A stretch of 64,000 nucleotides of DNA, taken from IMG/VR virus record IMGVR_UViG_3300045110_000277, positions 1-64,000 of that record; one strand, written 5' to 3'. The notes beneath the pieces were generated by a model. It saw only the letters and a program-made list of their open reading frames with translations. It made no database searches and had not been told where the DNA came from. How positions within the stretch are numbered: the first letter of the stretch is position 1; each line of letters opens with the position of its first letter. Positions 1 through 64,000 of the stretch are shown in pieces. The DNA is from a virus. The translations under genes and the position numbers were made by a program.

Positions 1-43
1 GGTGTCCGCTTACGACAAGAACGCCGGCGAGCTGCGGGCCTAG
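1..43 (+). CDS. 3' end of a gene cut by the window edge
   Basis: Frame 2 of the window edge reads 13 codons ending in TAG at 41-43, giving a C-terminus VSAYDKNAGELRA. The rest lies outside the window, so no function can be given. Codon usage (C or G in most third positions) agrees with the neighbouring phage genes. It is the only frame that ends just before the non-coding stretch. Confidence 0.35.
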   Translation, partial: VSAYDKNAGELRA

Positions 44-60
44 AGCGATCTTGGGCGACT

Positions 61-80
61 GGACCCGCTCCTCTGGGTCC
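61..80. other. Small inverted repeat (possible terminator)
   Basis: GGACCC and GGGTCC flank an 8-nt loop shortly after the stop codon of the gene cut by the left edge. There is no T-tract, so a terminator role is only a guess. The rest of 44-274 holds one AACG-NN-CGTT palindrome (147) and no convincing gene. Confidence 0.3.
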
Positions 81-146
81 GCGTCGCTGGACGCATCGCG
101 GGCCAGCATAGCGGCGAGCTCAAGGCGAGCGCACGCGCTCACGGGC

Positions 147-164
147 TGCGAACGACCGTTGGCA
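147..164. repeat. AACG-NN-CGTT palindrome 1 (putative operator)
   Basis: TGCGAACGACCGTTGGCA, intergenic. It has a perfect core and near-perfect 8-bp arms that differ only at the C/G position flanking the core. It belongs to the dispersed family described in the findings. Confidence 0.8.
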
Positions 165-274
165 TCCCGACCAGAGGTCGGCCCGGAGCTCCCCACATTC
201 TGGTATCGCCGCAGGTCAGAGGCGTGAACTGGCCGGTTAGTCCGTGCGGCCCAAGCCGTTGCCGATACCCAGGC

Positions 275-490
275 ATGGCCTGTCCGAGCGGGTGCGACTG
301 CTACTGCAAGGCGAGCTGCCACGAGGCGCACTACCGCCTGCACGAGCAGCTACACGACGTGCTGGAGTGCCGGGCGAGGACGGCGGCGGAGGAAGCGGGT
401 CCCGTGGCGCGAGCGCCGGGGTCGCCGGGGGCGGGTCAGACGCCCGACAGCCACGGGACCCGAATCCTTCCTACGTCCGAGCCGGCTTGA
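275..490 (+). CDS. Small cysteine-rich protein of unknown function
   Basis: A 71-residue frame starting ACPSGCDCYCKASCHEAH, with five cysteines and several histidines in the first 20 residues, followed by a Pro/Gly/Ala-rich tail. The cluster could bind zinc. The ATG at 275 was chosen because the 14 bases before it (CCGATACCCAGGCATG) nearly repeat those before the small membrane gene at 3732; an in-frame GTG at 224 is an alternative. Reality of the gene is moderate: it lies between regulatory elements and its tail is low complexity. Confidence 0.4.
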   Translation: MACPSGCDCYCKASCHEAHYRLHEQLHDVLECRARTAAEEAGPVARAPGSPGAGQTPDSHGTRILPTSEPA

Positions 491-503
491 GCGCAAGTGC
501 GGA

Positions 504-521
504 TGCCAACGAGCGTTCGCA
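504..521. repeat. AACG-NN-CGTT palindrome 2 (putative operator)
   Basis: TGCCAACGAGCGTTCGCA, intergenic, downstream of the cysteine-rich gene. It is embedded in a longer stretch (498-530) that is nearly repeated at 8615-8647. Confidence 0.85.
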
Positions 522-595
522 GCACCTCCGCGCGAGATCCCGTCCGGGCGAATCTCCCACTCAACGTGAGAATCCGTGGCTCTGCGTGACCTAGC

Positions 596-622
596 TCAGA
601 TCAGATCCGGAGTTGCCGATCC
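596..622 (+). promoter_or_regulatory. WhiG/FliA-like promoter candidate
   Basis: TCAG (596-599), a 15-nt spacer, then GCCGATCC (615-622), upstream of the GTG at 661 that opens the lysis genes. The -10 matches the first six bases of the FliA/WhiG consensus GCCGATAA. The -35 resembles the other members of this set rather than the classical TAAA. Confidence 0.4.
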
Positions 623-660
623 ACCTAGGACCTGCCCGAGAAAGCGTCCTAGGAGGACCT

Positions 661-807
661 GTGACCGAACCCGCGCTCGACCCGGACCTCGCCATCGGCG
701 AGCTGGCCGAGACCGACAACACCGCCAAGGCGTCCGACGGCGACCAGCACGTCGCCCAGGAGCCCGGCAGCGCGTACGACCCGACCGGTGAGCCGGTGGA
801 GGCGTGA
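661..807 (+). CDS. Small acidic protein of unknown function upstream of the endolysin
   Basis: A 48-residue acidic protein (VTEPALDPDLAIGELAET...) with no membrane segment or known motif. GTG 661 is preceded by CCTAGGAGG at good ribosome-binding distance, which decides the start over upstream in-frame codons. Its TGA overlaps the GTG of the endolysin gene (804), so the two are probably translationally coupled. Function unknown. Confidence 0.6.
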   Translation: MTEPALDPDLAIGELAETDNTAKASDGDQHVAQEPGSAYDPTGEPVEA

Positions 808-1577
808 CCACCGCCCAGCAGTACCTCGCGGTCCAGCGCGGCCAGCTCGGGCAGGGCGAGACGCCCGACGGGTCGAACCACACCATCTACGGCGCCTTCA
901 CGGGCTACCAGAACCAGCCCTGGTGCGGGTCCTTCCAGCTGTGGGCCGCCCATCAGGCCGGTCTCGTGCTGCCGCCCAACGTCAGCCCGGCGCTGGTCTA
1001 CACCCCGGCCGGTGCCGCGGCGTACCAGAAGGACGGTCGCTGGTCGGCCACGCCGATGGTCGGGGCCCACGTCTTCTACCGCTGGCCCGGCTCCAGCCGG
1101 ATCGACCACGTGGAGTGCGTCGAGTCGATCCTGCCCGACGGCAGCTTCTACGCCCTCGGCGGGAACGTCTCGAACCGGGTCATGCGTACCCACCGGTCCC
1201 ACGACAGCGTGGTTGGCTTCGGCCTGCCGGTCTACACCATCGCCCCGCTGCCCCCGGGCCCGCCGCCGGCGCCGCACCCGGTCGGCACGACCCGCGTCTC
1301 GCTGAGCGCGGTCATCGCCGCGGCCAAGCACGACGCCCCGGCGGCCGGTCAGCCGACCGAGCACAAGGTGGACGTGCTCCCGGTGGAGAGGGCGCTGGCC
1401 GCTGAGCACCTGCTGGCCAGCCAGTACGTGGACGGCTCCTTCGGCAAGATGACCATCGCGGCGTACGCGGGCTGGCAGCGCCACTGTGGCTACCAGGGCG
1501 TGGACGCGAACGGCGTGCCTGGCAGCGCCTCCCTGATCAAGCTGGGCGCTCGCCACGGGTTCGTCGTCGTTCGGTGA
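804..1577 (+). CDS. Endolysin, CHAP-type peptidase
   Basis: 257 residues. The N-terminal ~150 residues look like a CHAP amidase/endopeptidase that cuts peptidoglycan peptides: a catalytic-type Cys in QPWCGSFQLWAA (about residue 33), the partner His in RIDHVECVES (about 95) and an Asn in GGNVSNRV (about 115). A proline-rich linker (GPPPAPHP) leads to a ~75-residue C-terminal domain with a repeat-like fold (VDGSFGKMTIAAYAGWQ) typical of peptidoglycan-binding regions. There is no signal peptide, so release would need a holin; membrane candidates lie at 3732, 48315 and 48827. Its stop overlaps the methyltransferase start. Confidence 0.8.
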   Translation: MTTAQQYLAVQRGQLGQGETPDGSNHTIYGAFTGYQNQPWCGSFQLWAAHQAGLVLPPNVSPALVYTPAGAAAYQKDGRWSATPMVGAHVFYRWPGSSRIDHVECVESILPDGSFYALGGNVSNRVMRTHRSHDSVVGFGLPVYTIAPLPPGPPPAPHPVGTTRVSLSAVIAAAKHDAPAAGQPTEHKVDVLPVERALAAEHLLASQYVDGSFGKMTIAAYAGWQRHCGYQGVDANGVPGSASLIKLGARHGFVVVR

Positions 1578-2527
1578 TCGTCGACCTGTTCGCGGGCGCC
1601 AGTGGGTGGGCCACTGGTGCTCGCGGACTCGTCGAGGGCATCGTCGGGGTCGAGCTCGATCCGCAGGCGGCGCAGACGCACCGCAACGCCCACGGCGCTC
1701 GCTCGGTGATCGAGACCGACGTGCGCTTCGTGAACCCGAACCGGGTCAGCAACGGTCAGTGGGTGGAGGGCCTCATCAGCTCCTCGCCGTGCCAGACGTT
1801 CTCCCGGGCCGGGAAGATGTCCGGCATCCCGCAGGTGCCCAACCTGGTGGACGCGGTGGCGCTGATGGGCGCTGGCGCACCGTTCAAGGAGGCGGTGGCG
1901 ACCACCGGGCTGTCCAGCGCGGACGAGCGCACCCTGATGGCGCTGGAGACGATGCGCTGGATCCACGCCCTCGACGCCGGCGGCCAGAAGCTCGCGTGGG
2001 TCGTGATGGAGCAGGTGCCCTTGGTGCTGCCGGTGTTCCAGGCGTACGAGGAGGTGCTGCGCTCGCGCGGCTTCTCCACCTGGACCGGCCAGGTGAACAG
2101 CGTCGACTTCGGCGTCGCCCAGGACCGGACCCGGGCGGTGATGCTGGCCAGCCGGCTACGCACCGTGGCCAGGCCGTACATCGAGACCCCGAAGCTGGCC
2201 ATCGCGGACGTGCTCGACCTGAGCCACATCCCGGCCGACGCACGGCTCAAGACCGGCAGCTGGGGTGCGGGTGCGACCCGCGGTCGGCCGTTGGTGGATC
2301 GTTCCAGCCCTAGCCCGACGCTGGCGTTTGGGAAAGACTCCAGCGGTTGGGAGTGGGTGGTCGAAGGAGCAAAGACCACCTACCCGCTCACGACGACGGA
2401 CATGGCCCTGCTCCAGGGGTTCCCTGCCGACTTCCCTTGGGCAGGACCACGTACGGCTGTCGTACGACAGATCAGCAACGCCATCCCGCCGCCGTTGGCC
2501 CGGGAGATCTTGCACGCTGTCACCTAG
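1574..2527 (+). CDS. DNA (cytosine-5) methyltransferase
   Basis: 317 residues carrying the C5-methyltransferase motifs in order: motif I DLFAGASGWATGA (SAM binding, residues 3-15), motif IV SSPCQTFSRAG with the catalytic Cys (about 70-80), a motif VI variant MEQVPLV (EQV instead of ENV), motif VIII QDRTRAVML, and motif X SNAIPPPLA near the end. It probably methylates cytosines in phage DNA to block host restriction. No cognate endonuclease is adjacent, so it is an orphan. The target-recognition region (about 190-260) is short. The GTG start overlaps the endolysin stop. Confidence 0.85.
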   Translation: MIVDLFAGASGWATGARGLVEGIVGVELDPQAAQTHRNAHGARSVIETDVRFVNPNRVSNGQWVEGLISSSPCQTFSRAGKMSGIPQVPNLVDAVALMGAGAPFKEAVATTGLSSADERTLMALETMRWIHALDAGGQKLAWVVMEQVPLVLPVFQAYEEVLRSRGFSTWTGQVNSVDFGVAQDRTRAVMLASRLRTVARPYIETPKLAIADVLDLSHIPADARLKTGSWGAGATRGRPLVDRSSPSPTLAFGKDSSGWEWVVEGAKTTYPLTTTDMALLQGFPADFPWAGPRTAVVRQISNAIPPPLAREILHAVT

Positions 2528-2536
2528 GAGGGCACG

Positions 2537-3700
2537 TTGACGTACTCAGACCAGCTCGGTCCCATCGGGGCTGCTGCTGACGCCCAAGTGCAGGGCCTGC
2601 TGAACCAGGTCGCTTCACTGACGGCCTCGCTCACCGCGGCACAGGCCCAGCACGCCGCTGACCTGCAGACCATCGCGGCGGAGACGGCCACCATCACCGG
2701 TGACCAGGCTCAGATCGACGCGCTGAACGCGAAGGTCGCCGACCTGGCCGCCAAGCTGGCTGCCGACGAGGCGATCTTGCACCCGCCGCCCCCGCCCCCT
2801 CCGCCGCCGCCCCCGCCCCCGCCTCCCCCTCCGCCCCCGCCGCCCGCGGTCACGCTCAGCGGCAGCGCGTACATCTCCGGCCAGGAGAGCGCGTGGGAGC
2901 AGATGGAGGCGATGTGCGGCAAGCCGCTGGACTCCCGGCGGTCATACCACTCGCCGGGCGCGCTGCCGGCGACGCTCGCCCAGACCGAGGCCGGCATCGA
3001 CATCGGCAAGCGCCGCTCGGTGTGGTCGATGAAGGGCCTGACCGGCAACGGGAACACCGACTGGGCCTTCATCGCCTCAGGCGGTCAGGACGCCCAGATC
3101 CTCGCGGTGCTGCGGTCGAACCCGCTGGACCACGAGCTGGACCTGATCACCCACCACGAGCCCGACGGCGGTGGCGGTGGCTCGTACCAGGACGGCCCGT
3201 TCGCCGACTACCGGGCGATGAGCAAGCACGTGCGCACGCTCGTGGACCTGGTGAACGGTGAGCGGCTGGCCAAGTCGGCCACCGCGAAGAAGATCCGGTA
3301 CGGCGCGGTGTGGATGACCTTCACGCTGATCCGCACCGACGCCCCGTTCAAGGGCACCGCCCTGGCCGACCAGTGGTACCCCGGCGACGGCGTGTTCGAC
3401 TTCATCTACTGGGACGGCTACAACGTCCACGTCACCACGAAGGCGATGCAGACCGCGGGCGCGATCTTCAACGCGGCGCTGGCGTACACCCAGAGCAAGC
3501 CCGGGGTCGGCTTCGGGATCACCGAGTACGGCAACTTCGCCGGCTTCACCGTCGCCCAGCGCGCTGCGGACATCGTGGCGTGGCGGGCGTACTGCAAGAG
3601 CGTGAAGGCCCAGGTGAGCATGTACTTCAACGTCATGCCCGCCGGGTCGTACGACTGGAGGCTCACCGACAACAGCGAGTACCAGGCGCTGGTGAGCTGA
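2537..3700 (+). CDS. Coiled-coil / polyproline / GH26-like glycosidase-domain protein
   Basis: 387 residues. Residues 1-80 are an Ala/Gln-rich coiled coil; about 82-104 is an almost pure proline run; 105-387 resemble a glycoside hydrolase family 26-like barrel. The motif HHEPDG (about 206) fits the acid/base Glu and GITEYGNF (about 327) the nucleophile Glu. Related domains occur in the tail proteins at 40506 and 42962. A TTG start is inferred from AGGAGGG 5 nt upstream. Placement beside the endolysin suggests wall or capsule polysaccharide degradation. No signal peptide; lysis versus virion role is open. Confidence 0.75.
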   Translation: MTYSDQLGPIGAAADAQVQGLLNQVASLTASLTAAQAQHAADLQTIAAETATITGDQAQIDALNAKVADLAAKLAADEAILHPPPPPPPPPPPPPPPPPPPPPAVTLSGSAYISGQESAWEQMEAMCGKPLDSRRSYHSPGALPATLAQTEAGIDIGKRRSVWSMKGLTGNGNTDWAFIASGGQDAQILAVLRSNPLDHELDLITHHEPDGGGGGSYQDGPFADYRAMSKHVRTLVDLVNGERLAKSATAKKIRYGAVWMTFTLIRTDAPFKGTALADQWYPGDGVFDFIYWDGYNVHVTTKAMQTAGAIFNAALAYTQSKPGVGFGITEYGNFAGFTVAQRAADIVAWRAYCKSVKAQVSMYFNVMPAGSYDWRLTDNSEYQALVS

Positions 3701-3704
3701 GATC

Positions 3705-3780
3705 CGCCGGCGGCCGCACCGATACCCAGCCATGATGCGAACGCTCATTGGCAGGAGCCTGCAGGGTGCGGCCGCCGGCG
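3705..3780. repeat. 15-bp perfect inverted repeat with 46-nt loop
   Basis: CGCCGGCGGCCGCAC (3705-3719) is the exact reverse complement of 3766-3780. The 46-nt loop holds the start codon of the small membrane gene and a near-match of the AACG palindrome. It starts 5 nt after the stop codon of the glycosidase-domain gene, so it could end transcription or hide the start. A similar structure with a loop of the same length lies at 23003-23076. Confidence 0.75.
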
Positions 3781-3863
3781 CGCTATTCGCGGTCGTCGGC
3801 ATCTGGGCGTGGATCGCGGTGATCGGCGTCCAGGAGTGGGCGAAACGGAACGGGCTTGCCTGA
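3732..3863 (+). CDS. Single-pass membrane peptide, possible holin or lysis accessory
   Basis: 43 residues: a short basic N-terminus (MMRTLIGRS) and one hydrophobic segment (about 14-32, GALFAVVGIWAWIAVIGV), then a charged tail (EWAKRNGLA). One transmembrane helix beside wall-degrading enzymes suggests a lysis role, but sequence alone cannot show it. No clear Shine-Dalgarno precedes the tandem ATGs (3732, 3735). Codons 2-7 coincide with a near-palindrome of the AACG family, and the start sits in the loop of a 15-bp inverted repeat, suggesting repressible or structure-gated expression. Confidence 0.5.
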   Translation: MMRTLIGRSLQGAAAGALFAVVGIWAWIAVIGVQEWAKRNGLA

Positions 3864-3885
3864 CCGTGCTCAAAGGTCCTAGGAT
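3856..3885 (+). promoter_or_regulatory. Sigma70-type promoter, leaderless
   Basis: TTGCCT (3856-3861), an 18-nt spacer and TAGGAT (3880-3885). The ATG at 3892 follows after 6 nt, so transcription would begin at or next to the start codon. It overlaps the end of the small membrane gene. A related arrangement precedes 6877. Confidence 0.55.
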
Positions 3886-3891
3886 GGGCGC

Positions 3892-4362
3892 ATGGCTGAC
3901 CCGTACGCCCTCGACCTCGCGTGGTACGACGCCGCGCAGGACAAGCACAAGCGGCTGACCGCGCCGATCTTGAACCTGAGCGGCACCAAGAACAGCACGG
4001 GCGACCACTTCGAGATCACCGTCGAGGCGGAGCCAGCGGTGGTGGACCTCGCGGTCGGCCGGGTCTACCAGGTCACGCTGGAGACGCCCGCCAAGGCGCT
4101 CGCCAAGCAGCTCGACTGCGTGATGGTCAGCGCGACGCTCCAACGCACGGCGAGCAACCAGCCCGACAACATGATTCTGATCTTCGAGGATGTCGCAGGG
4201 TTCAAGCTCGGCACGGGCACTACGTTCGGCGACCTGGGGCGCGAGATGCCCAAGCCGCCGAAGTTCAGCTCCATCGAGGAGGCAGACGCCTGGATGGAGA
4301 AGCACGAGGAGCGCGCCACCGGGGCGCTCGACAAGATCCTGGGCAAGAGGAGCAACCGATGA
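3892..4362 (+). CDS. Conserved-looking soluble protein of unknown function
   Basis: 156 residues, not recognised. The N-terminal half looks beta-rich (TAPILNLSG, HFEITVEAEPAVVDLAVG, YQVTLETPAK); the C-terminus is charged and probably helical (EADAWMEKHEERATGALDKILGKRS). The phrase EEADAWxE recurs in the protein at 10015 (EEADAWLE). It is probably transcribed from the leaderless promoter just upstream. Its stop overlaps the next ATG (ATGA), so the next gene is its operon partner. Confidence 0.75.
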   Translation: MADPYALDLAWYDAAQDKHKRLTAPILNLSGTKNSTGDHFEITVEAEPAVVDLAVGRVYQVTLETPAKALAKQLDCVMVSATLQRTASNQPDNMILIFEDVAGFKLGTGTTFGDLGREMPKPPKFSSIEEADAWMEKHEERATGALDKILGKRSNR

Positions 4363-4709
4363 GCGAGACAACTCCCGAGGCTTCGGCCACGGAGGAGGAG
4401 GTGCCAGCCATCGTGCTGGACGTACCGACGGCGGACGGCAACGCGGTGAACGCCGTGGACCTGCCCGTCGAGGAGGAGAGCCCGGCCGAGGCCGAAGCCG
4501 AGGTCGAGGCGCCCGAGAGTCTGGACCCGCCCGAGGAGGCCCCGCTGGACGGCGAGGGCAACCCGATCCAGGAGCGCGACCTGGAGGACCCGGCGGACGC
4601 AGAGACGGCTCAGGCTGATCCCGAGCCGGTCCCGGTGCCCGACGCCAGCTCGCACGCCTTCGTGCCCGGCGTGGACAACCCAGAGCCCGAAGGTGCGTAC
4701 GTGCCCTGA
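4359..4709 (+). CDS. Highly acidic, low-complexity protein
   Basis: 116 residues dominated by Glu, Asp, Pro and Ala (for example VEEESPAEAEAEVEAPES), ending in HAFVPGVDNPEPEGAYVP. There are no cysteines or hydrophobic core, so it is probably disordered. ATG 4359 overlaps the upstream stop, and the gene ends just before a terminator, making it the last gene of a two-gene unit. Function unknown; acidic disordered phage proteins may act as DNA mimics or assembly factors, but nothing here shows that. Confidence 0.7.
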   Translation: MSETTPEASATEEEVPAIVLDVPTADGNAVNAVDLPVEEESPAEAEAEVEAPESLDPPEEAPLDGEGNPIQERDLEDPADAETAQADPEPVPVPDASSHAFVPGVDNPEPEGAYVP

Positions 4710-4750
4710 TCTGAGTAGCGTGCTACTCGTCGTGCTCGCCTGCGACCGGG

Positions 4751-4785
4751 AGCCCCGACCGTCTCATACACGGCCGGGGCTTTCC
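4751..4785 (+). terminator. Rho-independent-type terminator
   Basis: AGCCCCGACCGT (4751) pairs with ACGGCCGGGGCT (ending 4781) around a short loop and is followed by TTTCC. It closes the 3892-4709 unit. Confidence 0.7.
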
Positions 4786-4814
4786 GCTGTATCGGCCGAT
4801 GGGCGCGCTTCGGG

Positions 4815-4833
4815 TGGCGCAAGACTCGCGCCA
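4815..4833. repeat. TGGCGCA-N5-TGCGCCA palindrome, copy 1
   Basis: TGGCGCAAGACTCGCGCCA, one mismatch from the consensus. It is intergenic and lies 18 nt upstream of the WhiG-like promoter at 4852. Confidence 0.6.
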
Positions 4834-4851
4834 GCGCGCCTAGCTCTGAGG

Positions 4852-4879
4852 CAAGTTCGCGCCGGTCTCGTGCCGATAG
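4852..4879 (+). promoter_or_regulatory. WhiG/FliA-like promoter candidate
   Basis: CAAG (4852-4855), a 16-nt spacer and GCCGATAG (4872-4879), 21 nt before the ATG of the gene at 4901. It is one of the two closest members of the set; its -35 region CAAGTTCG is identical to that at 32531. Confidence 0.6.
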
Positions 4880-4900
4880 GCGTCTCGGAGAGGAGTTCCG

Positions 4901-5170
4901 ATGGCACTCACGCCTGGCACGTACACGCAGGGCTCAGCGGTCAGCGACGCCGAGACCGGCTGGGGCGACAGCTCGGCTGACAGCAAGACCGGCGGCCCGT
5001 ACTTCCAGGACGCCGTGATCTCGCCGGTCACCGTGGCCGACGGCACGCTGCGCCAGCGGTTCGACCTCAAGTGCTACCCGCAGAAGGGCATCACCGCCCT
5101 GGGCACCGACTCCGACGGTGCGGCGGCTCCGGCCACCGCGAAGACCGTCTACGGCGCCACCAGCCACTGA
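4901..5170 (+). CDS. Small virion-type protein of unknown function
   Basis: 89 residues rich in Gly, Ser, Thr and Asp (TPGTYTQGSAVSDAETGWGD...), with no cysteine cluster or membrane segment; it is probably an extended beta protein. GGAGAGGAG lies upstream of the ATG. It follows a terminator and a WhiG-like promoter, so it probably opens a late operon running into 5214, 5443 and 6507. The composition resembles small head or tail accessory proteins; no specific role is visible. Confidence 0.7.
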   Translation: MALTPGTYTQGSAVSDAETGWGDSSADSKTGGPYFQDAVISPVTVADGTLRQRFDLKCYPQKGITALGTDSDGAAAPATAKTVYGATSH

Positions 5171-5179
5171 CCCTGCACC

Positions 5180-5197
5180 TGCCAACGAGCGTTCGCA
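5180..5197. repeat. AACG-NN-CGTT palindrome 3 (putative operator)
   Basis: TGCCAACGAGCGTTCGCA, in the 43-nt gap between 4901-5170 and 5214. Identical to copy 2 at 504. Confidence 0.85.
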
Positions 5198-5213
5198 CGC
5201 CGAGGAGACCCAG

Positions 5214-5441
5214 ATGTCCGACATGAGCATCCGCGAGCAGGGCAGCGCGACCGCGACCTGCCCGAGCTGCGGCGCCGCCCTGGCCGTCAGCACCACGGCG
5301 TACGGCTCCGAGGTGCCCGACACCTGCCTGGTCTGCTACGGCGACCCGGCGAGCGCCCCCGCCGACGAGCCCGCCCCGACCGCGCTCGACCAGCTCGACC
5401 CGCCGTCCGACCCGCCCGCTGTGACCGAGGAGACCGACTGA
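5214..5441 (+). CDS. Small zinc-ribbon protein
   Basis: 75 residues with CPSCG (about 16) and CLVCY (about 36), a classic four-cysteine zinc ribbon, followed by an acidic Pro-rich tail. GAGGAG upstream of ATG 5214 supports the start. It sits between two beta-rich proteins in the presumed late operon. Possible roles are a small nucleic-acid-binding or structural protein; nothing distinguishes them. Confidence 0.7.
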   Translation: MSDMSIREQGSATATCPSCGAALAVSTTAYGSEVPDTCLVCYGDPASAPADEPAPTALDQLDPPSDPPAVTEETD

Positions 5442-5442
5442 C

Positions 5443-6507
5443 ATGGCAGCTCCCACCCTGACCGCGGTCTCCCCGGCTTCTGCTGAGGCGGGCAAGGCCA
5501 CCACGGTCGTCCTGACCGGCACGGGCCTCGGCACCGCCCTCGTCCCGGCTGTGACCGCCTCCGGCGGCTGCACGGTGGGCACGGTGACCGGCCTGGCCGG
5601 CACGTCCATCAGCTTCACGCTCACGCCCCCGGTCGGGGCGCCGGCGGGCGTGGCGCCGACCCTGACGGTGAAGACCCGGCACACGATCTCCAACGTCGTC
5701 CTGACCAGCAACGTGGTCACGGTCACGGTGGAGTCCGGCCACTCGATCATGGTCGGCGACTCGGTGGCTGTGGTCGCCGTGACGAACACGGCCATCAACG
5801 GCACCTTCACGGTGACGGCGGCCGACGCGACCACGTTCAGCTACGCACTGACCCACGCCAACATCACCACGGGCGCGGACACCGGCACGGTGGTGGACAA
5901 CACCGCCGTCACCCACGCGGGCCCGGTCCTGCGGCCCGGCGGCGCCTCGACCCAGCCGTACTACAACACGATCCCGGGCACCGTCCTCGCGGCGGACTCG
6001 GCGGTCGGGCAGACCACGGAGACCTCGGTCGACGTGGAGAACCCGTTGAACGGCAAGGTCCTGTCGAGCGCCACGGCGAACAGTCAGTCGGCGAAGCAAT
6101 GGACCGACAACGGCTCCGGGCTGCAGCCGGCCGAGCCCGTCGCGGCGACCAACCCGGCCGTGGCGATGGACTCCCGCCTGCAGGAGACGGACCTGTCGGG
6201 CGTGGGCCTGGGCGACTACGTGCAGCAGCACGCCTACAGCTTCCCGCTGGTCAACAAGGTGCTCACGTCCAACGTGGCCACCCTGACCACGGCGCAGGCG
6301 CACGGCTTCACCGTCGGCCAGGTCGTCACCGTCGCCGGGATCGACTCGATCTTCAACGGCGCCTTCACCATCACGGCGGTGACCAGCACGACCTTCTCGT
6401 ACGCCAAGACCCACGCGGACGTGGGCACCGCAGCCATCACGGCCGGGACCGTGACGGGCACCTTCGCGGACCGTCCCAGCAGGATCCCGGCCCCTTCGGT
6501 GGGGTAG
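5443..6507 (+). CDS. Beta-rich structural protein with IPT/TIG-like and repeated LTSNV domains
   Basis: 354 residues. Residues 1-80 (PTLTAVSPASAEAGKATTVVLTG) look like an IPT/TIG immunoglobulin-like domain. Two copies of a ~65-residue beta module follow at about 84-150 and 266-335; each starts LTSNV and carries a VGDSV/VGQVV turn, an INGTF/FNGAF strand, TTFSY and a final GTV. The same module occurs in the proteins at 18801 and 32579. Probably a virion surface or decoration protein. It starts 1 nt after the upstream stop. Confidence 0.8.
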   Translation: MAAPTLTAVSPASAEAGKATTVVLTGTGLGTALVPAVTASGGCTVGTVTGLAGTSISFTLTPPVGAPAGVAPTLTVKTRHTISNVVLTSNVVTVTVESGHSIMVGDSVAVVAVTNTAINGTFTVTAADATTFSYALTHANITTGADTGTVVDNTAVTHAGPVLRPGGASTQPYYNTIPGTVLAADSAVGQTTETSVDVENPLNGKVLSSATANSQSAKQWTDNGSGLQPAEPVAATNPAVAMDSRLQETDLSGVGLGDYVQQHAYSFPLVNKVLTSNVATLTTAQAHGFTVGQVVTVAGIDSIFNGAFTITAVTSTTFSYAKTHADVGTAAITAGTVTGTFADRPSRIPAPSVG

Positions 6508-6866
6508 TGCCTCTCGGGGACCCCAACCGACCGGCATCGGTGCTCTGCACGAACTGCGGAGCAACGGTGCCGGTCGGTGTGTTCGGGAGGCTCCCCAGGT
6601 TCTGCAAGCCCTGCCGGAACGACCGCGAGGTCCAGAAGCGGCACCGCCCCGAGCCGAAGCCCCGTGTCCTGCCCACCGAGGCCGAGCTCGACGAGCGCAT
6701 GGAGTACCGGCTGACCCAGCTCAGGCTGCGAACGGCTGCCGCGGTGCCGCTGCTGCGGATCGCCCTGGAGCACCGCCAGTGGGAGCTGGTGGACGCCGCG
6801 CTCGACGAGCTGGAGGGCAAGGGCACGGTCATCGACCTGCGTGCCTATGTTGCCCATTTGGGCTAG
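6507..6866 (+). CDS. Small zinc-finger protein with C-terminal helices
   Basis: 119 residues: CTNCG (about 14) and CKPC (about 33) form a four-cysteine zinc knuckle, followed by a basic stretch (RNDREVQKRHRPEPKPR) and a helical C-terminus (ELDERMEYRLTQLRLRTA...). GTG 6507 overlaps the upstream TAG, giving tight coupling. The layout suggests a small nucleic-acid-binding or assembly protein; role unknown. Confidence 0.7.
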   Translation: MPLGDPNRPASVLCTNCGATVPVGVFGRLPRFCKPCRNDREVQKRHRPEPKPRVLPTEAELDERMEYRLTQLRLRTAAAVPLLRIALEHRQWELVDAALDELEGKGTVIDLRAYVAHLG

Positions 6867-6869
6867 GAT
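6841..6869 (+). promoter_or_regulatory. Sigma70-type promoter candidate, near-leaderless
   Basis: GTGCCT (6841-6846), 17 nt, TAGGAT (6864-6869), then 7 nt to the ATG at 6877. The layout matches the promoter at 3856 (TTGCCT, 18 nt, TAGGAT, 6 nt). The -35 is weak. Confidence 0.4.
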
Positions 6870-6876
6870 GCCGGCC

Positions 6877-7209
6877 ATGCCTGCACTCCACACGGTCAAG
6901 CCCGAGATCAGTTTCGGCTACGTCACCGTCCGGTTCACCTGCCAGGCCCCCGAGGGCTCCGACTGCCGCGTCGAGTGCGCAGAGAGCTGCGGCGCCGAGA
7001 GCTGGCCCTGCTACGACGACGAGGGCCTGCCCGAGCAGCGCGAGCACCCACGAAAGGACGGCGGCGAGTGTCAGGTGATCTTGTGGCTGGAGGACGACGG
7101 GATCGAGAACCACGTCGCCAAGGCCGAGGTGCTCCGTGAGGCGCCGATCCACGTGCGATGGACTGGAGACGGCTACCAGTGGGCCTTCGAGGAGGCACTC
7201 CTTGCATGA
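6877..7209 (+). CDS. Cysteine-containing protein of unknown function
   Basis: 110 residues with six cysteines (CQAPEGSDCRVECAESCG...C...C), suggesting metal binding, and a C-terminal YQWAFEEALLA. The ATG at 6877 fits a near-leaderless transcript from TAGGAT at 6864; ATG 6868 lies within that hexamer and is less likely. It overlaps the next gene (7202), beginning a string of small overlapping genes. Function not recognised. Confidence 0.6.
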   Translation: MPALHTVKPEISFGYVTVRFTCQAPEGSDCRVECAESCGAESWPCYDDEGLPEQREHPRKDGGECQVILWLEDDGIENHVAKAEVLREAPIHVRWTGDGYQWAFEEALLA

Positions 7210-7393
7210 CCAGCTGACCCTCGACGGCGAAACCGAGCGCATCCCAGGTGTGGTCCGCGACGCTAGTGGGCAGATTGCTCAGCGGTGGGTCCAGATCGTG
7301 CGCACCACCACCGGCCTTGTTGTTCATGCTCCCGCCGACGTGTCGGCCGTTGTCGACCCCGACGGGCGTGTGACGCTGGTCTGGCCCGAGTGA
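7202..7393 (+). CDS. Small beta-strand protein of unknown function
   Basis: 63 residues (HDQLTLDGETERIPG...QRWVQIVRTTTGLVVHA...GRVTLVWPE), mostly beta-like. A TTG start at 7202 is inferred because GGAGG lies 6 nt upstream and the frame overlaps the previous stop by 8 nt; no ATG or GTG fits. Its stop overlaps the next GTG. Function unknown. Confidence 0.55.
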   Translation: MHDQLTLDGETERIPGVVRDASGQIAQRWVQIVRTTTGLVVHAPADVSAVVDPDGRVTLVWPE

Positions 7394-7509
7394 CCCAGCC
7401 AGACCCGTATCGGTGCGGGTGGTGCAACGCGCACAAGCCCGTTCCTAGCCTCGCTCGTGACTGCGAGCGCAAGCACGAGGAGGAGGAGAATGGCCCAGCA
7501 CGGCCGTAA
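7390..7509 (+). CDS. Tiny zinc-knuckle protein
   Basis: 39 residues, YRCGWCNAHK plus a later Cys in RDCERKHEEEE, a minimal metal-binding pattern. The GTG overlaps the upstream stop (GTGA) and the 3' end overlaps the next start by 20 nt. Such mini-proteins recur in the right part of the window (58813, 60813, 61680). Confidence 0.5.
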   Translation: MTQPDPYRCGWCNAHKPVPSLARDCERKHEEEENGPARP

Positions 7510-8083
7510 CCACGTGGTGGTCTGCCCGATGGGCGACTGGCAGATCGAGTGGCCGCACTACGCCTACGAGGACGAGTTGCTCCTCATCGTCATCGAGGAG
7601 ATCCTGCGCGAGCACCTGCTCCACGACCACCAGCTCGCGCGAACGCACCACCCGGCCTGGAGACTCGGGCCGGTCAGCGAGACCAGCACGGCACAAAGGG
7701 CGGCGGCGGCCCTCGCCGCGTCCCATTCGTCCTGGGATCACCCAGGTAAGCAGAGGAGTCCAGACGTGAGCTTCACCCTCAAGGACAACCAGCAGGTCGA
7801 CCTGTCCCTGACGTTCCAGGACGCAGCGGGCAACGCGACCGTGGACACCGGCGCGCTCGCGTGGGCGTCCTCGGACGACTCGGTGCTCGTGGTCGTCGAC
7901 AACGGCAACGGGTCGGCCACCGCGGTCGCCCAGGGCCCGGTCGGCTCCGCCACGGTCACGGTGACCGACACGGAGACCAACGGCCAGCAGTTCATCGGCT
8001 CGCTCGCCATCGACGTGGTTGGCGGCGACACCGCGGCCATCACGGTCGTGGCCGGCACCCCGGTGGACAAGCCGGTCGCGTAG
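7490..8083 (+). CDS. Ig-like (BIG2-type) protein with internal start; long form 197 residues
   Basis: The long form from ATG 7490 has an N-terminal ~92 residues rich in His and Glu (DELLLIVIEEILREHLLH) and a C-terminal ~105 residues resembling a bacterial Ig-like domain (LTFQDAAGNATVD...SSDDSVLVVVDNGNGSATA). GAGGAG at 7753-7758 followed by an in-frame GTG at 7766 probably starts a separate 105-residue Ig protein. Two products, or two genes fused by loss of a stop, are possible. The Ig part is likely a virion surface domain. The gene ends at a bidirectional terminator. Confidence 0.6.
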   Translation: MAQHGRNHVVVCPMGDWQIEWPHYAYEDELLLIVIEEILREHLLHDHQLARTHHPAWRLGPVSETSTAQRAAAALAASHSSWDHPGKQRSPDVSFTLKDNQQVDLSLTFQDAAGNATVDTGALAWASSDDSVLVVVDNGNGSATAVAQGPVGSATVTVTDTETNGQQFIGSLAIDVVGGDTAAITVVAGTPVDKPVA

Positions 8084-8091
8084 CAACAGCC

Positions 8092-8128
8092 GAGAGCCCC
8101 GACCCTCGCAGCTTGGGTCGGGGCTCTC
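8092..8128. terminator. Bidirectional terminator
   Basis: GAGAGCCCCGACCC (8092-8105) and its exact complement (8115-8128) form a 14-bp stem with a 9-nt loop. It lies between the convergent stops at 8083 (+) and 8148 (-) and would end both transcripts. Confidence 0.8.
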
Positions 8129-8147
8129 GCTTGTGCCTGGGTACTGC

Positions 8148-8465
8148 CTACGAGCGCGGGGGCTTACCGCCCGGCTCCGGGCCGGTGAACACCTCCGAAC
8201 GCAGCTGTGCGAACTGCTGCTGGACCTCACGGCGCACCTGCTGGGTGACCTCGTTGACGATCTCCTGCTTGGCGGCGTGGAGCACCATCACCTCGCTGAC
8301 CCTGCGAGCCGACCGGATCGTCTGCTCGGCAAGGTCCCAGAACGCCTGGCCGTACTGCGCGAGCTGCTCGCTCGTGGTGCCGGACGGCGTGCCCGAGTCG
8401 ATGAGGGACTGGATGTCCAGCCGGGATGGGCTGTAGCCCACCCGCTCCTCTGTCTGCGCTGTCAT
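8148..8465 (-). CDS. Leftward gene of unknown function, helical protein
   Basis: 105 residues, the only convincing minus-strand gene in the window. It is largely helical, with a heptad-like region (EIVNEVTQQVRREVQQQFAQ) that suggests a coiled-coil dimer, and it ends in a Pro/Gly tail. No HTH is seen. AAGGAGAGGCGCCCT precedes the ATG, and a good promoter (8521-8549) lies upstream. Leftward genes in such phages are often expressed in lysogens; its position beside the LexA-like region fits, but function is unknown. Confidence 0.65.
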   Translation of the reverse strand: MTAQTEERVGYSPSRLDIQSLIDSGTPSGTTSEQLAQYGQAFWDLAEQTIRSARRVSEVMVLHAAKQEIVNEVTQQVRREVQQQFAQLRSEVFTGPEPGGKPPRS

Positions 8466-8520
8466 AGGGCGCCTCTCCTTCATCCATCAGCCGTAAGCCG
8501 TAGTTGCTGCGAAGTCCTCG

Positions 8521-8549
8521 AACCTAGGCCGGTAACGCCAAGGTCACAA
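8521..8549 (-). promoter_or_regulatory. Leftward sigma70-type promoter
   Basis: On the minus strand TTGTGA (8549-8544), 17 nt, TAGGTT (8526-8521). It points at the leftward gene whose start is at 8465, giving a leader of about 50 nt. Confidence 0.55.
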
Positions 8550-8622
8550 CCCCCTGTCGGCGTGTCGGCCATTCGGGTGAACTTCTAGCCCAAATGATCA
8601 CTGAAGACGGCTCTGGTGCGGA

Positions 8623-8640
8623 TGCCAACGACCGTTCAGA
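8623..8640. repeat. AACG-NN-CGTT palindrome 4 (putative operator)
   Basis: TGCCAACGACCGTTCAGA in the divergent control region. It lies in a longer stretch (8615-8647) nearly identical to 498-530, and 41 bp (start to start) from copy 5. Confidence 0.85.
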
Positions 8641-8663
8641 GCACCTCCACTCGCCGATTCGGC

Positions 8664-8681
8664 TCTCAACGCTCGTTCAGA
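8664..8681. repeat. AACG-NN-CGTT palindrome 5 (putative operator)
   Basis: TCTCAACGCTCGTTCAGA, followed by GCACCACC (copy 4 is followed by GCACCTCC). Tandem partner of copy 4 upstream of the rightward promoter at 8773. Confidence 0.8.
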
Positions 8682-8772
8682 GCACCACCACGTGCGTTCT
8701 GGTGCTGGCGTGTCCGTGTATGTCCGATTTCCCTTGCCCCGCAACAAGATCAAGAGCTTCTGGTGCGGATGC

Positions 8773-8801
8773 TTGGCATGTTTGGTGGCCCGTGCTAGCC
8801 T
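8773..8801 (+). promoter_or_regulatory. Rightward sigma70-type promoter
   Basis: TTGGCA (8773-8778), exactly 17 nt, TAGCCT (8796-8801). It would drive the secreted Rpf-like gene (8952), 9501 and the LexA-like gene (9783). Confidence 0.55.
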
Positions 8802-8914
8802 CCGGCCTCCGGCGTGAGCGAGGAACCGAGCGGTCGACGGGAAAGCGCCAGCGTCAAAGGGCAAGAGCTTGGATCCATGGATCTAGGTATCCACCGCGCG
8901 TGCGCGCGAACGAT

Positions 8915-8945
8915 TTGACTCTTTGAGCACGGACTGCGTTACCGT
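8915..8945 (+). promoter_or_regulatory. Second rightward promoter candidate, near-leaderless
   Basis: TTGACT (8915-8920), 19 nt, TACCGT (8940-8945), then 6 nt to the ATG at 8952. The spacer is long for a sigma70 promoter, so it is weaker than the one at 8773. Confidence 0.35.
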
Positions 8946-8951
8946 CGTGTG

Positions 8952-9491
8952 ATGAACCGACGAAATGTGGTCACCGCCCTAGTCGTTGGGACTGTGCTCG
9001 TCACAGCTCCCGCGGCTGCCGCGAGTGCTCCCAAGACAGAGGTCCGCGCGGCTGCCCCGGCGTACGTCGCCGAGCAGCACGCCCATCCCATGAGGACGTT
9101 GAGCACGTCACGCTCGCTCCCGCGCCGGCCACCCGCCAAGGTGGCCATTCGTGTTTCCAAGCCCAAGCCGAAGGTCCACCACGTCAGCACCAGGCGCACC
9201 GCTGTCGTCCCCAGGCACTACGGCACCGCGTACCTCGTGGCCATGGCGAGCTGCATCCGGCACCACGAGTCCGGCGTGTACACCCGCAACAGCGGCAATG
9301 GCTACTACGGGGCGTACCAGTTCAGTGACGCAACGTGGCACGCCCAGACGCACCTGCCGGGGCACGCCAGCGATTATCCGAAGGCCGTCCAGGACTACTG
9401 GTTCATGCACACGTGGGCCAAACTGACGAGCGACTCTGCCAGGCAGGGCCAGTGGTCGACGTACCACTTCTGCTCGTACATCCGTCCCTGA
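8952..9491 (+). CDS. Secreted Rpf/transglycosylase-like protein
   Basis: 179 residues. MNRRNVVTALVVGTVLVTAPAAAAS is a typical signal peptide. A basic linker (about 50-90) follows, then a transglycosylase/resuscitation-promoting-factor-like domain: ASCIRHHESG with the likely catalytic Glu (about 115), then NSGNGYYGAYQFSDATW. It should act outside the cell on glycan strands. Position with the LexA-like gene rather than with the lysis genes suggests expression from the regulatory region, perhaps as a host-modifying moron. ATG 8952 is preferred to GTG 8949. Confidence 0.75.
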   Translation: MNRRNVVTALVVGTVLVTAPAAAASAPKTEVRAAAPAYVAEQHAHPMRTLSTSRSLPRRPPAKVAIRVSKPKPKVHHVSTRRTAVVPRHYGTAYLVAMASCIRHHESGVYTRNSGNGYYGAYQFSDATWHAQTHLPGHASDYPKAVQDYWFMHTWAKLTSDSARQGQWSTYHFCSYIRP

Positions 9492-9500
9492 GGGGGAGCC

Positions 9501-9713
9501 GTGTCGCTGAACCAGGACAACCCGTCCGATCTGATGGGGAAGCAGGTCCGCCTGCACACCCGTCAGGGCGACACGGTGGCCGAGGGCAAGATCATCGCCT
9601 ACACGGAGGCTCCGACCATCGTGATCGAGAAGGCGGACGGCTCGCGGATCAGCTGGAGGGCGGACCTTGCCACCATGCTCCCAGCTGATCTGCAGACCGG
9701 CGCGCCGGAGTAA
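9501..9713 (+). CDS. Small SH3/KOW-like beta protein of unknown function
   Basis: 70 residues (LMGKQVRLHTRQGDTVAEGKIIAY...TIVIEKADGSRISWRADLATMLP), a short beta-barrel pattern as in KOW or SH3-like modules; this is inferred from pattern only. A GTG start 9 nt after the upstream stop follows GAGGGGGAGCC. It lies between the secreted protein and the LexA-like gene. Confidence 0.65.
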   Translation: MSLNQDNPSDLMGKQVRLHTRQGDTVAEGKIIAYTEAPTIVIEKADGSRISWRADLATMLPADLQTGAPE

Positions 9714-9782
9714 GTCCTGGCCGAGCTGGGTACTGTGTGCCACACTGTGCTCAAATGGACTCGGACTAGGAAGGGTTGGATC

Positions 9783-10013
9783 ATGGCTGGACGCGCTCTG
9801 CTCAAGCAGGGCAAGGACCGCCGCAGCGCGATCTTGAAGTTCACTCGGGCCTACATCAGGAAGAACGGGTACGGCCCGTCCGTGGCGGAGATCGCCGAGG
9901 GCGTCGGCCTTGCCAGCAAGACCGCTGTGCGGCATCACCTTGCCACCCTCCAGGAGGAGGGGAAGGTCGAGATGACCCCTGGCCGCTACCGCTCGCTTCG
10001 CCTCGTGTCCTGA
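9783..10013 (+). CDS. LexA DNA-binding-domain-only protein (putative repressor)
   Basis: 76 residues, almost entirely a LexA N-terminal winged helix: KFTRAYIRKNGYGPSVAEIA (helices 1-2), VGLASKTAVRHHLATLQ (recognition helix; actinobacterial LexA has VGL..S..SV..QL..L) and a wing, GKVEMTPGRYRSLRLV. LexA is about 200-260 residues; the C-terminal S24 peptidase, Ala-Gly cleavage site, Ser-Lys pair and dimer surface are missing, so self-cleavage in SOS should be impossible. It is the best candidate to bind the LexA-box-like AACG-NN-CGTT palindromes. No perfect palindrome lies at its own start. ATG 9783 follows TAGGAAGG; upstream GTG codons are less likely. It could also be an antagonist of host LexA. 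Confidence 0.85.
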   Translation: MAGRALLKQGKDRRSAILKFTRAYIRKNGYGPSVAEIAEGVGLASKTAVRHHLATLQEEGKVEMTPGRYRSLRLVS

Positions 10014-10014
10014 G

Positions 10015-10929
10015 GTGGGCCTGACCGACGCGGGCGAGGCGTACTTCCGGGAGCAGATCGCGCACGCGCTCCAGGAGTCACGCCTTGCCCGCGCCCAGGA
10101 GTCGAAGAAGGTCGCCGCGGTCCTTCGCCAGCTCGGCCAGCAGTCCGATGCCGCTGCCGTGCTCCAGAAGCAGCTCAACGACGTGATCGCCAACCAGCTC
10201 CGCACGTACTCCACCGGCATCGACTACCACGAACCCGAGAACGACGGAGGGACTATGGCCCGCAGGCGAGGACCGCTGCACGGGTTCAGCCCGGTCCTGG
10301 ACGTGAACGGGATCGAGGTCGACCTGTGCCGGGTCTGCAACGGCCCGAAGGCGAACCGCGCCCACCAGGCGCCCGCGGCGAAGTCGAAGCCGAAGGGCGT
10401 GGCCGGGTTCGCCGTGGGCACCCGGGTGACCTGGACCCCGAAGGCGATGGGCGGTAGGACCCCGGTGCCGCTGCTGGGCACCATCGTCGGCGAGGACCGG
10501 GCCTTCGACGGCCTGATCGAGGACTACACCGTCCAGCAGGACGGCCCCGTCAAGGGGGGCTTGATGACCCCTGGCGAGCTGGTGCAGGTGAAGCCGGCCG
10601 ACCTGCACACCGTGGTCGCCCCGCCGAAGTTCAGGACGCCCGAGGAGGCAGACGCATGGCTGGAAGCTCAGGCGGTCGAGCGTGAGCGGGCTGCGCCGGG
10701 ACGTACCGGCAGCCGTACGGCCGGATGCCAGATCTGCGGTGACCCCGACGACCACGGTGGCGTCGCCCACCCCGGCCGTCCCGGTGACCCCGGCTACGCG
10801 GGTGCCAGCAGCTACGCGCCCGGTGCTGTCGCCCTCGGTGGCGCCGGGAACATCCAGCGCATCCCCATCGCCCCGTTCACGCTCAACGACGGCGACTCGC
10901 TCACCATCACCACCGAACTCACTATCTGA
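10015..10929 (+). CDS. Two-part protein of unknown function with a possible internal start
   Basis: 304 residues from GTG 10015, 1 nt after the LexA-like stop. Residues 1-70 are helical (FREQIAHALQESRLARAQESKKVAAVLRQLG). An ATG at 10255 with GGAGGG just upstream may begin a separate 224-residue protein with CRVC (about 105), CQICGD (about 240) and an EEADAWLE stretch shared with the 3892 product. The Cys pairs and a conserved-looking His suggest zinc binding. No peptidase motif supplies the missing LexA domain. Function unknown. Confidence 0.6.
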   Translation: MGLTDAGEAYFREQIAHALQESRLARAQESKKVAAVLRQLGQQSDAAAVLQKQLNDVIANQLRTYSTGIDYHEPENDGGTMARRRGPLHGFSPVLDVNGIEVDLCRVCNGPKANRAHQAPAAKSKPKGVAGFAVGTRVTWTPKAMGGRTPVPLLGTIVGEDRAFDGLIEDYTVQQDGPVKGGLMTPGELVQVKPADLHTVVAPPKFRTPEEADAWLEAQAVERERAAPGRTGSRTAGCQICGDPDDHGGVAHPGRPGDPGYAGASSYAPGAVALGGAGNIQRIPIAPFTLNDGDSLTITTELTI

Positions 10930-10948
10930 GCCGCCCAAGCAGCTCGTC

Positions 10949-11329
10949 GTGCCCGGCGTGGGCGTCTGGGTTATCCCGCTGCCGTTCACCAAGGCGCTGA
11001 GCCTGAACGACCGGTACGGGAACCAGTACGCCCGCGCTCGGGCGGTCCGGGAGTGGCGTGACGCGACCCGCTGGTCGGTGCGGGCGGCCAAGGTCCCGCA
11101 CTACGAGCGGATCCTGGTCGGGCTGCACTACATCCCGAAGGACATGCGCCGGCGGGACCCGAACAACCTGATCGGCGGGATGAAGCCCTGCGAGGACGCG
11201 CTGGTCGACGAGGGCGTGGTCGACGACGACACCCTGCAGTTCATGCAGCGGGAGTACCCGACCATCCACGACCCGGACCCGAAGATCGTCGGCGGCCGGT
11301 TCTGGCTGACCATCGTGCAACTCCTGTAA
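10949..11329 (+). CDS. RusA-like Holliday-junction resolvase
   Basis: About 126 residues, the usual RusA size. Hallmarks are PLPFTKALSLNDRYG near the start, RDPNNLIGGMKPCEDALVDEGVV (the D..N.....D.L...G.. block with acidic catalytic residues) and a final strand GGRFWLTIVQLL. RusA enzymes cut four-way junctions during replication or packaging; position before terminase fits clearing of branched DNA. The start is uncertain: GTG 10949 or 10958, with no obvious ribosome site. Confidence 0.75.
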   Translation: MPGVGVWVIPLPFTKALSLNDRYGNQYARARAVREWRDATRWSVRAAKVPHYERILVGLHYIPKDMRRRDPNNLIGGMKPCEDALVDEGVVDDDTLQFMQREYPTIHDPDPKIVGGRFWLTIVQLL

Positions 11330-11341
11330 CACGACACGCCG

Positions 11342-11360
11342 TGGCGCAAGTAGTGCGCCA
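11342..11360. repeat. TGGCGCA-N5-TGCGCCA palindrome, copy 2
   Basis: TGGCGCAAGTAGTGCGCCA, perfect 7-bp arms, in the gap between the RusA-like gene and 11435. Confidence 0.75.
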
Positions 11361-11406
11361 ATGACGGGCTGTGACCCTTAGGCCACCTACAGTCGGCATG
11401 TGCAGA

Positions 11407-11424
11407 CGCCAACGCTCGTTCGCG
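11407..11424. repeat. AACG-NN-CGTT palindrome 6 (putative operator)
   Basis: CGCCAACGCTCGTTCGCG, ending 10 nt before GTG 11435, where a bound protein could block the 5' end of the packaging operon. Confidence 0.8.
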
Positions 11425-11434
11425 GGACCACCGC

Positions 11435-12079
11435 GTGAGCATCGGGCCCGGTGTGGCCAACGTCCCGTTGGTGAAGGTGCTCACCCCGAGCGGCCAGGTC
11501 ATCGAGGTGATGGGCGCCGGGGAGCAGGACTTCTACGACGGCCAGCGGGACCGGTACCAGGCGGAGAACAGCTTCACGAATGCCTCGGACCTGCTCGACC
11601 TGGACCGGCTGCTGTTCTTCGAGCTGATGATCTTCCGCTCGACCACGTGGCTTGGTGGCGGTAAGGACTACTACGGCGACCTCCTGTCCCCTTCGCAGGA
11701 GGCCGACCAGCGGCGGTCGCTGAAGGAGAACAGCGCCCTGGTCTCGACCATCAAGAACGACCTGGGCATGACGAAGGCCCAGCGCGACAAGGCGCAGTAC
11801 GAGTCGGTCGGCACCTACATCCAGCAGCTCCGTGCCCGCGCCCAGGAGCACGGGATCAAGCGGGAGAAGGAGCTGGGCAAGGCACTGACGCTGATGAAGG
11901 AGCTGTACTCCATCGTCGGGGCGTACGACCGGGCCGACGAGACCGAGCGCAAGAAGCTCGGCTTCGAGGACGAGGCGGAGATCGTTGACTGGATCCGGAC
12001 GGTCATGCGTCCGGAGTTCGACCGCATCGACGCCTACTTCCGGGCCAACGCCCAGCGGTTCTGGGTCCGGGAGTTGTAG
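11435..12079 (+). CDS. Head/packaging-region protein of unknown function
   Basis: 214 residues, mostly helical and charged (LLDLDRLLFFELMIFRSTTWLGGG...; SVGTYIQQLRARAQEHGIKREKELGKAL). Proteins of this kind commonly precede terminase genes in actinophages, but I recognise no enzymatic motif. The GTG start follows palindrome 6. Its TAG overlaps the next GTG, so 11435-12315-12859-14487 form one coupled operon. Confidence 0.7.
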   Translation: MSIGPGVANVPLVKVLTPSGQVIEVMGAGEQDFYDGQRDRYQAENSFTNASDLLDLDRLLFFELMIFRSTTWLGGGKDYYGDLLSPSQEADQRRSLKENSALVSTIKNDLGMTKAQRDKAQYESVGTYIQQLRARAQEHGIKREKELGKALTLMKELYSIVGAYDRADETERKKLGFEDEAEIVDWIRTVMRPEFDRIDAYFRANAQRFWVREL

Positions 12080-12315
12080 TGGGCCGCAGCGGCAACCCGG
12101 CCAAGCGGGCTGTACAGAAGGGCGCTCCGCCTGTACAGCCCAAGCGGCGCCGTTGCTACTACTGCGGAAGCAAGACCAGCTCCGACGGTGAGAGCACCCA
12201 GGAGGCTCGGTTCCCGCACGCCCAGCGTCGCCAGACCTGGGACCCGATCTGCGAGGTCGCGCGCAAGACCCGGCTGGTGCAGCGGCGCCTACGCATGGAG
12301 GCCCTGGGTGGCTGA
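12079..12315 (+). CDS. Small basic zinc-binding protein
   Basis: 78 residues, strongly basic at the N-terminus (GRSGNPAKRAVQKG...KRRRCYYCGSK), with CYYCG, a later Cys and His, compatible with one zinc site and nucleic-acid binding. GTG 12079 overlaps the upstream TAG, and the end overlaps 12308. Probably a packaging-region accessory; not identified further. Confidence 0.6.
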   Translation: MGRSGNPAKRAVQKGAPPVQPKRRRCYYCGSKTSSDGESTQEARFPHAQRRQTWDPICEVARKTRLVQRRLRMEALGG

Positions 12316-12859
12316 CGGGGCGCGCCAGGCACAGTGGGAGCAGGCCCGCACCCTGTACCCGAGCACCGAGTACCAGTCGCGGGTCTGGGCGGACTACTTC
12401 GACGAGCATCCGGACGTGCTGACCAAGCTGCTCGGGGACGTGTACCGGGTCTACAAGACCGAGGAGGCCAAGCGCGCCGGCGTCTCCAACCCGCAGGGTG
12501 GCCGGCGTCGTTCGCACGTGAACGGCAACCTGGACGAGCTGTGGGCCATCCTGACGCCGAAGTTCTCGATGGACCCGTTCCCGGTGGCGGTGCGCGAGCT
12601 GATGGGCAAGAAGTCGGTGCGCCAGTTCGCTGCGGACGTGGGCATGGACCACCGCGAGCTGAGCCGGCTGCTGAACGGCGCTCGCCGCCCCAGCATGATC
12701 CACTGGCTGGAGGTGATTGCCCGCGGAGCTGATGTGCATCCGGCGTTCTTCCTGGAGTGGCGGACGGCAACGCTCGTTGGCATCATGGCCGACGCCTTCG
12801 CGTCGCAGCCGCATCTGTCGATCACCGCGCTGAAGGCTCTGGGGAGGCGACCGGCGTGA
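12308..12859 (+). CDS. Putative small terminase subunit with XRE-type HTH
   Basis: 183 residues directly upstream of, and overlapping, the large terminase. Residues about 105-145 form a helix-turn-helix of Cro/XRE style (KSVRQFAADVGMDHRELSRL, then GARRPSMIHWLEVIARG). Position and DNA-binding fold support a small terminase that selects the packaging site; a host-like regulator is possible but less likely here. A palindrome of the AACG family (12765) lies inside the coding sequence (TATLVG). Confidence 0.65.
   Translation: MADGARQAQWEQARTLYPSTEYQSRVWADYFDEHPDVLTKLLGDVYRVYKTEEAKRAGVSNPQGGRRRSHVNGNLDELWAILTPKFSMDPFPVAVRELMGKKSVRQFAADVGMDHRELSRLLNGARRPSMIHWLEVIARGADVHPAFFLEWRTATLVGIMADAFASQPHLSITALKALGRRPA
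12765..12782. repeat. AACG-NN-CGTT palindrome 7, intragenic
   Basis: CGGCAACGCTCGTTGGCA inside the putative small terminase gene, read there as codons for A-T-L-V-G. Confidence 0.75.
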
Positions 12860-14487
12860 GCGTCGTCGCCGCCCTGACCGAGGAGGAGATGTACCTCCTC
12901 GCCATCATCGACGACCCGTCGGGCATCGAGCTGGCCGAGTTCTGCTTCCTCGACGAGGAGCCCGGCAAGGCCGACCCGTGCTTCCGGGTCCGCGACTATC
13001 AGTGGGCGTGGTGGACCAACGAGGAGCGGTATCAGATCGACCACTGTTCCCGAGACGTGGGCAAGAGCCAGGGCATCCAGCTGCGGGCGTTCGCGTTCCC
13101 GTTCAACTTCCCTGGTCAGGAGATGCTGGTCACCGCGCCGGAGCTGAACCACCTCTCGCCCATCGTCGACAAGATCGAGAAGTTGTTCCTGCGTGTTCGT
13201 TTGGGCAGGGAGATGCTCCCGCCGCGCAAGGGTGGTGGCATCAAGCACCAGCCGCAGTTCCAGATGACCTTCATCAACGGCGCGGTCATCATGGGCCGGC
13301 TGCCCAACCGCGACGGCCGTGGCGTCAAGGGCCAGCACTCCCACCGCATCGAGATGGACGAGGCGCAGGACTACCCCCAGCAGGGCTGGATGGAGCTCGT
13401 CGAGACGATGCGCGACACCCCGGGTGCTCAGTGGCGTGCGCACGGCGTGAGCCGCGGCATCCGGGATATGTACTACCGGCTGACGCAGAGCGAGAACCCG
13501 GACTTGCCGTTCTACGTCCATCGCTTCATGGCCATGCACCGGCCGGGCTGGTCAGCGCGGGAGCGCAAGAGCAAGATCGCCATCTACGGCGGCTCGCGGG
13601 ACAACCCGGACTACAAGCGCAACGTGTACGGCGAGCACGGCGACATCAGCAACCCGGTGTTCGTGCTCGCGCGGCTCATGGCGTGCGTGCGGATCAACGA
13701 GAGCACGTGGGCCACGGAGTACAACGAGAACGTCTACGCCAAGATCAAGATCGAGGCGGAGTCGCTTGAAGGCCGACCGATCACGACGTTCCTGCAGTTC
13801 CCGGCGAACCACCGCTCGACGGCGTACAAGAGCTACTGGGCCGGCATCGACATCGGCTTCACCAACGACCCGAGCGAGCTGCTGATCTTCGGCCAGGTCA
13901 ACGTCAAGGACAAGGACGTGCTGCGGCTGCTCTCGCGTGTCCACATGATGCGGATCAGCTCACCGGACCAGGAGGCGGTCATCGCCTCGGTCTTCGAGTT
14001 CTACGGCGACCGGCTGCGCACGCTGTCCATGGACAAGACCGGCAACGGCCTGCCGATCTGGCAGCACATGGCCCTGGACCCGCGGCACCGCGGCTACCGG
14101 GACCGGATCAAGGGCTACGGCTTCAGCGAGAAGAAGGCCGTCGAGTTCGACGACCGGGCGCTGGAGCGCAAGGAGAAGCCCGAGGACGCGGTGATCGAGA
14201 AGAACGTCATCGAGTTCGCCACGGACCAGCTGCGCGCCTACGTGGACGCCGGCATGGTCGAGCTGCCGTACGACCAGGAGCTGCTGAGCGAGTTCCAGGG
14301 CCAGACCGTGCTCTACACCCGGGACGACACCGACGTGGGCAAGAGGCGGACCCGGTACGGCGGTGGGTCCTTCCACACCCTGGACGCCAGCAAGCTGATG
14401 ATCTTGGGCAAGGAGCTGGAGGCCATCGAGGCCGCCCTCGCCCCCAAGCGCCGACGGGGACCTGTGCTCGACCGATTCGCATCCTGA
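12856..14487 (+). CDS. terL: Terminase large subunit
   Basis: 543 residues. The ATPase half has a degenerate Walker A, CSRDVGKSQG (about 60), and Walker B HRIEMDEAQDYP (about 167-178) with the catalytic Glu/Asp pair. The C-terminal RuvC-like nuclease shows WAGIDIGFTNDPSELLIFG (about 328, first Asp) and LSMDKTGNGLPIW (about 390, second Asp). It drives DNA translocation into the procapsid and cuts concatemers. The GTG start overlaps the preceding TGA. Confidence 0.9.
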   Translation: MSVVAALTEEEMYLLAIIDDPSGIELAEFCFLDEEPGKADPCFRVRDYQWAWWTNEERYQIDHCSRDVGKSQGIQLRAFAFPFNFPGQEMLVTAPELNHLSPIVDKIEKLFLRVRLGREMLPPRKGGGIKHQPQFQMTFINGAVIMGRLPNRDGRGVKGQHSHRIEMDEAQDYPQQGWMELVETMRDTPGAQWRAHGVSRGIRDMYYRLTQSENPDLPFYVHRFMAMHRPGWSARERKSKIAIYGGSRDNPDYKRNVYGEHGDISNPVFVLARLMACVRINESTWATEYNENVYAKIKIEAESLEGRPITTFLQFPANHRSTAYKSYWAGIDIGFTNDPSELLIFGQVNVKDKDVLRLLSRVHMMRISSPDQEAVIASVFEFYGDRLRTLSMDKTGNGLPIWQHMALDPRHRGYRDRIKGYGFSEKKAVEFDDRALERKEKPEDAVIEKNVIEFATDQLRAYVDAGMVELPYDQELLSEFQGQTVLYTRDDTDVGKRRTRYGGGSFHTLDASKLMILGKELEAIEAALAPKRRRGPVLDRFAS

Positions 14488-14495
14488 GGAGAACC

Positions 14496-14828
14496 ATGAT
14501 CGTCACCGACATCGCCCGTGCCTGCCACGAGGCCAACCGCGCCGTCCAGCGCAGCCTCAGCGAGGAGATCAACCCACCCTGGGACGAGGCGCCCGAGTGG
14601 ATGAAGGAGTCGATCACCAAGGGCGTCGAGGGCATCCAGGCCGGGAACACCCCGGAGGAGAGCCACGCCGCCTGGATGGTGGACCGGACTGAGCGCGGCT
14701 GGGTCTGGGGGAAGTTCAAGAGCGAGCTGGCCAAGACCCACCCCGACCTCGTGCCCTACGAGGAGCTGCCGCCCGAGCAGCAGCTCAAGGACACCCTGTT
14801 TCACGCCATCGTGACGATCCTGACCTGA
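14496..14828 (+). CDS. Small acidic helical protein of unknown function
   Basis: 110 residues (ARACHEANRAVQRSLSEEIN, then PPWDEAPEWMKESITKGVEG), rich in Trp, Glu and helices, with no cysteines. Sequences with RACHExNRA...PxWxxxPxWxxxS are a frequent phage protein type of unknown role, often near DNA metabolism genes. GAGGAGAACC precedes the ATG. It lies between terminase and portal regions. Confidence 0.7.
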   Translation: MIVTDIARACHEANRAVQRSLSEEINPPWDEAPEWMKESITKGVEGIQAGNTPEESHAAWMVDRTERGWVWGKFKSELAKTHPDLVPYEELPPEQQLKDTLFHAIVTILT

Positions 14829-14883
14829 CTCTAGGGAGTTCTGGCCGGGTCTAGGACCGGTGTTGCGGCGGAACGCAACAGGC

Positions 14884-14901
14884 TGCGAACGGCCGTTGGC
14901 A
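14884..14901. repeat. AACG-NN-CGTT palindrome 8 (putative operator)
   Basis: TGCGAACGGCCGTTGGCA in the 161-nt gap before 14990. The same gap has three GAGCAGAT direct repeats at 14923, 14944 and 14954. Confidence 0.85.
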
Positions 14902-14922
14902 TCCCGCGTCTTCGTCGACTGG

Positions 14923-14961
14923 GAGCAGATCACCACCAAATCGGAGCAGATCCGAGCAGAT
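14923..14961 (+). repeat. Three GAGCAGAT direct repeats
   Basis: Copies at 14923-14930, 14944-14951 and 14954-14961, spaced 21 and 10 bp, i.e. roughly whole helical turns. They could be a protein-binding array (for example activator or packaging site) upstream of the 14990 gene. Confidence 0.45.
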
Positions 14962-14989
14962 TCCGAGCTGAACCTGCCGAAGGAGAGAC

Positions 14990-15388
14990 ATGCCCAAGGG
15001 AGTCGTCGCCGGTACGGATTCCGGCGGGTACGTCGAGCAGGCTGGCGTCGACCCGGCGCTGCTGGCCGCCCTGGCCGGCGAGATGGCCCCGCTGCGGACG
15101 GGCGTTGGCAGCCGGGTCGAGGTGCTCCAGGAGCTGATGGCGATCAAGGCGGCCATCTGCACGTGGCACCGCAAGGAGGTCGGCCAGGTCCTCCAGGAGG
15201 CCAGCGCCTACTCGGCCCGGCTCACCGAGCTGTGGACCGAGCTACGGCTGCTGGAGTCCTCCGACCGGGCGTTCACCCAGCTCCGCACGATGCAGGTCCA
15301 GCCGGTGCTCGATGAGGTCGACCGGCAGTACCGCTTCGCCACGTCCCGCATCGCGCTGATGCGCCAGGACATCGACCTGAGCCGGTAG
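14990..15388 (+). CDS. Helical head-region protein of unknown function
   Basis: 132 residues: a short Gly-rich N-terminus, then helical segments (LLAALAGEMAPLRTGVGSRVE; SSDRAFTQLRTMQVQPVLDEVDRQYRFAT) ending RQDIDLSR. GAAGGAGAGAC precedes ATG 14990. It lies 9 nt before the portal gene, so it is probably a portal-associated or scaffolding accessory. Not recognised. Confidence 0.7.
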   Translation: MPKGVVAGTDSGGYVEQAGVDPALLAALAGEMAPLRTGVGSRVEVLQELMAIKAAICTWHRKEVGQVLQEASAYSARLTELWTELRLLESSDRAFTQLRTMQVQPVLDEVDRQYRFATSRIALMRQDIDLSR

Positions 15389-15397
15389 AGGAGCACC

Positions 15398-17191
15398 ATG
15401 CCTGTCGAGGTCGTCTACAGCCCGGGAGCCGAGGAGTTCCGCGACGCCGGCCTGGAGCCCAGGATGCGCCAGATGGCGGCGCAGCTCACGTCGTGGGTGA
15501 ACCAGACCCGTGCGGTCACGAACCGGTCCGGGCTGTTCGACCGCGGGAAGTACACGTCGAGCGACAACCCGTACGACCAGATGCGCACCGCTCGTCGCGC
15601 GCTGAGCGACGACGACGTGGTGGCCGGCGCCGCCGAGCTGACTGAGGGCATGGCCTTCCAGGGCATCAAGTGGGAGTCCGCCAACGCGGACGAGACCGAC
15701 CTGATGAACCAGATCGCGGCCGAGCACGACCTGGACTCCATCGTGCGCAAGATGTGGCGCGAGGAGTTCACGCTGTCCTCGGTCGTGCAGGGCTTCTGGT
15801 GGGACAACGGCAAGTTCACGGTGCGCGGTACGACGCCGGTGGAGAAGCCGGAGATCGACCCGGCGACCGGGCAGCCGAAGGAGGACCCGGCCAAGCCGCC
15901 GAAGGGTGGGAACAAGCGCAAGAAGACGTACGACGTGTGGTTCCCGCGCAGCATCACCACGCTCGACAGCACCAAGGTCGTGCCGGTCGGGATGATGCAG
16001 TTCGGCCAGGAGCGGCTCGCGTGGCAGGCCACCACGCAGGAGATCGCGCAGTACGACATGCTGATGAACGGTGCGCTGCAGGACGAGATGATGGACCGGT
16101 TCTACGCCGGGAAGTACGTCTGCCGCGACATCGACGAGCAGCGCGAGCTGACCGGGCTCGGCGTGGACGTGACCCGGCTGATCCTGCTCGACGACCGCTG
16201 GACGCACCGGCACACGCTGACCAAGCCGGACCACGAGCGGTTCGCTGACGTGCGGCTCAAGAGCATCTTCCGGCTGCTCGACCTCAAGCAGCAGCTGATG
16301 GAGGCCGACCGCGTGCAGCTGATCGGCGCGGCCAACTACATCCTGCTGGTCAAGAAGGGCGACAAGGACGACCCGGCGTACCCGGAGGAGATCACCAACC
16401 TCCAGCAGAACTTCAACTACATCGCCAAGCTCCCGGTCATCTTCGCCGACCACCGACTGACCATCGAGATCATCACGCCGAAGACGGACCTGTCGCTGTC
16501 GCCGGAGAAGTACGACGTGCTCGACAACCGCATCATCGCGCGGCTGCTGAACACGCTGACGGCCGTTGGCAGCCGCTCTGGTCAGCGCGGCGACGACTCC
16601 CTCAAGCTGGGCCGCGCGGTGGCCCGCACGATGGAGGGCCGCCGCCACATGATCAAGCGGTACCTGGAGCGTCACGTCGCCAAGGCCATGTGGGACGACC
16701 CCAAGAACAAGGGCAAGTTCCAGGGTGAGCCGCCCAAGCTGACGTTCCTGCCGGGCCGCATCCAGCTCGACGACGACACCGGCTGGCTGGCCAGCATCAT
16801 CCAGCTGCGCAGCATGAACGAGCTGTCCCGCGCCACGACGCTGGAGGTGTTCGGGTTCGACCAGCAGGTCGAGGCGATGCGCCGTACGTTCGAGGACGAG
16901 AACGGCATGGACGACATCTTCCAGACGATGGTGCCGCACGGCTCGCCCGGCGTGGGCGGGAACACCGGCGCCGCGTCCGGCAACCCGACCGCCGAGGAGA
17001 CCGCTGCTGCCGCTGGGCAGACGGCCGAGGCCACGGCGGCTGGCGCAGCGAAGGGCGCTCCCCCGGTGGCGCAGGCCGGCGCGGGCCGGCAGGGCGGTCG
17101 GCCGGCTGGCGGCGGCACGGCCAAGAAGACCGCGGCGACTCGTCGAACCGCCAAGGGCACCACGAGCACCTCGAAGGGCGGTTCCACCTGA
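15398..17191 (+). CDS. Portal protein
   Basis: 597 residues, portal size, in the portal slot between terminase and protease/capsid genes. Typical features are a start with polar helices, DEMMDRFYAGKYVCRDI and TNLQQNFNYIAKLPVIF in the middle, a long helical stem region, and a low-complexity Ala/Gly/Thr/Lys tail from about 520 (AAAAGQTAEATAAGAAKG). It forms the dodecameric ring through which DNA enters and to which the tail attaches. The stop overlaps the next ATG by one base. Confidence 0.8.
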   Translation: MPVEVVYSPGAEEFRDAGLEPRMRQMAAQLTSWVNQTRAVTNRSGLFDRGKYTSSDNPYDQMRTARRALSDDDVVAGAAELTEGMAFQGIKWESANADETDLMNQIAAEHDLDSIVRKMWREEFTLSSVVQGFWWDNGKFTVRGTTPVEKPEIDPATGQPKEDPAKPPKGGNKRKKTYDVWFPRSITTLDSTKVVPVGMMQFGQERLAWQATTQEIAQYDMLMNGALQDEMMDRFYAGKYVCRDIDEQRELTGLGVDVTRLILLDDRWTHRHTLTKPDHERFADVRLKSIFRLLDLKQQLMEADRVQLIGAANYILLVKKGDKDDPAYPEEITNLQQNFNYIAKLPVIFADHRLTIEIITPKTDLSLSPEKYDVLDNRIIARLLNTLTAVGSRSGQRGDDSLKLGRAVARTMEGRRHMIKRYLERHVAKAMWDDPKNKGKFQGEPPKLTFLPGRIQLDDDTGWLASIIQLRSMNELSRATTLEVFGFDQQVEAMRRTFEDENGMDDIFQTMVPHGSPGVGGNTGAASGNPTAEETAAAAGQTAEATAAGAAKGAPPVAQAGAGRQGGRPAGGGTAKKTAATRRTAKGTTSTSKGGST

Positions 17192-18798
17192 TGGACACCA
17201 AGGACCGGATGGCGAACGGGACGTACCCGATCACCAACCAGAAGCAGGCCAAGGCGGCCTGGGACCTGCGCGGGTCCAGCAAGACGTACTCCGAGGCCGA
17301 GGTGGTCTCGCACATCCGCGCGCAGGTCGCCAAGCACGGGCTGGAGATGCCCGCCGACAAGGTGGCCCCGAAGCAGAAGGCCGCTGCTGTCCCGCCGCAC
17401 GGCTTCATCTGGCCCGAGGGGATGCCCGACTGCTCGCTGTGCGACCGGACGGCCAACGATCCGGTCCACGTCAACCCGCCCCGCAACCCGCAGCGGTTCG
17501 GGGAGAGCACGTACCGCACCGAGGCGTCCGACAAGAACCCGAACCCGTCGATGCCGGTGCGCTCCCACGCCTACACCCCGAACGTGAACATGATCACGAA
17601 CCGGGTGCTGTGCCAGGGCTGCGGGGAGAACCTCGGCAACGGCATCCACGTGGTCGGGATGCCCGCCGGGATGGTCCCGTCCAGCTCGAACTCGGGCATC
17701 TGGGGTGCCGGGCAGACTGCGGTGGGCGCCGGGGGCTCACCGTTCGGCGCCGGGCCGCAGCTGGCGGAGCTGTCCGCGCATCGGTTCGAGCCGATGGACG
17801 GCCACGACGGCTGCGGGCTGGGCTGTGGGCTGCCGAGCTCGGACGAACTGCACACGCGAACGCCCGTTCGCACCCAGCCGAGGCAGCAGGCCGACCTCTC
17901 CGACGGCTCCGCCTACGACCAGGCGCAGCGCGCCCTGGCCCTGATGGCCATCGCCGACGAGGCGCTCGACCAGGCCCAGCCGCTGCTGGCTGCCGCCCTC
18001 GGGATGCCCAACCCGGACTCCGACGATGAGCCGGTGCGGGTGGCTGCCCAGGTCGCCTTCGTCTCCGAGATCGGTCAGAAGCTGGTCTTCGCGGCGCCCG
18101 GGTCCACCGGCTTCGACGTGTCGTCGCTGCCCCGGGAGATCGCCGCCGGCTTCCAGCGGGCGAGCGCGGCCAACCCCTACAACCTGTGGGTGACGGGGCG
18201 CTACGTCGAGGCGGACCGGCCGAACCGCAACGCGGCGTACTGGTCCACCGCTGACCTGGAGGTCGGCCAGCCGTCGGTTGCGCACGGGCCGATCAACTGG
18301 AACCACCAGGAGAAGGAGATCATCGGCTGCATCGCGGCGACCGAGCTGGTCAAGGTCGAGCGCCAGGCCGCCTCCGACGTGGGCAGTCACATCGTCGCGC
18401 TCGCCGCGGTGTGGGGCTTCATCTACCCGGAGCGGGCCCGCGCGGTGCAGAAGGCGTCGGAGGACCAGAAGCTCTGGTACTCGATGGAGTGCATCAGCCG
18501 GGAGGTCGCGTGCCTGTCGGGTGACTGTGGTGTGGTGCTCCCGTACCGCGACTACATGACGCGGCAGACCTCGCGCTGCGAGCACATGCTGGGCGGCGCA
18601 CCGCGCCGGTTCGTGGACCCGGTGTTCGGCGGCGGGGCCATGATCGTCCCGCCAGTACGGCCCGGGTGGGCAAATGCCGATGCACGGGTGATGAAGCAGG
18701 CGGCCGCGTTGGCCGAACGACAGGCAGCCGCCTTCGGCGACCTGACCACCTCAGAAGCCGAGCTGCTGGTGGCCCAGCTGATCGGGACAGGAGAGTAG
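17191..18798 (+). CDS. Putative capsid maturation protease with N-terminal DUF6582-like segment
   Basis: 535 residues. The first 50 (DRMANGTYPITNQKQAKAAW) resemble the DUF6582 segment seen in phage head proteins. A Cys pair region (CSLCDRT, CQGCGEN, CGLGCGL) suggests zinc binding. The C-terminal half (from about 300) has WVTGRYVEADRPNRN, VAHGPINWNHQ with a His near the expected catalytic position, and GFIYPERARAVQ, like prohead proteases. The slot between portal and scaffold/capsid supports this. Catalytic residues cannot be assigned with certainty. Confidence 0.6.
   Translation: MDTKDRMANGTYPITNQKQAKAAWDLRGSSKTYSEAEVVSHIRAQVAKHGLEMPADKVAPKQKAAAVPPHGFIWPEGMPDCSLCDRTANDPVHVNPPRNPQRFGESTYRTEASDKNPNPSMPVRSHAYTPNVNMITNRVLCQGCGENLGNGIHVVGMPAGMVPSSSNSGIWGAGQTAVGAGGSPFGAGPQLAELSAHRFEPMDGHDGCGLGCGLPSSDELHTRTPVRTQPRQQADLSDGSAYDQAQRALALMAIADEALDQAQPLLAAALGMPNPDSDDEPVRVAAQVAFVSEIGQKLVFAAPGSTGFDVSSLPREIAAGFQRASAANPYNLWVTGRYVEADRPNRNAAYWSTADLEVGQPSVAHGPINWNHQEKEIIGCIAATELVKVERQAASDVGSHIVALAAVWGFIYPERARAVQKASEDQKLWYSMECISREVACLSGDCGVVLPYRDYMTRQTSRCEHMLGGAPRRFVDPVFGGGAMIVPPVRPGWANADARVMKQAAALAERQAAAFGDLTTSEAELLVAQLIGTGE
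17855..17872. repeat. AACG-NN-CGTT palindrome 9, intragenic
   Basis: CGCGAACGCCCGTTCGCA inside the putative protease gene. It contains CGAAC-N4-GTTCG, the LexA/SOS-box pattern of Gram-positive bacteria. Confidence 0.85.
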
Positions 18799-18800
18799 CC

Positions 18801-19454
18801 ATGCCCGCACCGAGCCCGTTCCCGGTCCCGGACCCCAACAACACCACGCTCGGCGAGCTGAACCCGGCGTTCGGCCCGGCCGGGTCCAACGGCGGCGTCT
18901 CGCCCGGTCACATCGTGGCCGTGTCCGAGAAGTCCTTGACCAGCAACGTCGCCCTGCTCGTGGTCGGCGCGCACCCGTTCGCCGTCGGCGACTCGGTGCT
19001 GGTCAACATCGGCGACGCGATCTACGACGGCGTGCAGACGCTGACGGCCGTGACCAGCACCAGCGTGTCCTTCGCCAAGACCCACGCCGACGTGGTGGGC
19101 GGGCCGTACACGATCACGAACAAGCTGCTCGCCAGCTTCGTGGGCACGCTGACCATGGCGGCCACCACCGGCCTGGCCGTGGGTGACCTGGTGACCGTCT
19201 CCGGCCTGTCCGGGTTCAACGGCACGTACGTGATCAAGTCGCTGACCGGCACCACGATCAGCTTCCGGATCTACGCCGCAGACGTGGGCACGGCAGCCGC
19301 GTCCGGCACCATCACCCGGATCGGGCCGCTGCGCGGCACGGTCGAGTCCAACCTCGCCTACGACGCCGCGTTCGTGGTGCCCGAGGCGGTCCTGCCCCAG
19401 CAGCCGGCCGCCAACCAGGCGCTGCCGAACACCGACACCGGGGGCATGGGCTGA
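18801..19454 (+). CDS. Virion protein with two LTSNV-type beta modules
   Basis: 217 residues. After a Pro-rich start (PDPNNTTLGELNPAF) come two ~65-residue beta modules at about 45-105 and 108-172 (LTSNVALLVVG...AVGDSVLV; LASFVGTLTM...VGDLVTVSG...FNGTY). They match those of the 5443 and 32579 products. The C-terminus (ANQALPNTDTGGMG) is nearly repeated at the end of the next small gene. Probably a head decoration or fibre protein. Its final A of the stop region overlaps ATG 19454. Confidence 0.7.
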   Translation: MPAPSPFPVPDPNNTTLGELNPAFGPAGSNGGVSPGHIVAVSEKSLTSNVALLVVGAHPFAVGDSVLVNIGDAIYDGVQTLTAVTSTSVSFAKTHADVVGGPYTITNKLLASFVGTLTMAATTGLAVGDLVTVSGLSGFNGTYVIKSLTGTTISFRIYAADVGTAAASGTITRIGPLRGTVESNLAYDAAFVVPEAVLPQQPAANQALPNTDTGGMG

Positions 19455-19624
19455 TGCCGGACCCGCAGGACATCTTCCCGGCGGCGCCAACGACCGTCGA
19501 CACCGCGTTCGAGGAGACGCCGGACGAGCCGGCCGACTTCGGCGCCTTCAGGGCCGGCGACCCGCTGCTGCCGGCGCGGGACGACCAGCAGCTGCCCAAC
19601 ACCGACCCCGGCATCACCGGCTGA
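19454..19624 (+). CDS. Small virion-region protein sharing the QLPNTD tail
   Basis: 56 residues, acidic (FEETPDEPADFGAFRAGD), ending QQLPNTDPGITG, close to the tail QALPNTDTGGMG of the upstream protein, so the pair may share an assembly signal or derive from partial duplication. ATG 19454 overlaps the upstream TGA. A one-mismatch AACG palindrome lies at 19485. Confidence 0.6.
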   Translation: MPDPQDIFPAAPTTVDTAFEETPDEPADFGAFRAGDPLLPARDDQQLPNTDPGITG

Positions 19625-19636
19625 GAGAAGGACGAC

Positions 19637-19837
19637 ATGCCCCAGGACGACTACTCCAGCGCGGTCACCGACATCAAGACCGCCCCGCACAACATCCCGA
19701 CCGACGGCGACCCGAACCCCGCCTTCAAGGGCACCGCGAGCACCCCGCAGCAGTTCCCGTTCGTGGAGATCAACCAGCTCGACATCGGTGGCTCTGTGGG
19801 CTCGCTGCCCGCCACCGATCTGCCCATCCGCGGCTAG
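19637..19837 (+). CDS. Small virion-region protein of unknown function
   Basis: 66 residues (PQDDYSSAVTDIKTAPHNIP, then DGDPNPAFKGTASTPQQFPF). The NPAF motif also occurs near the start of the 18801 product. There is no hydrophobic segment or cysteine. GAGAGAAGGACGAC precedes the ATG. It ends the protease-proximal cluster; a regulatory gap with two palindromes follows. Confidence 0.6.
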   Translation: MPQDDYSSAVTDIKTAPHNIPTDGDPNPAFKGTASTPQQFPFVEINQLDIGGSVGSLPATDLPIRG

Positions 19838-19846
19838 CGCCCTGCG

Positions 19847-19864
19847 GCCCGACGGCCGTTGGCA
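19847..19864. repeat. AACG palindrome relative (one core mismatch)
   Basis: GCCCGACGGCCGTTGGCA, 29 bp before copy 10, making a tandem pair upstream of the capsid operon. Confidence 0.5.
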
Positions 19865-19875
19865 TCTCCAGTGGG

Positions 19876-19893
19876 TGCCAACGGCCGTTCGCA
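19876..19893. repeat. AACG-NN-CGTT palindrome 10 (putative operator)
   Basis: TGCCAACGGCCGTTCGCA, ending 2 nt before the -35 element of the WhiG-like promoter at 19896. Binding here should interfere with expression of the scaffold/capsid genes. Confidence 0.85.
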
Positions 19894-19895
19894 CG

Positions 19896-19922
19896 TCAGT
19901 TGCGGCTCCCTAGTGCCGATAT
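19896..19922 (+). promoter_or_regulatory. WhiG/FliA-like promoter of the capsid operon
   Basis: TCAG (19896-19899), 15 nt, GCCGATAT (19915-19922). It lies 49 nt upstream of the scaffold start and directly beside palindrome 10. Confidence 0.6.
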
Positions 19923-19971
19923 GCCCGGCACAGGCCGGAGTCCTCCGGCCGTTCCATGCCGAGGAGGGCAG

Positions 19972-20517
19972 ATGGCCGAGCCGCGCACCTTCACCGAGGG
20001 TGAGGCGTACGCGCTCGTCTCCGACGCAGTTCAGCGTGAGACGGCAGCCGTGGTTGCGGAGAAGGAGACGCTCACCGAGCGCCTCACCGCGGCCGAGACC
20101 GAGCGGGACGCGGCTCTTGCCCGCGCCACCGCCGCGGAGGAGCTTGCCGCCACGACCAAGACCGCCCACGACGAGTTCGTGGCGGGTCTCGAAGCGCAGA
20201 AGGCCCAGGAGGCGAAGCGCACCGAGCGCCTCGCCAAGCTGGCCGAGGTCGCTCCGGGTCTCACGGTCGAGGCCGAGCGCGCGGACCGCATCGTGGCGAT
20301 GAGCGACGAGGCGTTCGACGAGATGGTGGAGACGGTCCGCGAGACCGCCGCTGCCAAGCCGACCGAGGGCTCCACGCCTCCGCCGGCCGCACCCACGGGC
20401 GTGCCGCGCGAGTCGGCCGCCTTCCAGGGCAAGAGCCCCGCAGAGGGCGACGCCGCCACCACCGGGTCGGTGATGGGTCTCCTCGGAGCCCGTCGCGCGA
20501 TGGCCGGCAAGCAGTAG
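19972..20517 (+). CDS. Capsid scaffolding protein
   Basis: 181 residues, Ala/Glu-rich and almost wholly helical (about 25-100: VAEKETLTERLTAAETERDA and following), with a Pro-rich break (STPPPAAPTGVP) and a basic tail (ARRAMAGKQ) typical of a scaffold that nucleates HK97-fold capsid assembly. The slot directly before the decoration and major capsid genes supports it. GAGGAGGGCAG precedes ATG 19972. Confidence 0.75.
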   Translation: MAEPRTFTEGEAYALVSDAVQRETAAVVAEKETLTERLTAAETERDAALARATAAEELAATTKTAHDEFVAGLEAQKAQEAKRTERLAKLAEVAPGLTVEAERADRIVAMSDEAFDEMVETVRETAAAKPTEGSTPPPAAPTGVPRESAAFQGKSPAEGDAATTGSVMGLLGARRAMAGKQ

Positions 20518-20533
20518 AGGGGAGGGTCCAACC

Positions 20534-21064
20534 ATGGCATCTGACTACGGCCTCAACTTCGGCTTCCGCCGGAGCGACGAGTCCACGCGCGTCAGCGAGG
20601 GCAGGCTGAAGGTTCCGGCGACGGGCACCTTCCGTCTCGGCTCGCTGGTCATGTTCGACAGCGCGTCGGCCGGCTACCTCAAGGCCGCCACTTCCGGCGC
20701 GGTCGGCGAGGGCGGCACCAACGGCCTGCTCGTGCAGGAGGAGATCTGGGACCGCTCGGTGTACGCGCCGAGCACCATCGACTCCTTCTACCTGGGTCTG
20801 GCCCGCAACAACCGGCTCGCGGTCATCGCGTCCGGCGCGGGCACCAAGGTGTGGTTCAAGAACACCGCGGCCCAGACCAGGGCGGACGGCCGAGTGGTTT
20901 CGGCGGTCACGATGGTCGACTTCTCGACCCCGCCCGCTGTCAACGACTACCTGACCTGGACCGGCACGCAGTACGCCAAGTCCGGCTCGGGAGTCTCCGA
21001 CTCGATGCTTCGGGTCACGCTGTCCAACGGCGTGGACTACCTCGAAGCCGTCCTCGTTCGCTAG
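20534..21064 (+). CDS. Head decoration protein
   Basis: 176 residues, beta-rich (ATGTFRLGSLVMFD...; DGRVVSAVTMVDFSTPPAVN), located between scaffold and major capsid as decoration or capsid-stabilising proteins usually are. AGGGGAGGG precedes the ATG. It probably coats the mature capsid. Confidence 0.65.
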   Translation: MASDYGLNFGFRRSDESTRVSEGRLKVPATGTFRLGSLVMFDSASAGYLKAATSGAVGEGGTNGLLVQEEIWDRSVYAPSTIDSFYLGLARNNRLAVIASGAGTKVWFKNTAAQTRADGRVVSAVTMVDFSTPPAVNDYLTWTGTQYAKSGSGVSDSMLRVTLSNGVDYLEAVLVR

Positions 21065-21079
21065 AAGGGAGGCACCGAC

Positions 21080-22054
21080 ATGACCGTCATCAACGACCTG
21101 GCCCGCACGCGGGCCGCGATGAACCCCTGGGGCGCCTCTGGCGAGGGCGTCGAGGCGTACCAGAAGGCCGCTGCGGAGCTCAACGAGGCCGCGCGGACCC
21201 GCTGGGACGACCCGGACTTCCACCGTCAGGTGGCAGCCGACATCAACAGCATCGTGGACTACCAGTTCACGTTCGAGAACCTGTTCGGCTCGTACTTCGA
21301 CGTGCAGAACGTCGGCGAGTTCGACCGGGTGATCCTCCGCGAGCGTCGCGGCCTCAAGGTGTTCTACACCTCGCGGGGCGGCTACATCGAGGAGAGCCAG
21401 CTCAAGTCGGAGATCTGGGAGCTGCCGCGCGACACCATCGGCTTCCACGTCTCCGAGTTCGCCGACAAGCTGCGGATGAACTTCGCCGAGAGCATCGAGG
21501 ACCTCGTGACGCTGGGCGCTGCCCGGCTGGAGGCCGAGGTCAACCGGCGCATGTTCAACCTCCTCCAGGAGGCCATCCCCAGCTCCAGCTCGTACTACGT
21601 GGCCAGCACCGGGCTCACGAAGGCGCAGCTGGACACGGCGATCCGCCAGGTGAAGGACGCCATCAAGCCGAACGGGATGGGCCCCGTGCCTGTCACGATC
21701 ATCGGCCGGGCGTCCATGGTCGACCAGATCTCGGACTTCAACCTCGGGTTCGACCCTGAGGCCACGTCGGAGATTCGTGCCAAGGGGCGCCTCGGCGTCT
21801 ACCGCGGCGCGAACGTCGTGCAGGTGATCAACTACACCGACGAGAACGCGCTCCCCTACATCCCGGCGAACGAGCTGTGGGTGTTCGGCGGGACCGTCGG
21901 CAAGTTCGCCATGTACGGCGGCCTCCAGACCAAGAGCTGGGAGGAGAACACCGTGGACTACCGCCACTACAAGGCGCGGAAGGACATCGGTGGGCTCATC
22001 CACCACCCGGAGCAGGCGCGCCGGATCGTCGACAGCTCGGTGACCGAGGTCTAG
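21080..22054 (+). CDS. Major capsid protein (HK97 fold)
   Basis: 324 residues, right size and position after scaffold. Features match HK97-type capsid proteins of actinophages: N-terminal helix (DDPDFHRQVAADINSIV), E-loop-like region (VILRERRGLKVFYTSRGGYI), spine helix (SIEDLVTLGAARLEAEVNRR), and a P-domain/A-loop end (ELWVFGGTVGKFAMYGG). The gene has a strong ribosome site (GAAGGGAGG) and is followed by a terminator, as expected for very high expression. Confidence 0.85.
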   Translation: MTVINDLARTRAAMNPWGASGEGVEAYQKAAAELNEAARTRWDDPDFHRQVAADINSIVDYQFTFENLFGSYFDVQNVGEFDRVILRERRGLKVFYTSRGGYIEESQLKSEIWELPRDTIGFHVSEFADKLRMNFAESIEDLVTLGAARLEAEVNRRMFNLLQEAIPSSSSYYVASTGLTKAQLDTAIRQVKDAIKPNGMGPVPVTIIGRASMVDQISDFNLGFDPEATSEIRAKGRLGVYRGANVVQVINYTDENALPYIPANELWVFGGTVGKFAMYGGLQTKSWEENTVDYRHYKARKDIGGLIHHPEQARRIVDSSVTEV

Positions 22055-22079
22055 CCTCGGCCGCACCCCTCCTGGGGTC

Positions 22080-22130
22080 GAGAGGGTCCCTGCCTTGTGG
22101 TCTTAGGCAGGGGCCCTCTCCGTTTGTTCG
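22080..22130 (+). terminator. Strong terminator after the major capsid gene
   Basis: GAGAGGGTCCCTGCCT pairs with AGGCAGGGGCCCTCTC (16 pairs with one G-T wobble, 22080-22120) and is followed by CGTTTGTT. Confidence 0.8.
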
Positions 22131-22149
22131 GGCCCCGCCCGGCCGATAT
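22123..22149 (+). promoter_or_regulatory. WhiG/FliA-like promoter candidate
   Basis: TTTG (22123-22126), 15 nt, GCCGATAT (22142-22149), 18 nt before ATG 22168. The -35 is the poorest of the set, but it restarts transcription directly after a terminator. Confidence 0.45.
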
Positions 22150-22167
22150 CTCCCTCGGGAGGCCGGT

Positions 22168-22407
22168 ATGAGCGGCGAGGAACGTGAGTTCGACCCGGAT
22201 GACCCGTCCAAGATCATGCGGGTGTACCTGAGCAAGGTCGAGAACGGCGTGGAGTCCACCGCCGAGATCTCCGTCCCGGGCCCCTACCACCCCGAGATCC
22301 TCGAAGACCTGTGCCGCAAGGCGCTGATCACCCTGGGCGGCATCTTCTCCGAGGAGGAGACCGCCGACTACCTCCAGGAGATGTTCGACGAAGATCCGGC
22401 GCCCTAG
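22168..22407 (+). CDS. Small acidic protein of unknown function
   Basis: 79 residues (REFDPDDPSKIMRVYLSKVE, then EILEDLCRKALITLGGIFSE), acidic and helical at the C-terminus (ETADYLQEMFDED). CTCGGGAGG upstream of the ATG. First gene after the capsid terminator; perhaps a minor virion or assembly protein. Confidence 0.65.
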   Translation: MSGEEREFDPDDPSKIMRVYLSKVENGVESTAEISVPGPYHPEILEDLCRKALITLGGIFSEEETADYLQEMFDEDPAP

Positions 22408-22417
22408 CCGCCGAAGA
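22390..22417 (+). promoter_or_regulatory. WhiG/FliA-like promoter candidate (weak)
   Basis: GAAG (22390-22393), 16 nt, GCCGAAGA (22410-22417). It overlaps the end of the 22168 gene and precedes 22469. The -10 lacks the T of GCCGAT. Confidence 0.3.
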
Positions 22418-22468
22418 CCTCGGTACTGCACCTGCCGCCCCCTGCAAAGGGCACACCGAGGAGACCCG

Positions 22469-22999
22469 ATGGCCAGCACGAAGCTGAAGCCCCGCAACGA
22501 CCACGAGGAGATCTGGGAGGTCCAGATCCCCGGCACGATCTACCTGCAGGTCACCACCCACAACCGGCACGGCCAGTCGATGGACGCCGACCTGGCGCTG
22601 GGCCCGAACAAGGTCGGCCACCAGTTCCGCATCTCCGACGCCGACCGGGTGATGAACCAGGAGCGCATCCAGGACTCGATCAACGACCCGTTCACCAACG
22701 GGATGCTGATCCGCTGCGACGCCGACCAGCAGGCCGACGAGGACACCGCCTCCGACCAGGCGCTGTCGGCCGCCGACCTGACGCTGATCTTCGACCAGCA
22801 CGGCGCGGTGTTCGAGAACGCCATCCGCCCGCTCGGCGAGATCAACCTGCGCCGGCTGCTGGACATCGGCTCGGCGATGGACGCCTCCCACAAGCAGATC
22901 GAGACCTTGGAGGAGCTGATCCGCGAGCGGTACGGCAAGGGCGGGGCGCAGGACCTCGACCAGGCCCAGCTGCTGTCAGGCGGGCTGCTCCCCGGCTGA
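22469..22999 (+). CDS. Virion-region protein of unknown function
   Basis: 176 residues. The first half is beta-like (EIWEVQIPGTIYLQVTTHN); the middle has ISDADRVMNQERIQDSINDPF; the C-terminus is helical (EINLRRLLDIGSAMDASHKQ, then IETLEELIRERYGKGG). No recognised motif. CACCGAGGAGACCC precedes the ATG. Its stop is followed within 6 nt by a 14-bp inverted repeat. Confidence 0.65.
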   Translation: MASTKLKPRNDHEEIWEVQIPGTIYLQVTTHNRHGQSMDADLALGPNKVGHQFRISDADRVMNQERIQDSINDPFTNGMLIRCDADQQADEDTASDQALSAADLTLIFDQHGAVFENAIRPLGEINLRRLLDIGSAMDASHKQIETLEELIRERYGKGGAQDLDQAQLLSGGLLPG

Positions 23000-23002
23000 G
23001 AC

Positions 23003-23076
23003 CTGCGGGGGGCCGCTGGCTGCCGCACCTGGGCGATGCAGGCGCCCGACCGCGACCGAGCCGCGGCCCCCCGCAG
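23003..23076. repeat. 14-bp perfect inverted repeat with 46-nt loop
   Basis: CTGCGGGGGGCCGC (23003-23016) is the exact reverse complement of GCGGCCCCCCGCAG (23063-23076). Loop length, position right after a stop codon and a following GATACCC (23077) parallel the structure at 3705-3780. It is a likely terminator or RNA-processing element before the fibre genes. Confidence 0.75.
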
Positions 23077-23100
23077 ATACCCCACCCCTGCAGCCGATGA
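23073..23100 (+). promoter_or_regulatory. WhiG/FliA-like promoter candidate
   Basis: GCAG (23073-23076, the end of the inverted repeat), 16 nt, GCCGATGA (23093-23100), 32 nt before ATG 23133. Confidence 0.45.
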
Positions 23101-23132
23101 CCTGATCAGACCGCTCCAGGGAGGACCGCCTG

Positions 23133-23912
23133 ATGACCGAGACCGTGCCGCACATCCGCATCACCGTCGGCAACTCGTCGCCGCACGAGCTGTTCGACCA
23201 CGACCCGGAGAACCTCGGGGACCAGTACCGTCTCCAGGTCCGCGGTGGCGAGGTCATCTCGACCCCGGACGGCGAGCCGGACATCCACCGGGTGCCGCTG
23301 GAGCTGGGCAACAACACGGTCATCGAGTGGCCGCACGAGTCGCCCATCGACCACCTGCTGCCGACCATCAAGCAGCTGTGGGGCAAGCACTCCGCCGACC
23401 CGGGCACCTGGGTGGTCATCGAGAACGACGGCGACGACCCGGCTCGCGCGGCCTTGGTGAAGGCGCTCCTGGAGGCGTACTTCAACATCCGGCAGCCGGA
23501 CCCGGGCGAGATCACCGCGCTGGTGACCAACGCGGGCCTGGACTTCATCGCCAAGCAGCTCTCGGGCGGCACGGCGTCGGCGACAGCGGTGGCGAAGTGG
23601 ATGGCCCTGACGGCCAACGCCTCGGCGGCGTCCGCCTCGGACACCACGCTGACCGCGGAGATCGCCACCGGCGGCGGTGGCCTGATCCGCGCCGTGGCCA
23701 CGTACGCACACACCGGCTCGGCGAGCACGTACACGCTGACCATCACGTACACGGCGAACGGCTCGGACTCCCTGCCGGTCACCATCGCCAAGATGGGCGT
23801 GTTCGACGCGGCCTCCACCGGCAACCTGGTCTACGAGACGCTGCTCTCGGCGACCGCCACGCTGACCGCCTCAGGTGACCAGCTCACCGTGACGGAGACG
23901 GTCACGATCTGA
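23133..23912 (+). CDS. Putative fibre or tail-appendage protein
   Basis: 259 residues. Residues 1-125 look like a globular attachment domain (HIRITVGNSSPHELFDHDPE, RVPLELGNNTVIEWPHESPI). From about 140 a Ser/Thr/Ala-rich beta region follows (AKWMALTANASAASASDTTL; YAHTGSASTYTLTITYTANG), like the shafts of phage appendages. GGGAGG precedes the ATG. It opens the accessory/fibre block 23133-29806. Confidence 0.65.
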   Translation: MTETVPHIRITVGNSSPHELFDHDPENLGDQYRLQVRGGEVISTPDGEPDIHRVPLELGNNTVIEWPHESPIDHLLPTIKQLWGKHSADPGTWVVIENDGDDPARAALVKALLEAYFNIRQPDPGEITALVTNAGLDFIAKQLSGGTASATAVAKWMALTANASAASASDTTLTAEIATGGGGLIRAVATYAHTGSASTYTLTITYTANGSDSLPVTIAKMGVFDAASTGNLVYETLLSATATLTASGDQLTVTETVTI

Positions 23913-23914
23913 CC

Positions 23915-24271
23915 ATGGCGCTGATCCTGGCCGACCGGGTGAAGGACACGTCGACCACAACCGGGACCGGCACCCTGACGCTGGCTAACAGCGCGCCCGC
24001 GGGCTTCCAGACCTTCGGGTCGGTGATGGCCGACGGGGACGTGTGTTGGTACGCCCTGGTCGACTCCTCGGGCGCGTGGGAGACCGGCATCGGCACGTAC
24101 ACGGCCAGCGGCACGCACCTGAGCAGGGACACGGTGTTCTCCAGCTCGAACGCGAACGCGCTGGTGAACATCGCGGCTGGCACCACGACCGTCTTCCTCA
24201 CGATGCCGGCCAAGCAGGCCATGACCCAAGGCGTAGCCGTCGCAACCGCCCTCGGCTGGGCCGGAAACTAG
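23915..24271 (+). CDS. Small fibre-associated protein with a common phage tail motif
   Basis: 118 residues. ADRVKDTSTTTGTGTLTLAN, then WYALVDSSGAWETGIGTYTA and LSRDTVFSSSNANALVNIAA match a short beta domain common in phage tail and fibre proteins (DRV.ETTTTTGTGT...VG.GTY....LSRDTV). It starts 2 nt after the upstream stop, so it is coupled to it. Likely part of a tail or head appendage. Confidence 0.75.
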   Translation: MALILADRVKDTSTTTGTGTLTLANSAPAGFQTFGSVMADGDVCWYALVDSSGAWETGIGTYTASGTHLSRDTVFSSSNANALVNIAAGTTTVFLTMPAKQAMTQGVAVATALGWAGN

Positions 24272-24280
24272 GAGCTGAGC

Positions 24281-24736
24281 ATGGCCGCCAACCAGAGCCC
24301 GATCTTCACTCTGACGCCGAAGATCGGTCGCAAGGCGTGGACCTCCTCGACGACGGCGAACACCAAGTCCGACGGCGCGGGCACCATCGGCACCGACATC
24401 CTGCTGGTGTTCACCGGCGGCACCAACGGATCGTTCCTGAACCGGGTGCGGCTGTCCCCGTACGCCTCGGCCGCGGGCACCGCGACCACCCCGACCGTCG
24501 CGCGGCTGTACCTGTCGACGCAGACCTCCTCGACGACAACGGCCGCTGACACCTCGCTGTTCGCGGAGGCGGCCTGCCCGGCCCAGACCGCTGACCAGGC
24601 GACCACGGCGACGAACTTCATCGAGATCCCGTGCGGCTTCTACATCCCGTCCACGATCAGCCTGCTGGTGTCGATGCACCACGCCGCAGCTGCCAACACC
24701 GGCTGGCAGTTCATCGCCTTCTACGGCGACTACTGA
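24281..24736 (+). CDS. Beta-rich appendage protein of unknown function
   Basis: 151 residues (PIFTLTPKIGRKAWTSSTTA; GAGTIGTDILLVFTGGTNGS; FIEIPCGFYIPSTISLLVSM), a single compact beta domain by pattern, ending GWQFIAFYGDY. TAGGAGCTGAGC precedes the ATG. It is co-transcribed with the upstream fibre genes and the three glycine-rich genes downstream. Confidence 0.65.
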   Translation: MAANQSPIFTLTPKIGRKAWTSSTTANTKSDGAGTIGTDILLVFTGGTNGSFLNRVRLSPYASAAGTATTPTVARLYLSTQTSSTTTAADTSLFAEAACPAQTADQATTATNFIEIPCGFYIPSTISLLVSMHHAAAANTGWQFIAFYGDY

Positions 24737-24742
24737 GCCGCC

Positions 24743-25663
24743 GTGTTCGAGGACTACCTGGACGTTCTCGGCCAGTCCCGGGCGGACGTGCAGCTGTTCA
24801 AGGCCGGGGCCAACGCGCAGACGTGGCGCAAGCCCCGCGGCGCGCAGATGCTGCACATCGTGCTGTTCACCGCTGGTGGCGGTGGCGGCGGTGGGATGAC
24901 CGGCCTGACGGCGACGGTGCGCGGTGGTGGCGGTGGCGGCGGCGGCGGCGCGATCATCCAGGCGATCATCCCGCTGTACTACCTGCCTGACGTGCTGTAC
25001 CTGTCGGTGCCCCGTGGTGGCGCGGGTGGCGCGGCGACGGTGAACGGCTCGGCAGGCAGCATCCAGTCGCTGGTGTTGACCAACAACGTGACGCCCGCGG
25101 CTCCGGCGGGAAGCGACATCGTGCTCGGTGGCCAGGCCGGCTTCCTCGGCGCCGGGGGTACGGCCGGCTCTACGGGCGGCTCGGCGTCCGGTGGCTCGGG
25201 TGCGGGCGCTTCCAACGCCAACGGCGGCTGGGCGGTGATGGGCATCCGCAGCTTCCTGGCTGGCGGGAACGGCGGCGCGGGCGGTGTGGTCGGTGGCGGT
25301 GCGGGCACGGGCCTCACCATCGCCGGTGCGTCGCCGTACCGGATCTTCGGCGGCGCTGGCGGGGCGACAACGCCCGCTGGCAACAACGACTTCGCCGGCG
25401 GCGGCTTCACCGGCGCGGGCCTGTTCCCCAGCACGGCAGGCGGCACGGCCGGTGGCGGCAAGGGCGACGGGTCCCCGGCCTACTTCAACGGCTCCCTGGT
25501 CGTCTACGGCGGCACGGGTGGCGGCTCAGCGGGCGCTGGGACCGGCGGCGACGGTCAGGACGGTGGGTACCCGGGCGGCGGTGGTGGCGGCGGTGGCGGC
25601 GGCATCACGGGCGGCAAGGGCGGCAAGGGCGGCGACGGGCTCACGATAATGATTGCCTGGTGA
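24743..25663 (+). CDS. Glycine-rich adhesin-like protein, paralogue 1
   Basis: 306 residues, about a third glycine. A ~45-residue N-terminus (QLFKAGANAQTWRKPRGAQM) leads into long polyglycine stretches separated by short hydrophobic strands (IIQAIIPLYYLPDVLYLSV), ending in a Gly-rich block and LTIMIAW. Such layouts occur in phage receptor-binding adhesins whose glycine runs form polyglycine-II layers (T-even gp38-like). It aligns along its length with the next two proteins. GTG start 6 nt after the upstream stop. Confidence 0.7.
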   Translation: MFEDYLDVLGQSRADVQLFKAGANAQTWRKPRGAQMLHIVLFTAGGGGGGGMTGLTATVRGGGGGGGGGAIIQAIIPLYYLPDVLYLSVPRGGAGGAATVNGSAGSIQSLVLTNNVTPAAPAGSDIVLGGQAGFLGAGGTAGSTGGSASGGSGAGASNANGGWAVMGIRSFLAGGNGGAGGVVGGGAGTGLTIAGASPYRIFGGAGGATTPAGNNDFAGGGFTGAGLFPSTAGGTAGGGKGDGSPAYFNGSLVVYGGTGGGSAGAGTGGDGQDGGYPGGGGGGGGGGITGGKGGKGGDGLTIMIAW

Positions 25664-25667
25664 GCTG

Positions 25668-26606
25668 ATGTTCCTCGACGCGATGGACGCACCGCCGTTC
25701 AACCTCGGCGCCAGCGACCTGCAGGTGTTCAAGGCGCAGGCGCCGGGCACCCAGGTCTGGCAACAGTGGCAGCGCCGACGCGGCGACACCATGTGCATGA
25801 TCACCTGCCTGGGCGCGGGCGGCTCTGGTGCGGGCGGCATGACCGGTGCGACCGGCTCGGTCCGCGGTGGCGGTGGCGGTGGTGGCAGCGGAGCGGTCGC
25901 CCGGCTGCTCATCCCGGTCTTCTTCCTGCCCGACACGCTGTTCATCAACGTGGGCAAGGGCGGGGCCGCGGTCGCCGCGGTTGCCGCGGGGAACCCGGGC
26001 AGTCTCAGCTACGTCAGCGTGGCCCCGAACACCACCGCGACCAACATCCTGCTGCAGTCCGGCGCGGCGGCAGCTACGGCGGCCACGGCGGGCTCCACGG
26101 GCGGCTCGGCGGCTGGCGGGGCGGCGGAGACCATCTCCACCATCGCGCTGTGCCTGCTGGCGAACCTGGGCATCGTGGAGTTCGCGGCCGGGCGGGCGGG
26201 GGCCATCGGCGGGGTGGTCGGCGGCGGGGCGGGCACCGCGATCACGTGGAACGCGGCGACGTACCCGATCCAGTCCGGCTCGGGTGGCGGGACCACGCCG
26301 GCGGCCAACAGCCAGTTCGCCGGCGGGGCCCAGACCGGCTCCGGCTTCACGCTGCCAACGGTCGCTGGCGGCGCGTCTGGTGGCAACCCGGGCGACGGCA
26401 CCATGGGCCCGCCGAACAACGGGGTCGGTGGGTGGGCCTCCTACGGCGGCGTCGGTGGTGGCACCGGCGGGGCCGCCGGTCAGGTCGGTGGCAAGGGTGC
26501 AGACGCCGCGGGGTACGGCGGTGGCGGTGGCGGTGGAGGCGGTGGCGTGACCGGCGGTGGCGGTGGGGCCGGAGGCGACGGCCTGGTCACCATCGTCAGC
26601 TGGTAG
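25668..26606 (+). CDS. Glycine-rich adhesin-like protein, paralogue 2
   Basis: 312 residues with the same order as its neighbours: LQVFKAQAPGTQVWQQWQRR, RGDTMCMITCLGAGG, a Gly run, AVARLLIPVFFLPDTLFINV, GGVVGGGAG, a TTPA block, AGGAQTGSGF, and a terminal Gly-rich tail plus LVTIVSW. ATG 25668 begins 4 nt after the upstream stop. Middle segments differ more than the ends, as expected for receptor-binding loops. Confidence 0.7.
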   Translation: MFLDAMDAPPFNLGASDLQVFKAQAPGTQVWQQWQRRRGDTMCMITCLGAGGSGAGGMTGATGSVRGGGGGGGSGAVARLLIPVFFLPDTLFINVGKGGAAVAAVAAGNPGSLSYVSVAPNTTATNILLQSGAAAATAATAGSTGGSAAGGAAETISTIALCLLANLGIVEFAAGRAGAIGGVVGGGAGTAITWNAATYPIQSGSGGGTTPAANSQFAGGAQTGSGFTLPTVAGGASGGNPGDGTMGPPNNGVGGWASYGGVGGGTGGAAGQVGGKGADAAGYGGGGGGGGGGVTGGGGGAGGDGLVTIVSW

Positions 26607-26634
26607 CCAGATGACCCTTCCGCCGAGCCGATAG
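26607..26634 (+). promoter_or_regulatory. WhiG/FliA-like promoter candidate
   Basis: CCAG (26607-26610), 16 nt, GCCGATAG (26627-26634), only 7 nt before ATG 26642, so the transcript would be nearly leaderless. Confidence 0.5.
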
Positions 26635-26641
26635 GACGAGC

Positions 26642-27541
26642 ATGTACCAGGACCACTTCGGCTTCCCGCCGCCAGCTCCTGGGGACACGCAGGTCTTCCG
26701 CGCCGGACCGATCTGGGACACCTGGCACAAGCGTCGCGGCGACACGATGCTGTACATCGTCGCCTTCGGCTCGGCCGGCGGCGGGGGCGGCGGCAAGACC
26801 AACGCCATCGGCAACGCGCGAGGCGGCGGCGGCGGGGGCGGCTCGGGCGCCATCATGCGCCTGCTCATCCCGCTCTACCTGGTGCCCGACATCCTGTACG
26901 TCTTCGTCGGCCGGGGCGGCGCCGGTGGCACGCCGGGTAACCCGGGCTCCTCGGGCGACTTCAGCCTGGTCAGCTTCCAGCCGTCCACCTCGCTCGACGT
27001 GCTGGTCAAGACCGGGAACGCGGTGGCCGGCGGCGGGGCGGCCGGCACGACCGGCTCCAACGCTGGTGGCTCGGCCGGCACCATCGCCACGCTGGCGAAC
27101 TGCCCGATGGCCGCCTTCGGCATGGCCAACTTCATCGCCGGGAAGATCGGTGCGGCGTCCGGCGCGAGCACCGGTGCGGCCGGGCTCAACAACACCATCG
27201 CCACCACGCACCAGCTGAACGGCGGTGCGGGCGGCGGCACCACGCCCACCGGCAACACCGAGTTCGCGGGCGGCGACCAGACCGGGGCGGGCATCTTCCC
27301 GACGGTCACCGGCGGCGCGGGTGGCGGCAACCCTGGGCCCGGGGCGGGCGGACTGCTGCTGGACCGCCCGTTCATGTCCTACGGCGGCTCAGGCGGTGGC
27401 ACGGGCGGCGCGGCAGCGACCGTTGGCGGCCGTGGTGGAAACGGTGCCGTCGGCTCCGGCGGTGGCGGCGGTGGCGGGGGTGTCACCGGCGGGACCGGTG
27501 GCTCCGGCGGCGACGGCCTCGTGCTGATGACGAGCTGGTGA
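26642..27541 (+). CDS. Glycine-rich adhesin-like protein, paralogue 3
   Basis: 299 residues. QVFRAGPIWDTWHKRRGDTM matches paralogue 2 (RRGDTM), then GAIMRLLIPLYLVPDILYVF, AGGAGGTTP-like blocks, AGGDQTGAGIFP and a Gly-rich end with LVLMTSW. It has its own promoter-like site upstream, unlike paralogue 2. The three genes may give alternative or heteromeric tips. Confidence 0.7.
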   Translation: MYQDHFGFPPPAPGDTQVFRAGPIWDTWHKRRGDTMLYIVAFGSAGGGGGGKTNAIGNARGGGGGGGSGAIMRLLIPLYLVPDILYVFVGRGGAGGTPGNPGSSGDFSLVSFQPSTSLDVLVKTGNAVAGGGAAGTTGSNAGGSAGTIATLANCPMAAFGMANFIAGKIGAASGASTGAAGLNNTIATTHQLNGGAGGGTTPTGNTEFAGGDQTGAGIFPTVTGGAGGGNPGPGAGGLLLDRPFMSYGGSGGGTGGAAATVGGRGGNGAVGSGGGGGGGGVTGGTGGSGGDGLVLMTSW

Positions 27542-27544
27542 GCC

Positions 27545-29434
27545 GTGGCCTTCGGCGGCGATAGCGCCTTCTCCGAGTACCCGTTCGCCGCACAGGCGGC
27601 CGGGCAGCAGCTCACGCGCACCACTTCTGACGACGCGACGGTCAGCGACTCGGTGGCGCGCTCTGTGGTCCTCGCGCGCACTACGTCGGACGCGGTGGGC
27701 TCCATCGCGGCCGTTCCAGCCAACGCGACGATCATCATGGGCGCGGCTGGCTGGATTACCAGCGGCACCGGCAACAGCCACCCCATCGTGATGACCATTC
27801 CGGCCGGGGCCCGGGTCAACGACCGGGTGTACATGGCGTTCGGCGAGAACGGTGGCGTCGCCATTCCCGTTCCGACCGGGTGGCGGCCGATCCTGGTTCC
27901 CGCTGCGTACAACGGCAACATCCTCAGCTGCGCCATCTTCGAGCGGGACGCGCTGCTCGGGGTGGGCGAGGCTGGCTCCACGGTCACCGTCGACATCGGC
28001 CAGAGCCGGGTGCAGATCGGCGTGATCTTCACCAGCGACGGCGACCTGGACGCGGTGAGCGCGGTCAGCAACCAGACCTCGCTGCAGTCCACGAACACGG
28101 TGCCCGCGGTCACCCCGGTCACTGACAACGCGCTGCTGCTGGAGATCGCGTTCCTGGTCTCCACCACGAACGCCCAGACGTACACGAGCACGCCACCGAC
28201 CGGCTACAGCACGCTGTTCGACCAATGCACCTCGAACGCGGGCGCGAACAAGAACATCGAGATCTTCATCGCCAGCAAGCAGCTGTCCGGCCAGAAGACG
28301 ATCTCGCAGGGTCCGACCTTCTCCACCCCGTCGGTGCAGACAGAATCGGTGGTGGTGTCGCTGACGTTGACCCAGGCCGCCAAGGAGCGGGCGGTCGCCA
28401 ACGTCGGCCGGTTCGCCTCGACCAGCGACAACGCCACGGTCAGCGAGACGGCGGTGCGCTCCGCCGAGGTGTACGCCCGCACGACCGCCGACAGCGTGCC
28501 CGTCAGCGAGAGCCTGGCCCGTACTGCACAGGTGTTCAGCCGCACCACGAGTGACTCGGTGGTGGTCTCCGAGGCGCTGTCCAGCCACGTCACGGTGGCC
28601 CGCACCACGGCCGACTCCGTGGTGGTCAGCGAGGCCGCGGTCCGCTCCGCTGACAACTACTCGCGCACGGCCTCCGAGACTGCCACGGTCTCCGAGACGG
28701 TTGCCCGGTCGCTGCTGCAGGCTCGCGCCCCGTCGGACGCCGTGTCCGTCTCGGACACCACCACCCGCGTGGTCGCCCAGTCCCGTACTACCTCGGACAA
28801 CGCCACGGTCTCCGACGTGGCCTCCGGCGTCATCGGCGGCAACCTGCACCTCACGCGCACCGCGTCGGACTCGATCAGCACCAGCGAGTCGGTGGCCCGG
28901 ATCGTCGTCCTGCCCCGCGCGGTGGCCGCTTCGGTGCCCGTCAGCGAGAGCCTGGCCCGCACCGCGCAGGTCTTCGCCCGGTCCACCTCGGACAGCGTGG
29001 CCGTCGTCGAGTCGGCGACCCGCTCGGCCGAGGTCTTCGCTCGCACGAGCTCGGACAGCGTGCCGGTCTCGGATGCCAACGCTCGTTCGCAGCATGACTT
29101 CAGGTCGACTGGGGAGTCGGTCCCGGTCAGTGAGGCGGCGACTCGGGCTTCCCAGGCGTTCGCCCGGACGACGGCCGACACCGCCGTGGGAGCCGCCTCG
29201 GTCTCCTCGCACACCGCCGCGTCGCGCACCACGTCGGACTCGTTCGCGGTCGGCACCAGCACGCCCACCCCGGTGTACGTGCCGTCCATCAAGGATCCGG
29301 AGATCGAGGAGGCCGGCGCCCTGGTTGGCGTCACCACCACGGGCGTGGTGCTCGGCGTGACCACCACGAGCGTGCTGCTCGCATCGCCCACGCTCGGCGC
29401 CGATATCGACCCCATCGACACGATGACTCGCTGA
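27545..29434 (+). CDS. Repeat-containing virion protein (RTTSD-VSE repeats)
   Basis: 629 residues. About 60-290 form a globular beta domain (IIMGAAGWITSGTGNSHPIV...). About 290-600 hold roughly a dozen degenerate ~18-25-residue repeats of the form R-T-T-S-D-S-V-x-V-S-E-s-x-A-R-s. The same repeat begins the tail protein at 40506. A short C-terminal domain follows (SIKDPEIEEAGALVGVTTTG). The repeats suggest an elongated beta stalk. GTG start 3 nt after paralogue 3. Contains palindrome 11. Confidence 0.7.
   Translation: MAFGGDSAFSEYPFAAQAAGQQLTRTTSDDATVSDSVARSVVLARTTSDAVGSIAAVPANATIIMGAAGWITSGTGNSHPIVMTIPAGARVNDRVYMAFGENGGVAIPVPTGWRPILVPAAYNGNILSCAIFERDALLGVGEAGSTVTVDIGQSRVQIGVIFTSDGDLDAVSAVSNQTSLQSTNTVPAVTPVTDNALLLEIAFLVSTTNAQTYTSTPPTGYSTLFDQCTSNAGANKNIEIFIASKQLSGQKTISQGPTFSTPSVQTESVVVSLTLTQAAKERAVANVGRFASTSDNATVSETAVRSAEVYARTTADSVPVSESLARTAQVFSRTTSDSVVVSEALSSHVTVARTTADSVVVSEAAVRSADNYSRTASETATVSETVARSLLQARAPSDAVSVSDTTTRVVAQSRTTSDNATVSDVASGVIGGNLHLTRTASDSISTSESVARIVVLPRAVAASVPVSESLARTAQVFARSTSDSVAVVESATRSAEVFARTSSDSVPVSDANARSQHDFRSTGESVPVSEAATRASQAFARTTADTAVGAASVSSHTAASRTTSDSFAVGTSTPTPVYVPSIKDPEIEEAGALVGVTTTGVVLGVTTTSVLLASPTLGADIDPIDTMTR
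29074..29091. repeat. AACG-NN-CGTT palindrome 11, intragenic
   Basis: TGCCAACGCTCGTTCGCA inside the repeat protein gene, read in the phase giving A-N-A-R-S. This breaks the regular amino-acid repeat, as if DNA-level selection overrides it. Confidence 0.85.
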
Positions 29435-29443
29435 GAGGCTGCG

Positions 29444-29806
29444 ATGACCGTCCAGACCGTCCACATGAAGCAGAACGACCTGCTTCCGCAGCTCCAGGCG
29501 ACCCTGACCAGCACCGACCCGATCACGGGCGTGGTGTCCAACGTCGACCTGACCACGGCCACGTTGATCCACTTCTACATGAAGAACGCGATCAGCGGAC
29601 TGAAGGTCTCGGCGCTGGCGGTGCGCGCGGTGGACCAGTCGGTCGACACCGGGCAGGTCACGTACACCTGGCAGGGCACCGACACCGACACGGCCGGGAA
29701 GTTCCAGGGCGAGTTCGAGGTGGTCTGGGCGAGCGGTAAGCGGGAGACGTTCCCGAACGACAGCTACTTCATCATCAACATCCACGCCGACCTCGGGAAC
29801 GCCTGA
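29444..29806 (+). CDS. BppU-N-like Ig-type appendage protein
   Basis: 120 residues: KQNDLLPQLQATLTSTDPIT, VDLTTATLIHFYMKNAISG and TWQGTDTDTAGKFQGEFEVV follow the pattern of a widespread phage baseplate/neck beta domain (polypeptide starting KQND..P.L.ATL...G..VDLT.A...F.M). It may anchor fibres at the neck or baseplate. Ends the fibre block. Confidence 0.7.
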   Translation: MTVQTVHMKQNDLLPQLQATLTSTDPITGVVSNVDLTTATLIHFYMKNAISGLKVSALAVRAVDQSVDTGQVTYTWQGTDTDTAGKFQGEFEVVWASGKRETFPNDSYFIINIHADLGNA

Positions 29807-29825
29807 TGGCGCAGAACTTGCGCCA
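29807..29825. repeat. TGGCGCA-N5-TGCGCCA palindrome, copy 3
   Basis: TGGCGCAGAACTTGCGCCA, perfect 7-bp arms. It starts right at the end of the 29444 gene and directly abuts the -35 of the WhiG-like promoter at 29826. Confidence 0.75.
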
Positions 29826-29853
29826 CCAGTTCCCTGCCGTCCCGAGCCGATGA
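29826..29853 (+). promoter_or_regulatory. WhiG/FliA-like promoter of the connector operon
   Basis: CCAG (29826-29829), 16 nt, GCCGATGA (29846-29853), 7 nt before ATG 29861. Directly downstream of a perfect TGGCGCA palindrome. Confidence 0.55.
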
Positions 29854-29860
29854 GGAAGCC

Positions 29861-30409
29861 ATGACCACACTCGCTCCGCTGATCCCGGCGCTCAAGCGCG
29901 AGGTGTCAGGACCCGGTGAGTTCGACGCCGACTTCCCGTCCTCCGACGACGGCGAGCTGCTCGGCGGACTCGCGGATGCCTTCGGCCAGGCCCAGCTCGA
30001 CGGCTTCTTCGGCACGGTCACTCTCGACCTGGTGACGGTGGAGACCGACAAGGACCTGAGCATCGCCGCACAGCAGCTGGTGGTCATCTACGCGGGCGAG
30101 CGCATCCTGCGCAGCAAGCTCCGCAACCTGAACACCAAGACGCTGTACAAGGCTGGCGGCGTGGAGTACGCGACGGAGAACAGCGCCGGCGCGATCACCC
30201 AGCTGCTCAAGGACATCCAGGCGCGCAAGCAGCAGCTGCTCGACCAGATCCTGCGGATCGGCCGGGCGCAGAACGCGGTCCACGTCACCGACGGCTACCT
30301 GATCCGCAGCCAGGGCTACTTCCCGCTGGGGATGTGGGGCGAGTTCGGCGGGTTCTTCGGCTACGAGATCGGCGGCCTCGGCGGCTCGATGACTGGCCTT
30401 CTGTTCTGA
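29861..30409 (+). CDS. Head-tail connector (adaptor-type) protein
   Basis: 182 residues, first of a run of connector-sized genes before the tail tube. A long helical centre (DLSIAAQQLVVIYAGERILR; TQLLKDIQARKQQLLDQILR) with terminal Gly-rich parts fits head-completion adaptors binding under the portal. Assignment rests on size, helical pattern and gene order. GAGGAAGCC precedes the ATG. Confidence 0.6.
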   Translation: MTTLAPLIPALKREVSGPGEFDADFPSSDDGELLGGLADAFGQAQLDGFFGTVTLDLVTVETDKDLSIAAQQLVVIYAGERILRSKLRNLNTKTLYKAGGVEYATENSAGAITQLLKDIQARKQQLLDQILRIGRAQNAVHVTDGYLIRSQGYFPLGMWGEFGGFFGYEIGGLGGSMTGLLF

Positions 30410-30439
30410 GACGTGCGACGACGCGAGGCGGTGAGGTAG

Positions 30440-30886
30440 ATGGCGAACCCTGGGATCTCGGGCTTCGACGCTGCTGCCGTGCGCGCTGGGCTCCGTCTGG
30501 CCATGCAGGTGGGGCTGCCCATCACGGCGTCCGAGCGGCCGACCTTCTTCATGCCGCAGACCGTCACCGCCACCGGCCACAACCTGGACGGCTCCAAGGT
30601 GCCGTTCGACCCGACGGTGCAGCCCACCAGGTCCGCGCGCCAGACGCACCAGGTGCCGTGCGCCATCGAGTACGCCGATGGCACCGGGAAGATTGCGGCG
30701 CTCGGGATCATCGACCCGGCGACCGTGGTGCTGACGCTGCTCGACGAGGACTACGCGACCGTGCGGGGCTTCGAGTTCGTCGTCATCACCGGCCAGAAGT
30801 TCTTCTACCGCAGCACGGAGCCGGGCCAGGGCCTGGTGGATGTGGGCATCTGGCGCGTCCGCTGCGTCTCGGAGGATGAGGGATGA
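30440..30886 (+). CDS. Head-closure (stopper-type) protein
   Basis: 148 residues, beta-rich in its second half (YADGTGKIAALGIIDPATVV; GFEFVVITGQKFFYRSTEPG), the size and slot of a head-closure protein that plugs the connector. GAGGCGGTGAGGTAG lies upstream of the ATG. The stop overlaps the next ATG. Confidence 0.55.
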   Translation: MANPGISGFDAAAVRAGLRLAMQVGLPITASERPTFFMPQTVTATGHNLDGSKVPFDPTVQPTRSARQTHQVPCAIEYADGTGKIAALGIIDPATVVLTLLDEDYATVRGFEFVVITGQKFFYRSTEPGQGLVDVGIWRVRCVSEDEG

Positions 30887-31422
30887 GCTACATCCGCGGC
30901 CAGGAGCGCATGGTCATCCAGACGACCATCGACTACGTGACGGCCAGCCTGACCACGCTGGGCTGGTTCCTGACGGCCGGCTCGCTGCCGTACGGCGCGC
31001 AGTACCCGGTGCAGATCGTCGACGACCTGCCCGACCTGGAGAAGGCCATCGCGCCGAACACCGTGTCCATCGTGGAGGGCAAGACCCTCGACGACGAGCC
31101 TGGCGAGCTGGGTGCGTCCGGTGGCGGTCTACACCTGACCAAGCAGGTCATCTTCGTGGACGTGTTCGGCGAGAACATCGGCATGGCCAAGGCCATCGCC
31201 GCCGACGTGCGCGCGATCCTGACCGGCAAGCTGGACAGCCCGGTGACCAGCCGCTTCCAGGTGCTCAAGGACTACTCGGTCAACCCCGCGGTGGGCACGA
31301 CCGCGCTGATCGAGTACCAGGACATCGAGATGGACCGCCCGCTCAACCAGGAGTTCCAGAAGACCTGGATGACGCTGCACGTCACCGCGGAGCTCCAGTG
31401 GACGGGGCACGAGCACTCGTGA
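30883..31422 (+). CDS. Tail terminator/completion-type protein
   Basis: 179 residues with alternating alpha/beta pattern (QTTIDYVTASLTTLGWFLTA; LTKQVIFVDVFGENIGMAKA; ALIEYQDIEMDRPLNQEFQK) like tail terminators that cap the tail tube. Order connector, closure, terminator, tail tube supports it. Overlaps both neighbours by 4 nt (ATGA/GTGA). Confidence 0.6.
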   Translation: MSYIRGQERMVIQTTIDYVTASLTTLGWFLTAGSLPYGAQYPVQIVDDLPDLEKAIAPNTVSIVEGKTLDDEPGELGASGGGLHLTKQVIFVDVFGENIGMAKAIAADVRAILTGKLDSPVTSRFQVLKDYSVNPAVGTTALIEYQDIEMDRPLNQEFQKTWMTLHVTAELQWTGHEHS

Positions 31423-31709
31423 GCGCAGGCAGCTACGCGCAGAAGGTGGCGGTCGAGCAGCGCAAGCGGCTCGTCGGCTCGGTCATGGCCATGGTCGAGC
31501 GGGACGTGTACCCGCACCTGCCAGCGGACGTTCGCACCGCCTTCAGGAACAAGCTGCTGCAGTCCGTCGGGGTCTACCACGACTTCGTGCTGGACAGCCT
31601 GAAGGCCGCCATCGAGGACAGCGACACCACGCTGAACGAGGCGGTCATCGAGGCCCTCGGTGAGCTGGCCAACGAGACCCGGATGCTGCGCGAGCTGAGG
31701 GAGGGCTGA
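31419..31709 (+). CDS. Small helical protein of the head-tail region
   Basis: 96 residues, wholly helical and charged (VEQRKRLVGSVMAMVERDVY; LLQSVGVYHDFVLDSLKAAI; EALGELANETRMLRELREG). GTG overlaps the upstream stop; its own stop overlaps the next ATG by one base. Function unknown. A one-mismatch AACG palindrome at 31519 is identical over 17 bases to one at 61035. Confidence 0.65.
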   Translation: MSAGSYAQKVAVEQRKRLVGSVMAMVERDVYPHLPADVRTAFRNKLLQSVGVYHDFVLDSLKAAIEDSDTTLNEAVIEALGELANETRMLRELREG

Positions 31710-32524
31710 TGGCGAACGCTGGGTCGTTCACCACCGGCACCGGCCCGCGCTCGGGCTCGGCCAACCGGGCCAAGCAGCTGAGCTGGGGCGTCGGCAACTA
31801 CGAGTTCCTGGACTCCGAGGCGTCCAAGGTCAACCTGTACTGGCGGGCCATCGAGTACGGCTCCGACGTGATGGTCGGCCGGTTCCTGGGCGGTGGCTGG
31901 GCCGGGGCCGGCGGCGGTCGGGGCGCTCGGCACGGCCAGGAGCTGACCGCCTTCGGCGAGGGCTCCGGCCAGCAGTTCATCCCGTACTCGGCCACGATGC
32001 GGACCTTCGAGGATGCCCTGCACTCGGCGCGGGCCGCTCGTGAGGTGATGCGCGCCCAGGGCGCCCACTTCGGCGGCCGCACCGGCAAGGTCGGTAAGGG
32101 CAACCCGGGCCCCTCGACGCTGGGCCTCATCACCAAGCCCATCGAGGCCCACGAGGCGTACGCCAAGGCGTTCAAGGAGTTCGACGTGGTGGCCCAGGAG
32201 CGGGAGGCCATCTACGCGGTCTTCGGGACCATCGTCCGGCAGGCCCAGACCCGCAGCGCCCCGCAGTACAAGGTCGGGGTCGCCAACATCCCGAACTTCA
32301 TGACCGTCTCGGTGCTGTCCAGCATCAACCTGAAGAAGCTGGCCAACGACATGACCAGCGACGCCATCGGGTCCTTCTCCGAGCGGCTCACCGCGGTCCA
32401 TCGGGAGCTGGCCATCCGGCTCCAGGAGCTGGTGGCCTCCAACCTCGTGCTCGTCCGACCGGGCGTGTCCAGCGGCCAGCTGAGGAGGGCGGTCCTCGAC
32501 CCGCGAAACCGCTTCCCGCAGTAG
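31709..32524 (+). CDS. Tail-region virion protein of unknown function
   Basis: 271 residues. Gly/Ser-rich N-terminus (TTGTGPRSGSANRAKQLSWG), a middle helical part (EAHEAYAKAFKEFDVVAQER) and a C-terminus with FSERLTAVHRELAIRLQELV. No known motif. Position between terminator and tube genes suggests a tail-completion or internal virion protein. Confidence 0.6.
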   Translation: MANAGSFTTGTGPRSGSANRAKQLSWGVGNYEFLDSEASKVNLYWRAIEYGSDVMVGRFLGGGWAGAGGGRGARHGQELTAFGEGSGQQFIPYSATMRTFEDALHSARAAREVMRAQGAHFGGRTGKVGKGNPGPSTLGLITKPIEAHEAYAKAFKEFDVVAQEREAIYAVFGTIVRQAQTRSAPQYKVGVANIPNFMTVSVLSSINLKKLANDMTSDAIGSFSERLTAVHRELAIRLQELVASNLVLVRPGVSSGQLRRAVLDPRNRFPQ

Positions 32525-32530
32525 CCGGGC

Positions 32531-32558
32531 CAAGTTCGATCCCCGACTCCGCCGAAAC
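32531..32558 (+). promoter_or_regulatory. WhiG/FliA-like promoter of the tail-tube gene
   Basis: CAAG (32531-32534), 16 nt, GCCGAAAC (32551-32558), 20 nt before ATG 32579. CAAGTTCG is identical to the site at 4852. The -10 has A for T at its sixth base. Confidence 0.5.
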
Positions 32559-32578
32559 CCCCTCCAAGGAGGCCACAG

Positions 32579-34237
32579 ATGGCGATCAAGGCTGGCAACA
32601 TCGTCCACGTCGGTAACGACACGTACCTGATCAACCGCATCCAGACGGGCGGTCCCGGCCAGGTCAACATCAAGCGCGAGACGGTCCGAGAGGTCGGCAA
32701 CTACCTCTCGGTCGGTCAGGTCGTGGACACTCCCGACCTGTCCTTCTCGCTGGAGTCCTACGACGTGAGCTGCGCCCTGGAGGCGCTGATGCTCGACGAG
32801 GACCCGACGATCACCCACACGTACGACCTCTCCGCCGCCGTGCCCCTGAACATCAAGGGCGCGTTCAAGGGCGGGCTGACGGCGACCTCCCCGTACGCCA
32901 CGGTCGACTCGGTGGCCATCCCGTACCTCCTGCTGGAGTCGATGGCCTACAAGTTCGGGCTCAAGACCGACGCCAGCCAGACGGCCACCCTGAAGGGTGA
33001 CTCGATCTACTACAACCCGGGCTCGACGTACATCGAGTCTGCGGCCGGTCTCGGCCAGCCCGCGGTGGCCACGGTCACCAACAAGGCGCTGACCTCCAAC
33101 GTCGCCACGCTGACGGTGGGCTCCTCGCACGGCATCGCGGTCGGCCACGTCATCACGGTGGCCGGCGTCGACTCCACGTTCAACGGGACCAACCTGGTCG
33201 TGACCGCGGTGGCCTCCACCACGATCAGCTACGCGGTCGTCCACGCGAACGTCGGCTCGACGGGCGCCTCGGGCACGGTCACCACGACCGGCCAGGAGAT
33301 CGTCACGGCGCACGCGGCCTACGCGGTCACCGAGGGCGGCGTCGTCCGGCGCACGCTGTCGGTGGGCACCAAGACCCGCCGGCTGAACCTGGGCACCGAC
33401 TACACCGAGACCTACGGCGGCGTCACCGCCGAGGCCGCGGTGACCACGGTCCACACCATCGGGGCTCTGGCGGCCACCGACCGGCTGCGCATCATGTACG
33501 CCTCGCCCACGGTCGAGTCGTTCCTGCAGACGGTCCACGCGGTTGTCACGGGCACGGCGGGCACCATCACCGGGGCCACCTCGGTGTCGGGCACCAGCCT
33601 CCTGGTCAACGCGACCGCGCTGTACGCCGTCGGCGACGTGATCATCATCGACGACGGGCTGGGCACGGTCGAGCTGGTCAAGGTGTCGGCCATCTCCGGG
33701 ACGGTGGGTGCGCAGACGCTGACCGTCTCCGCGCTGACCCAGAACCACCTCGACGGGGCGGCCATCGCCACGTACGTGCCGACCGTCCGCCCGGCCGCGA
33801 TCCGTGGGCGCGACATCGACGTGTACATCAACAGCGTCAAGAAGATCAGCGTCCAGAGCGTGGACCTGACCTGGAAGGTGACGCTGGAGCCGGACGAGGA
33901 GTTCGGCAACTACCACTACGTCGACCAGGACTTCGAGGTCCCCGACGTGTCCGGCACCATCGACTTCAAGCCGCGTGACGCCGCGGAGATGCTGGCCCTG
34001 ATGCAGCAGCTCGCGGGTGTCACCGACGCGCTGCAGTCGGCGCCGGCCACCTCGGCCCCCGCGATCCGCGTGGACATCTGCCTGAAGAACCCGGTCGACG
34101 GCCGGATCCTCAAGCGGCTGATGGTGCCGGACGCACGGTTCGACATGCCCGGCTACTCCGCGAAGGTCCTGCAGAAGCTGGACTTCTCGGCGAAGTTCAC
34201 GTCCGACACCGGAGCCCTGACGGTCTCCGACAGCTGA
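32579..34237 (+). CDS. Major tail (tube) protein with an inserted LTSNV module
   Basis: 552 residues. The N-terminal tube-like part (GNIVHVGNDTYLINRIQTGG; SFSLESYDVSCALEALMLDE) and the C-terminal part (YHYVDQDFEVPDVSGTIDFK; LQKLDFSAKFTSDTGALTVS) fit a major tail protein. An LTSNV beta module sits at about 165-235 (LTSNVATLTVGSSHGIAVG), and a further beta domain at about 320-400; these probably project as tail decorations. Strong ribosome site (AAGGAGG) 7 nt upstream; a terminator follows. Confidence 0.75.
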   Translation: MAIKAGNIVHVGNDTYLINRIQTGGPGQVNIKRETVREVGNYLSVGQVVDTPDLSFSLESYDVSCALEALMLDEDPTITHTYDLSAAVPLNIKGAFKGGLTATSPYATVDSVAIPYLLLESMAYKFGLKTDASQTATLKGDSIYYNPGSTYIESAAGLGQPAVATVTNKALTSNVATLTVGSSHGIAVGHVITVAGVDSTFNGTNLVVTAVASTTISYAVVHANVGSTGASGTVTTTGQEIVTAHAAYAVTEGGVVRRTLSVGTKTRRLNLGTDYTETYGGVTAEAAVTTVHTIGALAATDRLRIMYASPTVESFLQTVHAVVTGTAGTITGATSVSGTSLLVNATALYAVGDVIIIDDGLGTVELVKVSAISGTVGAQTLTVSALTQNHLDGAAIATYVPTVRPAAIRGRDIDVYINSVKKISVQSVDLTWKVTLEPDEEFGNYHYVDQDFEVPDVSGTIDFKPRDAAEMLALMQQLAGVTDALQSAPATSAPAIRVDICLKNPVDGRILKRLMVPDARFDMPGYSAKVLQKLDFSAKFTSDTGALTVSDS

Positions 34238-34254
34238 TCTCGACGACGGCCGGG

Positions 34255-34272
34255 TGCGACCGGCCGTTGGCA
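34255..34272. repeat. AACG palindrome relative (one core mismatch)
   Basis: TGCGACCGGCCGTTGGCA between the tail-tube gene and its terminator. Confidence 0.5.
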
Positions 34273-34291
34273 CCACCACTGGAACTGGATG

Positions 34292-34329
34292 AGCGGCCGG
34301 GCCCCTTTGAAGCTGGGGGCTCGGCCGCT
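34292..34329 (+). terminator. Terminator-like hairpin before the tail chaperone gene
   Basis: AGCGGCCGGGCCCC (34292-34305) pairs with 34316-34329 over 14 bp (one G-T) around a 10-nt loop. It separates the highly expressed tube gene from the chaperone gene at 34363. No T-tract. Confidence 0.65.
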
Positions 34330-34362
34330 GCCCTAAGGGGCTGGACCCGAGACAGGAGAGCC

Positions 34363-35235
34363 ATGAGCACAGACTTCGCCCGGCTGACCGACCTCTTTCA
34401 GGAGGGCACGGTCCTGGAGCTGTCCAAGGGCGAGCAGACCATCACGGTCTGGATCAACAAGCTGAGCCCCTTCGAGATGGAGGAGGCCCGCCAGGACGGC
34501 CGCGTGGCGCGAGCCCGGCTGGTGCTGGCGCTGAAGGAGATCGGCTCCCCGGAGTACGTGCTGTTCCGGTCCTCGATGGACGACATCTCCGACGAGGCGC
34601 TGATCCACACGCTGCTGGAGGCCCGCTCCAACGAGTGGGTCGCGCAGGCGGTCCGCGACATCCGCTCCGACAAGGACTGGACCGAGCGAGTCGAGGTGAT
34701 CGAGCAGTCCAGCGAGCTGGTGGGGCGCCCGGCCGACGACCCCGAGGTCAAGCTGATGTCGAAGTTGGCCGTGGAGTACACCGAGCACGTCCAGCAGATG
34801 GCTGCGGACTCCCGCGAGGAGGAGAGGGCGGTGCTGCTGGGCGCCTCCCGGGCCCAGCTGGAAGCCAAGTACGAGGAGTCGTACCTGGAACAGCGCGGGC
34901 TGACTGCGTTCACCGTCGAGTACCAGCGCACCGAGGTCTTCCACGCCGTCCGCGAGTGCAAGGCGACCAGGCGCGACGACACGTGGGACCACGACCTGTG
35001 CAACCACAACCAGCGGGTGTGCGCGAACCGGGAGGCGGTGGCGCAGCTGCCCGAGCGGGTCTGGCAGCTGATCCGGCAGGCCATCGTCGAGCTGAACATG
35101 CCCGTGGACGTTGCCCGTTTCATGGCCGCTCCGGCGAGTTCCTCCGCCTCGTTGGAGCAGCCAAGCGAAGCGGTGGAGGAGTCCACAGCCTCTATCCCGG
35201 AGGAGACCCCCGTCGAGCCGGCTGGGATCTCGTAA
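34363..35235 (+). CDS. Tail assembly chaperone, short (G-like) product
   Basis: 290 residues, acidic and helical, in the slot between tail tube and tape measure where lambda G/T-type chaperones lie. It begins STDFARLTDLFQEGTVLELS and includes DLCNHNQRVCANREAVAQLP near the end. ATG 34363 follows GACAGGAGAG. The last codons contain a CCCCC run where ribosomes probably shift -1 into the frame of the following segment. Confidence 0.75.
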   Translation: MSTDFARLTDLFQEGTVLELSKGEQTITVWINKLSPFEMEEARQDGRVARARLVLALKEIGSPEYVLFRSSMDDISDEALIHTLLEARSNEWVAQAVRDIRSDKDWTERVEVIEQSSELVGRPADDPEVKLMSKLAVEYTEHVQQMAADSREEERAVLLGASRAQLEAKYEESYLEQRGLTAFTVEYQRTEVFHAVRECKATRRDDTWDHDLCNHNQRVCANREAVAQLPERVWQLIRQAIVELNMPVDVARFMAAPASSSASLEQPSEAVEESTASIPEETPVEPAGIS

Positions 35236-35450
35236 CCGCCGCCAACGAAGCACTTCTGATCTTGGGGTACTGGGAGGTCCCCGAAGACGAGCAGCCACCG
35301 ATGGAGCTGTACGGCAACGACGACCGGCTAGCCCAGTGGTGGGAGGACGTGAAGGCGATCCGGGCCGAGAAGTACAAGACGCCGGGCAAGGAACCGCTCG
35401 AAGAAGTGCCCCTGATGCAGAACGAGCTGGAACTGCCGAAGTTCTGGTAG
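34363..35450 (+). CDS. Tail assembly chaperone, long (GT-like) product by -1 frameshift
   Basis: An open frame in the -1 phase continues past the G stop to 35450 and encodes an 80-residue T-like extension (AGWDLVTAANEALLILGYWE...NELELPKFW). The best shift point is A-CCC-CCG at 35206-35212 (zero-frame codons ACC CCC GTC), giving join(34363..35211,35211..35450), about 362 residues. Both proteins normally coat the tape measure during tail assembly. The exact slip site is inferred; the extension lacks its own start codon near the junction. Confidence 0.65.
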
Positions 35451-35459
35451 CGGAGCAGA

Positions 35460-35477
35460 CGCCAACGACCGTTGGCA
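35460..35477. repeat. AACG-NN-CGTT palindrome 12 (putative operator)
   Basis: CGCCAACGACCGTTGGCA in the 48-nt gap before the tape measure gene; perfect arms. Confidence 0.85.
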
Positions 35478-35498
35478 CCGAGACGAGGAGGTGACTGG

Positions 35499-38400
35499 GT
35501 GGCCGAGAACGTCGAAATCAACGTAACCGCCAACGCCTCGTCGCTCGGCACGGCTGCCGCGGACATCGAGCGCCTCGACGCCGCGCTCGCGCTGCTGGGC
35601 AGCCGGTCGTCCGCCGGGGCCGCGGTCGCCGCCACCCTCGGTGAGATCGCCAGCGGGGCGGTCACCGCCACCGGCTTCCTGGAGGAGTTCCTCGCCACCG
35701 CCGAGAGCGGGTCCGCTGGGGCAGCCTCGGCGCTGCGCAGCCTCATCACCCAGGTCGAGGCGTACGTGGGCGCCCAGGAGGCCGCAGCGGTCGCCCAGCA
35801 GGCTGCCAATGGCGAGGCGGCGACCGCCTACGAGCGGGTCGTGCTGGGCGCTGGGGCGGCCGTACAGGCCACGGAGGCCCAGACCGCAGCGGTGACCCTG
35901 CTGACGGCCGCGAACGCGGAGCTGGCCAAGGTCGAGGCGCAGGTCTCCATCGAGCGCGAGCGGGCCGCGGCCAAGGCGTCCATCGCGGCGGCCCCGAACA
36001 TCGGCACGAACGTCGCCGGCAACGCGGTCGGCTCTGCGGCCGGCATCGGCGGGTTCGTCGCCGGCCAGGACAGCCGCTTGAAGGACGCCGAGGCCCGCGC
36101 GATCCAGCTGCTCAACGAGCGCGGCGTCGCGGACGCCCAGCTGATCCTCTACACCACGGCGCTGGGCAAGGCCGCCCTGGCGGCGGTGGCCACCGAGGAA
36201 GCCTTCGTCGACATCCAGTCCAAGGACAACGCGGCCACCCAGACGCTGATCCGGTCCAAGAGCGCGGCGGTCGCAGCCCAGGACAAGCTGAACATCCTGG
36301 CCGCCGAGGACGTGTCCAGCGGCGGGCGCGGCCGGGGCGGCGGCAACTTCTCTGGGCTGTCGGACAGCTCCGGTGGCAGCTTCCTGGGCCAGCTCGGGAC
36401 CACGTTCAAGTACATCGCCTTCTACCAGGTGTTCCAGCTGCTGCTGACCACGTTCAAGGACAGCGTGGAGGCGTCGGCCAACTACGACCGCGCGGTCACG
36501 AACCTGGGCATCGCGCTCGCGGGCACCGACGTGGACGCGGGCAACCTGGCGAACAGCCTGGGCCAGATCGGCACCCGGGCCGGCATCGCGGCGTCCGAGG
36601 CGGTCGCGGCCGGCACGCAGTACCGCCGGGCGTTCCCCTCCGCCGACCCGACGCAGGCGGCGCTGGCCGGCGCGAGCACCATCTCGACGCTGGCCGTGAT
36701 CGGTGACCCGAAGACGGCGCAGGCCAACAGCGCCGACGTGCTCGCGGTGCTGGCCAACTACAACCTCGGGATCGAGGGCACCACCCGGGTGCTGGACGCG
36801 GCCACCGCTGCCGCGCAGGCGTTCGGGCTGTCCGGCCCCAACGACGTGCTGCCGGGCCTGGCCCAGATCTCCGACGTGGGCGCCGCGCAGGGCTTCTCGC
36901 CCGAGGAGCTGGCCGCCACCGTCGCCACCATCGTGCAGCGCACGTCGGAGACCAGTCAGGCCGCGGCCGGGGAGCTGCAGCGATTCCTGGGCCGTGAGGG
37001 CGGCAACGCCGTCCAGCAGGTCTTCGCCAGCTTCGGGGTCGACACGACCAAGAAGTTCGCCGACGAGCTGCGCCAGTTCGAGCCCATCTTCGAGCAGCTG
37101 ACCGCGGCCCAGCAGCAGGCGGTCGTCTCCGAGCTGGGCGGTGGCCGGGCGGCCCCGGCCGTGCAGGCCGTGCTCGACACGTACAAGCAGATCGAGCAGG
37201 TCGCCACCGCCGACAACGCGGGCAAGGCGCAGGAGCAGGAGATCGCCCGCCTGGCCGACCTGAAGGGCCTGCTGACCCAGATCGGCGGTGACTTCCAGGA
37301 GCTGTACAAGGACATCGGCTCGTCCGGCATCGGGGTCATCTTCGGGGTTGCCCTGCAGGAGCTGGACCCGCTGCTCAAGGGCGTCGATGACCTGCTCCAG
37401 CTGTGGAACGAGATGCCCGGCCCGATCAAGCAGATCACCGCGGCGGTCGTCGAGCTGTCGGTGGCGCTGGCGCTGCTCGGCAAGGGTGAGGGCGTCGGCC
37501 TGCTTGGGTCCATCGGCGCCGGTGGCTCCAAGGTGCTCGGCAAGCTCGGGCTGGGTGGGCTGCTCGGCGGCGGTGGCGAGGCGGCGGGACTCGCTGGAGC
37601 TGCGGGCGGCGACCTGTCAACGGTCATTGGCACCTCCGAGATCGGCGCTGCCACCGGTGGCCTGGAGGGCGTGGCGGCCGGTGGCGGGGCGGTGGCCACG
37701 CTGGTGCCGTACATCGCCCCGGCCATCGTCGGGCTGATCGCGCTCGGCGCGTGGAAGGACATCAACGACAAGACGAACAAGGCGATTGCCGACGCGGGCA
37801 CCGCCAAGCAGCTGGACTCGGCGGACTCCGCTGCGGCGTACAAGGACCTGGCGTCGAAGTTCGCCACCGCCAAGACCGAGGTGCCGACCGGCTTCGTCAC
37901 GTCGCTGTTCGGCAAGGGCGTCGAGAACGACCAGCTGATCGCCGACCTCGACAAGCTGCAGAAGTTCGCCGAGGCGCAGTCCAAGGCGTACTCCGACGCG
38001 GCAGCCGCACGGGGCACCGGCACGGCGTTCACCAACAACGGCGAGGTCGACTTCCAGGGCCTGTTCACCTCGCTGCACGGCTCGGGCCAGTCCAGCGCGG
38101 AGATGCTGAAGCAGCTCACCGACGCGATCTTCGGGCTGGGCGGTGCGGCGGGCACCACGGCGCAGCGACTGGTCAACGACAAGGGCACCATCGACGCGCT
38201 CGCTCGCGGTGCGACGGCGACCGGTTTCGACAAGCTGTTCAATGAGCGGCTGCCGATCCCCGGTGGCCCGGTGGTCGCCTTCGACGGCATCGGCAACCCG
38301 GCCATCCCCGGCTCGCAGTCGGTGCAGTCGCCCAGCCTGAACGACCAGAACTCCCAGGCGCAGAAGCTGTTCGAGGCTGGCGTCAACGAGTCGATCACCA

Positions 38401-40064
38401 AGGCTGCCTCGACGCTGCCGGCCGGTGCGCCGCTGAACGCCAGCACCATCGCGGCGATGAAGGCGGCGGCCGACAAGTTCGCCGAGTCGACGTTCCCGAA
38501 GGCGCAGCTGCCGACGGCCATCAAGACGATCAACGACAACATCGACAAGACGTACGCGACCCTGCAGGCCGGGCTCGCCGCGCTCGCCAGCGGCAAGGGC
38601 ATCAGCGACACCCAGCTCGCGTCGCTGTTCGGTGGCGGCGGCTACGTGCAGGCCGTGCAGGACACGATCTCCGGCATCGGCTCCCTGACCAACTTCGTGG
38701 AGCAGACCCGGCAGGGCAACCAGCTGCTGCTGACCGCCCAGCACGCCCTGCAGATCGCGCTGGCCAGCGGGAAGGCCGCCGACATCGACCAGGCCCGTGC
38801 CGGGCTGGCGCTGGCCCAGGCACAGGTCGACCAGCAGGCGGTGTCCAACGCGCAGCAGCTGATCGCGCACATCAAGGCGACGCAGGGCAACACGGCGCGG
38901 GCGCGGGCGGCCATCGTTCAGGTCGAGCGCCAGCTGGTGGGAACGCTCGCTGGTAACCAGGACGTAAACGGTCTCATCGCCGCGTTCGCCAACATGGACA
39001 AGGCGACCATCGCCTCGGTGGTGCGCTCCGCGGAGGCCGCGGTGCAGGCGGCGAAGGCGGCCGACGACGCGGCGAAGGACATCATCGCCAAGAGCGCGGA
39101 GGCGGCCCAGCTTGCGGCCAACTACGCGGCCGGCTTCGGCGTCGCGCCGGCTACCGCTGCGGCGAACACCCCGGGCGCGAAGGCTGCGGACAAGGCGTAC
39201 AACGATGCGCTGGCCCGGCTGGCGGCCATCAAGACCGCGGCCGGGGTGGCCTCTCCGAGCGGGTCGGACCTGAAGTTCCCGAAGCCCAGCGGTGGCGGCG
39301 ACACGGCGGCGCAGATCGCTGCGGCCAAGGCGTCGGCTGCGGCCATCGCCGGGGACGCGATCTCCGAGGCGCAGGCCGCGGTGAGGGCCGCGCAGATCAA
39401 CCTCGGTGCGGCCAAGAAGGGCAGCGTCGAGTTCTACAACGACCTGAAGGCGCTGCACGACGCGCAGTACCAACTGGCCACCGCCGAGCAGACCCTGGCC
39501 AACCAGGCGCTGGCGCTGCGCGGCGACGTGACGGACCCGCTCGTGCAGGCCCGGGACAAGGTGATCGCCGACCGCAACAAGCTGGCGTACGACCGGGCGC
39601 GCGGGGCGAACACGACCGCGGATGCCTTGCAGCTCAAGCAGGATCAGGCCGCGCAGGAGAAGACGGCGTTCGAGCAGAAGTTCTCCGACGAGCAGACCGC
39701 GTACCAGCTGAACCAGATCAGCTACCAGAGCTACATCAACTACCTGGAGGCCCAGCACAACCTGCTGACGGCCGTTCACAAGAAGACCCGCGACCAGATC
39801 GACGAGCTCAACCAGGTCGACTCGGCGTTGCAGGCCGCGCAGCAGCAGCTGTCCGGCCAGTTCAACATCGGCGCGATCCAGCTGCCGACCATCTACGAGG
39901 TGCGTCGGTCCATCGCGGCAACGGCCGCTGGCACCACGTACCAGGGCTCGACGCAGAACACGATCTACATCACCGGCACGGACACCGCTGCCGTCAAGAA
40001 GGTCATCCAGGACGTGCTGGGCCCCACCGCCTCGCAGACGCGCACCGTCGCCGGAAGGAAGTAA
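35499..40064 (+). CDS. Tape measure protein
   Basis: 1,521 residues, the longest gene, directly after the tail chaperones. Ala/Gln-rich helices dominate (EAAAVAQQAANGEAATAYER), with a TMP-type core (ASANYDRAVTNLGIALAGTD), hydrophobic segments (VATLVPYIAPAIVGLIALGA, about 730-750) and a long C-terminal coiled coil (AAQLAANYAAGF... to QQLSGQFNIGAIQLPTIYEV). At about 1.5 angstrom per residue it predicts a tail near 220-230 nm. GTG 35499 follows GAGGAGG; upstream TTG is less likely. Confidence 0.9.
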   Translation: MAENVEINVTANASSLGTAAADIERLDAALALLGSRSSAGAAVAATLGEIASGAVTATGFLEEFLATAESGSAGAASALRSLITQVEAYVGAQEAAAVAQQAANGEAATAYERVVLGAGAAVQATEAQTAAVTLLTAANAELAKVEAQVSIERERAAAKASIAAAPNIGTNVAGNAVGSAAGIGGFVAGQDSRLKDAEARAIQLLNERGVADAQLILYTTALGKAALAAVATEEAFVDIQSKDNAATQTLIRSKSAAVAAQDKLNILAAEDVSSGGRGRGGGNFSGLSDSSGGSFLGQLGTTFKYIAFYQVFQLLLTTFKDSVEASANYDRAVTNLGIALAGTDVDAGNLANSLGQIGTRAGIAASEAVAAGTQYRRAFPSADPTQAALAGASTISTLAVIGDPKTAQANSADVLAVLANYNLGIEGTTRVLDAATAAAQAFGLSGPNDVLPGLAQISDVGAAQGFSPEELAATVATIVQRTSETSQAAAGELQRFLGREGGNAVQQVFASFGVDTTKKFADELRQFEPIFEQLTAAQQQAVVSELGGGRAAPAVQAVLDTYKQIEQVATADNAGKAQEQEIARLADLKGLLTQIGGDFQELYKDIGSSGIGVIFGVALQELDPLLKGVDDLLQLWNEMPGPIKQITAAVVELSVALALLGKGEGVGLLGSIGAGGSKVLGKLGLGGLLGGGGEAAGLAGAAGGDLSTVIGTSEIGAATGGLEGVAAGGGAVATLVPYIAPAIVGLIALGAWKDINDKTNKAIADAGTAKQLDSADSAAAYKDLASKFATAKTEVPTGFVTSLFGKGVENDQLIADLDKLQKFAEAQSKAYSDAAAARGTGTAFTNNGEVDFQGLFTSLHGSGQSSAEMLKQLTDAIFGLGGAAGTTAQRLVNDKGTIDALARGATATGFDKLFNERLPIPGGPVVAFDGIGNPAIPGSQSVQSPSLNDQNSQAQKLFEAGVNESITKAASTLPAGAPLNASTIAAMKAAADKFAESTFPKAQLPTAIKTINDNIDKTYATLQAGLAALASGKGISDTQLASLFGGGGYVQAVQDTISGIGSLTNFVEQTRQGNQLLLTAQHALQIALASGKAADIDQARAGLALAQAQVDQQAVSNAQQLIAHIKATQGNTARARAAIVQVERQLVGTLAGNQDVNGLIAAFANMDKATIASVVRSAEAAVQAAKAADDAAKDIIAKSAEAAQLAANYAAGFGVAPATAAANTPGAKAADKAYNDALARLAAIKTAAGVASPSGSDLKFPKPSGGGDTAAQIAAAKASAAAIAGDAISEAQAAVRAAQINLGAAKKGSVEFYNDLKALHDAQYQLATAEQTLANQALALRGDVTDPLVQARDKVIADRNKLAYDRARGANTTADALQLKQDQAAQEKTAFEQKFSDEQTAYQLNQISYQSYINYLEAQHNLLTAVHKKTRDQIDELNQVDSALQAAQQQLSGQFNIGAIQLPTIYEVRRSIAATAAGTTYQGSTQNTIYITGTDTAAVKKVIQDVLGPTASQTRTVAGRK

Positions 40065-40067
40065 CCC

Positions 40068-40499
40068 ATGATCCACAAGGTGTATGGCAGCTCGCTGATC
40101 ACCATGGTGAACGGCGAGTGGGCCTTCATCGGCGGCTCCGTCAAGGCGCTGCTGTGCTCCGCCTCGTACACGCCGAACCAGGACACGCACAAGTACCGCA
40201 GCGACCTCACCAACGAGCTGAGCACCGCTGGTGGCTACACCGCGGGCGGCGTCGTGCTGGGCACCAAGAGCACGCCGTACACGGCGCTGACCAAGACGAT
40301 GGCGTTGCTGTGCGCCAACATCGTCTACTCGGCGGTCACCCTGTCGGCGCGGTACTGCATCATCTACCTCGACACCGGGGTGAGCGGCACGAGTCCGCTG
40401 ATCAGCTACATCGACTTCGGGTCCACGCAGTCACCGTCGAGCCAGAACCTCCAGCTGACCATCAACGCCGCCGGGCTGATCACCTACCAGGTGGCGTAG
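40068..40499 (+). CDS. Tail-tip/fibre-like small protein
   Basis: 143 residues. VKALLCSASYTPNQDTHKYR, then SDLTNELSTAGGYTAGGVVL and SARYCIIYLDTGVSGTSPLI match a beta domain often found as a free-standing protein near phage tail-tip genes. It starts 3 nt after the tape measure stop (GGAAGGAAG upstream) and is followed by 40506. Likely a minor tail protein. Confidence 0.7.
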   Translation: MIHKVYGSSLITMVNGEWAFIGGSVKALLCSASYTPNQDTHKYRSDLTNELSTAGGYTAGGVVLGTKSTPYTALTKTMALLCANIVYSAVTLSARYCIIYLDTGVSGTSPLISYIDFGSTQSPSSQNLQLTINAAGLITYQVA

Positions 40500-40505
40500 C
40501 CGCCG

Positions 40506-42965
40506 ATGACTCTGTTCACGCGCACCGCCTCGGACAGCGCCGCTGTCTCCGAGTCGGTTGCGCGCGTGTGCAGGCACCCGCGCAGCACGTCGGACAGCGT
40601 GCCCGTCGCCGAGGCGCACACCCGGTCTGTCCACCGGTTCAAGACGACCTCGGACTCGGCGGTGGTGTCCGAGTCGAACATCATCCTGGGTCCGCTGATC
40701 AACCTGAGCGTGCCGGTCGGTGGGGTGAACGCGGCGACCGGCCAGCTGCCGACGGAGGTGCTCGGCGCGTACTACGAGGTGGCCCTGGCAGCGGCCGTTG
40801 GCGCCTACGCTTCCGGCCAGCCGGTCGGGATCTACCTGGGCGCGCTGAGCTACATCTTCGACTTCGACTGCCCCGAGGTGCAGGTCGGTGGCCGGCTGCC
40901 GTCGCTGTTCGTCGGCACCCCCGGGGTGGACGGGGACTTCTTCGGCCTGCCGATCATCTTGTCCGGGCTCAGTGGCACCGGGACGTTCAGTCTGCAGGGT
41001 GCCACGGTGGAGACCGGCGAGCAGGACGCGCTGAACGCCCTGGAGCCCACCGGCGGCCGGGTGGTGGTGCCGACCGCGATCCAGATCGGCGCGACGGTCA
41101 ACGTGCCGGACGCGACCCCGGCCAGCTTCACCGCGGTGCAGGCCACCATCGGCCCGCTGACGGTGCGCCGGGTGTTCTCCTCCAGCCTGCCCACGCACAT
41201 GCCCGCGGGCATCGCGGGCATCGTCGCGTTCTACTCGTTCAAGTCGAACACGACCATCCAGGACCTCATCAACGGCGTGCATGACGCGGCGGTGCGAACG
41301 CTCGTTCAGAGCCTGCCCAACGGCACGTACCTGACCAGCTACCACGAGCCCGAGAACGACATGGACGGCGACACCTTCGTCGCGCTCATGGACCACCTGT
41401 ATCCGCTGGTGAAGTCGATCAACCCGACGATCCAGTTCGGCCCGGTCTACATGACGTACTGGTGGCGCCCGTCGCTGTCGGGCGTGGGCAAGCCGGGCAA
41501 CGGTCACAACCCGCAGCCGAAGGACTCGTGGGAGCCGCACGACTACGACTTCCTGGGGTGTGACAACTACGCGCAGCCGCCGCAGACCCCGCTGGAGCTG
41601 GCCTCCGACACGACGTTCCAGAACTGGTACACCTGGGCGAAGGCGAAGGCGAACGCGGCCAACGTGCCGGTGTGCATCGTGGAGTACGGCGCGGGCGCGA
41701 TCACCTCGGGCATGACCGGGGGCGAGCGGGCCACCATGGAGGCTGCTCGCGCGGTCGTCATCGCCAACGACGGCACGTACGTGGCCAGCGAGCCCACCAT
41801 CGGCATGTGGCTGCTGTGGGACGGCACCGGCGCTGCTGGTGACTGGTTCCTGCACGACAGCGCCAGCCAGGCCGCGTGGGCGGCCATCGCCTCGGGCGGC
41901 AGCACCACCGGCACGGCGTTCGCGGGCATCGGCGACAAGAGCATCTGGATGCAGTTCACCGCGCCGCTGGACGGCACCTTCACCTTCACGGTGGACGACG
42001 CCTCGACGCCGGACTACCGGCTGGCCATCTACCACGGCGAGGCCATCGACGACCCGGCGATGGTGCTGCTCGGCGAGGTGTTCGCCAACGGCTCGACGGA
42101 CCCGACGCTCTCGGTGGAGTTCAGCCGGGGCGAGTCGTACTACGTCTACGTCAACAAGGTCGACGGCACGAGCACCACGTACCCGCTGCAGAGCTACACC
42201 TGGTCGTTCGGCCCGGCCGTGCTCGGCCCGGTGCTGACCATCGACCCGAACATCCTGGACCGGGTGCCAACGGGCCTTGTCGTCTCGTTGGTGAACATGC
42301 TCGACGGCGGTGAGGCGGTCGACTTCACCCTGGTCGGCAACGCCAGCGTGCTGGCCACCTTGCAGGCCGACGAGCAGGGCACCATCGTCGGCGTCACGGT
42401 GCCGCTGGGTCTGCCGCTGTCGGCGGGCACGTACACCCTGCAGGCCACCGGCGAGTCCTCCGGCCGCGTCGGCTCCTGCACCTTCCAGCTGCTCAACGAC
42501 CCGATGACTCGGCCGGCGCCGCCGCCCGACGACGTGCCGGTCTCGCCGCCAACGCAGGTTGGCATCCAGCGGTGGGTGTTCCAGGACCCGATGCCCGGCG
42601 GCCTGGCCACGCTGGTGTTCCCGGCGAACCCGGAGAAGGCGAGCAGCTTCTACGCCCCGGTGCCGGTCACGGTCGAGCACACCGTCGCGCAGGACGGCAC
42701 CGCGGTGGTCTGGGAGGGCGCACCCACGGCGCTGGCCGCGCAGTTCAGCGGCTACACCACCGACGAGACGTTCTACCTGGCGGTCGAGGCGTACGCCGCG
42801 CTGAACCGCAAGTTCTACCTGATCGACCACCGCAGCAAGGTGTGGGTGGTCGCGCTGACCAGCTTCGGCCCGGACCGGCGCATCGTGCAGCCGGTGCATC
42901 AGACCGACTCGTCGTGGGCGTGCAACTACACCGCGACCGTGATGATCTTTGCGGGGCCGATGTGA
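40506..42965 (+). CDS. Tail-tip protein: RTxSD repeats, GH26-like domain, distal-tail-like domain
   Basis: 819 residues. About 1-58: three RTxSDS-V-VsE repeats like those of the 27545 product. About 60-240: beta/GH-like beginning (VGGVNAATGQLPTEVLGAYY). About 230-430: GH26-like core with YHEPEND (acid/base Glu near 280) and CIVEYGAG (nucleophile Glu near 391). About 480-680: Ig-like domains. The last ~130 residues (QRWVFQDPMPGGLATLVFPA) are related to the start of the next protein and look like a distal-tail domain. Probably digests surface glycan at the tail tip. Confidence 0.75.
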   Translation: MTLFTRTASDSAAVSESVARVCRHPRSTSDSVPVAEAHTRSVHRFKTTSDSAVVSESNIILGPLINLSVPVGGVNAATGQLPTEVLGAYYEVALAAAVGAYASGQPVGIYLGALSYIFDFDCPEVQVGGRLPSLFVGTPGVDGDFFGLPIILSGLSGTGTFSLQGATVETGEQDALNALEPTGGRVVVPTAIQIGATVNVPDATPASFTAVQATIGPLTVRRVFSSSLPTHMPAGIAGIVAFYSFKSNTTIQDLINGVHDAAVRTLVQSLPNGTYLTSYHEPENDMDGDTFVALMDHLYPLVKSINPTIQFGPVYMTYWWRPSLSGVGKPGNGHNPQPKDSWEPHDYDFLGCDNYAQPPQTPLELASDTTFQNWYTWAKAKANAANVPVCIVEYGAGAITSGMTGGERATMEAARAVVIANDGTYVASEPTIGMWLLWDGTGAAGDWFLHDSASQAAWAAIASGGSTTGTAFAGIGDKSIWMQFTAPLDGTFTFTVDDASTPDYRLAIYHGEAIDDPAMVLLGEVFANGSTDPTLSVEFSRGESYYVYVNKVDGTSTTYPLQSYTWSFGPAVLGPVLTIDPNILDRVPTGLVVSLVNMLDGGEAVDFTLVGNASVLATLQADEQGTIVGVTVPLGLPLSAGTYTLQATGESSGRVGSCTFQLLNDPMTRPAPPPDDVPVSPPTQVGIQRWVFQDPMPGGLATLVFPANPEKASSFYAPVPVTVEHTVAQDGTAVVWEGAPTALAAQFSGYTTDETFYLAVEAYAALNRKFYLIDHRSKVWVVALTSFGPDRRIVQPVHQTDSSWACNYTATVMIFAGPM
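41293..41310. repeat. AACG-NN-CGTT palindrome 13, intragenic
   Basis: TGCGAACGCTCGTTCAGA within the GH26-like tail gene (codons R-T-L-V-Q). Confidence 0.8.
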
Positions 42966-44260
42966 CGCAGCGGTGGACGTTCCTGGACCCCGACAACGGC
43001 GTCGTGGAGTACGTGTTCGAGCGCAACCCGAAGCAGGTCGGCTCGCCGTACCCGAACAAGAAGCTCGACACGTTGAGCACCGGTGCCACCGCGACGCCGA
43101 ACATCCGCGGGTTGAAGCAGCCGGACACCCCGGTCGAGTGGTCGTTCACCGGCACCCTGGCCAGCCAGGCGATGTACGACCAGCTGCTGTCGTGGTCGGC
43201 GGTGCGCAAGCTCGTGCAGGTCATCGACGACCTGGGCCGCACGTACAACATCCTGCCGACCGGCGTGGAGTTCTCCGACCGCGCGCCGACTCCGCGGCAC
43301 CCGGTGCGCTACGAGTACACCTTCAAGGCGTTGCTGTTCCCGACGCTGGTCACGCCCAACCCGGTAGCCATCGACCAGCCGGTGTTTGTCGGGCGCCCCA
43401 TCCTCGACCCGCCGTCGTACGTGCCGTCCGACCCGAGCCTGCCGACCCCGCCGGAGACCACGCCGGGCACGCCGGTGCCGCCCGTCACGCCGCCGACGCC
43501 GCCCGGAGCGGACGCCACGATCAAGTGGGGCTCGGCCTTCGGCTCGAACCTGTCCTGGCAGCTGACCAACTTCCCGGCAGCCAAGAGCGCGCGGCACTTC
43601 ACCACGCCGATCACGCTGTACAGCAGCAGCTCGGCCAGTCACCGGATGCCGACGCCCGCGGAGATCTGGGAGTCGGCCAAGCCCGACCCGGCGTCGGTGA
43701 TCAACGGCTCGATGAACAGCCTCATCGACGCCTGGATCGCCAGCTGGACCCGCGACGTGGTGCTCACCTTCTGGCACGAGCCCGAGCAGGGCCAGCCCAA
43801 CTACCGGGTACCGCCGGCCACCTGGGTACCGATGCAGCGGGTGCTGCTCGCTCGCGTCGCCGCGGTGGGCAACTCGCACGTGAAGACCGCGGGCATCCTG
43901 ATGAGCTACACGCTGAGCTTTGGCAACAGCCGGGTCGACTCGTACTTCAAGCCCAGCGGCACGCTGATCGGCTTCGACTACTACGCCTTCGACTGCTACA
44001 AGCCGGCGCACACGATCCTGGCGATGAACTGGGCGCAGAGCAACGGCGTCGCCTGGGCCATCCCGGAGTGGGGCACCAGCACCGGCCCTGGTGGGGACGC
44101 GGACACCAAGGCGCAGCTGATCCAGATGGTCTCCGACGTGTCGGGTTACAAGCCGCACGCAGTCATGTACTTCGACGCCCCGGTCGGCCCGCACCTGAGC
44201 CCCCTGCTGATCAACGCTCCGCTGACCGACTCGTACCTGAAGGGACTGGCCGGCCCATGA
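42962..44260 (+). CDS. Distal tail protein fused to a GH26-like domain
   Basis: 432 residues. 1-145 is a distal-tail-like domain (QRWTFLDPDNGVVEYVFERN; LVQVIDDLGRTYNILPTGVE), paralogous to the end of the previous protein. A Pro/Thr linker (about 150-185, TPPETTPGTPVPPVTPPTPP) leads to a GH26-like domain: FWHEPEQG (acid/base Glu near 271) and AIPEWGTS (nucleophile Glu near 368). GTG overlaps the upstream stop. The domain order is reversed relative to the preceding gene. Confidence 0.75.
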   Translation: MTQRWTFLDPDNGVVEYVFERNPKQVGSPYPNKKLDTLSTGATATPNIRGLKQPDTPVEWSFTGTLASQAMYDQLLSWSAVRKLVQVIDDLGRTYNILPTGVEFSDRAPTPRHPVRYEYTFKALLFPTLVTPNPVAIDQPVFVGRPILDPPSYVPSDPSLPTPPETTPGTPVPPVTPPTPPGADATIKWGSAFGSNLSWQLTNFPAAKSARHFTTPITLYSSSSASHRMPTPAEIWESAKPDPASVINGSMNSLIDAWIASWTRDVVLTFWHEPEQGQPNYRVPPATWVPMQRVLLARVAAVGNSHVKTAGILMSYTLSFGNSRVDSYFKPSGTLIGFDYYAFDCYKPAHTILAMNWAQSNGVAWAIPEWGTSTGPGGDADTKAQLIQMVSDVSGYKPHAVMYFDAPVGPHLSPLLINAPLTDSYLKGLAGP

Positions 44261-46434
44261 GGCTCGTGACCGACGACACCAACGCCGCGTGGCAGGCCGC
44301 TTTCAAGGGCGGTGACACGCGACCGGTCGTTCGCGCGACCATCCAGAAGATGGACGTGAAGCTGTGCCCGTACAAGCGGCCCACGCAGAACGGGGTCGCG
44401 GGCAACAGCGGTGTCTTCGCCAGCGCCATCTTCGGCCAGGACTTCCAGCCGGTCGAGCTACCCAACCTGGCCAGCGTGAAGTGGACGCGCTCGGTGGACC
44501 AGGACGTGGCCCAATGCGACATCGTGATCTGGAACACCGAGCGCCTGGCGGTCGGCGAGGTGCCACCCGACGACGTGAGCTTCGACAAGCCCGGCTACAT
44601 GACGTTCAACCGCGGCGTGGACCCGGCCGCCGTCAGCCGGTGGGGGTACGCGGCCAATGGCTGGCGTGACCTGCTGGTGCCCGACCGGATCATCCGCACC
44701 TTTGAGGGCTACGGCTTCGACCCGTCAGTCACCCCGGAGGCCGACCCGAACCTGTACCCCTCCGGTGTGTGGCTGATCGACGACGTGGAGTACAGCGCCG
44801 ACGGCACGATCAAGGTGTCCTGCCGCGACATGGGCCGGGTGCTGCTCGACCAAATCTTCTTCCCGCCGGTCGTGCCGTTCAGCGAGTACCCGTTCACCTG
44901 GATCCCGGACCAGACGGTGCCCGGCCCGCCGAAGCTGACCACCTCCAGCGGGTGGAAGCGCCCGGTGTACGAGACCGACTCGGGCATCCCGTACATCGGC
45001 AAGGGCTTCACCGACGGGTCGTTCCCCTACGTCGACTCCACCGGTGCGGTGCTGGGCCACCATGGGCGCTACGCCTTCGACACCAACGTGGCGAGCTACT
45101 GGCTCTCGGTCGGCAACGAGGCCAGCTGGAGCTCGGCGTTCGAGTACGTGCAGGGTGCCATCAGCGGCGCTGTCCACGCGGTGCAGCTGAAGACCTGGGG
45201 CGGTCCGTACCTGGTCTACGTCAGCCTGTGGGATGGCAGCAAGTGGCTGGGCAGCCGCAAGATCCCTTACCGCGCAAGGGTTGTGGACACCAACGCCGAT
45301 ATCCCGTTCGTCGACTCGTTCACCGCGGGCAAGTCGACAACGACCGTTCGCGCCCTGCCCAAGGCGTACGCCGGCATCACCAAGATCCGGCTCACCTTCA
45401 CCGACCTCTACAACAGCGGCATCGGCGAGTTCAAGTACCGCGCGGGCTGCTACGACATCCAGGTCAACGAGTCGGTGGTCACCAGCACGCCCACCACGAT
45501 GGTCATCGGGAACATGGCCGACTACACCGACATCGTGAAGTGGGTCTGCGCGTGGGGCGGGTTCTTCTGGCCCGACGAGTCCACCGGCTTCGACTATCTG
45601 ACCAACGCGGACGGGACGACAACGAACGTTGTCGCCTCCACCCCGGATCCCGTGCTGCCCACTGGGCGGGTGTGGGGCGACTTCGAGGGGACGGGCACCA
45701 ACAGCCTGATCCCGCTCACCCCGGACATCTGGGACAAGAAGCCGCTGATGGACTCGATCACGTACGTGCGCAACATCGTCAACTTCATCTTCTTCATCGA
45801 CGAGACCGGCGGCGTGGTCTGGCGGAGCCCGAACATCTGGCAGGAGGGCAACTACATCGGCGGTGGGCTCAACGACGCCGATATCGGCCGGACCACCGAG
45901 GGCCGCACGTCCACGGTGTACGTCATCGACGAGCAGGACACCATCCTGGGGCTGCGGCCCAAGCTGAGCAGCCGGGCGATGCGCGAGCGGTACTTCGTGG
46001 CCAACACCGACGGCGCGTTCGGCGCGGTGTCACCGCCCATCGGCAGCGTCAGCTACAACCCGTACCCGTCGGGGCTGCGCCGGGTGGCCGGCTGGACTGA
46101 CCAGCACTTCTCCACGCAGGCGGAGTGCCAGATCATGGCCGACCTGATCGCGGTCCGCTCGATGTTCGAGTACCGCACCAACGTGGTCACCGTGCCCGGC
46201 AACCCGGGCCTGCAGGTGGACGACCAGGTGCGGATCATGGAGCGGGTCACCGGCGAGACGTACCTGCACTACGTCCGGGGCATCACCAGCGACTGGGACG
46301 CCAAGAGCGGCAAGTGGACGTACGAGATCGAGACCCACTGGCTGGGCCTGACGCCGTTCAGCAACTGGGCGTTCGACCCGTCGCTGCTGTCGGCTGAGAC
46401 CAAGCAGTACCTCACGGCATTGGGGAAGATCTGA
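44257..46434 (+). CDS. Tail hub / minor tail protein
   Basis: 725 residues following the distal tail protein, where the tail hub (Tal-like) protein lies. RLVTDDTNAAWQAAFKGGDT, SVKWTRSVDQDVAQCDIVIW, GVWLIDDVEYSADGTIKVSC and a later NPGLQVDDQVRIMERVTGET are typical of baseplate-hub folds with a central galactose-binding-like insert (about 260-410). Contains palindromes 14 and 15. Overlaps both neighbours. Confidence 0.7.
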   Translation: MRLVTDDTNAAWQAAFKGGDTRPVVRATIQKMDVKLCPYKRPTQNGVAGNSGVFASAIFGQDFQPVELPNLASVKWTRSVDQDVAQCDIVIWNTERLAVGEVPPDDVSFDKPGYMTFNRGVDPAAVSRWGYAANGWRDLLVPDRIIRTFEGYGFDPSVTPEADPNLYPSGVWLIDDVEYSADGTIKVSCRDMGRVLLDQIFFPPVVPFSEYPFTWIPDQTVPGPPKLTTSSGWKRPVYETDSGIPYIGKGFTDGSFPYVDSTGAVLGHHGRYAFDTNVASYWLSVGNEASWSSAFEYVQGAISGAVHAVQLKTWGGPYLVYVSLWDGSKWLGSRKIPYRARVVDTNADIPFVDSFTAGKSTTTVRALPKAYAGITKIRLTFTDLYNSGIGEFKYRAGCYDIQVNESVVTSTPTTMVIGNMADYTDIVKWVCAWGGFFWPDESTGFDYLTNADGTTTNVVASTPDPVLPTGRVWGDFEGTGTNSLIPLTPDIWDKKPLMDSITYVRNIVNFIFFIDETGGVVWRSPNIWQEGNYIGGGLNDADIGRTTEGRTSTVYVIDEQDTILGLRPKLSSRAMRERYFVANTDGAFGAVSPPIGSVSYNPYPSGLRRVAGWTDQHFSTQAECQIMADLIAVRSMFEYRTNVVTVPGNPGLQVDDQVRIMERVTGETYLHYVRGITSDWDAKSGKWTYEIETHWLGLTPFSNWAFDPSLLSAETKQYLTALGKI
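45335..45352. repeat. AACG-NN-CGTT palindrome 14, intragenic
   Basis: CGACAACGACCGTTCGCG in the tail hub gene (codons T-T-T-V-R). Confidence 0.75.
45617..45634. repeat. AACG-NN-CGTT palindrome 15, intragenic
   Basis: CGACAACGAACGTTGTCG in the tail hub gene: both 8-bp arms are exact complements, but the flank is GAC/GTC instead of GC(C/G). Confidence 0.75.
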
Positions 46435-46862
46435 TGGCCTTCGACGCTTGGCGTCACCTCAAGGACGTGGGTGACAGCGACGACCGGCACCGGGAGAACA
46501 GCTCGCGGCTGGCGCACGCCTACATCCGCACCGACTCCACCGGGTGGGGCGAGGTCACCTACGACAACCCGTTCGTGTTCGGCGTGCGGTTCATCGACAA
46601 GCCGTACGTGGCCTACAGCTTCGACGTGGACGACACCACCGACGTGGTGGACACCCGGTACCCGCGGGCGTGCGGGTTCATCTACCGCTGGCAGATCGAC
46701 TCCCGCGGCTTCTACACCGGGGCGTACATGGCGGTCACTGTGGACGACCAGTCCACGTTCATCACCGCGGTCGGCGACAGCCCGAACTACCTGCTGCACC
46801 ACCACTTCTCCTTCTCGGGCATCGCCATGAAGTCGGTGCCCGACTACCTGGCGCAGGGCTAG
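46434..46862 (+). CDS. Minor tail protein of unknown function
   Basis: 142 residues, beta-rich and aromatic (NPFVFGVRFIDKPYVAYSFD; RGFYTGAYMAVTVDDQSTFI), with a His cluster LLHHHFSFSG near the end. Paralogue-like similarity to parts of the next two proteins is not obvious. ATG overlaps the hub stop, so it is co-translated with the tail-tip genes. Confidence 0.65.
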   Translation: MAFDAWRHLKDVGDSDDRHRENSSRLAHAYIRTDSTGWGEVTYDNPFVFGVRFIDKPYVAYSFDVDDTTDVVDTRYPRACGFIYRWQIDSRGFYTGAYMAVTVDDQSTFITAVGDSPNYLLHHHFSFSGIAMKSVPDYLAQG

Positions 46863-46864
46863 CC

Positions 46865-47683
46865 GTGGTCTGGGGGCCGTGGCTTCCGTCGCCGCAGATC
46901 GTGGTGACGGCGACCATGCCGTGGGAGCAGGTGCAGGGCGCGGAGTCGTTCGTCCACCACGGCGACACCACCGTCGACCCGTTGCAGATCGGGTCGACGC
47001 AGGCTTCCGTGCAGGCGACCGGCGGGTCGGACGCGGCCTTTGAGTCGCCCAACTCGATGCCCGGCCTGGCCGTACCGTGGACCGCCACGATGTTGCAGGA
47101 CTTCAGCTTCTTCACCATGTCGGTGACGTACTCGGTGGCCTACAACCGGGCCATCATCGACTGCTCGCCGACGTTGAACAGCTACCCGACGCCGGACGAC
47201 AACGCGGTCGGGGTGCTCGGCGACATCCAGATGCACGGGGGCACCGACACGTTCGTGGCGTGGCAGACCGGCTCGATGGACTGGACCCCGCTGGTCGACT
47301 TCGGCGCGACGTTCGGGCTGCGGCTGCGCCAGACGCCCTACGTCAACGCCAGCTCGTTCTTCTGGGACCCCTACGACGACACCGGTCGCTTCGCCGAGCT
47401 GACCGCCGCCGACGTGGTGGACATCCCGCCGTACCCCGCCGCCGACTTCTCGATCTGGTGCCAGCCCGCGTTCGACTACTCCGCCATCAGCGAGTCCGAC
47501 CTGGTGACCGTGTTCTCCGGGCTGGACGAGGCCGGCGGCTCGTGGGCGCTGAACAGCATCACCTTGCAGGCCGTGGTCCAGCCGCCCGACTACCGTCAAT
47601 GGCTGGACCTGGTGCCCAACCTCAGCGGCGGCATCCAGCAGCCGGTCGTCCACTTCATCACCACGCGGAGGCGGCTCGGATGA
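46865..47683 (+). CDS. Minor tail protein of unknown function
   Basis: 272 residues, beta-rich, many aromatic residues (WGPWLPSPQIVVTATMPWEQ; FSIWCQPAFDYSAISESDLV). The GTG 2 nt after the upstream stop was chosen from frame and spacing. Likely an outer tail-tip or receptor-facing protein; no enzymatic motif seen. Confidence 0.6.
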   Translation: MVWGPWLPSPQIVVTATMPWEQVQGAESFVHHGDTTVDPLQIGSTQASVQATGGSDAAFESPNSMPGLAVPWTATMLQDFSFFTMSVTYSVAYNRAIIDCSPTLNSYPTPDDNAVGVLGDIQMHGGTDTFVAWQTGSMDWTPLVDFGATFGLRLRQTPYVNASSFFWDPYDDTGRFAELTAADVVDIPPYPAADFSIWCQPAFDYSAISESDLVTVFSGLDEAGGSWALNSITLQAVVQPPDYRQWLDLVPNLSGGIQQPVVHFITTRRRLG

Positions 47684-48228
47684 CGTACGACTGGTTCGAC
47701 AACAGCACCTCTGGCGGCTTCGGCGACTACGGCATCTGCAGCGAGGGCGTCATCGAGCGCGGCTCGGGCGGTGCGCACATCGGGCAGTTCACCGAGGGCA
47801 TCTTCTTCGGGAACGGGACGCCAACGGCCCTTGTCGGCGGGGAGCGCGTCTGCCGGCCGCCGACCGGGACGGGGCACTTCCTGCGCCACCTGGTCGTGTG
47901 GTGGACCGACGCCTCGATGACCACCAGCGTGGACGGCACCCATGACCTGTACGACACCGACTACCTGAAGACGGTGGACCCGGCGTACCCCACGGGTTAC
48001 AGCGGCGACGACATCACCGCCAGCCTGACCGCGCCAGCCGGGGCCACGTACTGGTCGTGGGCCATCCTCGACGAGGGCCCGTACGACGGCAGCGGGACGA
48101 CCAGCTCCGACCCGGGCTCGTACTCGCCGTACACCGCTGCTGATACCGCGGTGGCCCTCCTGAGCGCCTGCTCCGCGGCTCCCGATCTGTCGGGGTTCGT
48201 CCATGCGGGTGAAGTCCACTTCTCGTAG
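47680..48228 (+). CDS. Minor tail protein of unknown function, end of tail operon
   Basis: 182 residues (TYDWFDNSTSGGFGDYGICS; PTGTGHFLRHLVVWWTDASM; SLTAPAGATYWSWAILDEGP), beta-rich with few charged helices. ATG overlaps the upstream TGA. It ends the long rightward tail block and is followed by the membrane-protein genes. Confidence 0.6.
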   Translation: MTYDWFDNSTSGGFGDYGICSEGVIERGSGGAHIGQFTEGIFFGNGTPTALVGGERVCRPPTGTGHFLRHLVVWWTDASMTTSVDGTHDLYDTDYLKTVDPAYPTGYSGDDITASLTAPAGATYWSWAILDEGPYDGSGTTSSDPGSYSPYTAADTAVALLSACSAAPDLSGFVHAGEVHFS

Positions 48229-48245
48229 GACCTCTGGCCGGTGTC

Positions 48246-48271
48246 AGATTCGCCCCGGCTGGGGACGATGG
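48246..48271 (+). promoter_or_regulatory. Weak WhiG-like site before the membrane genes
   Basis: AGAT (48246-48249), 14 nt, GACGATGG (48264-48271): one mismatch in GCCGAT. It lies 10 nt before palindrome 16. Low-confidence member of the set. Confidence 0.25.
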
Positions 48272-48281
48272 ACACATGAGA

Positions 48282-48299
48282 TGCGAACGCTCGTTGGCG
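48282..48299. repeat. AACG-NN-CGTT palindrome 16 (putative operator)
   Basis: TGCGAACGCTCGTTGGCG, directly upstream of the GGGGAGGA ribosome site of the membrane gene at 48315. Confidence 0.85.
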
Positions 48300-48314
48300 G
48301 GGAGGAACTGGGTC

Positions 48315-48827
48315 GTGACGATGCTGGGCTTGGGGCTTCCCGATCTGCCTCCACACCCGGCCACGGCCGGAGCGTCCCTGGTCGTTAGCGGGGTCGGCAC
48401 CGTCGTCGCGGTCCTCAGCTCCACCATCGAGGAGAATGCAGCCGTTCGCAGCATCCTGTTCATCGGTGGCATCTGCGCCGCCCTGGCCGGCATCGCGGTA
48501 CTGGCCCGCACGGTGGCCAAGGGCGCGTTCTGGGGCGTCCGGGCAGCGGACGGCATGGGGGACTTGATGGGTGACCCGAAGGCGAATCCGCCCGTCCCTG
48601 GTCTGGGCGACCGGATGGAGCGGATGGAGGCCACGGTCGACGACGTGCAGCGAACGCTCAAGGGCAAGGTGGAGCAGGACGCTGCGCGAGCCGAGCAGGA
48701 CGACGAGCGGTGGCGCAAGGTCGACCAGATGCACGACCGACAGACCGAGATCCACGACTTGCTCAGCAAGCTCGCAGGGAACGCCGGACCGGCTGACCGC
48801 GAGCCCCCCGATGAGGAGCTTGCCTGA
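48315..48827 (+). CDS. Membrane protein, holin candidate with long cytoplasmic tail
   Basis: 170 residues from GTG 48315. Two hydrophobic segments (about 21-38, AGASLVVSGVGTVVAVL; about 50-67, ILFIGGICAALAGIAVLA) are followed by a charged coiled-coil tail (RMERMEATVDDVQRTLKGKV). This and the next gene form a small membrane-protein pair as seen in phage holin systems, though the endolysin is 47 kb away. GTG 48315 is preferred because GGGGAGGA lies 8 nt upstream; ATG 48276 would put palindrome 16 inside the gene. Confidence 0.65.
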   Translation: MTMLGLGLPDLPPHPATAGASLVVSGVGTVVAVLSSTIEENAAVRSILFIGGICAALAGIAVLARTVAKGAFWGVRAADGMGDLMGDPKANPPVPGLGDRMERMEATVDDVQRTLKGKVEQDAARAEQDDERWRKVDQMHDRQTEIHDLLSKLAGNAGPADREPPDEELA

Positions 48828-49189
48828 TGGCTGACCACGCAGCGCCCGGCACCGGATGGCTGAACCTGCTCGACAAGGTACCTCCGGCCGTGCGGCACGC
48901 CCTCATCCTGCTCATCGGTGCTGGCCTGAGCTACGCCTCGGCGCACCTGCCGGACCTGCACCTCCAGCAGCCGTACCCGAACTTGCTCGGCGGCGCGCTG
49001 GCGATGCTCCTGCTGATCGTCACCCCGCTCACCTCGCAGTACGGCGTGGGCAAGAAGGTGGACGACGCGGCCCAGGCCCAGGCGGACCTGGACGCAGCCG
49101 TACAGCTCGTGCTGGGGGCGGCCAAGGACGCTGCAGCTGCCAAGCTGGGCGCGCCAACGGACGTTGCCGTCCAGCCTCCTGTGGCATAG
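48827..49189 (+). CDS. Membrane protein, second holin candidate
   Basis: 120 residues: a basic-flanked hydrophobic helix (VRHALILLIGAGLSYASAHL), a second (LLGGALAMLLLIVTPLTSQY), then a Lys/Asp/Ala-rich helix (VGKKVDDAAQAQADLDAAVQ). The fold fits class II-type holins. ATG overlaps the upstream TGA, so the two are coupled. Confidence 0.65.
   Translation: MADHAAPGTGWLNLLDKVPPAVRHALILLIGAGLSYASAHLPDLHLQQPYPNLLGGALAMLLLIVTPLTSQYGVGKKVDDAAQAQADLDAAVQLVLGAAKDAAAAKLGAPTDVAVQPPVA
49152..49169. repeat. AACG-NN-CGTT palindrome 17, intragenic
   Basis: CGCCAACGGACGTTGCCG near the 3' end of the second holin-like gene (codons P-T-D-V-A). Confidence 0.75.
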
Positions 49190-49289
49190 CCCACGGAACC
49201 GAATGGCTCTTGTGTGCGTCGCCTGTGGACGACGAACGGGAGCGTGTCCACAGATTCTGCTGATCCGGTAACAAACTCGGCGCGGCGGC

Positions 49290-49317
49290 TTGTAACCGTG
49301 TCCAAAGGGGTTATGGT
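49290..49317 (+). promoter_or_regulatory. Sigma70-type promoter
   Basis: TTGTAA (49290-49295), 16 nt, TATGGT (49312-49317), in the 205-nt gap after the tail/holin block. It would start the right-hand (early-type) genes at 49395. Confidence 0.55.
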
Positions 49318-49394
49318 CTCCTTCGCGCCAGACCCTGCGTGATCGACCGATCACCTTTCCCTGGGAGCTGGCTGTCTAAACAGGGGAGGCTCGG

Positions 49395-49619
49395 GTGCTG
49401 GAAGCGGTACCCGAGTTGATCGGGGACGGGGCCGAGTCGCTACAGGCGGCGCTCAGCTACCTACTGGCTGCTATCGGTCCTGCCTCCCTGTTCAACCTCA
49501 AGACCGCCGTCGAGGCCGCTCGGGTCGACGGTGTAAGCGGTGAGCTGACGATCCACGTGCCCCGCAAGGTCGGAGAGCGCGTCGAGGTCGACTGGCAGTC
49601 CAACGCCCGGCCCCGCTGA
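49395..49619 (+). CDS. Small protein of unknown function
   Basis: 74 residues: a helical, hydrophobic-leaning N-terminus (ESLQAALSYLLAAIGPASLF) and a beta-like C-terminus (GELTIHVPRKVGERVEVDWQ). GTG 49395 follows AGGGGAGGC. First gene after a good promoter, so probably an early product; function not recognised. Confidence 0.6.
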   Translation: MLEAVPELIGDGAESLQAALSYLLAAIGPASLFNLKTAVEAARVDGVSGELTIHVPRKVGERVEVDWQSNARPR

Positions 49620-49675
49620 CTCACATCGTGGACAATCTTGAGCCCGAGTCTGGGTCCATTTGAGCGTAGACGGGC

Positions 49676-49693
49676 TGCCAACGCTCGTTGACA
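49676..49693. repeat. AACG-NN-CGTT palindrome 18 (putative operator)
   Basis: TGCCAACGCTCGTTGACA, intergenic, immediately before the promoter elements of the structured leader. Its right arm contains TTGACA, so binding and a -35 element could coincide. Confidence 0.85.
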
Positions 49694-49714
49694 TAGGTAC
49701 TTTGGGCTAGGACC

Positions 49715-49744
49715 TTGCGCTCTGTCGGACCCTGTGGTTAGAGT
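49715..49744 (+). promoter_or_regulatory. Sigma70-type promoter of the early operon
   Basis: TTGCGC (49715-49720), 18 nt, TAGAGT (49739-49744). TTGACA at 49688 with TAGGAC at 49708 (14-nt spacer) is a poorer alternative. Both lie just downstream of palindrome 18. Confidence 0.45.
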
Positions 49745-49750
49745 CCGGGT

Positions 49751-49985
49751 CACTCGTTCGGCCGGTTCGCATCCCCCGTCGTTCCGGCTGGATGGGGCTC
49801 CTCCCGGGAGAGCGGGTCTCGCTTCACCCCGGGAGGGGCATCAACTTCACAGGTCGGTGACGACCACCAGGCACGCGGCAAGAGCCGGTGCGTGGGCCAT
49901 CCCCGAGAAGACTCGGAGGGCGGCGATCAAGGTAGGGCTTCGGCCCTGTCCTGGTCGTCGCCCTTTGCGTTACTCGGGAGCGGCC
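49751..49985 (+). ncRNA. Structured leader RNA with four hairpins
   Basis: About 235 nt upstream of the nuclease operon with four consecutive helices: 49797-49839 (12 bp, inner 4-bp stem), 49852-49865 (GGTCG/CGACC, GUGA loop of GNRA type), 49903-49916 (CCGAG/CTCGG, loop AAGA) and 49917-49964 (about 21 pairs, one wobble cluster, UUCG tetraloop) followed by TTTGCGTT. The last could be a terminator/attenuator. I do not recognise a known riboswitch, tmRNA or RNase P core. Confidence 0.5.
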
Positions 49986-50051
49986 ATGCACACGCTCGGC
50001 GTCATTGCGTTCGTCATCACATGCCTGTTCATTGCGGCCCTCGCGCTGTGA
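49986..50051 (+). CDS. 21-residue hydrophobic leader peptide
   Basis: HTLGVIAFVITCLFIAALAL after the Met: essentially one membrane helix. CGGGAG precedes ATG 49986, and the TGA overlaps the GTG of the nuclease gene (GTGA). It could be a real membrane mini-protein or a translated leader coupling the structured RNA to nuclease synthesis. Confidence 0.45.
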   Translation: MHTLGVIAFVITCLFIAALAL

Positions 50052-50926
50052 TCATCCGGCAGTCCGATCTTGCGGCGTACGCCAGGTGCGCACGCCAGAG
50101 CAAGCTCGGCAAGGACTCTGCTGCGGGCATCATCGAGCCCGAGCGGCAGCTGAGCGCCACCGTCTACGGCACGGTGATGCACCACGCCCTGCAGGTCATG
50201 GAGACCCGGCACCACAACGGCGACTCTGACGCGGGCGACGTGGCGGTGGCCACCTTCGAGCACTACTGGCACCCGGACCACATGGCCGACCTGACCCAGC
50301 CCGGTGATCAGACGCTGCGCGTGGACGAGTGGATCGCCCGGCAGACCTACGGCGGGATGCTGACCAAGGGCCGCCTGGCCCTGCGCGCGCACTACGAGTA
50401 CCTCAAGGGCGACGTGGGCGAGCTGCTGGCCTTGGAGCTGCCCTTCCTGCTGCCGCTGGGTGACCTCGGGCTGCCGTACGGCGAGCACCAGCTGCGCGGC
50501 ATGGTCGACCGGCTGTCCCTGCGCAAGGTGAGCGGCAAGAAGTTCCTCAACCTGGAGGACTTCAAGACCGGCAAGCAGCCCACCTACCTGCGGTACAGCG
50601 TGCAGTTCACCTCGTACGCCTGGGCGTCCCTCCAGCCAGCCTTCTGGGACCCGTGGGGCGCCGACGCCGAGGACATGCGGGCGAGGACCCAGGCGCTGCC
50701 CCGGCGCGGCACGTGGATCGACATGAAGGTCGGCAAGCGAGTGGACGCCGGCTGGCGTGGACCCCAGGACTACGACCGCCTCATGGTCGCCCTGGCCGAG
50801 TACGTCCGGGCCGTCGAGCTGGGTGTCTACCCGCTCTCGATGACCGGCGAGAACTGCACGTACTGCCCCTTCCGTGACGCCTGTGCTGGCGTCCCCGTGC
50901 CCGATGAGGACCACGGTCGGCCATGA
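50048..50926 (+). CDS. Cas4/RecB-like PD-(D/E)XK exonuclease
   Basis: 292 residues. IIRQSDLAAYARCARQSKLG gives the first iron-sulphur Cys; CTYCPFRDAC near the C-terminus gives the other three. The nuclease core shows LRGMVDRLSLRKVSG...NLEDFKTGK (D...E-x-K) and YSVQFTSYAW (Q-x-x-x-Y motif). Such phage exonucleases resect ends for recombination, pairing here with the Sak4-like ATPase and its ssDNA-binding partner at 52779-54710. GTG overlaps the leader-peptide stop. Confidence 0.8.
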   Translation: MIIRQSDLAAYARCARQSKLGKDSAAGIIEPERQLSATVYGTVMHHALQVMETRHHNGDSDAGDVAVATFEHYWHPDHMADLTQPGDQTLRVDEWIARQTYGGMLTKGRLALRAHYEYLKGDVGELLALELPFLLPLGDLGLPYGEHQLRGMVDRLSLRKVSGKKFLNLEDFKTGKQPTYLRYSVQFTSYAWASLQPAFWDPWGADAEDMRARTQALPRRGTWIDMKVGKRVDAGWRGPQDYDRLMVALAEYVRAVELGVYPLSMTGENCTYCPFRDACAGVPVPDEDHGRP

Positions 50927-50949
50927 GATTCGATTGGAGAACCTGCCTC

Positions 50950-51591
50950 ATGTCCCTCAAGAGCGAGCTCTACAAGGAGCTCGGTGAGCTGGAGGACGCC
51001 AACGGGCGTCTGCGTGCTGCGATGGCTTCCTGCGAGCAGGAGCTGACCGAGACCCGGCTCGGTCGGGACGAGGCGCTGGCCCGTGAGTCCGACGCCAACG
51101 CCCACAACACCGCGCTGCAGGAGTCGCTGGAGCGGGCACGCCTGCAGCGCACCGACCTGCGTGAGCTGCTGCTGGCGGCGCGAACGACCATCAGCGAGCA
51201 GAAGCGTGACAACGAGCGTTTGACACTGGAGGGCAAGCTCCTCCTCGACCGCATCCAGGCGGTCCACACGCTGACCTGCCCGGACTGCTGGCCGGACGGC
51301 GTGATGTTCACCGGCCTGGGCCCGACCGGCTACGAGACGGAGACCGGCAGGGAGGTCCAGCAGGCCACCCCGTGGAGCCCGTGCGACAGGCACACCGCGG
51401 AGGTGCGCCACGCGGAGTTCCAGAGCCGCATCCTCGTGATGCCGTTCGAGCCGGCGCCGGGCCAGGCCGAGGACGGGTCCATCGACGACGCCGAGACGTA
51501 CTTCGGCGAGGGCACCCACCTGGGCCTGGCCGAGCAGGCGGGCAAGGCGTTCCGTGACGCGGCGAACGCCGAGGGGATGCCGCAGCCGTGA
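50950..51591 (+). CDS. Coiled-coil protein of unknown function
   Basis: 213 residues. The first ~95 are a coiled coil (LKSELYKELGELEDANGRLR and following). A Cys pair (CPDCWPDGVMF, about 110) and C...H residues (SPCDRHTAEVRH) suggest a zinc site. The acidic C-terminus ends GMPQP. ATG 50950 preferred over 50923. Its stop overlaps the next GTG. Confidence 0.65.
   Translation: MSLKSELYKELGELEDANGRLRAAMASCEQELTETRLGRDEALARESDANAHNTALQESLERARLQRTDLRELLLAARTTISEQKRDNERLTLEGKLLLDRIQAVHTLTCPDCWPDGVMFTGLGPTGYETETGREVQQATPWSPCDRHTAEVRHAEFQSRILVMPFEPAPGQAEDGSIDDAETYFGEGTHLGLAEQAGKAFRDAANAEGMPQP
51207..51224. repeat. AACG-NN-CGTT palindrome 19, intragenic
   Basis: TGACAACGAGCGTTTGAC in the coiled-coil gene (codons D-N-E-R-L); core perfect, flanks degenerate. 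Confidence 0.65.
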
Positions 51592-52016
51592 CGTACGCCG
51601 CTGAGACGACGGTGACGGTGGGCCGGTCGCAGGAGGAGATCGTCAAGACCCTCATGCGGTACCGCGTCGACCAGTACAGCTTCGGCGCTGGCCGTACGTC
51701 GGCCATGGTCGAGTTCCTCATCAGCGGCTACCCCGTGCGCATCGCCGTGCCGGTCCCAGCCCGGCCCGAGCACCCGAAGATGAAGTCGCCAACGACCGGT
51801 CGCATGGTCGACGCCGAGAAGGCGTGGGACCAGGTGGTGCGCCAGCGGTGGCGTGCGCTGCTGCTGCTCATCAAGGCGAACCTCGAAGCCGTCGAGATGA
51901 ACCTGCTCACGGTGGACCAGGCGTTCATGGCCTACCTCGTGACCGGCGACGGCAAGGTCCTCGGCGACACGGTGCTCCCGCAGTACGGCCGCGCGCTGAA
52001 GCAGCTGGAGGCGTGA
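51588..52016 (+). CDS. Conserved-type phage early protein of unknown function
   Basis: 142 residues: VGRSQEEIVKTLMRYRVDQY, SFGAGRTSAMVEFLISGYPV and WRALLLLIKANLEAVEMNLL. The pattern (SxxEIxxTLxRYGAxxFxYG...AxVxFxxxGRxVRFxLP...RWRALLLxIKAKLEAVExGI) is a common phage protein type beside recombination genes; biochemical role not established to my knowledge. GTG/ATG overlaps with both neighbours. Confidence 0.75.
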   Translation: MTYAAETTVTVGRSQEEIVKTLMRYRVDQYSFGAGRTSAMVEFLISGYPVRIAVPVPARPEHPKMKSPTTGRMVDAEKAWDQVVRQRWRALLLLIKANLEAVEMNLLTVDQAFMAYLVTGDGKVLGDTVLPQYGRALKQLEA

Positions 52017-52279
52017 TGGACCTCCCGTTCCCGTACGACTCCTCGCTGAGCCTGGCCACAACGATGGGCAGCAAGTGGGGCGTGGGCACCACGCACGCCA
52101 CGTACACCGGCCTCAAGGACGACATCTGGGGTCGCCAGCAGCACCTGCTGTGCAGCGACAAGCCGCTGCGCGGTCGGGTCGTCAAGAGCCGCACCTCCCT
52201 GAAGGTGCTGCGCGAACGAGTCCTGTGTGCCAAGTGCCGTCAACGCCTGTTGGCGCCAGCAAGCCGGAGATCCGCATGA
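52016..52279 (+). CDS. Small protein with a C-terminal Cys pair
   Basis: 87 residues (GVGTTHATYTGLKDDIWGRQ; LLCSDKPLRGRVVKSRTSLK; VLCAKCRQRLLAPASRRSA). C and CxxC suggest one zinc site, with a basic tail. ATG overlaps the upstream stop. Function unknown; it precedes the Acb2-like gene. Confidence 0.65.
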   Translation: MDLPFPYDSSLSLATTMGSKWGVGTTHATYTGLKDDIWGRQQHLLCSDKPLRGRVVKSRTSLKVLRERVLCAKCRQRLLAPASRRSA

Positions 52280-52300
52280 CGATCATGGATGGAGATACCC

Positions 52301-52546
52301 ATGCCCGGACAGACCTCGGCAGCCCGGGACGCGATGCGGTCGCTGGTCCACCGCTTCGCGTACCACCCGCCGACGAGCCCACAGAGGGTGAAGGAGCACG
52401 AGCAGGCGAGGCAGAAGGTGCGCCTGCTGGCTCAGCACTTCCAGCGTTCGTTGCCGGAGGGCCGGGAGAAGGCCCTGGTGATGACGAAGCTGGAGGAGGC
52501 CCTGTTCTGGGCGAACGCAGCCGTGGCAAGGCAGTCCGACGACTGA
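52301..52546 (+). CDS. acb2: Acb2-like anti-CBASS cyclic-nucleotide sponge
   Basis: 81 residues matching the Acb2/Tad1-hairpin family in order: VHRFAYHPPT (about 16-25), VKEHEQARQKVRLLAQHFQR, then PEGREKALVMTKLEEALFWA with NAAVAR (about 51-76). Acb2 proteins form hexamers that sequester the cyclic di- and trinucleotides made by CBASS immunity, so this should protect the phage from that defence. Length is near the family norm. ATG 52301 follows GGAG at good spacing; ATG 52289 is an alternative. Confidence 0.8.
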   Translation: MPGQTSAARDAMRSLVHRFAYHPPTSPQRVKEHEQARQKVRLLAQHFQRSLPEGREKALVMTKLEEALFWANAAVARQSDD

Positions 52547-52743
52547 GCGCCGTCCCGGTCATCCGGGCGTCGCGCCAGGCCCTCCAAGCGGAGGTGCTCC
52601 TCGACTACCTGGGCCACGGCCAGGTGTCGCTGAACGTCCGCATCAGCCGGGGTGACCCGGAGCTGGTCAAGGCGCTCAAACCGTTGCAGGCGCTGCTCGT
52701 TGCCCGCGCCAAGGCGGCCGTCTCACACATCGCTGACAGCTAA
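52543..52743 (+). CDS. Small protein of unknown function, unusual start
   Basis: About 66 residues (VPVIRASRQALQAEVLLDYL; GHGQVSLNVRISRGDPELVK; PLQALLVARAKAAVSHIADS). The frame is clearly coding-like, but no ATG, GTG or TTG fits its 5' end. A CTG at 52543 overlapping the Acb2 stop (CTGA) mirrors the GTGA/ATGA overlaps used elsewhere; an internal GTG would drop the first 16 residues. Function unknown. Confidence 0.5.
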   Translation: MSAVPVIRASRQALQAEVLLDYLGHGQVSLNVRISRGDPELVKALKPLQALLVARAKAAVSHIADS

Positions 52744-52778
52744 CGGCTGACGGCTGACGGATCGAGAGAGAAGGAACC

Positions 52779-54218
52779 ATGCTGTTGATCAAGACGACCG
52801 GCATCGAGGACTACCTCGATGGCGGCGAGGGTCGGGTGAAGGCTCTGATCCAGGGCCAGCCCGGCTCGGGCAAGACGCGCTCGGCGTCGTTCTGGCCCAA
52901 GCCGCTGCTGCTCGACTGCGAGGACGGCCGCATGTCGGTCGCTGACCGGGGCATCGACTACGCCCGGATCGAGTCCTCGGAGGACATGAAGGCCGCGCTG
53001 AAGCTGGCGTGGATGGAGACCCAGAAGCCGGTCGAGGAGCGGCGCTGGATGACCCTGATCATCGACACGCTGGACTCGTACCAGCGGATCGTGATCCAGG
53101 AGCGGCTCAAGGTCACCGGCAACGAGGGCCTGTCGGGCTGGGCGGACTGGGGCTACCTCGACGGGAAGATGCAGACGCTCGTCAGCGCGCTCCAGGCGCT
53201 GCGCATGAACGTCGTCGTCAACCTCCACGTCAAGGAGACCAAGGTCGGCGAGGACGAGGAGGGCAAGGGCGGCTACCTCGTCCAGGGCCCGAAGCTGAAG
53301 GGCGACCTGCGCGAGCAGATCGGTGCCGAGTTCGACCTGGTGGGCCACATGGGCACCACCTTCGAGAGCAACGGCGAGGAGCGCACGCAGGTCCGAGGCG
53401 TCCAGTGGCACGCCACGCCGGATCGGCCGGGCCTGAAGGACCGCTCGGGCACGTTGCCGAAGTGGACCCCGGTCACCTTCACCGACGACGACTACTACGG
53501 GCTGTTCTCCCGGCTGATCGAGAAGGCTGAGACGCTCCAGGAGTCCCGGGTGGTGCAGGAGGTCGAGACCGAGGCGCTGCCTCAGCCGGTGGGCCCGATG
53601 GCCGGGGGCCCGGTGGCGGCCAAGAAGGCTGCGGCTGCTCCGCCGGCGAAGAAGGCCGCAGCGGCACAGGTGCCAACGCCCGTTGACACCCCGCCCGCAG
53701 CTGCAGCTGTGCCGGCGGCACCTGCAGCTCGGGCTGTTCCGGCTGCAGCCAAGCCGGTCATCGGTGGCGCGAGTTCTGCGCCAGCCGCTGCACCCGTCGA
53801 GGCCCCAGCAGTTGTGGCCGAACCGGTGGCGGAGCCCCAGCCTGAGCCTGAGCCGACGGTCGAGGAAGCCGTCGCAACGGTGGAGGAGGCGCTCGGAGGC
53901 ACGGTTATCTCCGAGCCCGCACCTGCCGATGGGCCAACGGTGACACCTGCCGAGGCACCTGCTGCCCCGGCCCCGGTCGCACCGGCTGCTGAGTCCACCG
54001 ACTTCCCCGCCTGCGGTCAGGGCCGGGACGCCGACGTGGAGAACCCCGTACCCGGCTGCGGCAAGGTGCTGCGGATCGGCAAGGGACCTGACGGGTCGCT
54101 CGTCATCGACGACCCCGACGAGAACCCGGACCTCATCGAGATCGCCGGGCTGAAGACGCGGACGTGGCTGTGCAACAGCGACTTCGCTACCTACCGCGCC
54201 AACGCGAAGAAGGGCTGA
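52779..54218 (+). CDS. Sak4-like RecA-fold ATPase with Ala/Pro-rich extension
   Basis: 479 residues. About 1-260 is a RecA-fold ATPase of the Sak4 type: Walker A GQPGSGKT (about 26-33), LLLDCEDGRMSVA, Walker B TLIIDTLDSYQ (about 92-102). It probably promotes single-strand annealing/recombination. A ~130-residue Ala/Pro/Val-rich linker follows (about 280-405), then a C-terminal domain with CGQGRD, GCGK and WLCNSD that may bind zinc. The linker is unusual for the family. Contains palindrome 20 and one TGGCGCA-type palindrome. Confidence 0.75.
   Translation: MLLIKTTGIEDYLDGGEGRVKALIQGQPGSGKTRSASFWPKPLLLDCEDGRMSVADRGIDYARIESSEDMKAALKLAWMETQKPVEERRWMTLIIDTLDSYQRIVIQERLKVTGNEGLSGWADWGYLDGKMQTLVSALQALRMNVVVNLHVKETKVGEDEEGKGGYLVQGPKLKGDLREQIGAEFDLVGHMGTTFESNGEERTQVRGVQWHATPDRPGLKDRSGTLPKWTPVTFTDDDYYGLFSRLIEKAETLQESRVVQEVETEALPQPVGPMAGGPVAAKKAAAAPPAKKAAAAQVPTPVDTPPAAAAVPAAPAARAVPAAAKPVIGGASSAPAAAPVEAPAVVAEPVAEPQPEPEPTVEEAVATVEEALGGTVISEPAPADGPTVTPAEAPAAPAPVAPAAESTDFPACGQGRDADVENPVPGCGKVLRIGKGPDGSLVIDDPDENPDLIEIAGLKTRTWLCNSDFATYRANAKKG
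53671..53688. repeat. AACG-NN-CGTT palindrome 20, intragenic
   Basis: TGCCAACGCCCGTTGACA within the linker part of the Sak4-like gene; right arm GTTGACA as in copy 18. Confidence 0.8.
53765..53783. repeat. TGGCGCA-N5-TGCGCCA palindrome, copy 4
   Basis: TGGCGCGAGTTCTGCGCCA, one mismatch, inside the linker region of the Sak4-like gene. Confidence 0.55.
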
Positions 54219-54224
54219 CCTGCC

Positions 54225-54710
54225 ATGCCGAAGGGCACCGTTACCGAAGCCGTCAACTACCCGATCCCGACCGAGACCCTCTGCCCGGCCAAGCTCCAGA
54301 GCGTGGACGAGGTGACCGTCCCCTTCACGTACAAGAAGGGCGACAAGGTGGGTCAGCAGGGCTCGTTCAACAAGTGGACGTGGACCTTCAAGATCTACGA
54401 GGGCCCGTACGCAGGCATGACCGTCGAGGGCTCGTCCGAGCCCAACGTCACCAACGCGGACACCCCGAGCGGCTTCCTCGCTCTGGCCCGGCCGTGGTAC
54501 GAGACCCTGCTCGGCCGCGAGCTGCGCCTGGGTGAGGCCGTGGACACCGACGTGCTGCTCGGCCTGCCGTGCCAGATCACGGTGAAGCACCTGGATCCCC
54601 GGCCGAAGCGTGACGGCGACGGCTTCTGGTTCAACACCGAGGTCGAGGACGTGCTGCCCGCGAAGAAGAACGCGGACGGCACCGTGGCGTACGACGAGCC
54701 GCCCTTCTAG
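54225..54710 (+). CDS. Putative ssDNA-binding partner (DUF669-like)
   Basis: 161 residues: AVNYPIPTETLCPAKLQSVD, FNKWTWTFKIYEGPYAGMTV, ITVKHLDPRPKRDGDGFWFN. This beta-barrel pattern is typical of small phage proteins located after Sak4-type ATPases and thought to bind single-stranded DNA. It starts 6 nt after the ATPase stop and ends just before a terminator. Role inferred from context. Confidence 0.65.
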   Translation: MPKGTVTEAVNYPIPTETLCPAKLQSVDEVTVPFTYKKGDKVGQQGSFNKWTWTFKIYEGPYAGMTVEGSSEPNVTNADTPSGFLALARPWYETLLGRELRLGEAVDTDVLLGLPCQITVKHLDPRPKRDGDGFWFNTEVEDVLPAKKNADGTVAYDEPPF

Positions 54711-54719
54711 CAAGACTCC

Positions 54720-54756
54720 GTTGCGGCCCTCTGGTCCCGAGTCGGAGGGCCGCAAC
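54720..54756 (+). terminator. Terminator-like hairpin before the primase-helicase
   Basis: GTTGCGGCCCTC (54720-54731) pairs exactly with GAGGGCCGCAAC (54745-54756) around a 13-nt loop. The second arm overlaps a one-mismatch AACG palindrome (54750). No T-tract. Confidence 0.65.
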
Positions 54757-54799
54757 GGTCCTTGGCATCCGCAAGTCCATCCCCAGCCGAGGAGTGTTC

Positions 54800-56701
54800 G
54801 TGGAAGACGCCATCGCCTATCTCGCCAGCAAGGCCATCCGTGTGGCCCGCGGTCCTGGTGAGGAGGTCATCGTCCACTGTCTGTTCTGCCCGGACGGTGA
54901 CCCCAAGGGCAAGGGCAAGATGTACGTCAACGCCGACACCTGGCTGTACGACTGCAAGCGGTGCGGCACTCGGGGCAACCGCAAGACCCTCATGCGCCAC
55001 TTCGGCGACGAGGACGTGGTGGAGTACATGCCGGGGCTGAACCCGGCGATGCGGCGCAAGGCTCTGTCGGAGGCCACCGACATCGCAGCCGAGATGCTGC
55101 TGGAGAACCAGCCGATCCTGGACCAGCTCAAGGCCCGCGGCCTGTCCATGCGAACCATCGTTGACGCCCGGCTGGGCTACGTGCCCACCGGCTGGAGCCT
55201 GTGCGGCTCGTTGAAGTCGACGAACGTGGTCGCCGACCTGATCGCCTCGGGCCTGATGACCGAGAAGGGCCAGGACTTCCTGGCCAACCGGATCACCATC
55301 CCGTACCAGTCGCACGGCGACGTGGTGCAGCTCCGGGGCAAGGACCCACAGCCTGGCGGCAAGTACCTGACGCCCACGGGTGACGCGGTGCGGCTATACA
55401 ACGCCGACCGGCTCCAGGACGCGCTCGACGTGATCATCGTGGAGGGGGAGTTCGATGCGCTCGTCCTCCAGCAACACCTCCAGCTGAGTGGCGACTCGAA
55501 GCTGATGGCGACAGCGGTCGTTGGCATCCCTGGCGCTGAAGCACTTCCGACGGGCTTCCTCTCCTACTTCGAGGGCGCCCGTCGGGTGTACGTGGCGCTG
55601 GACCCCGACGACACGGGGATGCGGGCGGCGATCCGCATCAAGGACCTGCTGGGTAGCAAGGCCCGTATCGTCCACCTGCCCGAGGACCTGCCCAAGTGCG
55701 ACTGGTCAGAGTTCTTCTCGGCCCGGGGCAAGACCTGGCGTGACGTGGTGCCGCTGCTGGCTGCTGCTGACTCCGAGGGCCGCAGGCTGTGGACCATCGG
55801 TGACGCGGAGACCTCGTGGCGCTACGTCGAGGACGAGGTGGGCGGCGTCAAGCTGGGCTTCCCAGAGCTGGACGACTGGATGGACCCAGGCATGAAGCCG
55901 GGCCAGGTGTTGATCCCGCTGGCGAAGACGGGCGTTGGCAAGACCAACTTCCTGTGCAACGTGGCCTGGTACACCCGCACCCGCCCGCTGCTGTACGTCA
56001 CGTTGGAGATGACGCGCGCCGAGATCTACGAGCGGCTGCGGCGCATCGCGTTCTTCTGGAACCCGCTCTACACCGACGAGCAGATCCGCGAGGAGTTCAA
56101 GCTCCTGCGCATCGTGGACCAGAACAGGCTCAAGGAGGGCGACCTGGCCCGGCTGTGCGAGGAGTACGCCGAGGAGGTCGGCATCGCCCCGCAGCTGGCG
56201 TTCGTGGACTACCTGGGCTACTACGCCAAGGGCGTCAAGGGCACCGGGCTGTACGAGAAGACCACCAACGCGGCGATGAGCTTGAAGGAGGACGCCAAGG
56301 GTGCGTTCGTCTCGCTGATCACCCCGCACCAGGTGAACCGTTCGGCGGACGACGGCAAGCCGCTGGACATGGACGACGCGCGTGACTCCGGTGCGGTCGA
56401 GGAGACGGCCGACATGATCATCAGCCTGTACGCGCCGGCGGACTCGGTGAAGGCGGTCGACGGGCGCCCCACGTCAGCGACCGTTCGCACCCAGATCCTG
56501 AAGAACCGCAACGGGCCCAAGGGGATGGCGGCGTCGTTCACGTTCAGCAACGCCTCGCTGGTGCTGGTCCCGGCGAACACTCCAGCCGCACAGCTCTGCG
56601 AGGAGGAGAACCGGATGATCTGGCGCGGTGCCAAGTACCCGGAGGTCCGGGCCTTCCGTCGTGGCGGCGAGCACGCCGACCGACAGCTGCGGCTGGCGTG
56701 A
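54800..56701 (+). CDS. Bifunctional primase-helicase
   Basis: 633 residues, T7 gp4-like layout. Zinc finger: HCLFC (about 28-32) and CKRCG (about 52-56). TOPRIM primase: VIIVEGEFDALVLQQ (Glu near 215) and YVALDPDDTG (about 263-272). DnaB-type helicase: Walker A AKTGVGKTNF (about 374-383), then LLYVTLEMTRAEIYERLRRI, LAFVDYLGYYAKG (Walker B type) and KNRNGPKG arginine-finger region. It unwinds and primes the fork for phage replication. GTG 54800 follows GAGGAG; GTG 54794 is possible. Confidence 0.85.
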   Translation: MEDAIAYLASKAIRVARGPGEEVIVHCLFCPDGDPKGKGKMYVNADTWLYDCKRCGTRGNRKTLMRHFGDEDVVEYMPGLNPAMRRKALSEATDIAAEMLLENQPILDQLKARGLSMRTIVDARLGYVPTGWSLCGSLKSTNVVADLIASGLMTEKGQDFLANRITIPYQSHGDVVQLRGKDPQPGGKYLTPTGDAVRLYNADRLQDALDVIIVEGEFDALVLQQHLQLSGDSKLMATAVVGIPGAEALPTGFLSYFEGARRVYVALDPDDTGMRAAIRIKDLLGSKARIVHLPEDLPKCDWSEFFSARGKTWRDVVPLLAAADSEGRRLWTIGDAETSWRYVEDEVGGVKLGFPELDDWMDPGMKPGQVLIPLAKTGVGKTNFLCNVAWYTRTRPLLYVTLEMTRAEIYERLRRIAFFWNPLYTDEQIREEFKLLRIVDQNRLKEGDLARLCEEYAEEVGIAPQLAFVDYLGYYAKGVKGTGLYEKTTNAAMSLKEDAKGAFVSLITPHQVNRSADDGKPLDMDDARDSGAVEETADMIISLYAPADSVKAVDGRPTSATVRTQILKNRNGPKGMAASFTFSNASLVLVPANTPAAQLCEEENRMIWRGAKYPEVRAFRRGGEHADRQLRLA

Positions 56702-56702
56702 C

Positions 56703-56930
56703 ATGGCCTACGTCCGGCCGCCGACGCCCGTTGGCACCGCACCCACAGAGCGGGAGATCGAGGTCGCCCAGCTCGTAGCGATGGGCCACAGCAACAAGGT
56801 GATCGGCAAGCGGTTGTACCTGTCCGAGGACACCGTGAAGACCCACCTGCGGCACCTGTCCGCACGGCTGGGCACCAAGAGCAGGGCGCACACGGTGATG
56901 GTGCTGCTGCGACGGGGGCTGATCCGGTGA
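56703..56930 (+). CDS. LuxR/NarL-type HTH protein 1
   Basis: 75 residues, nearly all HTH: PTEREIEVAQLVAMGHSNKV, IGKRLYLSEDTVKTHLRHLS, then ARLGTKSRAHTVMVLLRRGL. There is no receiver or ligand domain, so it would act as a bare DNA-binding regulator, probably as a dimer. The stop overlaps the start of a paralogue. A one-mismatch AACG palindrome (56719) lies in its first codons. Target unknown. Confidence 0.8.
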   Translation: MAYVRPPTPVGTAPTEREIEVAQLVAMGHSNKVIGKRLYLSEDTVKTHLRHLSARLGTKSRAHTVMVLLRRGLIR

Positions 56931-57142
56931 GAGCCTCGCTGATCGAGAAGCCGCTGACGGCCCGGGAGATCGAGGTCATCCAGCTGATCGCGGACGGCCA
57001 TGGCAACCGGGAGGTCGCCGAGCGGCTGCACTTGTCCCCGCTGACGATCAAGAGCCACCTGGCCCGCATCGCGTTCAAGCTGGGCAACGGCTCGCGCGCA
57101 GCCCAGGTCGCCATCGCTTGGCGGAGGGGGCTGCTGCGATGA
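56927..57142 (+). CDS. LuxR/NarL-type HTH protein 2
   Basis: 71 residues, paralogous to the preceding gene: LTAREIEVIQLIADGHGNRE, VAERLHLSPLTIKSHLARIA, FKLGNGSRAAQVAIAWRRGL. GTG overlaps the upstream TGA, so both are made together and may form a heterodimer. The recognition helices differ (SEDTVKTHL versus SPLTIKSHL), suggesting different or asymmetric sites. Confidence 0.8.
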   Translation: MRASLIEKPLTAREIEVIQLIADGHGNREVAERLHLSPLTIKSHLARIAFKLGNGSRAAQVAIAWRRGLLR

Positions 57143-57606
57143 ACGACTACACCCGTTGGCAGCACCACGACCCGACGACCCACGGCGAGCTGTACGACAT
57201 GCTCCGCTGGATGTTCGGGCTCGGCTCGTGGGATGAGGTCACCGCCGAGGAGCCGTACTTCAAGGCGCGCGGCACCGAGATGGGCAAGCTGAAGCGGACG
57301 ATGACCGCCCGCCAGGTGGGCATCCCCGAGGCCGTGCTGGCCGCCCGGTACTGCTACCGGCACCGCATCCCGGTGCTGTGGACCACGGAGATCTTCAAGC
57401 ACCTGGCTGCTGCGCGCCGCGAGGCCGCTGAGTTCGCCCGCGGTGACATCCAGCGGGAGATGGAGGCCGCCATCAGGTGCGAACGCTCGTTGGCACGTGC
57501 TTCGAGCGACGACTGGGTGAGCCGGCTGACCCGGGCCCAGGGCGACTACCGAAGGGAGGTGCTCGACTCATGGCGGCTCAGCCAGCAGACGCAGGCGGTG
57601 TCCTGA
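57139..57606 (+). CDS. Early-region helical protein of unknown function
   Basis: 155 residues: THGELYDMLRWMFGLGSWDE, EMGKLKRTMTARQVGIPEAV, LAARYCYRHRIPVLWTTEIF and a charged helical tail. ATG overlaps the upstream stop. Not recognised. Palindrome 21 in the gene is read as C-E-R-S-L-A. The 3' end overlaps the next gene by 37 nt. Confidence 0.65.
   Translation: MNDYTRWQHHDPTTHGELYDMLRWMFGLGSWDEVTAEEPYFKARGTEMGKLKRTMTARQVGIPEAVLAARYCYRHRIPVLWTTEIFKHLAAARREAAEFARGDIQREMEAAIRCERSLARASSDDWVSRLTRAQGDYRREVLDSWRLSQQTQAVS
57478..57495. repeat. AACG-NN-CGTT palindrome 21, intragenic
   Basis: TGCGAACGCTCGTTGGCA, in the codon phase TGC-GAA-CGC-TCG-TTG-GCA, different from most other intragenic copies. 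Confidence 0.85.
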
Positions 57607-57788
57607 TCCCGTTCCCGGGCCCGGAGCGCACGTGCTTCGTGTGCCCCCACCACGAGGACACGACAGACGAGGACAACGGGCTGGCGTCGTGGTGCTCCGC
57701 ATGGGAGCAGCCCATCGACAGCGAGACGTACGAGGCAGAGGACTGCTCCCTGTTCGAGATCGACCGAGAGAAGGTGCTCCCGATATGA
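57570..57788 (+). CDS. Small four-cysteine zinc-binding protein
   Basis: 72 residues: TCFVCPHHEDTTDEDNGLAS with WC and DCSLFEI further on, a plausible C-x2-C...C...C zinc site. ATG 57570 follows GAAGGGAGG; an upstream ATG would overlap the previous gene far more. Acidic C-terminus. First of a series of zinc-ribbon mini-proteins. Confidence 0.6.
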   Translation: MAAQPADAGGVLIPFPGPERTCFVCPHHEDTTDEDNGLASWCSAWEQPIDSETYEAEDCSLFEIDREKVLPI

Positions 57789-58333
57789 GAGCGAAACTGC
57801 TCGACCCGACAGAGCACTACCCGATCCCGATCATGCACCGCCAGCGGTTCCGGGGCTCCGGCATCACGCTGGGCTGCACCCACGCGGACTGCCGCTGGGT
57901 GCTGGACCGGCAGCTCATCCTGGGCGAGGACCTGAAGGAGCTGTTCGCCCTGTTCCACCCGCACGAGCCAACGGACGTTCGCAACGTGGGCATCCTCGGA
58001 CATCCAGGGGCCGCCGACGGCCTGGACCTGCCGCAGCGCAGCGAGGACGCGCCGATCCCGTACGAGCCGGTGGTCATCGAGCAGCCGGTGGTCACGGTGC
58101 GTGAGCCGTTCGTCGAGGCGGTCGAGGCGCTGAACGACCGGTACCCAGCGAAGAAGCAGAAGACCGCGAAGGCCCCGTGTCACAACGACCGTTGCAGCCT
58201 GGGCTACAACCATCTCGGCCGCTGCGACGCCAGCACGACCAAGGTTAGCGACTGCCCGTGTCCAGCGACGATGCGGTACTCGCTTCGGAAGATCTACTAC
58301 CCGGAGTGCCCGGTGCATGGGGCCGACTCGTGA
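57785..58333 (+). CDS. Zinc-binding protein of unknown function
   Basis: 182 residues: LGCTHADCRWVL near the start; a Pro/Val-rich middle (YEPVVIEQPVVTVREPFVEA); CHNDRCSLGYNHLGRCD and CPCPATMRYSL...CPVH at the end, giving two or more Cys/His zinc sites. ATG overlaps the upstream stop. Contains palindromes 22 and 23. Function unknown. Confidence 0.65.
   Translation: MRAKLLDPTEHYPIPIMHRQRFRGSGITLGCTHADCRWVLDRQLILGEDLKELFALFHPHEPTDVRNVGILGHPGAADGLDLPQRSEDAPIPYEPVVIEQPVVTVREPFVEAVEALNDRYPAKKQKTAKAPCHNDRCSLGYNHLGRCDASTTKVSDCPCPATMRYSLRKIYYPECPVHGADS
57966..57983. repeat. AACG-NN-CGTT palindrome 22, intragenic
   Basis: AGCCAACGGACGTTCGCA (codons P-T-D-V-R). Confidence 0.75.
58180..58197. repeat. 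AACG-NN-CGTT palindrome 23, intragenic
   Basis: TCACAACGACCGTTGCAG (codons H-N-D-R-C), core perfect, flanks degenerate, 214 bp from copy 22 in the same gene. Confidence 0.65.
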
Positions 58334-58524
58334 GCGCCGAGCGGTGCGAGAAGACGGACCTGCTCGTGGACCAGTGTGGCTGCGACATCCACCGGCCGCC
58401 CGTCAACGTGCCCTTCATGGCCCGCTACCCGGGCTACTGCTACACGTGCGACAAGCCGTTCGTGGCTGGCGACAAGATCCGCGAGAACGAGCTGGGCCAG
58501 TACGCCCATGCGAGCCACCGATGA
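58330..58524 (+). CDS. Small zinc-ribbon protein
   Basis: 64 residues: CEKTDLLVDQCGCDIH and GYCYTCDKPFVAGDKIREN, two Cys pairs as in zinc ribbons. GTG overlaps the upstream stop and the end overlaps ATG 58521. Function unknown. Confidence 0.6.
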   Translation: MSAERCEKTDLLVDQCGCDIHRPPVNVPFMARYPGYCYTCDKPFVAGDKIRENELGQYAHASHR

Positions 58525-58670
58525 CCCGCGCTGGGGTCAGCGACATCATCCTCGGCGTCCTGCTCGTGGCCGGTGTCGTCTGGGTGTGGCGGGACGCGAC
58601 CAGGGAAGCCCGTGAGCACAAGTTCGTGGAGGAGGTGGAGGCATGGCGACGCACGTACAGCCAGGGGTGA
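58521..58670 (+). CDS. Small single-pass membrane protein
   Basis: 49 residues with one transmembrane helix (about 7-24, SDIILGVLLVAGVVWVW) and a charged cytoplasmic-type tail (RDATREAREHKFVEEVEAWR). ATG overlaps the upstream stop. Too short for confident assignment; possible roles include superinfection exclusion or membrane anchoring. Confidence 0.55.
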   Translation: MTRAGVSDIILGVLLVAGVVWVWRDATREAREHKFVEEVEAWRRTYSQG

Positions 58671-58816
58671 CCCCGAGCATGATCCACGAGTGGCGGACCA
58701 GCGTGATGGCGGTCGGCCCCGAGCACTACGAGGTCACCTGGTGCATCCGGCACGGCGAGGTGGCCAAGACGGCGATCTTGGTGGCGAGTCACCCGATCCT
58801 GGCGGGCTACCGGTGA
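58643..58816 (+). CDS. Small protein of unknown function
   Basis: 57 residues (MIHEWRTSVMAVGPEHYEVT, WCIRHGEVAKTAILVASHPI). GGAGGTGGAGG precedes ATG 58643; it overlaps the previous gene by 28 nt in another frame and its stop overlaps the next GTG. Beta-like; function unknown. Confidence 0.5.
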   Translation: MATHVQPGVTPSMIHEWRTSVMAVGPEHYEVTWCIRHGEVAKTAILVASHPILAGYR

Positions 58817-58908
58817 AGCTCCTGTGCTGGCTGCTGCGCGGCCACGACTACAAGCTGCGGTGGGCCCTCATGGAGATCCGCTGCACCCGCTGCGGGGCCA
58901 AGCTCTGA
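58813..58908 (+). CDS. 31-residue zinc-knuckle mini-protein
   Basis: KLLCWLLRGHDYKLRWALME then IRCTRCGAKL: a CxxC pair near the end plus an earlier Cys/His. It is held in the operon by GTGA overlap upstream and a one-base overlap with ATG 58908. Similar micro-ORFs are typical of actinophage right arms; function unknown. Confidence 0.45.
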   Translation: MKLLCWLLRGHDYKLRWALMEIRCTRCGAKL

Positions 58909-59225
58909 TGCCAGCAAAGCAAACGCTGGAGACCCGGCGTGTCCCGACGTTCCACGCCCACGGTTGCTGCAACTGTGGCCGTAGGTACCAGGACGCCTGC
59001 GCGACACCCCTGCACAACGGCCATTGCAACACCTGCTCTCTGGGGCACCCGCCCTCGCTCACGGACAACAACTACCTGCCCAAAGCCTGCTGCCGAGTGG
59101 CCAGCCGCCTGATGACGACGGTCGATGACCACAAGCGGTGGGCCCTGGGTGGCGAGGGGCCCTGGTACCGCTGCTTCACCTGCTCACGCACGCACCCGTT
59201 CAACCCAGCCGAGAGGAAGCCATGA
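58908..59225 (+). CDS. Multi-cysteine zinc-finger protein
   Basis: 105 residues with CCNCG, CATPLHNGHCNTC, KACCRVAS and YRCFTCSRTH: at least eight cysteines with histidines, enough for two zinc sites. Start overlaps the preceding stop base; 3' end overlaps ATG 59222. Possibly a nucleic-acid-binding protein. Confidence 0.6.
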   Translation: MPAKQTLETRRVPTFHAHGCCNCGRRYQDACATPLHNGHCNTCSLGHPPSLTDNNYLPKACCRVASRLMTTVDDHKRWALGGEGPWYRCFTCSRTHPFNPAERKP

Positions 59226-59692
59226 GTGCCCAGCCCGAGGAGGTCGCGGCCGCCCTGGCTTCGGTCCCGACCGACCCGTTCCAGCCCGTCGTCGTCCCGA
59301 CGATCCCAGCCCCGGCTGTCGCCGGCGCCCCAGTCGCGGCACCTCCCGTGGCGCCAACGCCCGCTGCCATCCCCACGGCCGCAGCTGCCCTCCCGACTTT
59401 CGAGGGCGCCAAGGTCGAGCGGGTCGCGCTCAAGATCAGCGGCGCGGCGACCGTGGAGATGTACGACCGGCAGCTTCCCAACGCTGACCCGCGTGATGTG
59501 CAGGGCCTGGTGTCCCTGGACGACCGGGTACGCCTGGTCGGGGACTACCGCGTCGTCGGCGTCCACTTCGTGGTGGACCCCAAGACGGGTGACGCCGTGC
59601 GGATGCAGATCTTGAAGCCGCTGGAGCTGGAGATCTGCCCGTGGGACCCGTCCGACCCGACGGACACGGGGATCGTGCGAGCCCGGCCATGA
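59222..59692 (+). CDS. Ala/Pro-rich N-terminus plus globular domain, function unknown
   Basis: 156 residues. 1-60 is Ala/Pro/Val-rich and disordered (VVPTIPAPAVAGAPVAAPPV); 62-156 is globular (VERVALKISGAATVEMYDRQ, VRLVGDYRVVGVHFVVDPKT, ILKPLELEICPWDPSD). The globular pattern resembles small phage proteins of unknown function, perhaps nucleic-acid-binding. GAGAGGAAGCC precedes the ATG. Confidence 0.6.
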   Translation: MSAQPEEVAAALASVPTDPFQPVVVPTIPAPAVAGAPVAAPPVAPTPAAIPTAAAALPTFEGAKVERVALKISGAATVEMYDRQLPNADPRDVQGLVSLDDRVRLVGDYRVVGVHFVVDPKTGDAVRMQILKPLELEICPWDPSDPTDTGIVRARP

Positions 59693-59892
59693 CGCCGGAG
59701 GGCGTCCGCAGCAAGGAGAACGCGCGAACGCTCGTTCGTGAGGCAGCCGTGGAGCTGGAGCTGGCCATCCACTACGCCGAGCGGCACCCGTCAGACCCGT
59801 CCGGGTCGCATGACCTGGACTACCGCCAGGACAACTTCGGTGAGGCGCTCGACTGCTACGTGCGCTTCGTGACGCAGGGAGTAACCACGTGA
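59689..59892 (+). CDS. Small helical acidic protein
   Basis: 67 residues (RSKENARTLVREAAVELELA, IHYAERHPSDP, EALDCYVRFVTQG). Overlaps both neighbours by 4 nt. Palindrome 24 lies in its 5' part. Function unknown. Confidence 0.6.
   Translation: MTPEGVRSKENARTLVREAAVELELAIHYAERHPSDPSGSHDLDYRQDNFGEALDCYVRFVTQGVTT
59723..59740. repeat. AACG-NN-CGTT palindrome 24, intragenic
   Basis: CGCGAACGCTCGTTCGTG; contains CGAAC-N4-GTTCG, the LexA/SOS-box pattern (codons R-T-L-V-R). Confidence 0.85.
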
Positions 59893-60218
59893 GCAACGCC
59901 CGGCACGCCCACCCGCTCGGCCCAGGGGTCGAGGCGGCCATCGCCCAGGCTGAGGCCCAGCAGAAGAACGCGGACGTGATGGCCCAGCTGCCCGAGATGG
60001 TCCGACCGCAGCCGTACCCGAAGGCCATCGGTATCGGCATCGAGGAGTGGGGCGGCGAACGAGTGTTCGCACTCCAGGTCTTCTCAGCTCACGGGATCCG
60101 GGTGCTGCACTTCACCCCGGACGAGTGGGACGGGCTCAACCAACAGGTGCAGGCCCGCATGGTCGAGTGCCGTACCGGCCTGCAGGTCGCGCACGGCGGC
60201 ATCCCGCTGCTCGGCTGA
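59889..60218 (+). CDS. Early-region protein of unknown function
   Basis: 109 residues: helical N-terminus (VEAAIAQAEAQQKNADVMAQ), then beta-like (AIGIGIEEWGGERVFALQVF, GIRVLHFTPDEWDGLNQQVQ). GTG overlaps the upstream stop; stop shares a base with the next ATG. Not recognised. Confidence 0.6.
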   Translation: MSNARHAHPLGPGVEAAIAQAEAQQKNADVMAQLPEMVRPQPYPKAIGIGIEEWGGERVFALQVFSAHGIRVLHFTPDEWDGLNQQVQARMVECRTGLQVAHGGIPLLG

Positions 60219-60475
60219 TGAACCGGGCGGACATCCTGGCCGAGGCGGCTCGTCTGACCACCGAGGACCGGGACAAGGACTACGGGGACCCGCTGACCAA
60301 CCACAAGCGGATCGCCAAGCTGTGGTCGGTGGTGCTGGGGCACAAGGTGACCCCGGCCCAGGTGGCGCTGTGCATGGTGCAGGTCAAGGTGGCCCGGCTG
60401 ATCGTGACGCCTGACCACACCGACAGCAACGTGGACGGCGCCGCGTACCTGGCCATCGCAGGGGAGATCGTCTGA
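60218..60475 (+). CDS. DUF6378-like phage protein
   Basis: 85 residues: NRADILAEAARLTTEDRDKD, YGDPLTNHKRIAKLWSVVLG, VTPAQVALCMVQVKVARLIV, then DHTDSNVDGAAYLAIAGEI. The pattern (ILxEAxxLVxGDRxxxYGxPxxNFxRIAxLWxxxLG...DVALxMxxxKxARL...KxDSxxDxAGYxA) is a very common phage domain with an HD-like/nucleotide-pyrophosphohydrolase-like helical look; its activity is not established. Overlaps both neighbours by one base. Confidence 0.8.
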   Translation: MNRADILAEAARLTTEDRDKDYGDPLTNHKRIAKLWSVVLGHKVTPAQVALCMVQVKVARLIVTPDHTDSNVDGAAYLAIAGEIV

Positions 60476-60816
60476 TGGCCAAGGTGATCGCCGGGGTCTG
60501 CGACGAGTGCGGTGCCGCGGCGCCTCACCCGCAGGTCCACGAGGGCTGGCACGCACAGCTGGAGCGGCTCCTTCGGGTGCCAACGAGCGTTGGCGCCAAG
60601 GTTGCGCCAGATCTCGCCGGCGGGATGCGGTCCGGCTTCGGCCAGGGCAGGTACCCGATCCCGCAGGAGGAGCACGAGGTACCGACCGACTTCATCGCCC
60701 CGCACCCGACCGAGCCCGCTCGGGCACCGTTCGAGGACAGCAGCCCGGAGGGCATCCACGCCGCACAGGAGGCGCTCGCGCACCTGGCACCGCGGGGCGA
60801 GGGGATGGACCGGTGA
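60475..60816 (+). CDS. Small Cys-pair protein of unknown function
   Basis: 113 residues: CDECGAAAPHPQVHEGWHAQ at the start gives CxxC plus H...H, a zinc-finger-like group typical of small phage Zn proteins; the rest is polar. Contains palindrome 25 and one TGGCGCA-type palindrome, overlapping each other by 5 bp. Function unknown. Confidence 0.6.
   Translation: MAKVIAGVCDECGAAAPHPQVHEGWHAQLERLLRVPTSVGAKVAPDLAGGMRSGFGQGRYPIPQEEHEVPTDFIAPHPTEPARAPFEDSSPEGIHAAQEALAHLAPRGEGMDR
60578..60595. repeat. AACG-NN-CGTT palindrome 25, intragenic
   Basis: TGCCAACGAG-CGTTGGCG (18 bp); perfect arms except the last base. It overlaps the TGGCGCA-type palindrome that starts at 60591. Confidence 0.85.
60591..60609. 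repeat. TGGCGCA-N5-TGCGCCA palindrome, copy 5
   Basis: TGGCGCCAAGGTTGCGCCA, one mismatch, overlapping AACG palindrome 25: the two motif families share bases here. Confidence 0.55.
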
Positions 60817-60974
60817 GCCCGATGGGCAGGGACCGCGCTCTGTGCAACGGCCCCGGGTGCGACAGGACGTACCGCGTGGCGGCCCGCCCAGGCCCCGACC
60901 CGCTGCACCACTTCTGCTCGCAGGAGTGCCTCGACCGGTACAACGCGCTGTACAAGCGGAAGGTGCTGCGGTGA
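60813..60974 (+). CDS. Small zinc-ribbon protein
   Basis: 53 residues: CNGPGCDRTYRV and HFCSQECLDRY, a treble-clef-like zinc knuckle (C-x4-C...C-x3-C). GTGA overlaps at both ends. Function unknown. Confidence 0.55.
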   Translation: MSPMGRDRALCNGPGCDRTYRVAARPGPDPLHHFCSQECLDRYNALYKRKVLR

Positions 60975-61210
60975 GCCAGGTGATCCGGTCCATCTTCTTC
61001 GGCGATGGGCTCGTCGAGATCGTCTACATGGACCTGCCAGCGGACGTTCGCGCCAACGGCACCCTGGCCCAGTCGCACACGCTGTCCATCGACACCGAGC
61101 ACGGGGACTACGACACCGAGCGGGAGGCCGTGGAGGAGGCCGCGCTCGCCTTGCTGCGGGACGCGCTGGAGGACTTCCACGCCCCGCCCGCCGTCTTGCC
61201 TGGGGAGTGA
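60971..61210 (+). CDS. Small protein of unknown function
   Basis: 79 residues: VIRSIFFGDGLVEIVYMDLP, TLSIDTEHGDYDTEREAVEE, ALALLRDALEDFHAPPAVLP; beta-then-helix layout. Overlaps both neighbours by 4 nt. Contains the one-mismatch AACG palindrome at 61035, identical over 17 bases to that at 31519. Confidence 0.6.
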   Translation: MSQVIRSIFFGDGLVEIVYMDLPADVRANGTLAQSHTLSIDTEHGDYDTEREAVEEAALALLRDALEDFHAPPAVLPGE

Positions 61211-61671
61211 TCGTGTCTACCGAGTTGGAGACCGAGACCGTCCGATACCTCCGTGGGGAGGTGGACGCTGTGGCCGAGAAGCTCGTGGACATCACGATCA
61301 GGTGCGCGAAGTGCTTGAAGGCCGGGCAGTACGCGCCCACGGGCGTTCGCGTCACGGTGCTCAGCAACCTGGGCTGCTACTACGAGTTCTTCTGCCAGTC
61401 CACAGCCTGCCGGGCCTACAACAAGGCGTGGCTGGACCTGGAGCCGGCGACGAAGCTGCACGACGCCGGGGTGCCAACGAGGGTCATCGACGTGCCCGCT
61501 GAGGTCGGCGAGCACCCGCACCCGGACGCCCCCGGCCTGTCCGAAGACGACTTGCACGTGTTCCTGCGGTACCTCAAGCACATCGAGGACGTTGCGGAGG
61601 GGGAAGCTGATGAAGCTGGAGCGGTTCATCGAGTGCCTCGAAAGCATCGGCGAGCGGACCCGAAAGGCTGA
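61207..61671 (+). CDS. Zinc-binding early-region protein of unknown function
   Basis: 154 residues: VDITIRCAKCLKAGQYAPTG (CxxC), LGCYYEFFCQSTACRAYNKA (further Cys) and a charged C-terminus. GTG 61207 overlaps the upstream TGA; GTG 61213 is possible. The 3' end overlaps the micro-ORF at 61610. Function unknown. Confidence 0.6.
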   Translation: MIVSTELETETVRYLRGEVDAVAEKLVDITIRCAKCLKAGQYAPTGVRVTVLSNLGCYYEFFCQSTACRAYNKAWLDLEPATKLHDAGVPTRVIDVPAEVGEHPHPDAPGLSEDDLHVFLRYLKHIEDVAEGEADEAGAVHRVPRKHRRADPKG

Positions 61672-61687
61672 CGAGGCCGATGAGTAG
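61610..61687 (+). CDS. 25-residue charged micro-protein
   Basis: KLERFIECLESIGERTRKAD-type helix. GCGGAGGGGGAAGCTG is a strong ribosome site before ATG 61610. It overlaps 61207-61671 in another frame and the next gene by 8 nt. Evidence is the ribosome site and the overlap pattern only. Confidence 0.35.
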   Translation: MKLERFIECLESIGERTRKADEADE

Positions 61688-61793
61688 GTGCGTCCACGTC
61701 TGGCTGGGTCACATCTGCCTGGCGTGCGGCGCGTGGGACGGCAAGGACATGGAGGGCAGCTCTGAAGAACCTGCCGGCGGCCCAGGTGGCTGA
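61680..61793 (+). CDS. 37-residue Cys/His mini-protein
   Basis: RCVHVWLGHICLACGAWDGK then an acidic Gly/Pro tail: C, H, H, C-x2-C, a compact zinc-binding pattern. ATG overlaps the micro-ORF end; the stop overlaps GTG 61786. Function unknown. Confidence 0.5.
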   Translation: MSRCVHVWLGHICLACGAWDGKDMEGSSEEPAGGPGG

Positions 61794-61959
61794 CCTAGAC
61801 GCCAACGACCGTTCGCAGGGGCCGACATGCCTGGAGGTGTTGGTCTTCAGGGCTGGCGAGGTCTTCCCGGAGGACCACGGCGACATCGTGATCGGCTGCG
61901 ATCTGCTCATCGACGGGCACGTGGAGCACGCGGGCGACGGCTGGAGGTGGACCGGGTGA
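61786..61959 (+). CDS. Small acidic protein of unknown function
   Basis: 57 residues from GTG 61786: ADLDANDRSQGPTCLEVLVF, RAGEVFPEDHGDIVIGCDLL, IDGHVEHAGDGWRWTG. It contains palindrome 26 in its first codons (A-N-D-R-S) and overlaps GTG 61956. The reading is supported by coding-like composition; the start is tentative. Confidence 0.5.
   Translation: MADLDANDRSQGPTCLEVLVFRAGEVFPEDHGDIVIGCDLLIDGHVEHAGDGWRWTG
61800..61817. repeat. AACG-NN-CGTT palindrome 26
   Basis: CGCCAACGACCGTTCGCA, at the 5' end of the small gene at 61786, 21 bp before its conserved-looking region. Confidence 0.85.
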
Positions 61960-62330
61960 GTCACCTGCGCCTGGTCCAGCCGTACTCGAAGGACGAGCAG
62001 ACCGGCGACGGTGACGCTCAAGCAGAGACGAAGGCGGTGCCAGCGGCCGTTCGTGCCGCGGTGCTGGAGCGAGATGGCCACAGCTGCCGGGTATGCGGGT
62101 CGTACGCGAAGGAGCCCGCGGTCCACCACATCAGCTACCGCTCGGAGGGCGGGCTGCACGTGGTGGAGAACCTGGTCACGGTCCACTGGATGTACGAGCC
62201 CCGGTGCCACGAGAGGGCACACGCAGACAAGGGCCTGTGGCAGCCGCTGCTGGCCGAGGTCGTGAAGCACGACGGGATGACCGCCATGGGCCTGCTGAGG
62301 CGCTACCGGGCAGCACAGGGGTGCTCGTGA
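61956..62330 (+). CDS. HNH endonuclease
   Basis: 124 residues: CRVCGSYAKEPAVHHISYRS contains CxxC and the HH of the beta-beta-alpha-metal site; GLHVVENLVTVHWMYEP supplies the Asn/His, and CHERAHADKG the final Cys and His. Phage HNH proteins may nick DNA in packaging or act as free homing-type nucleases. It is not beside terminase here. GTG overlaps the upstream stop. Confidence 0.8.
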   Translation: MSHLRLVQPYSKDEQTGDGDAQAETKAVPAAVRAAVLERDGHSCRVCGSYAKEPAVHHISYRSEGGLHVVENLVTVHWMYEPRCHERAHADKGLWQPLLAEVVKHDGMTAMGLLRRYRAAQGCS

Positions 62331-62551
62331 CGTACCGCGAGCCTCCCGAGGGCTGGTTGCAGTTCGGCACGCACGCCGTGCTGCCCATCGTCCCGCCGCT
62401 GCTGTTCAGCGAGGAGCGGGATGAGGTGGGAGATCCGCTCTGGGAACGGGCGTTGACACCCAAGGATGTCGCCGACTTCCTCTGGAGCATCGGCCACGTG
62501 ACCTCGTTCACCGCCGTGCGCGACCACTACAAGCTGAAGTGGACCTCGTGA
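62327..62551 (+). CDS. Small protein of unknown function
   Basis: 74 residues: YREPPEGWLQFGTHAVLPIV, PPLLFSEERDEVGDP, DVADFLWSIGHVTSFTAVRD, HYKLKWTS. GTGA overlaps on both sides. Function unknown. Confidence 0.6.
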   Translation: MTYREPPEGWLQFGTHAVLPIVPPLLFSEERDEVGDPLWERALTPKDVADFLWSIGHVTSFTAVRDHYKLKWTS

Positions 62552-62715
62552 GCCGGCACGCGCGGGACGCCAGCGACCATCCGTACGCGGAGGCGTTGGA
62601 GTGCCTCGACGAGCTGACCCAGATGCTGCTGGACACCGCGCGGGACGTGGAGTGGGCCAGGCAGGGCGGCTGTTACCCGTGGGAGTACCCGAAGCCTGGA
62701 GGTAGGCACGCATGA
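62548..62715 (+). CDS. Small protein of unknown function before the sigma gene
   Basis: 55 residues: ALECLDELTQMLLDTARDVE, WARQGGCYPWEYPKPGG. Its TGA overlaps the sigma-factor ATG (ATGA), so sigma synthesis is coupled to this gene. It might be a partner of the sigma factor (for example an anti-sigma), but no motif supports that. Confidence 0.55.
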   Translation: MSRHARDASDHPYAEALECLDELTQMLLDTARDVEWARQGGCYPWEYPKPGGRHA

Positions 62716-63458
62716 CAGACCTGGCCGAGACGTGGGCCGAGTACGGAGCCACCCGCAGCCCGGTGGCGAGGGACGCCCTGATCTTGGCGTACCGCCCGCT
62801 GGTCAGGTACGTGGCGGCCCGGCTGGCCCAGGGCCTGCCAGCGTCCGTTGAGGTCCAGGATCTCGCCAGCTACGGGGTCTTCGGGCTGATCGACGCCATC
62901 GAGAAGTACGAGATCGGGCGGGTGAAGTTCGAGACGTACGCGATCCAGCGGATCCGAGGAGCCATCCTCGACGAGCTTCGAGCCCTGGACTGGGCGCCAA
63001 GGTCCGTTCGCAGCAAGGCTCGTGCCATCGAGCGTGAGCTCAGCCGGCTGGAGCACGAGCTCGGGCGCACCCCGTCGGAGGAGGAGCTGGCAACGGCCGT
63101 TGGCGTTTCGGCGCAAGACCTGCGCCGCAGCTTGAGCCAGCTCCGCCTGGCCCAGACGGACAGCCTGGACCGCAGCGTGGCCGGGCCGGACGACACGGGC
63201 TCGACGCTGGCCGACCGGGTGGAGGACCGTTCGGACATCACGTTGACTCCGCAGATGGAGGAGGCCGGACGCCTGCTTTCTGAGGGTATTGCTCGACTTC
63301 CGGACCGCGAACGCACGTTCATGGCCCTGTACTACTTCGAGGGCCTGACGCTGGCGGACATCGGCGTCACCCTGCGGGTCTCGGAGTCGCGGGTCTGCCA
63401 GCTCCATACCCGGGCGGCGGTGGCGCTCCAGCGGATCCTCGCTGGGCAACTGGTCTGA
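62712..63458 (+). CDS. WhiG/FliA-family sigma factor
   Basis: 248 residues with full sigma-28-type structure. Region 2: LILAYRPLVRYVAARLAQGL, DLASYGVFGLIDAIEKYEIG, VKFETYAIQRIRGAILDELR, ALDWAPRSVRSKARAIE (very close to Streptomyces WhiG). Region 3: RTPSEEELATAVGVSAQDLR. Region 4: LPDRERTFMALYYFEGLTLA, DIGVTLRVSESRVCQLHTRA. WhiG/FliA sigmas read promoters with GCCGATAA at -10; about ten such sites precede phage structural genes here, so it is the probable late-gene activator. Contains palindrome 27 and a TGGCGCA-type palindrome. Confidence 0.9.
   Translation: MTDLAETWAEYGATRSPVARDALILAYRPLVRYVAARLAQGLPASVEVQDLASYGVFGLIDAIEKYEIGRVKFETYAIQRIRGAILDELRALDWAPRSVRSKARAIERELSRLEHELGRTPSEEELATAVGVSAQDLRRSLSQLRLAQTDSLDRSVAGPDDTGSTLADRVEDRSDITLTPQMEEAGRLLSEGIARLPDRERTFMALYYFEGLTLADIGVTLRVSESRVCQLHTRAAVALQRILAGQLV
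63088..63105. repeat. AACG-NN-CGTT palindrome 27, intragenic
   Basis: TGGCAACGGCCGTTGGCG inside the sigma gene (codons A-T-A-V-G), 3 bp before a TGGCGCA-type palindrome. Confidence 0.75.
63109..63127. repeat. TGGCGCA-N5-TGCGCCA palindrome, copy 6
   Basis: CGGCGCAAGACCTGCGCCG: perfect GGCGCA/TGCGCC arms, inside the sigma gene and adjacent to palindrome 27. Confidence 0.65.
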
Positions 63459-63482
63459 GTTCATCGCCCGTTTGGCCGATGA
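63456..63482 (+). promoter_or_regulatory. WhiG/FliA-like promoter candidate after the sigma gene
   Basis: TGAG (63456-63459), 15 nt, GCCGATGA (63475-63482), right after the sigma stop codon. It would let the sigma factor drive the downstream genes (63524 onward). Confidence 0.5.
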
Positions 63483-63523
63483 CCCTGGCGTTGACTCGGG
63501 CCACCCGTATGAGGGGGCAAGCC

Positions 63524-63772
63524 GTGGGGTTCGCAGCAAGCATCGAGAAGGCCAAGGCTAAGCAGGACACCAGGAACCGGAAGTGCTCAGTCCTTCTGGC
63601 GCTGGAGAGCATGACTCCGAAGGACCGGGCGGCGCTGACCGCCAGCCTGCTGGACGACGAGATCCGACACGCGACCATCGAGACGGCGCTGCGGGAGTCG
63701 GGGATCACCTACTGCAAGGCCGGGACCATCTCCCGGCATCGTTCCGGTGGCTGCTCGTGTGGTGACTCCTGA
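63524..63772 (+). CDS. Small HTH-like DNA-binding protein
   Basis: 82 residues: VGFAASIEKAKAKQDTRNRK, MTPKDRAALTASLLDDEIRH, ATIETALRESGITYCKAGTI, SRHRSGGCSCG. The end resembles small actinophage HTH proteins (A-I-A-R-A-L-R...G....T-V-x-R-H-R-R-G-x-C). GTG 63524 follows GAGGGGG; ATG 63479 would overlap the promoter-like site. Stop overlaps the next ATG. Confidence 0.65.
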   Translation: MGFAASIEKAKAKQDTRNRKCSVLLALESMTPKDRAALTASLLDDEIRHATIETALRESGITYCKAGTISRHRSGGCSCGDS

Positions 63773-64000
63773 TGGACCTCACCCCGGAAGCGATGGCGGC
63801 CCGGCAGCTGATCGCGGAGCTGCGCACGGCGCTCGTTGGCACCCAGCGGGAGCTGCGCAAGCAGAAGGACCGCACCGACCTGCTGGTCGAGGCCGTGATC
63901 CAGGGCTGCCGCGAGGCCATCCTCGCTCAAGGCCCGCTGCCAACGGTCGTTCGCACCAAGACGGCTCGCCGACCTGCAGCTGCCGGCAAGCCGGAGGTCG
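63772..64000 (+). CDS. Helical protein cut by the right edge
   Basis: Open for 76 codons to the window end: AMAARQLIAELRTALVGTQR, ELRKQKDRTDLLVEAVIQGC, REAILAQGPLPTVVRTKTAR. It starts as a charged coiled-coil-like region. ATG overlaps the upstream stop. Palindrome 28 lies at 63938. Function unknown. Confidence 0.6.
   Translation, partial: MDLTPEAMAARQLIAELRTALVGTQRELRKQKDRTDLLVEAVIQGCREAILAQGPLPTVVRTKTARRPAAAGKPEV
63938..63955. repeat. AACG-NN-CGTT palindrome 28, intragenic
   Basis: TGCCAACGGTCGTTCGCA in the gene cut by the right edge (codons P-T-V-V-R). Confidence 0.85.

Follow-up and report, generated by a model that had tools for sequence, protein, structure and literature searches.

The window analysed here is a stretch of 64,000 nucleotides taken from an 86,079-base viral record (G000). 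An open reading frame at 9783–10013 on the plus strand, running from an ATG at 9783 to a TGA at 10013, encodes a 76-residue product, MAGRALLKQGKDRRSAILKFTRAYIRKNGYGPSVAEIAEGVGLASKTAVRHHLATLQEEGKVEMTPGRYRSLRLVS, and just 5′ of it lies the ribosome-site-like stretch AGGAAGGG. It is preceded on the same strand by a transglycosylase-like gene (8949–9491, with the start at 8949 or 9141; gene call and PF06737, E = 4.6e-06) and by a gene for a small conserved phage protein without assigned function (9501–9713; phrog_30799, 1e-4). The first of these is also the first gene downstream of two palindromes, AACGACCGTT at 8627–8636 and AACGCTCGTT at 8668–8677, which lie in tandem 41 bp apart in the gap upstream of this gene cluster and are probable operators. 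Gene boundaries were taken from a simple codon-usage gene caller, which was checked against only part of the annotation of mycobacteriophage Cosmo.

The preliminary description of this DNA took the product to be the DNA-binding head of LexA without its cleavage and dimerization module, and called for a profile comparison and a structure prediction. Both bear out the assignment. The Pfam LexA_DNA_bind profile (PF01726) matches with E = 6.5e-17 and 61.5 bits (cut-off 23.7), residues 12–70 aligning with profile positions 6–64 of 65, and the N-terminal winged-helix domain of LexA is thus present. The NCBIfam lexA model (TIGR00498) is matched only over positions 6–69 of 203 and, at 56 bits, falls below its cut-off of 111, which indicates that the protein is a head and not a LexA. 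The AlphaFold model has a mean pLDDT of 83, and its best PDB matches in Foldseek are the Escherichia coli LexA–DNA complexes 3jso and 3jsp and the LexA DNA-binding domain 1lea. The protein differs from bacterial LexA in that the reading frame ends at residue 76, with no linker, no Ala-Gly cleavage site and no C-terminal S24 domain for self-cleavage and dimerization. Neither the 86,079-base record nor the relatives searched yielded an S24 peptidase domain (PF00717), and this frame encodes the sole LexA DNA-binding domain of the record. A split LexA with its S24 part on a separate protein was considered and rejected, since the record lacks such a domain. Given the missing self-cleavage domain, the protein is predicted to be insensitive to RecA and to act according to its own amount, independently of the SOS response.

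The protein falls among the truncated phage LexA heads, which are phage-encoded, consist of the head only and are shorter than about 95 residues. The gp13 proteins of the Wildcatvirus mycobacteriophages Wildcat and Cosmo, annotated as 'LexA-like DNA binding domain protein', are likewise LexA heads only (77–78 residues), and their genes, too, are close to the terminase in the left arm; Cosmo gp13 is 43% identical to the 76-residue protein over the domain. A further likeness is to gp6 of GIL01, a tectivirus of Bacillus thuringiensis. This gp6 is a phage-encoded LexA head alone; it recognizes a palindrome that differs from the SOS box of the host and activates the late promoter P3 (PMC6182141), from which it appears that a head alone can bind and regulate. 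An earlier suggestion that a separate protein might be needed for dimerization is therefore retained in part: such a partner is possible, but the binding of a palindrome by the gp6 head alone argues that it is not required. GIL01 differs from the phage studied here in being a small temperate phage of an unrelated type with a site at one promoter, P3, that is activated; the sections of its report consulted describe no genome-wide array (PMC6182141), whereas the window phage has many sites.

Exact AACGnnCGTT palindromes occur 43 times in the record, 30 of them inside the window, compared with 0–1 in Markov shuffles of the record and about 0.6 expected from a dinucleotide model, so that the LexA-box-like array mentioned in the preliminary description is confirmed. 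A symmetric profile raises the number to about 80 sites, against 1.6 in shuffles. The sites are spread over the entire phage genome, and a test for regular spacing found none in the record. The extended consensus is two-fold symmetric, G-n-Y-G-C-S-AACG-nn-CGTT-S-G-C-R-n-C, and the form of the site is written here as TGCCAACGAGCGTTCGCA.

Apart from the tandem pair, ten of the sites in the window are intergenic. Those at 151–160, 508–517 and 14888–14897 lie in gaps between genes, while others stand at a short distance from a start: 5184–5193 (25 bp 5′ of the next start), 11411–11420 (37 bp 5′ of the start of the gene at 11453–12079, and in the same place in the relatives G044 and G042), 19880–19889 (87 bp 5′ of a start, and in the same place in G042 and G019), 35464–35473 (30 bp 5′ of a gene for 1521 residues), 48286–48295 (24 bp 5′ of a start) and 61804–61813 (28 bp 5′ of a start). 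The right half of the site at 49680–49689 continues into TTGACA. The remaining sites are intragenic. One, at 12769–12778, is within a helix–turn–helix (HTH), small-terminase-like gene, and another, at 53675–53684, is within a Sak4-like gene and has a counterpart at a comparable place in G042 and G014, as does that at 45621–45630. Two lie in the gene for a phage sigma factor (62712–63458, with regions 2, 3 and 4 recognized by Pfam), at 63092–63101, a place shared with G014, and at 63310–63319. Those at 17859–17868 and 59727–59736 fit the full SOS box as well. The others are at 29078–29087, 41297–41306, 45339–45348, 49156–49165, 51211–51220, 57482–57491, 57970–57979, 58184–58193, 60582–60591, 62445–62454 and 63942–63951.

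Over the whole record, 15 of the 43 sites are intergenic compared with 4.1 expected, a 3.6-fold enrichment (P = 6e-6). The other 28 are intragenic, where the encoded proteins and the codon usage of the genome would predict 0.45, and 20 of them share one codon phase (xxA ACG nnC GTT). This excess within genes, mostly in a single phase, indicates that the sites are kept by selection at the level of the DNA. Several are placed alike in relatives whose proteins are only 30–59% identical.

The AAC-n4-GTT core of the array has the same spacing as the Gram-positive LexA/SOS box, a likeness to bacterial LexA that adds to the shared winged-helix head. The flanks differ. Most sites read [C]AACGnnCGTT[G], C being the more frequent base before the core and G the more frequent base after it, which is the opposite of the Gram-positive LexA box; the extended consensus, TGCSAACGnnCGTTSGCA, is distinct from the bacterial SOS box, and the sites are on the phage genome. 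Only three of the 43 match the full actinobacterial/Bacillus box CGAACn4GTTCG, which suggests that the protein acts mainly on sites of the phage itself. The record contains five perfect CGAACn4GTTCG boxes (at 59725, 17857 and 60056 of the window and at 83664 and 84591 of the record). Three of them are array sites as well, and host LexA might bind all five.

The same figures weigh against the proposal, made in the preliminary description, that the protein competes at host SOS boxes. A dominant competitor that blunts the host DNA-damage response could be imagined from the LexA-head fold and the common core spacing, and the LexA-like Wildcat gp13, a relative, has been reported to be toxic to Mycobacterium smegmatis (PMC7474061). 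However, the dozens of phage sites, mostly with C and not G at the flank, would draw the protein off to phage DNA, and the reported binding partner of Wildcat gp13 is Msmeg_1285, which is not an SOS gene (PMC7474061). We consider competition of this kind very improbable.

To see whether array and protein occur together we can compare contigs from IMG/VR that were fetched by the DNA pattern alone. A LexA DNA-binding domain is encoded in six of the seven site-rich contigs; among the site-poor contigs from the same fetch one of 34 passed the cut-off for the domain, as an open frame of 224 residues. The site-rich contig without the domain, G014, is also without the head-gene module that the domain gene adjoins, and all array-bearing relatives that have this module in the contig encode a LexA-head-only protein. 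The density of the array in AACG contigs is 2.4–8.7 sites per 10 kb. Two further contigs fetched by protein alone (L241 and L242) carry four and six array sites, compared with 0.05–0.07 expected. The array-bearing contigs form one broad phage lineage with terminase, portal and capsid-region genes in common. Since all of them are related phages, the co-occurrence on its own is weak and non-independent evidence, and the simple association (Fisher P = 1e-5) was downgraded accordingly.

Relatives were sought in several other ways. A search of the viral contigs with the single 76-residue query returned none; a 12-sequence alignment of the domain was too diverse to serve as a query, and subgroup alignments worked. 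The phages collection contains only distant relatives of the domain and of the terminase. One relative of the domain was found in bacterial genomes, in a metagenome-assembled genome from the Oscillospiraceae (L245), with only one AACG site. Contig G035, with 18 sites, was dropped as an array-positive case: the central bases of its sites are almost fixed, it shares almost no genes with the other contigs and it carries an ACGGCCGT repeat instead. In this unrelated contig (locus L107) the 8-mer ACGGCCGT is itself a dispersed palindrome, with 41 copies in 12 kb compared with 0.26 expected.

Five terminase relatives (L142, L152, L158, L159 and L147) encode a LexA head in which the recognition helix reads RSS[IV]QYH; in the alignment, the helix of most of the AACG clade is of the type [KR][TSN]x[VI]xxH. 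At residues 46–51 of the recognition helix, KTAVRH in the one clade corresponds to RSSIQY in the other. The AACGnnCGTT array is absent from all five. A de novo motif search in this sister (TTCG) clade revealed an array of TTCGTACGAA at 3.7–4.6 sites per 10 kb with at most one mismatch, a density similar to that of the AACG array, and no TTCGTACGAA site occurs in G000, G031, G042, G044, G045 or G046. Intergenic positions account for 26 of the 34 sites in the TTCG clade, and many lie 14–21 bp 5′ of gene starts, including those in the terminase and portal region. Of the proteins that the record shares with the TTCG contigs, just one, the LexA head, is a recognized DNA-binding regulator.

Sites are also found close to the gene for the regulator itself. 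In four of the five TTCG-clade contigs an TTCGTACGAA site lies about 29–30 bp 5′ of the head gene; in one of these four, L147, the site has two mismatches to TTCGTACGAA. The site falls within the spacer of exactly 17 bp that separates TTGnAC from TAnnnT, two sequences resembling −35 and −10 elements, an arrangement that would suit a promoter repressed by its own product. The AACG clade has close pairs of sites upstream of the head gene, in the record (8627 and 8668), G031 (40 bp apart), G044 (42 bp) and G019 (72 bp). The pair in the record lies about 1.1 kb upstream of the head gene, with the two genes described above in between; no other two array sites in the 86 kb are less than 80 bp apart. 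No exact site was found within 1.5 kb upstream of the head gene in G043, a contig truncated at its end, or in G045 and G028. The change of site from clade to clade tracks the change of protein, and with the operators near the regulator's own gene this favours the pairing of protein and AACG palindromes that had been suggested at the outset, although the two motif clades are also divided by phylogeny, which counts against the argument. Taken at the level of sequence, the LexA head and the array look like one evolving, phage-owned gene-control system.

It could be argued that the array is read by some other protein, such as host LexA, the HTH small-terminase-like protein encoded at 12308–12859 or a further factor, and that the LexA head is a bystander. 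The HTH gene is indeed present in the AACG contigs that bear the head, where it is common, and three of the 43 sites do fit the full host box. However, the TTCG-clade contigs show no match to the HTH gene, a host protein poorly explains two mutually exclusive motifs in sister clades, and the sites in the upstream region of the LexA-head gene itself point to its product. We therefore regard another reader as quite unlikely.

Our preferred interpretation, to which we assign a probability of about 0.7, is that the 76-residue protein is an autoregulated phage LexA-head regulator acting at dispersed operators, probably as a repressor or roadblock in the manner of the L5 stoperators. Two heads would bind each palindrome of roughly 22 bp, with AACGnnCGTT as its core, and would form their dimer on the DNA. 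The predicted operator pair upstream of its own gene cluster would allow the protein to control its own synthesis, and at sites just 5′ of starts and within genes it would most probably repress initiation and block passing RNA polymerase. Repression or roadblock is favoured because of the spacer position of the site at the regulator's own gene in the sister clade and because of the intragenic sites. A broader proposition seems to us about evenly balanced: that this is a class of genome-wide phage control not described before, in which a LexA head of minimal size, no longer subject to SOS cleavage, would silence or organize the whole genome through dozens of palindromes that selection keeps even within coding sequence, the specificities of protein and site co-diverging from one phage clade to another.

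An activator or timing switch, in which the LexA head at dispersed sites would turn on phage promoters together with the phage sigma factor, is a tentative possibility. The phage does encode its own sigma factor, many sites lie 15–40 bp 5′ of gene starts, some run into TTGACA or TTGGCA, and the truncated LexA of GIL01, gp6, has been proven to act as an activator (PMC6182141). Against this, the majority of the sites of the window phage are intragenic, the sister-clade site occupies a promoter-like spacer at the head gene, a position typical of repression, and no consistent promoter was found at a fixed spacing from the AACG sites. A search for a FliA/WhiG-like promoter tied to the array sites likewise found none. 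A protein that coats or organizes the genome, with one site per 1–2 kb serving compaction, protection, replication or packaging and with little direct control of genes, would account for sites that run genome-wide and through genes under DNA-level selection. We consider it unlikely, as the intergenic enrichment, the conserved placement before particular genes and the operators near the regulator's own gene point to gene control, and the spacing of sites in the record is irregular. A separate test for ParABS-like segregation found none, and neither ParA nor ParB was found in the record. A tyrosine or serine integrase was not found there either, so a role in lysogeny is not implied; an integrase is present in one array relative, G031.

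The preferred reading of an autoregulated LexA-head repressor invites comparison with the repressor–stoperator systems of the L5, Bxb1 and R4 type (PMC6550527, PMC9283540, PMC10276819). In both, a small phage protein has tens of sites over its own genome; enrichment in short intergenic gaps, a site at the regulator's own gene and co-variation of motif and protein among relatives are further shared features. The 43 dispersed sites, 15 of them intergenic, thus resemble stoperators in number and placement, but the resemblance does not extend to the form of the site or of the protein. The L5 repressor is a 183-residue two-domain monomer that binds asymmetric 13-bp sites oriented with transcription (PMC6550527, PMC9283540, PMC10276819), whereas the window phage has a single LexA winged helix of 76 residues, in place of the two-domain repressor of the Cluster A type, and a two-fold symmetric site. 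In addition, about two thirds of its sites are inside genes, which differs from classical stoperators. The limited literature set searched yielded no account of a LexA head coupled to an array of sites across the genome. If our interpretation is correct, the stoperator strategy arose again with another protein fold and a symmetric site, and the DNA-binding head of an SOS repressor can be recruited as a free-standing, damage-blind master regulator of a phage. AACGnnCGTT and TTCGTACGAA with their respective proteins would then provide a natural series of pairs in which to test how winged-helix specificity changes and how immunity groups among phages could come about.

Not every LexA head comes with such an array. 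A third group, with a recognition helix containing ..ATMHSYL.. (G047, G048 and G049), has the DNA-binding domain, and no clear palindromic array was found in it; Cosmo differs from the window phage in the same respect: its 78 kb contain only two AACGnnCGTT, and we could find no clear array of palindromes in it. Alternative palindromes in Cosmo, G047, G048 and G049 were mainly period-3 coding artefacts, with the exception of one asymmetric repeat in G047. In this relative of 144 kb (loci L254–L261) the repeat CAATCCGAACAT(T) has 29 matches at two mismatches or fewer, for example at 797, 830, 11042, 38811, 78479, 85555, 92153, 126453 and 137901. Its well matched copies are almost all intergenic and mostly oriented with transcription, and it resembles the L5 stoperators or a phage promoter element.

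Several other features of the phage genome deserve mention. Besides the sigma factor it encodes primase-helicase, Sak4, exonuclease, RuvB-like, ligase and Ku-like proteins. Neighbouring genes at locus L003 (15635–16564 and 16561–17406, minus strand) encode an ATP-dependent DNA ligase and a Ku-like end-binding protein, a possible phage end-joining pair. A LuxR-type HTH gene is located at 56927–57142 (GerE, 3e-15) and is preceded by a second LuxR-HTH-like copy (99-nt direct repeat D12; 56751–56849 and 56963–57061). Finally, glycine-rich repeats (GGTGGCGGTGG) occur in the region 24900–27550, in genes that follow one another and are similar in size (24743–25663 and 25668–26606); their products are perhaps tail-fibre or surface proteins.
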